A stretch of 23,437 bases of DNA. It comes from a virus. The stretch is from positions 1 through 23,437 of the IMG/VR virus record IMGVR_UViG_3300025128_000347; one strand, written 5' to 3'. The notes beneath the pieces were generated by a model that saw only the letters and a program-made list of their open reading frames with translations, ran no database searches and was not told where the DNA came from. Of this stretch, positions 1 to 23,437 are shown in pieces (positions within the stretch are counted from its first letter, which is position 1; each line of letters starts with the position of its first letter). A program made the position numbers and the translations under genes.

Positions 1-1
1 G

Positions 2-229
2 ATGACGCAGGACCTCTCTTGGCTGGTGCCAGCAATCGTGACCGCAGCAGCGGCATGGGGCGGCGTCAAGCAAGGGATGAACGGCCAGGCAGAGGCAATC
101 GAGCGACTGAGCTCGGTGCTCGATCGAGTCGGGCAGAAGGTAGATGTACACGCGGAGAGGATCGCGGTTATGGAAGCTGACCGCCACTACATAAAGGAAA
201 AACTTCGCAACATCTCACAGGGCAAATAA
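2..229 (+). CDS. small membrane-anchored coiled-coil protein (lysis region)
   Basis: This 75-residue protein has one hydrophobic N-terminal segment (about residues 7-24, rich in Ala, Val and Ile). A charged, heptad-like helical region follows, containing IERLSSVLDRVGQKVDVHAERI. That architecture fits a small inner-membrane protein with a cytoplasmic or periplasmic coiled coil. It lies directly upstream of a holin-like gene and an endolysin, and its TAA stop overlaps the next ATG (TAATG), so it is probably translated with the lysis genes. It could be a holin accessory, antiholin or spanin-like protein, but no family signature is visible. The protein at 5698-5991 has the same membrane-plus-coiled-coil design. 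The ATG lies at the second base of the window, so the upstream ribosome site cannot be judged. Confidence 0.6.
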   Translation: MTQDLSWLVPAIVTAAAAWGGVKQGMNGQAEAIERLSSVLDRVGQKVDVHAERIAVMEADRHYIKEKLRNISQGK

Positions 230-393
230 TGATCGACAAGAAGAGGGTCCAGTTTTGGGCTGGCCTGGTGATCGCAGCCGCAGGGCTCGCAACCGTGTTT
301 TATCTCCAGGAGGTCTATCTCGGGTTCGCGGTGGCATTGATTGGAACCGGCATCCTTCCAATTGAAAAAGTCGCTGAGATCTGGAAGCGATGA
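229..393 (+). CDS. holin-like small membrane protein
   Basis: This 54-residue open reading frame begins MIDKKRVQFWAGL and ends VAEIWKR. It has two closely spaced hydrophobic stretches (about residues 9-25 and 29-45) separated by the short polar turn YLQEVYL, with charged ends. Size, topology and position immediately before the endolysin gene fit a phage holin, which would form inner-membrane lesions that release the endolysin. The start overlaps the previous stop (TAATG), and its own stop overlaps the endolysin start (ATGA), which suggests translational coupling. No sequence family was recognised, so the holin call rests on size, hydrophobicity and neighbours. Confidence 0.6.
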   Translation: MIDKKRVQFWAGLVIAAAGLATVFYLQEVYLGFAVALIGTGILPIEKVAEIWKR

Positions 394-737
394 ATCTGAA
401 GGATGGGGTAGTATTTGATGAGCGGATGCACCCCTCGATGTGGTATGCTCGAGAGGTGATCGGAAGTCTCCACCGGGAATGGGCTGACCAGGAGGGCACG
501 ATTACCTCCGCGTTCAGAGACCAATCTCCGGGTGGCTCGAGTTTTCACCCCCTGGGGCGAGCTCTCGATATCCGTATCTGGGCGTTCGAGGACCACGAGG
601 AGGTCCGCGCCTTTGCAAAGAAGCTGCGGACCAGGCTAGGCCCTGACTTCGATGTCATCGTGGAAGGGCCAGCAGCCGAGCATCCGAAATACCTAAACCG
701 AGCTCCACACATTCACGTGGAGTGGGACTTCGACTAA
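390..737 (+). CDS. M15-family peptidase endolysin
   Basis: This 115-residue protein carries the zinc-peptidase signature of the M15 (VanY/VanX/endolysin) family. The motif SSFHPLGRALD gives ligands His53 and Asp60, and the C-terminal PHIHVEWD gives the third ligand (His107 or His109). M15 phage endolysins cleave peptide cross-links or stem peptides of peptidoglycan. This one is short, so it is a single catalytic domain without a cell-wall-binding domain. There is no signal peptide, which fits release through the holin encoded just upstream. The start overlaps the holin stop by ATGA, and the stop overlaps the next gene by TAATG. The catalytic motifs are complete, so the class call is strong; the exact bond cut is not known. 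Confidence 0.82.
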   Translation: MNLKDGVVFDERMHPSMWYAREVIGSLHREWADQEGTITSAFRDQSPGGSSFHPLGRALDIRIWAFEDHEEVRAFAKKLRTRLGPDFDVIVEGPAAEHPKYLNRAPHIHVEWDFD

Positions 738-3325
738 TGCCACATATCCCTGGTCACCGCCCGCTTGGAATCTTAGGCCCTGAGCCTATCCCACAGGGGC
801 TGCTACGGCTGCTGATGGCCCAGCCCGACGCAACTCGAGTCGGTCCAGAGTTTCCCGTAGCTACGCACCGAAGGGGCGTCGATGGTGTGACGCGCCCACT
901 GCGGTTACCGGAACGTGTTCCGGGTCAGGCGGCAATTGGCCCAGCACCCGGCTTGCTGTCGCGGGTCGGCGCTCAAGTACAAGCGATGCCCCGCCGGATG
1001 ACTGAGTTTGGTGAAGCTGCGAAACACGGCCAAGGTCGATGGTCAATGCACGCAGCAGAGAACCTTCTTCCCGGTGAGCAATTCAGTCCATACGAACTCG
1101 CGGTTGTGGATTCGATGGCCGCAGCAGGGACACCAGACACTCCAGCCGGAACGGTAGGACGGTTAGGTGGAGAGATGGCGGGTGAGTTTACATTGGCCGG
1201 AGATACTCAAGCGCTACAACGTGTGCCTGGATTGCTAGAAGAGGGCTCGTATTTTCAAGCTCTTCTTGAAGGCGCGAGCGGAATTCCAATAGCTGGTAAG
1301 TTATTTGCGCCGCTTGCTGCTATGGGCCGCTTGAACCGTTTGGAGAACCTGAGTGCTGCGGCTCGTAGCGCAGACGCACCAGCCGAGACGACTGTACGGC
1401 CTCGAGAAGCAGAGGGTATTCGAGGAATACCTACAGCGGGTGAACCTGGGTCGGGTATCAAAAGCGTGCGCGAGCTGCCACTCGATGAAGCTCTCGCTCA
1501 TGCGAGAAGGGGAGCTCACCTAGTACGAAAAAGTGACGGTAAATACGTCGGGGCACCTGAGCATATTCGCTCACCGCAAGCTCTTGCTGCGCTACGTAGA
1601 CAGTTGGACAGGCTCGCTGAAGAAGGCGAGATGGGTCGTGATTGGTATGACAGAACCGAAGAGGGCAATCGGAGGATTGCTGGGGAGAGTTACGCTCGCA
1701 ACGAGATGCTCGGTGCGGAAGAAGGCTTATGGTCGGCACAAGCTACTCCTGACACGAACCTCGGGTTCTCACTGCGTGGACATAACGCATACGAGTTCGG
1801 CGCACCTCATGAGATTGTGCGGACGGGTGACGCATCAAGAAAGTACACTGCTGCTAGAGATGCCGGTGTCCCTCCGAGCTTGGGGCCTAAAACCGCAATT
1901 TACGGCGACCATAGCAACCCCTTCTTAGAGAGCCCTATAACCGGGACCAACGATATATGGCACGCTCGAGCGTTTGGTTATACAGGCGGGAAGAAAGGCC
2001 CAGGTAGTCCATTCGACCGAGGACTCACGGCGCAGGAACACGCTTTTATGGATGCGGAAACTTTGCTTGCCGCAGAAAGACTGAACGCAAAACACGGCAC
2101 GGATATTTGGGATGGCCGGGGAACACAAGCCGCGATATGGGTGAGGATGAAGGGCGAAGATATTGCACAAGGCCAGAGTTACGGCGGCGACCTACAGGCA
2201 GGAATGGCCGAGGCCAACAAGACATATCCTGACTACTTCGACAAGTACACAATGAGCGCTACGCACGAGGCAGTGCCGGGGCGTGATACTGGGCATCTTC
2301 CCGACTTGCTCGACACTGACTTTGCGACAAGGGAAGCGTACACCGATGCAGTCCCGTGGACGACCGAGGCTGGCAACGATGCGTTTTACGAAGCGCTTGG
2401 TATGTACAGTCAGCCGTCATTAGACGCCTTGGGATATTTTATGGGAGACGTTAACCCGATGCGGGTTGCCCGACCTATGGTAGATAGGGTCGGTGGTAAG
2501 ACCCCCGCTGCGGTCTTTCCCGAGAGCACAACACGCGAGGTTGTGGCTGCGGCAGAGAATCTGAGAGGGTTACTCGCCGGGCAAAATTCCGCCGCTTTCA
2601 GTCAACCAATCCCGAATATGCAAGCGGGCAGGTCTACTTCAGTATTTGCGCCCACAGCAGAGGTGACTCCCGAGATGCTCCGCGCCGCTAGTGCAGAGAT
2701 GCCCGGTCATTACGCAATCGATACTGGGACGGGACTGCTTATGCTCGAGGACCCTGCCGCCTACGGCGCACGCACCTTAGAAGAGACTCGAAAGGTGTCG
2801 AAGCAACTTGGCAAAGATCTAAAACCGCCTACCGAACTATTAGGTGAGTCTGTCCCCGGAGTTCCTACGTACAGAGTCGGCGCTGACAGCGAGTACATTC
2901 CCATTCTCGAGGGGCCATATGGATATCGCCCCTTGCAACGTGCCGCCGTCAGGGCGGGTGTTCCTGCTGTTAGGCCCAAGGCTGAGTTAAGTGCATGGGC
3001 CACGTCGCCGGGATCTGGAGTAGCCACGAGATCCCTCTTAGATCGAGTCGATGCGCTGGAAGGCAGCGCACCAAACGTACCGGGCAGACTTTCAGCGGAG
3101 CCACTCCGAGTACGGGCTGGGCTCCTAGCTGATAGAGACGCGGCTCTCGCGGCTACGCACGGCGGCGTCCGCCAAGATTTACAAAACTTCCGAAGGATCT
3201 ATGCTCAGGGCGGACTACCTGCTATCCGCGCCGCCCTTCAGTCCGGTGTCGCGCTTCCGCTTTTTGCTGGCCTCAGTCTTGGACTTGGCTCCACGGGGCG
3301 GCCTCAACGCGAGGGAGGGCGCTGA
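737..3325 (+). CDS. very large phage protein, probable virion-associated protein
   Basis: This is an 862-residue protein. I chose the ATG at 737 because it overlaps the endolysin stop (TAATG), although the frame is open 15 nt further upstream. The N-terminal 150 residues are Pro/Gly/Arg rich. The middle contains a conserved-looking segment, with DIWHARAFGYTGG, GLTAQEHAFMDAETLL and TQAAIWVRMKGEDI at about residues 405-480, that resembles segments of large uncharacterised proteins in other phages. The last 30 residues include a hydrophobic stretch (SGVALPLFAGLSLGLG). There is no signal peptide or enzyme motif I can name. Its size and place after the lysis genes suggest an internal virion or ejected protein, but this is inference. 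The gene has few of the CTCGAG/GAGCTC palindromes that crowd its neighbours (about 6 in 2.6 kb), hinting at a different history. Confidence 0.65.
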   Translation: MPHIPGHRPLGILGPEPIPQGLLRLLMAQPDATRVGPEFPVATHRRGVDGVTRPLRLPERVPGQAAIGPAPGLLSRVGAQVQAMPRRMTEFGEAAKHGQGRWSMHAAENLLPGEQFSPYELAVVDSMAAAGTPDTPAGTVGRLGGEMAGEFTLAGDTQALQRVPGLLEEGSYFQALLEGASGIPIAGKLFAPLAAMGRLNRLENLSAAARSADAPAETTVRPREAEGIRGIPTAGEPGSGIKSVRELPLDEALAHARRGAHLVRKSDGKYVGAPEHIRSPQALAALRRQLDRLAEEGEMGRDWYDRTEEGNRRIAGESYARNEMLGAEEGLWSAQATPDTNLGFSLRGHNAYEFGAPHEIVRTGDASRKYTAARDAGVPPSLGPKTAIYGDHSNPFLESPITGTNDIWHARAFGYTGGKKGPGSPFDRGLTAQEHAFMDAETLLAAERLNAKHGTDIWDGRGTQAAIWVRMKGEDIAQGQSYGGDLQAGMAEANKTYPDYFDKYTMSATHEAVPGRDTGHLPDLLDTDFATREAYTDAVPWTTEAGNDAFYEALGMYSQPSLDALGYFMGDVNPMRVARPMVDRVGGKTPAAVFPESTTREVVAAAENLRGLLAGQNSAAFSQPIPNMQAGRSTSVFAPTAEVTPEMLRAASAEMPGHYAIDTGTGLLMLEDPAAYGARTLEETRKVSKQLGKDLKPPTELLGESVPGVPTYRVGADSEYIPILEGPYGYRPLQRAAVRAGVPAVRPKAELSAWATSPGSGVATRSLLDRVDALEGSAPNVPGRLSAEPLRVRAGLLADRDAALAATHGGVRQDLQNFRRIYAQGGLPAIRAALQSGVALPLFAGLSLGLGSTGRPQREGGR

Positions 3326-3427
3326 TTTTGGGGGAGCGCACATACCCATGAAATAGAGCTCGTCCCAATCCCGTTTGTTCTCGGGCACGAGTACATATCC
3401 ACCATCCGATCTCTCAAAGCGTTTCAT
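3215..3427 (-). CDS. possible small antisense gene
   Basis: This is a 70-residue reading frame on the minus strand. Its first 33 residues lie in the gap between two plus-strand genes and the rest is antisense to the end of the large gene. The start is well placed behind the ribosome site AGGAGAG, 5 nt upstream. The N-terminus (MKRFERSDGGYVLVPENKRD) looks like a real folded segment with a GYVLVPE strand. The remainder is Lys/Arg/Ser rich and could be a shadow of the opposite gene. No family was recognised. Without homologues this stays a candidate. Confidence 0.35.
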   Translation of the reverse strand: MKRFERSDGGYVLVPENKRDWDELYFMGMCAPPKSAPSLALRPPRGAKSKTEASKKRKRDTGLKGGADSR

Positions 3428-3466
3428 ATGATCTCTCCTAGGCAGTTTCGGCTCCTAACTTAACTA

Positions 3467-4048
3467 ATGCGTTTCTGGTATGTAACCGCCGCGTTGCTAC
3501 TTCTTGCTATCGGATGGCAAGTAGGCGCCAGGGGTGTTGAGCCCGTGACAGTCATCGTGCAGGACACGGTGGCACTCAGCGAGCTCGAGAGGCGCCTCGA
3601 TGCCCAGCGCATCCGGGGTGACGGCCTGGTGGCCGCTATGGAGAACCGGCAGGTCCTGGCACCCGATACGATATGGGTGACCGACACGCTCGTGAGCCCA
3701 CCCGACACCGTGTTCGAGTTCATCCGGGTCAACGAGCGCGGCAACCTTACGGCCTCACGGTTCACCATTGAGGGCGAGCTCTACGCTCCCCAGATCACCA
3801 CCTACAACGTGTCGGACTGCGACGAGGGCTTCCAGCTCGAGGGCGGCACCGTGATATGCGACAAGGCACGCTGGGGGCACCTGTACCTCCTGAGCTCGAT
3901 CTCACCGGCTTACGCGAGTGCAGGGCTGCGCTGGACCCCAGGGTACAAAAGCAAGTGGGCGCTCGAGGCTATGTACCGGCACGGCAGAGACGAGCTCGAG
4001 CTTGGTAGCTGGCACATCCAAGCAACAATCGCCTGGGAACTGTTTTGA
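3467..4048 (+). CDS. membrane-anchored protein of unknown function
   Basis: This is a 193-residue protein. An N-terminal signal anchor (about residues 3-20, FWYVTAALLLLAIGW) is followed by a short helical region rich in Glu and Arg (VALSELERRLDAQR). Next come β-rich segments with TIWVTDTLVSPPDTVFEF, and then a C-terminal part with alternating aromatic and polar residues (YLLSSISPAYASAGLRWTPG, WHIQATIAWELF). The protein probably crosses the inner membrane once with its bulk outside the cytoplasm. It could be a spanin-like or envelope-associated accessory, but no lipobox or spanin signature is seen. It opens a plus-strand group after a 140-nt gap. No strong ribosome site precedes the ATG at 3467. 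Palindrome density is among the highest in the window. Confidence 0.6.
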   Translation: MRFWYVTAALLLLAIGWQVGARGVEPVTVIVQDTVALSELERRLDAQRIRGDGLVAAMENRQVLAPDTIWVTDTLVSPPDTVFEFIRVNERGNLTASRFTIEGELYAPQITTYNVSDCDEGFQLEGGTVICDKARWGHLYLLSSISPAYASAGLRWTPGYKSKWALEAMYRHGRDELELGSWHIQATIAWELF

Positions 4049-4080
4049 CCACAGATATACCCCTTTTCTAGCTTTTTATT

Positions 4081-4227
4081 GTGACACAATCAACGGCAGT
4101 ACCGGCGACGGCGAAAAAGACCACCACCCTGGCGGAATGTCCCAGGTGTGGGTTTCGACAACCTGAGAAGGGGTTGGCGTTTTGTGCATTCTGCTCATTG
4201 GACCTCCGAAGGCCATCAGAGACCTAA
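4081..4227 (+). CDS. small zinc-ribbon protein
   Basis: This 48-residue reading frame starts at GTG; a stop codon 12 nt upstream limits the choice. A basic Thr/Ala/Lys-rich N-terminus precedes a compact zinc ribbon, CPRCGFRQPEKG followed by FCAFC, i.e. two CxxC knuckles about 17 residues apart. Such ribbons bind zinc and often mediate protein or nucleic-acid contacts. The GTG lies inside a copy of the repeat TTGTGACA (4079-4086), so a protein bound there would cover the start codon. There is no clear ribosome site. It overlaps the next frame, which also encodes a zinc ribbon, so the pair may be duplicates or an alternative reading of one ancestral gene. Confidence 0.45.
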   Translation: MTQSTAVPATAKKTTTLAECPRCGFRQPEKGLAFCAFCSLDLRRPSET

Positions 4228-4403
4228 TCGGCTCTGATCCGAACAACTGGCGCCGCAGGGTAGCGCGTGAGAATGCGGCGGACGGTTGCGAATTACTTGT
4301 CCCTCGAAAACCCCGACGTTGGAGCTGCTATGAGTGCGGCCAGATCAATCACCGGAAGTTCGATCACTGCGTTATGTGCGGAACCGATGAGGCGACTTTT
4401 TGA
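4182..4403 (+). CDS. zinc-ribbon protein (RanBP2-like knuckles)
   Basis: This frame of up to 73 residues ends with WSCYECGQINHRKFDHCVMCG. The C-x2-C / C-x2-C spacing and the preceding Trp are typical of RanBP2/zinc-ribbon modules, which bind one zinc ion and often RNA or proteins. The N-terminal half contains PKAIRDLIGSDPNNWRRRVARE, a likely helical segment. The start is uncertain: there is no ATG, and TTG at 4182 is the furthest usable start. The gene overlaps the preceding zinc-ribbon gene by 46 nt and the following gene by 4 nt. Confidence 0.45.
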   Translation: MCILLIGPPKAIRDLIGSDPNNWRRRVARENAADGCELLVPRKPRRWSCYECGQINHRKFDHCVMCGTDEATF

Positions 4404-4618
4404 TTGAGATCCTACCTCACCAGTGGGTGCCCATTAAGCTCGTGGACTCATACGAGCTCACTAGCGACACCTGCCTCCAGGTGACCCCGGTGGCTAGTGA
4501 CAAGAAGCGGCCTGTCATCTCCCACGAATTTACCAGCCCAGCGGCTGCTGGAATGTGGGCCTTGGGCTTGGATTGTTTGCTCCGAGCTCACCGACTCCTT
4601 TCGGGTGAAGAACTATGA
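4400..4618 (+). CDS. small hypothetical protein
   Basis: This is a 72-residue frame starting at TTG, which overlaps the previous TGA (TTGA), and ending by ATGA overlap with the phosphoesterase gene. The product contains HQWVPIKLVDSYEL and SPAAAGMWALGLDCLLRAHRLLSGEEL, giving a short β-rich N-terminus and an amphipathic C-terminal helix. No family was recognised. Support comes from gap-free packing and coupling to both neighbours, and from the GAGCTC palindrome at a density matching the operon. Confidence 0.45.
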   Translation: MIEILPHQWVPIKLVDSYELTSDTCLQVTPVASDKKRPVISHEFTSPAAAGMWALGLDCLLRAHRLLSGEEL

Positions 4619-5457
4619 AGCGAGCTCTGATTTTCATCTCTGACATCCACTGCGGTTCGACCGTTGGGCTGATGCACCCCAAGGGAGTGCAGCACGATGA
4701 CGGGCAGTGGATTTACCCCAGCCCGGTGCAGGAGTATCTCTGGGACCAGCACACCAAATTCTGCCAAGAGGCTGCCGAGCTCGCGGAGGGGAGAGAGACG
4801 CACCTGTTCCTTATGGGAGACCTAACGGACGGGGATCACCACCGCACGCATCAGATCGTCAGCAACGACCAGGGGCTGCACATCCAGATCGCCTCTGACG
4901 TGCTGATGGACGGTATCCTAAAGGTTGAGCACTCGAGTCTGCACGCCTTGAGGGGCACCCCCTCCCATGTGGGGAAAGCCTCTGGCCTGGAGAAGAGCGT
5001 CATGGCCCGACTGAAGAGGGAAGGGGTCAAAACAATCGTGCCACACTCCGGTGGCTCCTTAGTCCACCCGTATGTATACGCCGAGTTCGAGGGCACGCTG
5101 TTCGATCTACGGCATCATGGCCGCCAGGGGCAGCGCGAACACACTCGAGGCAGTTACTCGAGGCTCTACGCGCTCGACCTGTATTTGTCGCATCACCTCG
5201 AGGGCCGACGCCCCCCTGACGTTGCGGTGCGGGGGCACCTCCACAAGTACATGGATAGTGGCGCTGACCATCGAGGGATTACTCGAGCGATCCAGCTTCC
5301 ATGCTGGCAGCTCCACACCGAGTGGACCAGGCGAATCTCGATCGAGACGATGCCTGACATTGGGGGCCTGGTAATCCTGCTCGATGACGGGCGCATGGAC
5401 GTGCGACCCCTGTTGTACCGTCCTGAGAGCAACCTTCAACCGATTTGGAGACCATGA
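4615..5457 (+). CDS. calcineurin-like metallophosphoesterase
   Basis: This 280-residue protein carries the full set of calcineurin-like phosphoesterase motifs. They are D-x-H (Asp10, His12 in FISDIHCGS), GD (Asp69 in LFLMGDLTDGDHH), an RGTPSH variant of the usual GNH(D/E) motif near residue 112, HH near 168, and GHxH in VRGHLHKY near 206. These residues hold a dinuclear metal centre that hydrolyses phosphate esters. Substrates in this superfamily range from nucleic acids to small nucleotides, so the target is unknown. The replacement of the usual Asn by Thr/Pro in motif three is notable. The gene is coupled at both ends by ATGA overlaps. Confidence 0.82.
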   Translation: MKRALIFISDIHCGSTVGLMHPKGVQHDDGQWIYPSPVQEYLWDQHTKFCQEAAELAEGRETHLFLMGDLTDGDHHRTHQIVSNDQGLHIQIASDVLMDGILKVEHSSLHALRGTPSHVGKASGLEKSVMARLKREGVKTIVPHSGGSLVHPYVYAEFEGTLFDLRHHGRQGQREHTRGSYSRLYALDLYLSHHLEGRRPPDVAVRGHLHKYMDSGADHRGITRAIQLPCWQLHTEWTRRISIETMPDIGGLVILLDDGRMDVRPLLYRPESNLQPIWRP

Positions 5458-5705
5458 CCGAACAAGATTTGATCGATGCCCTGGAGCTCGCGAGGCATCA
5501 AGCCGTTACGGCGGAGGGGGCACTCACTGTGGCCGAGCTCGTGGAGCGGATGGGCATCAGCACCAGGCGCGTTAGAATCCATCTTGGGGCGTTGCACAAG
5601 GACGGGCGGCTGCACGTAGTGAGGCGGCAGGGCACCACCATCTCCGGCCAGAAAAAATGGATTCCAGCGTACCGCCTGGTGAAGGGTGAGCCTGGTGATG
5701 GATGA
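5454..5705 (+). CDS. winged-helix DNA-binding protein
   Basis: This is an 83-residue protein. The ATG at 5454 follows TTTGGAGACC and overlaps the previous stop (ATGA). Residues about 22-60, ALTVAELVERMGISTRRVRIHLGALHKDG, form a helix-turn-helix, and RLHVVRRQGTTISGQKKWIPAYRL forms a wing-like β-hairpin. This pattern is like ArsR/MarR-type or DnaD-type winged helices. It may regulate phage transcription or act as a DNA-binding accessory. The next gene starts within its last codons. Confidence 0.55.
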   Translation: MTEQDLIDALELARHQAVTAEGALTVAELVERMGISTRRVRIHLGALHKDGRLHVVRRQGTTISGQKKWIPAYRLVKGEPGDG

Positions 5706-5991
5706 TGTCGCGATCTCAAGGGCGACCGGAGTTAAGGTCACGATCGGGGCCGTGGTGTCCCTTATGTCGCTCGCGGTCCTGGTCGATCGTCGGTTCGGTC
5801 AGCTTGAGAACGCAAGCGTCAGCCAAGGCACTGACATTCAGACCGTCTCGAGGCGCCAGCAGACATACATCGAGCGGCGCACAAACCAACACGAGGACCT
5901 CGAGGCCGAGCTGGCAGACATTAGTAGTCGGCTAGACCGGCTCTGCGAGGCCCTCGCGAGTCGTGAGTCAGAAGTGATCTGTAACGACTAG
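5698..5991 (+). CDS. small membrane protein with coiled coil
   Basis: This is a 97-residue protein if started at the ATG at 5698; GTG codons at 5686 and 5695 are alternatives. A hydrophobic segment (about residues 12-29, KVTIGAVVSLMSLAVLV) precedes a long charged helix with heptad spacing (EDLEAELADISSRLDRLCEAL). The layout is the same as that of the protein at 2-229, although sequence identity is low. Rz-type spanins and holin accessories have this shape, but proof is lacking. The stop converges with the minus-strand immunity operon, overlapping its last gene by 4 nt with no terminator visible between them. Confidence 0.5.
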   Translation: MDDVAISRATGVKVTIGAVVSLMSLAVLVDRRFGQLENASVSQGTDIQTVSRRQQTYIERRTNQHEDLEAELADISSRLDRLCEALASRESEVICND

Positions 5992-6476
5992 CCCGCACCC
6001 TCCACGAGCTCGAGGCTGCACTGTAAGCTCCCGCGCCGTTGGCTCAATGACCAAGCGAGCTCGGAGCAGCTCCACCATTGAAGCAACCCTAAGTCCTGCG
6101 CGATCCCAAACAGCGGCACCGACGCCTCGCGCCAAACGCCTATGATTGACTCTGGATCGTCGCGATCAGCAACGACGATTGCCTGTAGATCGATTGCGTT
6201 AAAGTCAGCGATAACGAACGCGCCCTCGGGCAATCCCATAAACGGTTGCATCACTCGATAACAATATACCTTGTCGCCTTGCGCGTGCTTCGCCGCGGAG
6301 ACCAACCCCTCCGCTGTATAGCAACGCTGGTAGCCACGTGGTGATGACGAGTCCGGCCTCTGATGTACAGGAACCGAGTAGTAGGTGGGCTCATCCAACC
6401 ACCCCGTGCGTTTCGCGTGCTCGTCACAGCCTTGGCGTAGTTCCAAATCTGTAATTGTATCGTTTTTACTAGCCAC
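5988..6476 (-). CDS. unknown protein in the immunity operon
   Basis: This is a 162-residue protein translated just after the repressor, overlapping it by 8 nt. The N-terminus is polar (MASKNDTITDLELRQGCDEH). The middle contains GYQRCYTAEGLVSAAKHAQGDKVYCYRVMQPF and PEGAFVIADFNAIDLQAIVVAD, which suggest a small α/β domain. Nothing I recognise matches. Genes at this position in prophages are often expressed from the repressor promoter and can act in lysogenic conversion, superinfection exclusion or anti-phage defence. That is inference from position only. The interior (6070-6476) has no CTCGAG or GAGCTC sites, unlike most of the window. Confidence 0.5.
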   Translation of the reverse strand: MASKNDTITDLELRQGCDEHAKRTGWLDEPTYYSVPVHQRPDSSSPRGYQRCYTAEGLVSAAKHAQGDKVYCYRVMQPFMGLPEGAFVIADFNAIDLQAIVVADRDDPESIIGVWREASVPLFGIAQDLGLLQWWSCSELAWSLSQRRGSLQCSLELVEGAG

Positions 6477-7032
6477 CTTTCGTTCCCTCCCCTAGTGCTT
6501 GTTCTTCCTCTCCGTACCTCGCGGTCTTGCCCTTCGCCGCGAGCTTCTTCGCCGCCTCAACTTCCTCTTCGGTTAACTCAGACATCGGGGTCAGCTCGAA
6601 GCGCTCAATCGCGGCTAACCTGCGCTCAATGTCGGACAGCGATGCAGTTGCATTCTTCGCCTTCTCGAGTGTCTCCTGAAGCTCAAGCTGATCCGCTTGC
6701 CCCTGGTCGAAAGCTCCACCCGCCACCCTCAGGTTTTTGAGCTCACCCTTCTCAACCCGCCCGTCTGAAATTTGCCCAATGACTTCCAAGCGGAGCCCGA
6801 GCTCCTCTCGTTCGCCGCTGCTCTGCATTGAGCCCTCGCCGGTCATCAGCCAGTGGCCGTCGATTCCGAGCTCGTAGATAATCCGACCGATCAAATCCGG
6901 CTTCGGTGACACGCCCCGCTTCCAGGCTGACACCTGGCTCGAGGTGACTCCGAGCGCCTCCGCGATGTCTTTTTGTTCTCGCTCGTCGTTTGCCAGGGCC
7001 ATTTTTAGGCGGCCCTTAAATGTCGCGTTCAT
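6469..7032 (-). CDS. XRE-family repressor (CI-like, no peptidase domain)
   Basis: This is a 187-residue protein. I chose the ATG at 7032 because GAGGGGGAGC lies just upstream; the ATG at 7050 lacks a ribosome site. Residues about 1-60 form an HTH_3/XRE domain, with KDIAEALGVTSSQVSAWKRG as the helix-turn-helix. The sequence IIYELGIDGHWLMTGEG that follows is typical of Cro/CI-type repressors. The C-terminus is a long charged helix (LELQETLEKAKNATASLSDIERRLAAIERFE) rather than the S24 LexA-like autoprotease, so RecA-triggered self-cleavage is not expected. It is divergent from the early operon at 7188, which it probably represses. Induction would need another route, such as an antirepressor. Confidence 0.75.
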   Translation of the reverse strand: MNATFKGRLKMALANDEREQKDIAEALGVTSSQVSAWKRGVSPKPDLIGRIIYELGIDGHWLMTGEGSMQSSGEREELGLRLEVIGQISDGRVEKGELKNLRVAGGAFDQGQADQLELQETLEKAKNATASLSDIERRLAAIERFELTPMSELTEEEVEAAKKLAAKGKTARYGEEEQALGEGTKGG

Positions 7033-7187
7033 GCTCCCCCTCAGGTTCATGCTTGCGTTTTCGTGACGTTATTACAAACTTCAAGCGATTCTGCGTGTAT
7101 TTAGCACGCGGGTCCTTGATGTTCGGAATCGACACTTGAGTTCGCATCATACTACTTGGTGTCGTGTTCTGTAAACCCGGAGAGACC
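7033..7187 (+). promoter_or_regulatory. divergent immunity/early promoter region
   Basis: This 155-nt non-coding gap between the leftward repressor and the rightward early operon must hold both promoters and the repressor operators. AACTTCAAG (about 7078) and CTTGAGTT (about 7136) are near-inverted sequences that could be operator half-sites. I see no convincing -35/-10 pair on either strand, so exact promoters are not assigned. No TTGTGACA copy occurs here, so that repeat is probably not this repressor's main operator. Confidence 0.5.
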
Positions 7188-7295
7188 ATGAAAGACTCGA
7201 GAACGCGAGACCCCTGGCACGAGGTGCTGGCCGACTTTGCGATCTTCCTGGCCGCGGTCGCGGCGGTGATCATCCTCCACGTGGTGGTGTTGTGA
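7188..7295 (+). CDS. tiny single-pass membrane peptide
   Basis: This 35-residue frame starts at an ATG preceded by the ribosome site GGAGAGACC. The peptide begins MKDSRTRDPWHEVL and then has a strongly hydrophobic segment (FAIFLAAVAAVIILHVVVL) reaching the C-terminus. It is the first gene of the rightward early operon and ends with a GTGA overlap into the next gene. Tiny early membrane peptides in temperate phages may act in exclusion or envelope interference, but no function can be read here. Confidence 0.55.
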   Translation: MKDSRTRDPWHEVLADFAIFLAAVAAVIILHVVVL

Positions 7296-7483
7296 GCCCA
7301 CCATCGTTCGAGGCGCTATGGGGCGATGTGACGCTCCTGACGCAGCTCCACCGGATTCTGGGCAAGCAGGGCGGCTCGAGCTCGATGGAGCAACTGATCG
7401 AGGCGCACGAGCACCGGCTCGCGACCCAGCTCCGAGCTCTGGTCAAAACTCTAGACGCCGAGCAGCCGAATGATGACGGCTGA
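7292..7483 (+). CDS. small early hypothetical protein
   Basis: This is a 63-residue protein starting at GTG in a GTGA overlap with the preceding membrane peptide. It is mostly helical and charged (SSMEQLIEAHEHRLATQLRALVKTLDAEQ), possibly a small coiled-coil dimer. It overlaps the next gene by 14 nt. No family was recognised. The early position suggests a host-takeover or regulatory accessory. Confidence 0.5.
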   Translation: MSPPSFEALWGDVTLLTQLHRILGKQGGSSSMEQLIEAHEHRLATQLRALVKTLDAEQPNDDG

Positions 7484-7703
7484 CGACGGGCTATTGAGGG
7501 TCATCGAGGAGATAGAGGCACGGGGGGAAGAGACTTCCTACTCCCACCGCCTAACCACCCACCTGAGGGAGTCGTCCGGCGTATTCCGCGAGGAGGAGGA
7601 CGTGGCGCCGTGTGGTGAAGACGAGCACTACCAACCGTATCACATCGTTCAACGAGAGATGGATTCAATCCTAAGAAGAGGTATGTATGCCGATCATAGT
7701 TAA
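7470..7703 (+). CDS. small acidic early protein
   Basis: This 77-residue frame starts at the tandem ATGATG (7470 or 7473). It is rich in Glu and Asp (VIEEIEARGEETSYSHRL, FREEEDVAPCGEDEHYQPYH) and ends RRGMYADHS, overlapping the start of the ssDNA-binding protein gene by 17 nt. No motif is recognised. The acidity could suit a DNA mimic or a partner of basic proteins, but this is speculation. Confidence 0.45.
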   Translation: MMTADDGLLRVIEEIEARGEETSYSHRLTTHLRESSGVFREEEDVAPCGEDEHYQPYHIVQREMDSILRRGMYADHS

Positions 7704-8220
7704 TGAGGGCGGAGGCCAGAAGGTCTACACGCCTCACCCGGAGGGCACCTTCGCCGCCACGTGCGTCGATGCGCTGGACCTCGGGTGGAAAGAGAGCCCC
7801 TGGGGGCTGAAGTACCGAGTGGGCCTGGTCTTCTATTGTGGGAAAAGCGAGAAGAACGAGGAGGGTGAATCCTTCCCCCTCACGGTAGCGAGTTTCTTTA
7901 ACGCCTCTTTTAACGAGAAGGCTACCCTGCGGAAATTCGTTTCGCAGTGGAAGGGCTCGAAGTTCAAGCTCCCCAATAATGACCTCGAGCAGCTCATCGG
8001 TGATGACGCGCTTATCACCGTCGAGCACAACGAGCATAACGGGAAGACCTACGCGAACATCACGAGTCAGATGGGGCTGCCGGATGGGACATCCGCGCCA
8101 GGTATCCCTGAGGACTTTGTGAGGCTCTGCAATCGCGAGGATTGGGAAGGGCCAACTCCGCATCCTGAGATGAGCAAGCCTCAGGAGAAGTTTGACGAGA
8201 AGCTCCCTTGGGAGGATTGA
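7687..8220 (+). CDS. probable phage single-stranded DNA-binding protein
   Basis: This is a 177-residue protein with start ATG after AGAGG. The core pattern LRKFVSQWKGSKF, then DLEQLIGDDALITVEHNEHNGKTYANITS, matches what I recall of phage ssDNA-binding/DUF669-like proteins. These have an OB-like fold and often sit beside recombination or replication genes. The C-terminus is acidic with a terminal aromatic cluster (FDEKLPWED), as in SSB tails that recruit partner proteins. It lies in the early operon upstream of a RusA-like resolvase, which fits a role in coating DNA during replication or recombination. The family call is from pattern recognition, without a search. Confidence 0.65.
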   Translation: MPIIVNEGGGQKVYTPHPEGTFAATCVDALDLGWKESPWGLKYRVGLVFYCGKSEKNEEGESFPLTVASFFNASFNEKATLRKFVSQWKGSKFKLPNNDLEQLIGDDALITVEHNEHNGKTYANITSQMGLPDGTSAPGIPEDFVRLCNREDWEGPTPHPEMSKPQEKFDEKLPWED

Positions 8221-8224
8221 GGGA

Positions 8225-8437
8225 GTGGCGACCGTCAACTCGGTGTCGAACATGGAGAAGGTTCACACCGTGGTGGGGGAGAAGGGTATTCGGGCGACCG
8301 TGAGCACGGTCAATAACGAGCTCGAGAACCTCGAGATTCTCCTGCCTACTGACTACCCCAAGGTCGTGGACCTGAAGGGCGTGGACTTCGGGGATCTCCT
8401 CGATGTGCTCCACGAGGTTGAGCACCTCATCACGTGA
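8225..8437 (+). CDS. small hypothetical early protein
   Basis: This is a 70-residue protein. I chose GTG at 8225 because GGAGG lies 9 nt upstream, inside the end of the previous gene. The ATG at 8252 is an alternative. The sequence alternates β-like segments (KVHTVVGEKGIRATVSTV) with an acidic C-terminal helix (FGDLLDVLHEVEHLIT). No family was recognised. It carries several palindromes (GAGCTCGAG followed by CTCGAG within 20 nt), matching the operon's signature. Confidence 0.5.
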   Translation: MATVNSVSNMEKVHTVVGEKGIRATVSTVNNELENLEILLPTDYPKVVDLKGVDFGDLLDVLHEVEHLIT

Positions 8438-8465
8438 GGTGTGAGGCTGTAGTGGCGGGTGGCCG

Positions 8466-9053
8466 GTGCTGATCGTGGTAAGCTCTGACGACACGATTTG
8501 TCTCCGCGCCGCCCGTCGCTACGGTCATATCAAGGGCGAGTCGTTCGATGACGTTCTCCGACTCGCGGTCCCGGACCCTGAGTACCAGACGGGTGCGTGG
8601 CGTAAGTGGCATAAGCTGAAGGACCAATCCCTCGAGCTCCTCCCGCAGGTCCTATGTAAGGTGTGCCGGTCGAAGGGAGTCGAGCGCGGAAGGGAGACGT
8701 GCAGTGACAGGTGCCGCGACATCATGGCTTGTGAGGCTGACTATGCGGCGGCTCGATGCCAGGCCCTGACCTCGAAGGTGCGGCACTCGATCGTTGAGCG
8801 AGCTCTCTCGAGGAGCACGCCAGCTCGTATCGCTCTCTCGGTCGGCCTCGAGCTCGAGAGGGTGTGTGACATCCTAGAGGGCTACCAGGTGCTGGGTGTG
8901 CCCATCACGCTGCGGGAGCAGCAGCAGCTCGAGCGCGGATGGGATGAGGGGCTCAATACACGATCGATTGGTCGAGCTCTGAACATCTCGACGCGGATCA
9001 CCGAGGCGTACTTCCAGGCGAACCCTCGGCCTAAGGTCAAGAGGTCCGCATGA
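8466..9053 (+). CDS. zinc-knuckle and HTH DNA-binding protein
   Basis: This is a 195-residue protein starting at GTG (8466 or 8475; no clear ribosome site). Residues about 65-85 carry CKVCRSKGVERGRETCSDRC, a four-Cys zinc site. The C-terminal half has two segments that look like helix-turn-helices (TPARIALSVGLELERVCDILEG and NTRSIGRALNISTRITEAYFQ). It is probably a DNA-binding regulator or replication accessory. No named family was recognised. It overlaps the RusA-like gene by 4 nt (ATGA). Palindromes are very dense here and occur in all three codon phases. Confidence 0.55.
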   Translation: MLIVVSSDDTICLRAARRYGHIKGESFDDVLRLAVPDPEYQTGAWRKWHKLKDQSLELLPQVLCKVCRSKGVERGRETCSDRCRDIMACEADYAAARCQALTSKVRHSIVERALSRSTPARIALSVGLELERVCDILEGYQVLGVPITLREQQQLERGWDEGLNTRSIGRALNISTRITEAYFQANPRPKVKRSA

Positions 9054-9418
9054 AGACCGTGACCTTAAGGCTGCCGCTGCCCGAGAACTTCAGCAACTCG
9101 AGGTCGCATTGGCGCACCAAGCTGAAAAAGAAGAAGGCGTATTGGGCCGCTTGTGAGGAGCTACTGGCAGCGAAGCTCATCGACAAGCCGCCACGAAAGC
9201 CGTGGGATAAGACCGTGATCACGGCGCACTTCCGGCTCTGGAATGTTTCCGACCAGAGCAACCTCATGGCGCGGATGAAGTGGCCGGAGGATGTCCTGGT
9301 CAGGTTCGGGTACATCATGGACGATGCCCCGAAGCACCTGACTTATAGCGGCGTACCGACGCAGGAGATCGACAGGAAAAATCTTGGACTCGATATCACA
9401 TTGGAGAGGGTCGCATGA
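9050..9418 (+). CDS. RusA-like Holliday junction resolvase (divergent)
   Basis: This is a 122-residue protein. The N-terminus is basic (SRSHWRTKLKKKKAYW). The C-terminal half has SDQSNLMARMKWPEDVL followed by GYIMDDAPKHL and SGVPTQEIDRKNLGLDITL. The order of an Asp-x-x-Asn segment, Lys, then DD and a final Arg-rich β-strand resembles RusA-type resolvases, which use clustered acidic residues to cut four-way junctions. Length is close to RusA (about 120 residues). The gene overlaps the previous gene by ATGA and the next by ATGA. The call is moderately sure, because one canonical Asp is replaced by Gln/Ser. Confidence 0.6.
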   Translation: MKTVTLRLPLPENFSNSRSHWRTKLKKKKAYWAACEELLAAKLIDKPPRKPWDKTVITAHFRLWNVSDQSNLMARMKWPEDVLVRFGYIMDDAPKHLTYSGVPTQEIDRKNLGLDITLERVA

Positions 9419-9627
9419 GTAAACTGAAGGATGAGATGGAGGCTTATATCCCAGGTCACGGGGTCACGACCGTTAAGAAAATTCGTGAATCAGCCTTTGT
9501 CACAACTGAAGACACCGATACTATAGAATATTGGTCATGGGTTGCCACCAATCCTCAGGGGGGAGTGAGCGAATGGCGAAAGGCAAGAAAAAGCTCTGGT
9601 CGTATAACACCGGGCATAAGGGCATAA
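9415..9627 (+). CDS. small hypothetical protein overlapping the integrase
   Basis: This is a 70-residue frame that begins in an ATGA overlap with the resolvase gene. Its last 55 nt overlap the integrase start in another frame. The product includes MSKLKDEMEAYIPGHGVTTVKKIRESAFVTTEDTD-type polar sequence and no recognisable domain. A copy of TTGTGACA in reverse orientation lies inside it (9498-9505), about 68 nt before the integrase start. The coding signal is modest and the tail may be a shadow. Confidence 0.4.
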   Translation: MSKLKDEMEAYIPGHGVTTVKKIRESAFVTTEDTDTIEYWSWVATNPQGGVSEWRKARKSSGRITPGIRA

Positions 9628-10718
9628 ATTGGGTTCGGGTATACGAGCGCAGCCAAAGTCCGAAGAGTCTTTATATCGAATGGTATTGGGAGGGGCGGCG
9701 CTGGCAGCGAGCCTTACGGACGGTTATGGGCCACCCTGTAACCGACCACCGAATCGCGATGAATTTGGCGGATAACATGGCAGCGACTCTTGAGCAGAGA
9801 CACAACGACAAGGCGTTCGTCAAGTTTAGGGCTCCGCAGGAGGTCACCAGTGAGAATGAGATTGCTTCACTTGGTGAGACTGTCGAGAAGTATCATGCTG
9901 CCAAGGAGGGAGTATGGTCAGACCATCACAGGAAATCGATGGAGCGGCGCAGAGCGTTCTGGTTGGCACATCTCGGCGCGGACACTCCGCTCACCCACAT
10001 CAGTCCGGCGATGGTCGAAGGTGCCCCTATGGATGGGGGCGACTCGACCAAGCGAAAGACTCTCATGTATATGAGGGGGCTTTACACGTGGGCGATACGA
10101 AAGGCTCGAATACTGCCGCTGAGTTACGATCTTTCGGGCCTCGAGGTTCCAGCGGTTACGAAGGGTGGGCTGTCGTACACGGTGCATGAAATCCGATCAC
10201 TCCTCGACGCGCTCGAGCAGGAGTGCCCTGAGGCTGCTTGGATGGGACACGTGGCTTGGCAGACCGGACGCAGGTCTGGGGCGATTCTGGCGGTACAACC
10301 AGAAGACGTGGTGTTGTTCGATGATTATGCTTTAATCTCGTTCAAAAAAGAGCACGACAAAAGTAAGAAGCCAGGGGAGGCTGCCGTGAGCGGGAGGGGG
10401 TTAGAGCTCACGCGGATTCTGTTGGCGGACGAGCGGGACACTATGACAGGTGCAAAGTCAGACACGGCTTTGCGCGGATGGCTCTACAGGGCCGAGGAGC
10501 GAGCTGGAATTGATCGGATTAAGGGCAGAGGCTGGCACTCGTTTAAGAGGGCGTTCGCTACTGCCGCGGATAACATGGGGGCGGCGAGTAAACAGAGTGG
10601 CACAAGGCGCGAAACTTTGACCGGAATTTATGAGCAGGATTGGGTAGCGCCGAAGGTCGAACTCGCGGCAAAACTCGAGGAAATTGTCAGCTCTAACCGG
10701 ACAGGATCTGGGACATGA
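9573..10718 (+). CDS. int: tyrosine recombinase / phage integrase
   Basis: This is a 381-residue protein. ATG 9573 is chosen because GGGGGGAG lies just upstream. The N-terminus is a basic arm-binding-like region, followed by a core-binding SAM-like domain (about residues 90-180). Catalytic residues are visible. They are Arg234 in TGRRSGAIL, a Lys in the β-hairpin SFKKEHDKSKK, the H-x-x-R box HSFKR (His322, Arg326) and the nucleophile Tyr353 in TGIYEQDW. The protein would cut and rejoin attP and attB. A partial tRNA-Leu gene lies 130 nt downstream, which is the expected attP position. The 5' half of the gene (9100-10140) has none of the CTCGAG/GAGCTC palindromes. Confidence 0.9.
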   Translation: MAKGKKKLWSYNTGHKGINWVRVYERSQSPKSLYIEWYWEGRRWQRALRTVMGHPVTDHRIAMNLADNMAATLEQRHNDKAFVKFRAPQEVTSENEIASLGETVEKYHAAKEGVWSDHHRKSMERRRAFWLAHLGADTPLTHISPAMVEGAPMDGGDSTKRKTLMYMRGLYTWAIRKARILPLSYDLSGLEVPAVTKGGLSYTVHEIRSLLDALEQECPEAAWMGHVAWQTGRRSGAILAVQPEDVVLFDDYALISFKKEHDKSKKPGEAAVSGRGLELTRILLADERDTMTGAKSDTALRGWLYRAEERAGIDRIKGRGWHSFKRAFATAADNMGAASKQSGTRRETLTGIYEQDWVAPKVELAAKLEEIVSSNRTGSGT

Positions 10719-10749
10719 ATTGTGGCAGAGTGGGGTTGGTCCAGAGGCA

Positions 10750-10790
10750 TTGTGACAAAAACTGCTTCACAATTGTGACAATTTGTGACA
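10750..10790 (+). repeat. three TTGTGACA repeats left of the att core
   Basis: Perfect copies start at 10750, 10773 and 10783. The middle one sits within the 12-bp palindrome TCACAATTGTGA (10767-10778). The copies all point the same way, towards the tRNA-Leu half. Confidence 0.7.
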
Positions 10791-10848
10791 TTTTGGGCTC
10801 TCGAGTAGGGCATAGGCAGTGCGTAACGTGTTGTTAGATAAGTACTTA

Positions 10849-10887
10849 GCCGGGGTGATGAAATTGGTAAACATAGGGGACTTAAAA
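10849..10887 (+). other. tRNA-Leu(UAA) 5' half, candidate att core
   Basis: These 39 nt match the first half of a bacterial tRNA-Leu. They contain an acceptor strand GCCGGGG, TG, a D-stem ATG/CAT around the loop AAATTGGTAAA, then A, GGGGA and the anticodon loop CTTAAAA with anticodon TAA at 10883-10885. The next bases (GGACC) cannot pair with GGGGA, so the match stops at the end of the anticodon loop. No 3' half follows. In cyanophage P-SSP7 a 42-bp match to host tRNA-Leu also lies just downstream of int. The phage copy would supply the 5' half of the restored host gene. Confidence 0.75.
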
Positions 10888-10982
10888 GGACCTGACGCCA
10901 ATTTTGTCACCCTCCCCCTGGGGGCACCTAAGGCAAGTAACCGCAAGGGTTTAGATGCTGTCCTAGAGGCAGCTCAAAAGGG

Positions 10983-11004
10983 CCGAAAAACCCCCTTTTT
11001 TCGG
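10983..11004 (+). other. A/T-stem hairpin
   Basis: CCGAAAAA pairs with TTTTTCGG around a pyrimidine loop (CCCCC plus one T). It lacks a GC-rich stem with a downstream T-run, so it is not a classic terminator. It sits between the att core and the replication operon, where it could damp read-through from a tRNA promoter after integration. Confidence 0.4.
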
Positions 11005-11005
11005 G

Positions 11006-11065
11006 TCAATTGTGACAGGATTTGTGGCGCAGTGGCTGGGCTCCCGATGGTTTTGTCACAATTGA
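11006..11065 (+). repeat. 12-bp inverted repeat before the replication operon
   Basis: TCAATTGTGACA (11006-11017) and its exact reverse complement TGTCACAATTGA (11054-11065) are separated by 36 nt and end 10 nt before the start of the replication gene. Each contains the TTGTGACA element. It may be paired right-arm integrase sites, or an operator pair looping over the replication promoter. Confidence 0.65.
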
Positions 11066-11075
11066 TTTGGTCCCT

Positions 11076-11807
11076 ATGAGCATTCGGCACGTTGCATGGG
11101 CCATAAAGACGCCGATTAAGCCGACCCCGAAGGTGGTGCTAATCGCTCTCGCGGACCTCGCGGGGGAGGACAATACGGCCTTCCCATCGAAGCGCTATTT
11201 GAGCGAGCTCCTGGGCCTCAGTAAGCGCTCTGTTCAGCGTACCGTGGCGGAGCTCGAGAGGGATGGATATCTGGTCCGGTTGGAGAACTACCGAGAGGAT
11301 AAATCTCAGTCGAGCAATAAGTACGAGCTCCTCGTTTCAGAGGGGGAGACACTGATGTCTAGGGGGGGGGACACTGAGCCCTCCCCATTACCCAAGACTA
11401 AAAAAACCTCTTCTACGAAGAGGGGAAAAAAGCGACCGATTCCTGCCTCGTGGGAACCGACCGACAGCCATCGCTCGATGGCCGAGTCGATGGGGCTCAA
11501 GCTCCAGAGGGAAGCGGAGCGATTCCGCGACCATGCGCTGATGAATGACCGGCGCCTGGTGCGCTGGGATCGAGCGTTCAACAACTGGCTGCGGAACGCG
11601 GAGGAGTTTGCGGCGCAGCGCCAAGGACCCACCCCAAAGGCTAAGGCCGTGGACCGGAAGTTCGTGAGGCCGGTGGGCGAAGAGGTGTGGTCACCGGATG
11701 GAACGCTCTCTGAGCATTTCATCGAGTGGCACAACCAGGCGGTGAAGGAAGGCACGATCGATGAGATGGATCTCACTATCACTCGAGCTCAAGCGGAGGG
11801 GCTATGA
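11076..11807 (+). CDS. phage replication protein with N-terminal HTH (initiator/loader-like)
   Basis: This is a 243-residue protein if started at ATG 11076; the open frame extends upstream through the repeat region, which I consider non-coding. Residues about 18-75 form a helix-turn-helix domain (TAFPSKRYLSELLGLSKRSVQRTVAELERDGYLV), as in phage O-like replication proteins. A low-complexity linker (PSPLPKTKKTSSTKRGKKRP) follows, then a helical C-terminal domain with FRDHALMNDRRLVRWDRAFNNWLRNAEEF. That last domain resembles the C-terminal DnaT/helicase-loader-type segment seen in many phage initiators. It is coupled by ATGA overlap to the primase-helicase gene. A run of nine G (11362-11370) lies in the linker. 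Confidence 0.7.
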   Translation: MSIRHVAWAIKTPIKPTPKVVLIALADLAGEDNTAFPSKRYLSELLGLSKRSVQRTVAELERDGYLVRLENYREDKSQSSNKYELLVSEGETLMSRGGDTEPSPLPKTKKTSSTKRGKKRPIPASWEPTDSHRSMAESMGLKLQREAERFRDHALMNDRRLVRWDRAFNNWLRNAEEFAAQRQGPTPKAKAVDRKFVRPVGEEVWSPDGTLSEHFIEWHNQAVKEGTIDEMDLTITRAQAEGL

Positions 11808-13435
11808 GAGACGTAGCGATTCAGTACATGAAACGGGGCTGGCCGGTGTTTCCGGTGAAGGGCAAGGTCCCCCTGACGCCTCGAGGTGTCCTCGATGCCA
11901 CGACCGATGCGAACCTGGCGCTCGTGTGGTCTGAGGCCACCACGGGGGTGGGCCTCGCGACAGGAGTCCCCTCAGGGGTCTTCGTGGTGGACATCGATGG
12001 AGAGGATGCCAGGGATGCGTTCCACGCCCTGGCGGCTCGTGAGGCTGGCGGACTGAAGCCTACCGTGACGGCCAGGACAAAGCGGGGGTTCCACCTGTTC
12101 TACCGGATGCCCGATGAGGATGACGTGCGGAACTCCGCATCGAAGATCCTGCCTCACGTCGATGTGAGGGGCACCGGCGGCTACGTGGTGCTACCAGGGA
12201 GCTCGCATCCTAGCGGAGGGAAATACGAGTGGCTGCCAGGTGCGAGTCCTGAAGACCTCGAGGTGGCGACAGCACCGGGGTGGCTGATGCGGCGTATGGC
12301 CGCCAAGAGCTCGAGTAACCGGATGGCCGCCACGATGCCTGAGGCCGTCATCGAGGGCCAGCGCAACGAGACCCTGACCTCGCTTGCCGGATCGATGAGG
12401 CGCAGGGGGATGTCGGAAGACGCGATCCTCGCGGCGCTCTCCACCGAAAACGAGCTCCGGTGTAGTCCGCCCCTGAGTGAAGATGAGGTGTCGCAGATCG
12501 CGGCCTCTGTCGCTAGGTATGCTCCGGCAGACGTGGCGAAGAATGTCCAGGGGGCTGACCAGAACCCTGAGGGCCTCGAGCTCATCAATGCCGCGGTGCT
12601 CGAGAGGATCTCTCTTGAGAAGCAAGCTCCGGTCTCGGCGTGTCCTGTGCCGTGGGATAAGTGGTCGAGGGTGTGCCTGGGGGCTGGCGGCTCTAAAGGC
12701 TTGGCTCATGGCTGGCACTGCGTGGTGGGAGCTCCGAGTGGCGCTGGGAAGTCTCTGTTCGCGACAAACTTTGCGGCGCACGCGATGAAGAACGGCCAGG
12801 ACGTGTGCATGATGACCCTCGAGATGTCGCAGAGCGAAGTCGTGACGCGGCTGCTCGCGATGTATAACGACTGCTCGGTTCGGTCCCTCGAGCACGGTGA
12901 CCAATTTGACCCTGAGCTCTGGACACGGGCCTCAGAGCGAGTCCAGGAGGCCCCTGGAAGCATCCGCATCAATCGCAACCCGATCCACACCCTGGCGGAT
13001 ATCCGGCGCTGCTTTGAGCGCCACGTGAATGATGGGTGCCGGGTTTTTATAACGGACTACATCCAGCTCGCCTGGGTCCGGGACGCGGCCTCGATGAGGG
13101 AGCAAGTAACGGAAGTCTCTCACGTCATCCGAGGGCTCGCGAAAGAGTACGAGGTCCTGTCCCTGGGCCTGAGCCAGCTCAACAGGAGCATGACGACCTC
13201 AGGGGTGGCGTTCCGAAAAGAGGGCCTCATCGGGGGGAGCTCGCTCGAGAATGACGCGGACCAGGTGTTGTTGCTCTCGCGCCCTGAGAAGACCGACAAG
13301 GGGTACAAATCGACCTGCACGCTAGATAAGAACCGGCACGGCCCCTCTACCGAGTTCGACCTGCTGCTCGATACCCAGACCCTGCGACTACGCCTAATGA
13401 ATGATATGGGCTATCCGGTGCCGGAGGGGTGGTGA
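11804..13435 (+). CDS. primase-polymerase / DnaB-like helicase fusion
   Basis: This is a 543-residue protein; ATG 11804 follows GGAGG. The N-terminal domain (about 1-165) is a bifunctional primase-polymerase of the archaeo-eukaryotic primase fold: GVFVVDIDGEDA with metal-binding acids, KRGFHLFYRMP and VDVRGTGGYVVLPGSSHPSGG. Residues about 180-245 resemble the PriCT helical domain (NETLTSLAGSMRRRGMSEDAILAAL, LSEDEVSQIAASVARYA). The C-terminal domain is RecA/DnaB-like, with Walker A GAPSGAGKS, Walker B FITDYIQLAW and the SQLNR motif. One protein thus both primes and unwinds phage DNA. It overlaps the small terminase gene by 7 nt. Confidence 0.88.
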   Translation: MRDVAIQYMKRGWPVFPVKGKVPLTPRGVLDATTDANLALVWSEATTGVGLATGVPSGVFVVDIDGEDARDAFHALAAREAGGLKPTVTARTKRGFHLFYRMPDEDDVRNSASKILPHVDVRGTGGYVVLPGSSHPSGGKYEWLPGASPEDLEVATAPGWLMRRMAAKSSSNRMAATMPEAVIEGQRNETLTSLAGSMRRRGMSEDAILAALSTENELRCSPPLSEDEVSQIAASVARYAPADVAKNVQGADQNPEGLELINAAVLERISLEKQAPVSACPVPWDKWSRVCLGAGGSKGLAHGWHCVVGAPSGAGKSLFATNFAAHAMKNGQDVCMMTLEMSQSEVVTRLLAMYNDCSVRSLEHGDQFDPELWTRASERVQEAPGSIRINRNPIHTLADIRRCFERHVNDGCRVFITDYIQLAWVRDAASMREQVTEVSHVIRGLAKEYEVLSLGLSQLNRSMTTSGVAFRKEGLIGGSSLENDADQVLLLSRPEKTDKGYKSTCTLDKNRHGPSTEFDLLLDTQTLRLRLMNDMGYPVPEGW

Positions 13436-13953
13436 AGAAGCTCAAGAAGACCGGCGGCAACAAGGTCGTGAAGCGCCGCGTCAAGATGATGGAGGAGTGG
13501 GGCGAGCAGGGCGTCCTCGAGCGATTCTTGGAGGTCGGGAGCATACGCAAGTTCTGCTTCAAGTATTTCACGCCGCACTCAGAGTCGCCGGACGCACTAC
13601 CAGGCACCTCCGCGTTCTACGCCTGGCTAGATGCCGGGGGGCCAGAGCGCCGGGAGTGGTGGCGCCAGGTGCGACACCGCAGGGCTGAGGATTACGCGGA
13701 CTCGGCGCAGTGGCGGCTCGATACAGCGGACGAGGAGAACGTGCGGCTGCGAGCCGAGCAAGCGAAGCAAGACAGGTGGCACGCGAGCGTGCTGGACCGT
13801 GAGAACTACGGCCAGGGGCCGCAGGTGAATATCCAGAACACGCACGTGACGCTGGGTGAGACCCTCGCGGCTGCGCTTCAGGAGATCGAGGCGAATAAGA
13901 GCCGGGAGATTTTGGTGGCAGAAGTTATTGAACCAGAGGAGGAAGAGCAGTGA
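13429..13953 (+). CDS. terS: probable terminase small subunit
   Basis: This is a 174-residue protein starting at GTG after CCGGAGG. A basic N-terminus (VKKLKKTGGNKVVKRRVKMMEEWG) precedes a helical DNA-binding region (LERFLEVGSIRKFCFKYF, GTSAFYAWLDAGGPERREWWRQVRHRRAEDYAD). Then comes a long helix with heptad character and the phrase WHASVLDRENYG. The last part (VTLGETLAAALQEIEANKSR) is helical, with an acidic tail. This order is like phage small terminases, which recognise packaging sites and deliver DNA to the large subunit. The large subunit is 3.7 kb downstream rather than adjacent. The assignment is from pattern, so moderate. Confidence 0.6.
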   Translation: MVKKLKKTGGNKVVKRRVKMMEEWGEQGVLERFLEVGSIRKFCFKYFTPHSESPDALPGTSAFYAWLDAGGPERREWWRQVRHRRAEDYADSAQWRLDTADEENVRLRAEQAKQDRWHASVLDRENYGQGPQVNIQNTHVTLGETLAAALQEIEANKSREILVAEVIEPEEEEQ

Positions 13954-14084
13954 TCAATTTACTGGTAGGGCTACTCGTAGGGTTCGGCGTGTTTCCGGTG
14001 GCCCTGTATGTCGTGTGCTGGTGGGATGAGAGGACCTGTGACGAGCTGAGGTGTCCGCGCCGCGGAGCTCGCCGTGACCACTAG
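13950..14084 (+). CDS. small single-pass membrane protein
   Basis: This 44-residue frame starts at GTG behind a strong ribosome site (GAGGAGG). The first 24 residues are hydrophobic (INLLVGLLVGFGVFPVALYVVCWW), followed by a charged, Cys-containing tail (DERTCDELRCPRRGARRDH). The start overlaps the small terminase stop (GTGA), and the end overlaps the next gene by 11 nt. The function is unknown. Confidence 0.5.
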   Translation: MINLLVGLLVGFGVFPVALYVVCWWDERTCDELRCPRRGARRDH

Positions 14085-14334
14085 CGTGAAGGGTCATCGA
14101 ACCTTTACGCAGCGAGAGCGCATCCTGAGCTGGATGCGTCACCGCGGCAGCATCTCGGCTGTCGAGGCGATGACCGAGCTCGGGTGTTTCCGGCTCGCGG
14201 CCAGGATCAAGGAGCTCCGGGACACGGGCTATGAGATCGAGACCGAGCTCGAGGAGCACTCAGGTGGCAGCCACGCGAGATACCGGCTTGTGCCCGAGGA
14301 CCAGCAGCGCTCGTTCTTCCCCGATCAATTCTGA
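14074..14334 (+). CDS. helix-turn-helix protein (HTH_39-like)
   Basis: This is an 86-residue protein with start GTG. Residues about 10-60, TFTQRERILSWMRHRGSISAVEAMTELGCFRLAARIKELRDTGYEIETE, form the compact helix-turn-helix found in many small phage proteins of the HTH_39 type. A short basic tail ends in FFPDQF. It probably binds DNA as a regulator or packaging/replication accessory. It overlaps the preceding membrane peptide in another frame. Confidence 0.65.
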   Translation: MTTSVKGHRTFTQRERILSWMRHRGSISAVEAMTELGCFRLAARIKELRDTGYEIETELEEHSGGSHARYRLVPEDQQRSFFPDQF

Positions 14335-14338
14335 GCAT

Positions 14339-14431
14339 ATGAAAGTATATGCCAGAAGCTCGCAGGAGCCGTCCGGTGGACCTCGGGGGCGGGTTGGAGC
14401 TCCTCGGGGCTTAGAGGGCGTTCCCTCGTGA
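14339..14431 (+). CDS. possible 30-residue peptide gene
   Basis: An ATG at 14339 opens a 30-codon frame (MKVYARSSQEPSGGPRGRVG...) that fills the only gap in this part of the operon and ends in a GTGA overlap with the next gene. The peptide is Gly/Pro/Arg rich without a domain. The start lies inside the hairpin GCATAT/ATATGC (14335-14352), and no good ribosome site is visible. Coupling is the only support. Confidence 0.25.
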   Translation: MKVYARSSQEPSGGPRGRVGAPRGLEGVPS

Positions 14432-14616
14432 GCGGCAAAGGGAGCGACCGGCTCAACGATCGCACCAGGCTGACGCCTGAGGAGATGCAGCGCAGGTGGA
14501 ATGAGACCTTCGGCCCTGGGGCTCGAGGAGAGCGTGAGCGCATCCGACCGCCACGCGATGCATCCGAGTGCGACAAGTGCTCGTGCCCAGCGGACAGGTG
14601 CCTGGTCGCGGAATAA
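14428..14616 (+). CDS. small Cys-rich protein
   Basis: This 62-residue frame starts at GTG. The N-terminal part is charged and helical (LTPEEMQRRWNETFGPGARGERERIRPP). The C-terminus has a tight Cys cluster, CDKCSCPADRC, that could hold zinc or an iron-sulphur centre. It is coupled to the next gene through TAATG. The function is unknown. Confidence 0.45.
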   Translation: MSGKGSDRLNDRTRLTPEEMQRRWNETFGPGARGERERIRPPRDASECDKCSCPADRCLVAE

Positions 14617-14795
14617 TGCCAATGAAACGGTCGTTATTAGAGAGAACCAAGCTGTGTGAGTGCTGCGGTGACGCTTACGCAAAACCGCAAAACCAACCGT
14701 GGGGGAGATGGGAAAAACGTCGGTTCTGTTCGCTTGAGTGTTGGTGGCAATCAAGGCCGAACTGGAACCGTTACGCAAAGGAGTCAGCAACGTGA
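14616..14795 (+). CDS. small zinc-finger protein upstream of the methyltransferase
   Basis: This 59-residue frame starts at ATG (TAATG overlap with the previous stop). It has a four-Cys site, CECCGDAYAKPQNQP followed by RRFCSLEC, with an aromatic and basic loop between. That is a zinc ribbon of the kind found in small phage DNA-binding or HNH-related proteins, but without the HNH residues. Its stop overlaps the methyltransferase start (GTGA). Confidence 0.5.
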   Translation: MPMKRSLLERTKLCECCGDAYAKPQNQPWGRWEKRRFCSLECWWQSRPNWNRYAKESAT

Positions 14796-15895
14796 AAGTC
14801 GGATCGCTGTTCTCGGGTGTCGGTGGCCTCGAGCTCGGCTTAGAGCGAGCCGGTATGGAGGTGGTGTGGCAAGCCGAGGCAGACAAACAAGCTAGGTCGG
14901 TGCTCAAAAAGCACTGGCCGAACGTCTATCAATTTGAGGATGTAAAAGATGTCAGAGACGCCCGACCAGTTGACGTTATTTGCGGAGGATTCCCCTGCCA
15001 AGACCTCAGTGTCGCTGGCAAGCGTAAGGGAATGGCAGGAGAGCGCAGCGGACTCTGGTGGGAATTCCATCGCATCATTAGTGAATGCAAACCCCGTTGG
15101 GTCGTTGTCGAAAATGTCCCTGGGCTTCTTTCCTCGAACGAAGGAAAGGATATGCTTCACCTCGTCGAGTCGTTGGAGGAGTTGGGGTACGGGTGGGCCT
15201 ACCGGATTTTTGACAGCCAACATTTCGGAGTCGCGCAACGACGGCGTCGAGTCTTTATTGTCGGATATCTTGGAGCACCGTGTCCACCAGAAATACTTCT
15301 TGAGTGCGAAAGCGTGCAGCGGGATTCTGAGGCGGGCGGGCGATCGGGGCAAGGCGCTTCCCAAGGCATTAGAAACAGCGCTGAAGGAGGTGGTGTCAGC
15401 TGGTACGAACGCCACGACCAAGACGGCAGAGTAACTGACCTGACAGGCAAGGCGACGCAGACAATTGGCGCAAATGCCGACAATGGTTGCGACTTGCCTC
15501 TTGTGTTTGACACCACGCAAGTGACTTCCCCGGAAAATGGTAGCAACCCGCAACCGGGCGATCCGTGCCATCCAATTGCAGCGACGGCTCACGTTCCTTT
15601 GCTGACGTCTACGCCTAGCACCTTTCATAGCATCGCACCAACCTTAAACTCGTCAGGTGCGGGCACGTCGCGATGCGGAGGACAGGGGGCAGAGCCTGAG
15701 TTTTACGTTGGGCCACGCCCTCGACGCTTGACGCCTAGAGAGTGCGAACGGTTGCAGGGTTTCCCAGATGACTGGACCCGCTACTACCACGACGGCAAAG
15801 AGGTCGCCGATTCTCCGCGCTATCGAATGATGGGAAATGCCGTGACGGTGAATGTGTCGGAATGGATTGGCAAGCAAATCATGGAGGCTCGATGA
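14792..15895 (+). CDS. DNA cytosine-5 methyltransferase
   Basis: This is a 367-residue protein. GTG 14792 is preferred because AAAGGAG lies upstream and motif I then sits at residue 5. Motifs are complete: I LFSGVGGLELGLERAG; IV GGFPCQDLSVAG with catalytic Cys69; VI VVENVPGLL; VIII FGVAQRRRRVFIVG; IX LTPRECERLQGFPDDW; X YRMMGNAVTVNVSEWIG. The variable target-recognition region is about residues 165-320. It methylates C5 of cytosine in a specific site; the site cannot be read from sequence. Uniquely for this window, the gene body has no CTCGAG or GAGCTC after position 14840, suggesting recent acquisition. A second gene overlaps it in the +1 frame. A 16-codon ATGA-coupled frame (15892-15942) follows. 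Confidence 0.92.
   Translation: MKVGSLFSGVGGLELGLERAGMEVVWQAEADKQARSVLKKHWPNVYQFEDVKDVRDARPVDVICGGFPCQDLSVAGKRKGMAGERSGLWWEFHRIISECKPRWVVVENVPGLLSSNEGKDMLHLVESLEELGYGWAYRIFDSQHFGVAQRRRRVFIVGYLGAPCPPEILLECESVQRDSEAGGRSGQGASQGIRNSAEGGGVSWYERHDQDGRVTDLTGKATQTIGANADNGCDLPLVFDTTQVTSPENGSNPQPGDPCHPIAATAHVPLLTSTPSTFHSIAPTLNSSGAGTSRCGGQGAEPEFYVGPRPRRLTPRECERLQGFPDDWTRYYHDGKEVADSPRYRMMGNAVTVNVSEWIGKQIMEAR
14949..15434 (+). CDS. +1-frame gene nested within the methyltransferase
   Basis: This 161-residue frame lies wholly inside the methyltransferase gene, shifted +1. It has its own ATG with GAGGA 8 nt upstream. The product has the phrases QLTLFAEDSPAKTS, RWRSWGTGGPTGFLTANISESRNDG, LSDILEHRV and KYFLSAKACSGILRRAGDRG. 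I recall these phrases (LFAEDSPA..., KYFLSAKACAGILRRAxRRGK) from phage proteins annotated as hypothetical or methylase-associated. So both frames look conserved: motif IV (GGFPCQDLS) in one frame reads EDSPAKTS in the other. The function is unknown. If real, this is true dual coding over 486 bp. The alternative is a permissive shadow frame kept by methyltransferase codon use. Confidence 0.55.
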   Translation: MSETPDQLTLFAEDSPAKTSVSLASVREWQESAADSGGNSIASLVNANPVGSLSKMSLGFFPRTKERICFTSSSRWRSWGTGGPTGFLTANISESRNDGVESLLSDILEHRVHQKYFLSAKACSGILRRAGDRGKALPKALETALKEVVSAGTNATTKTAE

Positions 15896-15928
15896 GCGCA
15901 CTCCGAAAACTTAGAAAAGGGGCGAACC

Positions 15929-16183
15929 ATGTGGAGGATTAGGTGGCGCGATACATCTCTGGATCGATCGTTTGGTCGCTGGTTTGCCACACAAGCTGAA
16001 GCTAAAGAAGCGGGCAAGGAACTGGTAACCAGCGGTGAGGCCATATCGTACTCTATGAGGTTTATCAACTTTCCTTTTGAGCCAAAGGTGTTGGTCTCAA
16101 GGTACGACGAGGTCGAGGAGTACTATGGTGGGGACACGGGCAGAATCCTGGCTTGGCTCAACCGATGGGCCGTTGACGATTAA
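15929..16183 (+). CDS. small hypothetical protein after the methyltransferase
   Basis: This is an 84-residue protein; ATG follows AAGGGGCG. The sequence MWRIRWRDTSLDRSFGRWFATQAEAKEAGKEL is basic and aromatic and looks like a small β-hairpin plus helix unit, as in the integrase arm-binding style or other small DNA-binding folds. The C-terminus is acidic (DEVEEYYGGDTGRILAWLNRW). It lacks palindromes, like the methyltransferase before it, so the two may have arrived together. Confidence 0.5.
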   Translation: MWRIRWRDTSLDRSFGRWFATQAEAKEAGKELVTSGEAISYSMRFINFPFEPKVLVSRYDEVEEYYGGDTGRILAWLNRWAVDD

Positions 16184-16195
16184 CAAGGAGCTCTG

Positions 16196-16345
16196 ATGCC
16201 AGGAGGCTGTCGCCCCGCGTCGGGCGTAACACGTATTACACGTACTAATGGATTAGCACCGCTAACGACCAATAGCACACATCAGCAGATAAGAGGTGAT
16301 AGTCAGCTAATGGTTAGTCTGATTAACGGCAGGTTTAGCCCGTGA
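16196..16345 (+). CDS. possible 49-residue gene
   Basis: The ATG at 16196 is preceded by AAGGAG at ideal spacing, and a 49-codon frame follows (MPGGCRPASGVTRITRTNGL...). The product is Thr/Ser/Asn rich with no domain. The DNA is rich in small CTAA/TTAG inverted repeats, so the stretch may instead be regulatory. The ribosome site is the main support. Confidence 0.3.
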   Translation: MPGGCRPASGVTRITRTNGLAPLTTNSTHQQIRGDSQLMVSLINGRFSP

Positions 16346-16386
16346 CACCGAGGCCGCTACGGCTGACACGCCCGCGGGATTGGCGA

Positions 16387-16415
16387 ATGGATATGCACTC
16401 AGACTGCATATCCAT
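16387..16415 (+). repeat. perfect 11-bp inverted repeat
   Basis: ATGGATATGCA and TGCATATCCAT flank the 7-nt spacer CTCAGAC. No T-run follows, so it is not a typical terminator. TGCATAT recurs just after it (16418-16424). It lies in the non-coding stretch 16346-16774, which is AT-richer than the rest and could bind a dimeric protein or form a structured RNA. Confidence 0.65.
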
Positions 16416-16538
16416 GCTGCATATTCGGTGGATATTGCGTGCATAAACAGAGCGAATCCCCTAAGTGGTGCTATACAACGACTTACGGGATCGGCCCAAC
16501 TTCGTATAAGAATTATTATGTTACCCTAAGTCGAAAAT

Positions 16539-16576
16539 GCACCCCCCCCGGTCCTCTTGGGGGGCGGGGTGCTTTA
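16539..16576 (+). terminator. rho-independent-like terminator
   Basis: GCACCCC plus further C residues pairs with GGGG and GGGGTGC around GGTCCTCTT, giving a stem of about 11 pairs with one bulge, followed by TTTAT. It would end transcription coming from the methyltransferase region before the glycosyltransferase/terminase operon. The T-run is short, so efficiency is uncertain. Confidence 0.55.
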
Positions 16577-16716
16577 TGTCACCCCACACACACCTCGGGA
16601 TGAGCTCGAGACCCCCCCCGCGCCATTTTTGACCACAGGCGATCACGCGGTTTTTTTTTGAAGGGCCGAAGGGACTTGATGCGGTAGCAGGGCCTACAAC
16701 AGGCACTACGGCACAC

Positions 16717-16741
16717 CCCGGTTCGATTCCGGGCGGCTCCA
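16717..16741 (+). other. tRNA 3'-end-like sequence (T arm and acceptor)
   Basis: CCCGG, loop TTCGATT and CCGGG form a perfect T arm. It is followed by the acceptor strand CGGCTCC and a discriminator A, with no encoded CCA. Upstream there is no D arm or usable anticodon arm, although AGGGCCG at 16662-16668 pairs partly with the acceptor and a hairpin GTAG/CTAC lies between. It is not part of the tRNA-Leu half at 10849, whose acceptor differs. It is probably a second att-like tRNA remnant or a decayed tRNA gene. Confidence 0.55.
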
Positions 16742-16774
16742 TTGTCAGGGCAGTACCGAACAGTGAGGGAACGC

Positions 16775-17017
16775 ATGGAGACCCTAGCCACCCGACTGAA
16801 GTGGCTGTCACGGATGCAGCCGCCAGGTAGCAACGAGCAGCGCATTATGCTCGAGGCAGCACGTGAGCTCGAGTATGAGGAGATCCTCGAGACTAACCCT
16901 GAGGAGAGCATAGTTGTCGAGTTCTCGCCGGAGCTCACGAGCTCGGACGTTGTGGCGTATATGAAGGAACACGATATCAAGTTGCTCCCCTGGCAGCTCG
17001 CGAGGTTGGGAGAGTGA
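16775..17017 (+). CDS. small hypothetical protein before the glycosyltransferase
   Basis: This is an 80-residue protein. The ATG at 16775 is chosen because GAGGGA lies 4 nt upstream. It is helical and acidic in the middle (RIMLEAARELEYEEILETNPEESIVVEFSPELTSSDVVAYMKEH). No family was recognised. It ends just before or within the glycosyltransferase start, so the two are probably co-translated. It is the first gene after the putative terminator and tRNA fragment, so it may open the packaging operon. Confidence 0.55.
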   Translation: METLATRLKWLSRMQPPGSNEQRIMLEAARELEYEEILETNPEESIVVEFSPELTSSDVVAYMKEHDIKLLPWQLARLGE

Positions 17018-17022
17018 CCCTC

Positions 17023-17703
17023 ATGGCCGGTGGTCCGGTCAGAGATAAGAACTCCACCTCGAGGATCTCGAGGCTATGGCGCGAGGGATTGAAGGCCAAC
17101 GGCGTCGAGACCATCGATGCTCGAGAGGTCGATGACCCAGGTGGAGCTCGGTGGACGCTCCGTAAAATTGAGCGCGTAGCTCATACCAGGCAGGAGATGA
17201 TTAATGACGCGGTGATCAATGGCGTCTATGAGCTCTGGCTGGTGGACGACGATGTGATTGTGGGGCCAGGCGTGCTCGATCGGATGCGCCAGGCTCACGC
17301 GGATGTGGTGTACGGAAATTTTCTTACGAGCTGCAATTGGGGCGGCCACCCCGACTTGTGGCCTCAGGTATGGATGACGCACCCCTATGGGTTCCGCGGT
17401 CACCCGCTGCACCTCGAGAAGCTCCGCTCAGAACAAGACCTTGAGCTCGAGGTGAAGGGCGGAGGCGCCTGTACCCTTCTGCGCGGTCGAGCTCTGCGCC
17501 AGGCTCGATATGCTCCGCTCCTGGAGGGCCTCAGGTCCGCTGGCGGGATGTGGTGCGGCGAGGATAGGACCTTCGCGATGTATTGTGAGGTGCATGAGAT
17601 CACGCAGCTCGCGGTGGTGGGTCAGCCCATCATGCACCTGCATGAGTGCGACGACCTCACGGAGCAGCAGGAGAAAGCCGTCAGGGAATATGTAGGGCTC
17701 TGA
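17023..17703 (+). CDS. GT-A fold glycosyltransferase (family 2-like)
   Basis: This is a 226-residue protein. ATG 17023 has GGGAGA at good spacing; GTG 17014 is the alternative. The core has VYELWLVDDDVIVGPGVLDRM, where the acidic cluster is the metal- and sugar-nucleotide-binding DxD. Later come VVYGNFLTSCNWGG, GGGACTLLRGRAL, MWCGEDRTFAMYC (the likely catalytic-base region) and a final PIMHLHE. It would move a sugar from a nucleotide donor to an unknown acceptor: virion protein, host surface polymer or modified DNA base. It sits immediately upstream of, and overlapping (TGATG), the large terminase, an unusual place. The rest of any sugar pathway is not in the window. Confidence 0.72.
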   Translation: MAGGPVRDKNSTSRISRLWREGLKANGVETIDAREVDDPGGARWTLRKIERVAHTRQEMINDAVINGVYELWLVDDDVIVGPGVLDRMRQAHADVVYGNFLTSCNWGGHPDLWPQVWMTHPYGFRGHPLHLEKLRSEQDLELEVKGGGACTLLRGRALRQARYAPLLEGLRSAGGMWCGEDRTFAMYCEVHEITQLAVVGQPIMHLHECDDLTEQQEKAVREYVGL

Positions 17704-19112
17704 TGCTGCCACCCGAGGATCTCAAGAAGCTGTTCACGCATTATCGCGACAACCCCGTGGACTTCGTGACGCAGCTCCTGCGAGCCGAACCGTACCCCCA
17801 CCAGGCGGCCATTATGACCGCGGTGGCGAACGGTGACCGGAAAGTGTCGATACGCTCAGGGCGGAGGGTAGGGAAGACCACCTGCATGGCCTGGCTCAGT
17901 ATGTGGTTCGAGATGACGCGGCCTGACGCCAAGACGATTGTGACCGCGCCCTCAAGCGCCCAGCTCGCGGATGCGTATGTCCCGGAGTTCCGTAAATGGG
18001 TGCAACGGCTGCCCCCTGAGCTCGGGGACTTCTGGGAGCTCAAGCAGGAGCGCTTCGAGTATCGCCTGGCCCAGCGCCAGGGGTTCGAGTCCTTCATCTC
18101 GATACGGACGGCGCGGAAAGATTCGCCCGAGTCGCTCCAGGGGATTAACGCGGCCAACGTCCTGGTGCTCGTGGATGAGGCGGCTGGTGTCGATGACATC
18201 GTGATGGAGGCGCTCTCAGGCTCGATGGGCGGTGAGGGCAGCTTCATGGTCCTCACGGGCAACCCGAACCGGAACGTCGGGTTCTTCTACGACACGCATA
18301 ACAAGCTGGCGGATCGATGGACCACGCTGCACGTCTCGAGCTCGGATGTCCCGAGCGTCTCGAGGGATTGGCTCGAGGAGATGGAGGAGAAGTACGGCAG
18401 CCACTCGAATGCGTTCCGCATTCACGTGCTGGGACAATTTCCCCTGGCGGATGATGACACGGTGATCCCTCGCGAGCTCATCCAGGCGGCAGTCTCGAGG
18501 GATGTCGCGTGCATGGAGAGCGAGCCGATTCTGTGGGGCCTGGATGTCGCGAGATTCGGCGACGACGAGAGCTGCCTGGTGGTCCGCCAGGGCAACTGGG
18601 TCCACTCGATTAAGAACTGGCGCAACCTCGATACGCAGCAGCTCGCGTTCCGCATCAAGAACGAGTGGGACCTCCTGGCGAGCGATAAGCGCCCGTCCGC
18701 CATCCTGGTGGATGTCGTGGGGTTGGGCGCCGGGGTGGTGGATCGACTGAGAGAGTTCGACTTGCCGGTCAGGGGGATTCACGTGTCCGAGAACCCGGCG
18801 CTGAAGGCTCAGTACGACAAGCTGAAGGATGAGCTCTGGGACCGAGCTCGGGTGTGGCTCGAGCGTCGAGACTGTCGGCTGCCACCCGACGATGAGCTGG
18901 TGGAGCAGCTCGCGATGGTGCGTAAGGACTTCACCCCCGCGGGTAAGATGAGGGTCGAGTCGAAGAAGCAGCTCAAGCGTCGAGGCGAAGCGTCACCGGA
19001 CAAGGCGGACGCCCTGGTCCTCACGTTCGCGCACCACGCGGCGATTGCGATTCATGGCCGTGGCGGCTCCTCGAGGGAGCCCATCCGCCGCAACATCAAG
19101 GGGATCGTGTAG
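17703..19112 (+). CDS. terL: terminase large subunit
   Basis: This is a 469-residue protein; ATG 17703 overlaps the previous stop. The ATPase half has Walker A SGRRVGKTT (Lys58), Walker B NVLVLVDEAAG and the coupling motif LTGNPNR. The nuclease half has GLDVARFGDDESC, AILVDVVGLGAG and SPDKADALVLTFAH, giving the acidic residues of the RNase H-like fold. It powers DNA packaging through the portal and cuts the concatemer. The small subunit candidate is 3.7 kb upstream. About 150 nt of non-coding DNA follows, then a minus-strand gene converges on it. Confidence 0.93.
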   Translation: MLPPEDLKKLFTHYRDNPVDFVTQLLRAEPYPHQAAIMTAVANGDRKVSIRSGRRVGKTTCMAWLSMWFEMTRPDAKTIVTAPSSAQLADAYVPEFRKWVQRLPPELGDFWELKQERFEYRLAQRQGFESFISIRTARKDSPESLQGINAANVLVLVDEAAGVDDIVMEALSGSMGGEGSFMVLTGNPNRNVGFFYDTHNKLADRWTTLHVSSSDVPSVSRDWLEEMEEKYGSHSNAFRIHVLGQFPLADDDTVIPRELIQAAVSRDVACMESEPILWGLDVARFGDDESCLVVRQGNWVHSIKNWRNLDTQQLAFRIKNEWDLLASDKRPSAILVDVVGLGAGVVDRLREFDLPVRGIHVSENPALKAQYDKLKDELWDRARVWLERRDCRLPPDDELVEQLAMVRKDFTPAGKMRVESKKQLKRRGEASPDKADALVLTFAHHAAIAIHGRGGSSREPIRRNIKGIV

Positions 19113-19230
19113 CCCTCGAGGGCCTCAAAACCGCGGGATTCCACCCTCACTAGACCCCTCGGACACCTCGCGAGAGCCCTTAGACGCGATCCTACGGCCT
19201 CGAATTTTGCCGGATCGCTGGGAAGAGGGC

Positions 19231-19258
19231 AAAAAAAAGGGGCGACCGTAGCCGCCCC
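19231..19258 (-). terminator. rho-independent terminator of the minus-strand cassette
   Basis: Read on the minus strand, GGGGCG pairs with CGCCCC around an 8-nt loop and is followed by eight T. It lies just beyond the stop of the second methyltransferase and is correctly oriented for it. Confidence 0.75.
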
Positions 19259-19264
19259 CCTCTC

Positions 19265-20164
19265 TCATGCTACCGCCTTAATGAGCTCGGTAGCGAATGC
19301 CGGTGGGATCGCGTTGCCGATGCCTTTGATGCAGTCGGTGCGTGTCGCTCTCTCCGGCCAGCTATAGGTGTCGGGGAAGCTCATGCTCCTCGCGTACTCC
19401 CTCACGGTGAGGGGGCGGTACTGATCGCCGTCCACCACAACCCACTGGTCCTTGGTCGTGACGGTGCGGATCGGCTCCTCGAGGCTGATGCCACGATGGC
19501 CCGTGACGTGCTGACTCAGGCATCGAGCGCCGTGCCGCTCCTGCGCCCATCCGATCCGGCGCTGGACGTTCGAGCTCGCGTCAGCGATGGAGCGCCAGCC
19601 CGGTGCCTCCCACTCCACGTGAGGTCCGAACGCTGGCTCGAGGGCCTCGGGCCGGTCCTCCGCAACTGAGGCCCCGACTCTCGAGGCGCACACCACCAGA
19701 CGCTTGCGGCGCTGGGGCACCCCGAAGTGTGACGCCATGAGGACGCGCTCAGTCACGGTGTAGCCGAGAACTCGGAAGGCTTGGCGCCAGTGAGGGTACA
19801 GCGTCCAGCGCCTCATATCCGGCACGTTCTCGATTAAGATGGTCTCGGGGTTGGTCACCTCGGCGCAATCCACGACTGCCCAAGCGCTCGCCCGGAGCGC
19901 GTCATGGTAGTGGCGGCGCTTCGGCTGACTCGCGGTCGAGTGCCCCTGGCAAGCAGGGGAGGCGAGCAGGAGCTCGTACTCGGGCAGCGCGGTCCAATCC
20001 GCTTGGCGCAGGTCTTGGCACACGTGCTTCGCGGTCGGGTGGTTGAGCTCGTGAGCCTCAACCGCCAGCGGCCAGTGGTTCGCCGCGTACACCACCTCGA
20101 GGCCCGCGTTCTCGGCCCCGAGGGTGAAGCCGCCCCAACCGGCGAACAGATCGACGGCCCTCAT
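19265..20164 (-). CDS. second DNA cytosine-5 methyltransferase
   Basis: This is a 299-residue protein; ATG 20164 is used, overlapping the upstream stop (TGATG). Motif I is VDLFAGWGGFTLGAENAG. Motif IV is SPACQGHS with Cys72, a variant with PAC in place of PPC or FPC. Motif VI is LIENVPD, and motif VIII is FGVPQRRKRLVV. A target-recognition region then leads to YRPLTVREYARSMSFPDTY and IKGIGNAIPPAFA (IX and X). It has a shorter recognition domain than the other methyltransferase and little sequence in common, so the two probably target different sites. It runs against the surrounding structural genes with its own terminator, like a lysogenic-conversion or moron gene. It carries normal palindrome density, unlike the other methyltransferase. 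Confidence 0.9.
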   Translation of the reverse strand: MRAVDLFAGWGGFTLGAENAGLEVVYAANHWPLAVEAHELNHPTAKHVCQDLRQADWTALPEYELLLASPACQGHSTASQPKRRHYHDALRASAWAVVDCAEVTNPETILIENVPDMRRWTLYPHWRQAFRVLGYTVTERVLMASHFGVPQRRKRLVVCASRVGASVAEDRPEALEPAFGPHVEWEAPGWRSIADASSNVQRRIGWAQERHGARCLSQHVTGHRGISLEEPIRTVTTKDQWVVVDGDQYRPLTVREYARSMSFPDTYSWPERATRTDCIKGIGNAIPPAFATELIKAVA

Positions 20165-20661
20165 CAATCGTTCTCTGTGTAGCGGACTACATTGGCGGCG
20201 GCCCGTAGGCGGAACACGTGGTTGGGGCCAGCACCGAGCTCCTCATCAGCCAGTGTTCTTTTAGCGTAATCCACAGCCCACCAACTCCAATCGCTAGGGC
20301 AGTGCACCTCACCCTCGATGACTTCGCTAAAAGCCTCCACCTCCTCGAGGCTCACTACGTGACCGGCTCGAGTGCAGTTCTGAGCGTAGACCCATGCGCC
20401 ATTTTCCCCATGCCGGTAATCGGAACTTTCCTTCATGCTACCCCTCCTTTCTTCTAGCCAAGCGTCCAGTTCGCTGCGCTGTTTGTCGTCAATAAGGAAG
20501 TCATCGACAGGAGTCGCATTGTCATAGTCAGGCTCCCCCGATTCGTAAGTCGGAGCGCCGACCCAAAAGCGTCCATCAGGAGTTTCCTCCTGCCAATAGG
20601 TGTGCCCATCTGATTCGCGGTAGTGCAGGTTCTGCTTCTCTGTGTTCTTAGTGGTGTTCAT
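20164..20661 (-). CDS. hypothetical protein co-transcribed with the second methyltransferase
   Basis: This is a 165-residue protein; ATG after GGAG. It is Trp/Tyr and acid rich: SDGHTYWQEETPDGRFWVGAPTYESGEPDYDNATPVDDFLIDD, then GENGAWVYAQNCTRAGHVVSLEEVEAFSEVIEGEVHCPSDWSWW. No family was recognised. An internal ATG at 20436 (MKESSDYRHG) has an unusually strong ribosome site, AGGAGG, so a shorter 90-residue product may also be made. The stop overlaps the methyltransferase start, so the pair is an operon and could form a modification-plus-partner unit. Confidence 0.6.
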   Translation of the reverse strand: MNTTKNTEKQNLHYRESDGHTYWQEETPDGRFWVGAPTYESGEPDYDNATPVDDFLIDDKQRSELDAWLEERRGSMKESSDYRHGENGAWVYAQNCTRAGHVVSLEEVEAFSEVIEGEVHCPSDWSWWAVDYAKRTLADEELGAGPNHVFRLRAAANVVRYTEND

Positions 20662-20678
20662 GCTATCTCCGCATTAAA

Positions 20679-20704
20679 GACGTGTGTATCAGTTATTGTC
20701 ACAA
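20679..20704 (-). promoter_or_regulatory. candidate promoter of the minus-strand cassette with TTGTGACA element
   Basis: On the minus strand, GTGACA (within a TTGTGACA copy at 20697-20704) could be a -35 box, with TTTAAT about 18 nt later as a -10 box, just upstream of the cassette's first gene. A protein bound at the repeat would block it. Confidence 0.35.
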
Positions 20705-20759
20705 TTTAGTCCCCTGGGGTAGGCAAAGCAAGTGATTTACAGGCTTTTCCTCCAAAAAG

Positions 20760-20790
20760 TTGACACGTCATATCCGCCGCCAACTAGCTT
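20760..20790 (+). promoter_or_regulatory. candidate promoter of the portal operon
   Basis: A perfect TTGACA -35 box (20760-20765) is followed 17-19 nt later by ACTAGC/TAGCTT as a weak -10. It lies about 60 nt upstream of the portal ATG chosen here, in the only gap before the structural genes. Confidence 0.4.
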
Positions 20791-20847
20791 TGCGGCGTGC
20801 AAACTCTATATGAAGAAGTCGGGGAGCAGGTCGCGTCCGAGGAGCTT

Positions 20848-22827
20848 ATGGATGAAGGCGAGCTCCAATCACTCGTTCGGCGTGAAGCCGAGGACGCGGC
20901 GAGCTTTATCGAGCAGGACTTAGGTCCACGCCGAGCTCGTGCTGTTAAGCTGTACCGCGGTGATCCGCTAGGTAACGAGGAGACCGGAAGGTCTCAGATC
21001 GTGTCTCGAGATGTCGCGGATGCGGTCAACTCGATCATCCCTTCACTGATGAAGGTGTTCTTCGGCGCCGAGCGTGCCGTGGAGTTTGTGCCGCATGGTC
21101 CTGAGGATGTCCAGCAAGCGGACCAAGCCACGTCATATATCAATTGGTTGCTCCTCGAGCAGAACAAAGGCTTCGAGGTCTTCCACACCGTATTCAAGGA
21201 TAGCCTCACGACAGGGATCGGCCTGGTAAAATACTGGCGCGATGAATCCATCGAGGTGAGCTATCACGAGTTTACCGAGCTCGACGACGCGGGGCTCGCC
21301 CTTGTGTTACAAGAGCCGGGCACCGAGATCACGAATATCTCGAGTCAAATGCTGGGGCCGCCTGACCCTCAGGGTATGGGTCTCTCCCCCTCTCCGCAGG
21401 TCCATGATGTGCAGATTAAGCGCACCAGGCGGTCCCCACGCATTCGAGTCGCGGCAGTTCCACCGGAAGAATTCCTTATCGATAGAACCGCCTCGTGTCT
21501 CGAGAGCGCTCGCTACGTAGGGCACCGGCAGCTCATGTCGGTCGCCGACCTGGTGGCCCTCGGGTACAACCGCGAGATGGTTGAAAATCACGTTACAAAC
21601 CAGGACACGTTCCACTCGTCCGAAGAAGCCTACGTTCGGTATCGCAACCAGGGGGGCGCCTGGAGCGACGACTCGATGAACAAAGAGGAGCAGTCGGTTC
21701 TCTACTGCGAGAATTGGGTTCGGGTGGATTGGGATGGTGACGGGCTGGCAGAGTTGCGCCGCGTCTGCACAATCGGAGACTCTTACGAGATTGTGGCGAA
21801 TGAGCCCACTTCCGAAAAACCTTTCGCGGCATTCTGCCCGGACCCAGAGCCGCATTTGTTCTTCGGCCAGGGGATCGGAGATATGGTCTCCGACCTCCAG
21901 CGCATTAACTCGAACATCAAGCGCTCGATCTTAGACTCGCTTGCTCAGTCGATTTACCCCCGGACGGCGGTGGTAGAGGGCCGGGTCAATCTTTCCGATG
22001 TTCTCAATAACGAGACCGGGGCCGTGATTCGTCAGGATGCTCCTGGCATGGTGACCCCATTCGCGATGCCCTTTGTGGGACGTGAAGCGCTCTCGGTCCT
22101 CGAGGTCATGGAGCAGGAGAAAGATCGCCGGGTCGGAGCTCACAATCTCGCGATGTCCGGCGACGAGCTCCAATCGACCACCAGGGCCGCGGTCCAAGCT
22201 CAGGTCCAGGCAGCTACGCAACGTCTCGAGCTCATCTCCAGGTTGTACGCCGAGAGCGGATTCACGCGCCTGTTTAAGGGGCTGCTCCGCTTGGTCGTCA
22301 GGAACGCGGACAAGAAAGAGATCGCTCGCTTAAATAACGAGTTTGTTCAGATCGATCCCTCGAGTTGGAACTCATCGATGGATTGCAGCGTTAACGTGGG
22401 GCTGGGTAACGGCCTAGCGGACGAGAGGGTGGCGGTCATGCGTGAGGTTCTCGCTTCCCAGCGCGAGATCCTGACCACGATGGGTCCGAACAACCCGCTC
22501 GTTGGGCTCGGCCAACTCAGACATACGCTCGGGAAGCTGCTCGAGAACGCTGGGGTGAAGGACACCTCGAGTTTCTTCAATCCGCTTCCCTTGGACTTCA
22601 AGCAGCCACCACCGCCGCCGCCTGAACCGGACGCGGCTCAGATGCTCGCGCAGATCGAGGGTCAGAAGATTCAAGCCGATATGATGGTCGATACGGCCAA
22701 GCTCGAGCTCGAGAGAGATAAGTTCCTGGCGGACATCCACATCAAGGCAGCCGAGCTCGGGGTCAAGTTGGACATGGCCCAGCTCAAGGCATCGATCGAA
22801 CAAAACAAGCTGATGTCCAATGGCTAA
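20848..22827 (+). CDS. portal protein (P22-like)
   Basis: This is a 659-residue protein. I chose ATG 20848 because GAGGA precedes it and the product then begins MDEGELQSLVRREAEDA, as in related portals; GTG 20797 would add 17 residues. Hallmarks are GRSQIVSRDVADAVNSIIPSLMKVFFG and INWLLLEQNKGFEVFHTVFKDSLTTGIGLVKYWRDE, then the clip/wing region, and SIYPRTAVVEGRVNLSDVLNN. The end has a polyproline stretch (QPPPPPPEPDAAQ) and a long charged coiled coil that may form the barrel inside the capsid. Twelve copies would form the DNA channel where the terminase docks. Confidence 0.9.
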   Translation: MDEGELQSLVRREAEDAASFIEQDLGPRRARAVKLYRGDPLGNEETGRSQIVSRDVADAVNSIIPSLMKVFFGAERAVEFVPHGPEDVQQADQATSYINWLLLEQNKGFEVFHTVFKDSLTTGIGLVKYWRDESIEVSYHEFTELDDAGLALVLQEPGTEITNISSQMLGPPDPQGMGLSPSPQVHDVQIKRTRRSPRIRVAAVPPEEFLIDRTASCLESARYVGHRQLMSVADLVALGYNREMVENHVTNQDTFHSSEEAYVRYRNQGGAWSDDSMNKEEQSVLYCENWVRVDWDGDGLAELRRVCTIGDSYEIVANEPTSEKPFAAFCPDPEPHLFFGQGIGDMVSDLQRINSNIKRSILDSLAQSIYPRTAVVEGRVNLSDVLNNETGAVIRQDAPGMVTPFAMPFVGREALSVLEVMEQEKDRRVGAHNLAMSGDELQSTTRAAVQAQVQAATQRLELISRLYAESGFTRLFKGLLRLVVRNADKKEIARLNNEFVQIDPSSWNSSMDCSVNVGLGNGLADERVAVMREVLASQREILTTMGPNNPLVGLGQLRHTLGKLLENAGVKDTSSFFNPLPLDFKQPPPPPPEPDAAQMLAQIEGQKIQADMMVDTAKLELERDKFLADIHIKAAELGVKLDMAQLKASIEQNKLMSNG

Positions 22828-23044
22828 TCTTGCGGCAGAAGCGAAACGTGTCCTCGAGTCGGATCTCTGGCTCGAGGTAATGCAGGTTGCTCGTCAGCGT
22901 CTGAAGGATTTATGGGCGCTGGAGGGCAGCTCCCAGGAGCGCGAGCTCTTGTGGCATAGATACCAAAGCCTGGGGGAGGCCGAGGTCGAGATGAAACGCT
23001 TGCGTGATAGCGGAATCATGGAAGCACATAACCGAGGCGATTGA
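22820..23044 (+). CDS. small coiled-coil protein after the portal
   Basis: This is a 74-residue protein; ATG overlaps the portal's last codons. It is helical and charged throughout (LWLEVMQVARQRLKDLWALEGSSQERELLWHRYQSLGEAEVEMKRL). Small proteins at this spot between portal and scaffold are common in this phage group, but have no established role that I can name. The stop overlaps the scaffold start (TGATG). Confidence 0.65.
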   Translation: MANLAAEAKRVLESDLWLEVMQVARQRLKDLWALEGSSQERELLWHRYQSLGEAEVEMKRLRDSGIMEAHNRGD

Positions 23045-23437
23045 TGAGCACCACCCAAGAAGGGCGTGCCCCCAGCGTTGAAGAGCGGCTCGCCGCCATG
23101 CTGACTCCTGCTACCGAAGACGCGCAGGAGGTTGAGGCACCTTCCGAGGATCTAGTTGAAGATTACGAGGAACAGCAAGAAGCGGACTCATACGAGTCCG
23201 AGCACGAAGACGAATTCCTCGAGGACGAGGAGGGCGAACCCGCATCGCAAACTGATACCCCTGACTTTGCGCCTATTGCAATTGTTGCAGATGGCGTCGA
23301 GTACATGGTCCAGGACCGCGATGAGGCAATTCGGCTTCTTCAGCTCGGGAAGACGTTTACGCAGCGGAACCAGGCATTACTCCAGCAGCGCAACGAGCTC
23401 GAGCCTCTCAAGGCCGAGCTCACGCAGCAGCGCGAGG
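23044..23437 (+). CDS. probable scaffolding protein (partial, runs off the window)
   Basis: The ATG at 23044 opens a frame that continues to the window end (131 complete codons). The N-terminal 75 residues are very acidic (EDLVEDYEEQQEADSYESEHEDEF). A short β segment follows (IAIVADGVEYMVQDRDEAIRLL), then a coiled-coil region (QRNQALLQQRNELEPLKAELTQQR). An acidic start followed by a coiled coil, placed after the portal, matches phage capsid scaffolds, which shape the procapsid and then leave it. The major capsid gene is expected next. Confidence 0.72.
   Translation, partial: MSTTQEGRAPSVEERLAAMLTPATEDAQEVEAPSEDLVEDYEEQQEADSYESEHEDEFLEDEEGEPASQTDTPDFAPIAIVADGVEYMVQDRDEAIRLLQLGKTFTQRNQALLQQRNELEPLKAELTQQRE

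Follow-up and report, generated by a model that had tools for sequence, protein, structure and literature searches.

Which half of a tRNA gene does a phage bring to its attachment site, and who transcribes the tRNA once the phage has integrated? This question is raised by the interval 10720-11061 of a viral DNA stretch of 23,437 nt (hereafter, the window; IMG/VR record IMGVR_UViG_3300025128_000347), located just downstream of an integrase gene (int). The window encodes an integrase, a CI-like repressor (6469-7050), a replication initiator, a primase-DnaB, a terminase and a portal, and the phage looks temperate. We propose, with a probability of about 0.88, that this interval serves a temperate phage with a lambda-type (heterobivalent) tyrosine integrase as its attP, the core being the 5′ half of tRNA-Leu(UAA) and the TTGTGACA repeats being Int arm-type sites. 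This reading is based on a tRNA-like core that ends at the anticodon loop, on repeats in numbers beyond simulation and on an integrase recognised both by PHROG_1 and by its fold. It is also based on the same layout in cyanophage P-SSP7, on the recurrence of this layout in IMG/VR and on the CI-like repressor.

The core (10849..10887, plus strand; GCCGGGGTGATGAAATTGGTAAACATAGGGGACTTAAAA) corresponds to nt 1-39 of tRNA-Leu(UAA), from the acceptor stem to the end of the anticodon loop. It is matched at 36/39 positions in nine genome contigs, titled as Gemmatimonadota and Latescibacterota or belonging to Patescibacteria, every one of which differs from it at three of the 39 positions. The best tRNA-Leu match in the rest of the window reaches 22/39, and 60 simulated first-order Markov windows reach at most 25/39, against which the 39-nt match reported in the initial annotation is real. 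The tRNA identity stops after anticodon-loop position 38: the 5′ anticodon stem, GGGGA, finds no complement in the bases past the core, GGACC, while the D-stem and loop are intact. No whole tRNA was detected in the window by ARAGORN, and no tRNA 3′ half is present. Because the int stop ends at 10718, the core begins 130 nt later, as had been stated. The locus thus holds a tRNA gene fragment with a known endpoint beside int, and this fragment is a 5′ half of the P-SSP7 kind, on the same strand as int and downstream of it. The loop sequence CTTAAAA (10881..10887, plus strand) is the predicted 7-bp overlap region within which strand exchange would occur; identity to tRNA-Leu stops with this loop in the window, just as it does in P-SSP7 and at the surveyed sites described below. 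The proposal that a host could be found through an identical tRNA-Leu(UAA) gene came to nothing, an exact 32-mer of the core being absent from all GTDB contigs, and no prophage junction was found. Rfam returned nothing either, whether for 10400-11400 or for 10700-10887 cut off at the loop; a half tRNA lies below Rfam detection, and this result is therefore not counter-evidence. Cyanobacterial trnL introns are located in this same anticodon loop. A group I intron was rejected here, given the lack of an Rfam match and of a 3′ exon in the window, and the whole tRNA-Leu genes of named phages were excluded from the comparison as features of another kind.

The int gene (9573..10718, plus strand) encodes a divergent tyrosine recombinase of 381 aa that is assigned to the PHROG_1 integrases (1.3e-14). 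It comprises an N-terminal extension, which is a putative arm-binding domain, followed by a core-binding domain and a catalytic domain. Pfam and NCBIfam models gave no match to it, tblastn recovered no relatives in viral contigs, phages or plasmids, and 64 genomes from the phylum of contig L009 yielded two weak partial matches only. The best PDB match of a low-confidence structural model (mean pLDDT 61, pTM 0.48) is lambda Int (E 6.9e-06); in this model, the N-terminal extension forms strands at residues 9-14 and 17-22 and a helix at 31-51, with low pLDDT. Residues R234, K266, H322 and Y353 are conserved in the alignment with all the other integrases. The HxxR motif reads HSFK, placing K325 at the second catalytic arginine, and the usual GH reads GT, with T344 at the H/W position and four residues missing before it, in a part of this divergent protein where the alignment is uncertain. 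With these two replacements in the alignment, the activity of the integrase is not assured.

Five perfect copies of TTGTGACA, putative arm-type sites, are found within the 342 nt of the interval 10720-11061. Three lie on the P side (10750..10757, 10773..10780 and 10783..10790) and one on the P′ side (11010..11017), all on the plus strand, while the remaining P′ copy (11054..11061) is inverted. The count given in the initial annotation is therefore right, with the correction that the last of the five reads on the minus strand. Among 2,000 simulated Markov sequences of the same length (342 nt), none contained an 8-mer with a multiplicity of five. Repeated arm-type sites thus flank the core on both sides, as in lambda-type systems. 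The P-side copies lie ~95-135 nt from the loop and the P′-side copies ~125-175 nt from it, distances comparable to those in lambda-type attP sites. The core is also the centre of an imperfect dyad (10853..10867 and 10898..10912, plus strand; 13/15 complementary), which is centred on the anticodon loop and was equalled in none of 1,500 simulations, although it was chosen after the fact. Read on the minus strand, its right arm contains GTGACAAAA, an imperfect arm-type site, and this likeness (GTGACAAAATTGG) may explain the dyad.

The repeats are not confined to attP. A near copy, TTGTGGCA, is present at 10720..10727 (plus strand), and TTGTGACA itself occurs eight times in the whole window against 0.42 expected, with outlying copies at 4079, 9498 and 20697; the motif is therefore maybe not solely an arm site. 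The copy at 9498 overlaps a promoter-like sequence preceding int (TTGTCA-16-TACTAT, 9497..9524, plus strand, overlapping the TTGTCACAA motif). This is a consensus match only, two such matches being found in the region against 1.2 expected; its position over the repeat makes a second, regulatory role of the motif possible. The copy at 20697 is intergenic, 36 nt ahead of a minus-strand ORF. The outlying copies are possible regulatory sites.

The use of a 5′ half is uncommon. Among 3,919 islands in Islander, 3,760 carry a 3′ fragment and 159 a 5′ fragment, in agreement with the earlier statement that tRNA-targeting phages mostly carry the 3′ half. An IMG/VR scan for the half tRNA with a next base that disrupts the anticodon stem found a truncated tRNA-Leu 5′ half in 94 stretches, a few of these matches being chance or other tRNA-like sequences. 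Of the 86 sites analysed, the window's own among them, 56 are preceded on the same strand by a recombinase-like ORF, whose end typically falls 114-172 nt ahead of the loop end; another 10 are truncated by a contig edge, 15 gave no such ORF in the motif test, and at 5 a candidate lies downstream. These counts are approximate, since the ORFs were recognised by sequence motif and not by profile. The layout of an integrase gene, a short gap and a tRNA-Leu 5′ half is therefore recurrent. Repeated 7-mers around the core are absent from cyanophage-type sites, whose integrases measure ~290-305 aa, and present in the window (equalled in 0/300 shuffles) and at some sites with integrases of ~345 aa. This distribution fits the presence or absence of the N-terminal arm-binding domain.

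The closest known parallel is provided by T7-like cyanophages. In P-SSP7, GGGAGTGTGGCGGAATTGGTAGACGCGCCGGACTTAAAA (5860-5898), located ~90 nt past int, is a tRNA-Leu(UAA) 5′ half, so that the likeness noticed at the outset is confirmed. In P-SSP7 and other T7-like cyanophages such as S-TIP37, as in the window, a 39-nt half ending at ACTTAAAA follows int and shares its strand. One study reports that all its attP motifs from T7-like cyanophages, 39 bp in length, correspond to the first half of tRNA-Leu; it demonstrated integration of P-SSP7 by PCR, and deletion of either int or attP abolished integration of S-TIP37, yet integration occurred without lysogeny (PMC8776855). However, cyanophage integrases lack the N-terminal extension that the window integrase carries, their attP has no repeated arm motif, and the two types of integrase share only 14-18% identity. 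A similar architecture is seen in T7-like marine contigs (L060, L203 and L216) with a 345-aa integrase, in which int is followed after a gap of ~80 nt by the tRNA-Leu 5′ half. Their integrases have an N-terminal extension like that of the window, and some members show GTGAC/TGTGCC-like repeats, but identity to the window integrase is 19% and the next gene encodes RNA polymerase, whereas in the window it encodes a replication initiator.

Indeed, the window phage is not T7-like. Neither an RNA polymerase gene after attP nor a T7-like connector is found; downstream of attP lie the replication initiation gene (11076..11807, plus strand; PHROG_1032, 8.3e-28), which starts directly past the P′ arm, and the primase-DnaB gene. 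The portal belongs to PHROG_1216 and is related to those of Sinorhizobium phiM5, HTVC106P and similar phages. The search for relatives of the primase-DnaB found none, and that for the terminase found 34 loci, in which the integrases detected with PHROG_1 are unrelated to the window integrase at the tblastn level. One IMG/VR contig of 6,099 bases overlaps the right end of the window (its positions 1-1325 against 22113-23437, 99.4% identity) and runs ~4.8 kb past it. The window also contains an 867-aa ORF without a PHROG match (722-3325) and two DNA methyltransferase genes on opposite strands (14738-15895 and 19265-20167; PHROG_116, Pfam DNA_methylase).

The tRNA-Leu half is also found in other settings among the surveyed contigs. 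L216 (reverse complement, 600-6300) and L203 (1200-5900) are 99.5% identical in their aligned parts; what sets them apart is a whole cassette flanked by copies of the 39-nt half, and L210 (9968-10491) belongs to the same observation. L203 has one single-gene cassette (132-aa ORF) in the interval from int to the RNA polymerase gene; L216 has this cassette plus a methyltransferase-like one of ~1,050 bp, and each cassette lies between exact tRNA halves that have arm-like flanks. The difference looks like integrase-mediated, integron-like gene cassette capture at attP. The half, with a core beginning GCCCTCG, also occurs on the small elements L126 (7.8 kb), L230 and L242 and at the contig edges of L180, L185 and L214. 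In L126 and L230, it is followed by the gene for a 545-aa tyrosine recombinase, with a 780-aa primase-like gene alongside. L126 has the half tRNA at both ends and may therefore be a circle. The elements of this group are possibly phage satellites.

Several other explanations of the locus have to be weighed. A chance match, or the decayed remains of a captured tRNA gene unrelated to integration, is highly improbable: tRNA-Leu genes do occur in phages, but a fragment that ends exactly with the anticodon loop, follows int, is flanked by repeats and has its layout repeated in unrelated phages speaks against it. The integrase sequence raises the more serious thought that the site is a relic, inherited from a temperate ancestor whose integrase has lost catalytic residues and left the tRNA half disused. 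The HSFK and GT readings, the four missing residues and the lack of close integrase relatives would all fit this course of events. We nevertheless consider it unlikely, as the alignment is uncertain precisely there, int keeps an uninterrupted frame of 381 codons, none of the five arm motifs has a mismatch and the core is still tRNA-like, with its D-stem and loop preserved.

Alternatively, the TTGTGACA repeats could be operators or replication-origin sites, bound by the CI-like repressor or by the replication protein encoded at 11076, rather than Int arms. The motif is nearly palindromic (TTGT-G-ACAA), the P′ copies directly precede the replication gene, and of the three copies elsewhere, one covers the promoter-like site before int and one is intergenic. 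However, five of the eight copies flank the tRNA core on both sides at lambda-like distances, and TGTGAC- or TGTGCC-like repeats surround the core at some sites with ~345-aa integrases and are missing where the integrase is arm-less, which makes this assignment improbable. Lastly, Int and attP could work without producing stable lysogens, the phage integrating transiently as do T7-like cyanophages, which have the same 5′-half layout and for which integration without lysogeny was reported (PMC8776855). In favour of this, the window shows no clear promoter for the rebuilt tRNA, but it does encode a CI-like repressor and the phage is not T7-like; we regard such a life cycle as rather unlikely, if still to be reckoned with.

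Under the attP reading, Int would bind the TTGTGACA copies that flank the core and exchange strands inside the anticodon loop. One junction would then consist of the host promoter, the host 5′ half and the P′ arm, leaving a dead half tRNA, and the other of int, the P arm and a whole tRNA-Leu composed of the phage 5′ half and the host 3′ half. The rebuilt tRNA would have to be transcribed from phage DNA, either from a promoter near the core or by read-through from int. The initial annotation had the phage supply this promoter, and the geometry does demand it, since after exchange the whole tRNA would sit downstream of int and the P arm. However, no sigma-70-like promoter above chance is visible directly upstream of the core (score 3.4, p 0.58), although the promoter type of the host may differ. 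In contrast, a clear promoter-like sequence, TTGTTA-16-TATAAT, precedes the half tRNA in P-SSP7 (score 12.0, p 0.005). Such sequences are also seen in L080, L106 and a few others, and p is <= 0.05 at only 7 of 34 non-redundant survey sites. A phage-borne promoter before the half tRNA is common in examples but not strictly defining.

Rebuilt bacterial tRNAs almost always keep the promoter they had before integration; archaeal pTN3-like integrases in Thermococcales instead use the 5′ half, so that the tRNA is expressed from the side of the integrase, which seldom occurs in bacteria (PMC8371274). The integrase gene of the archaeal elements is split by integration, and that of the window would not be. 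There is also a likeness to the mycobacteriophage Fionnbharth, whose tRNA-dependent lysogeny makes the lysogen rely on phage DNA for an essential tRNA. The attP of Fionnbharth shares only ~10 bp, however, and the whole tRNA gene is on the phage (PMC10865867), whereas the core in the window is the half gene itself. We tentatively suggest, while leaning against it, that tRNA-Leu(UAA) in the lysogen is transcribed only from phage DNA, by int read-through or an unrecognised promoter, in an arrangement reached independently of T7-like cyanophages with a fully armed integrase.

A 5′-half tRNA-Leu attP is an uncommon design, already known from marine cyanophages; what is new here is that its bearer is not T7-like, that the integrase is unrelated and that the site carries clear arm repeats absent from cyanophage attP. 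This attachment site is thereby extended from T7-like cyanophages to another phage lineage, and the unrelated, arm-carrying integrase suggests that the tRNA-Leu(UAA) 5′ half has been adopted repeatedly. The half in attP also offers a direct means of predicting the host, as soon as a genome that matches it has been sequenced. Who transcribes the essential tRNA in such lysogens becomes a testable question, and if transcription came from phage DNA only, excision or repression of the phage would govern an essential gene of the host.
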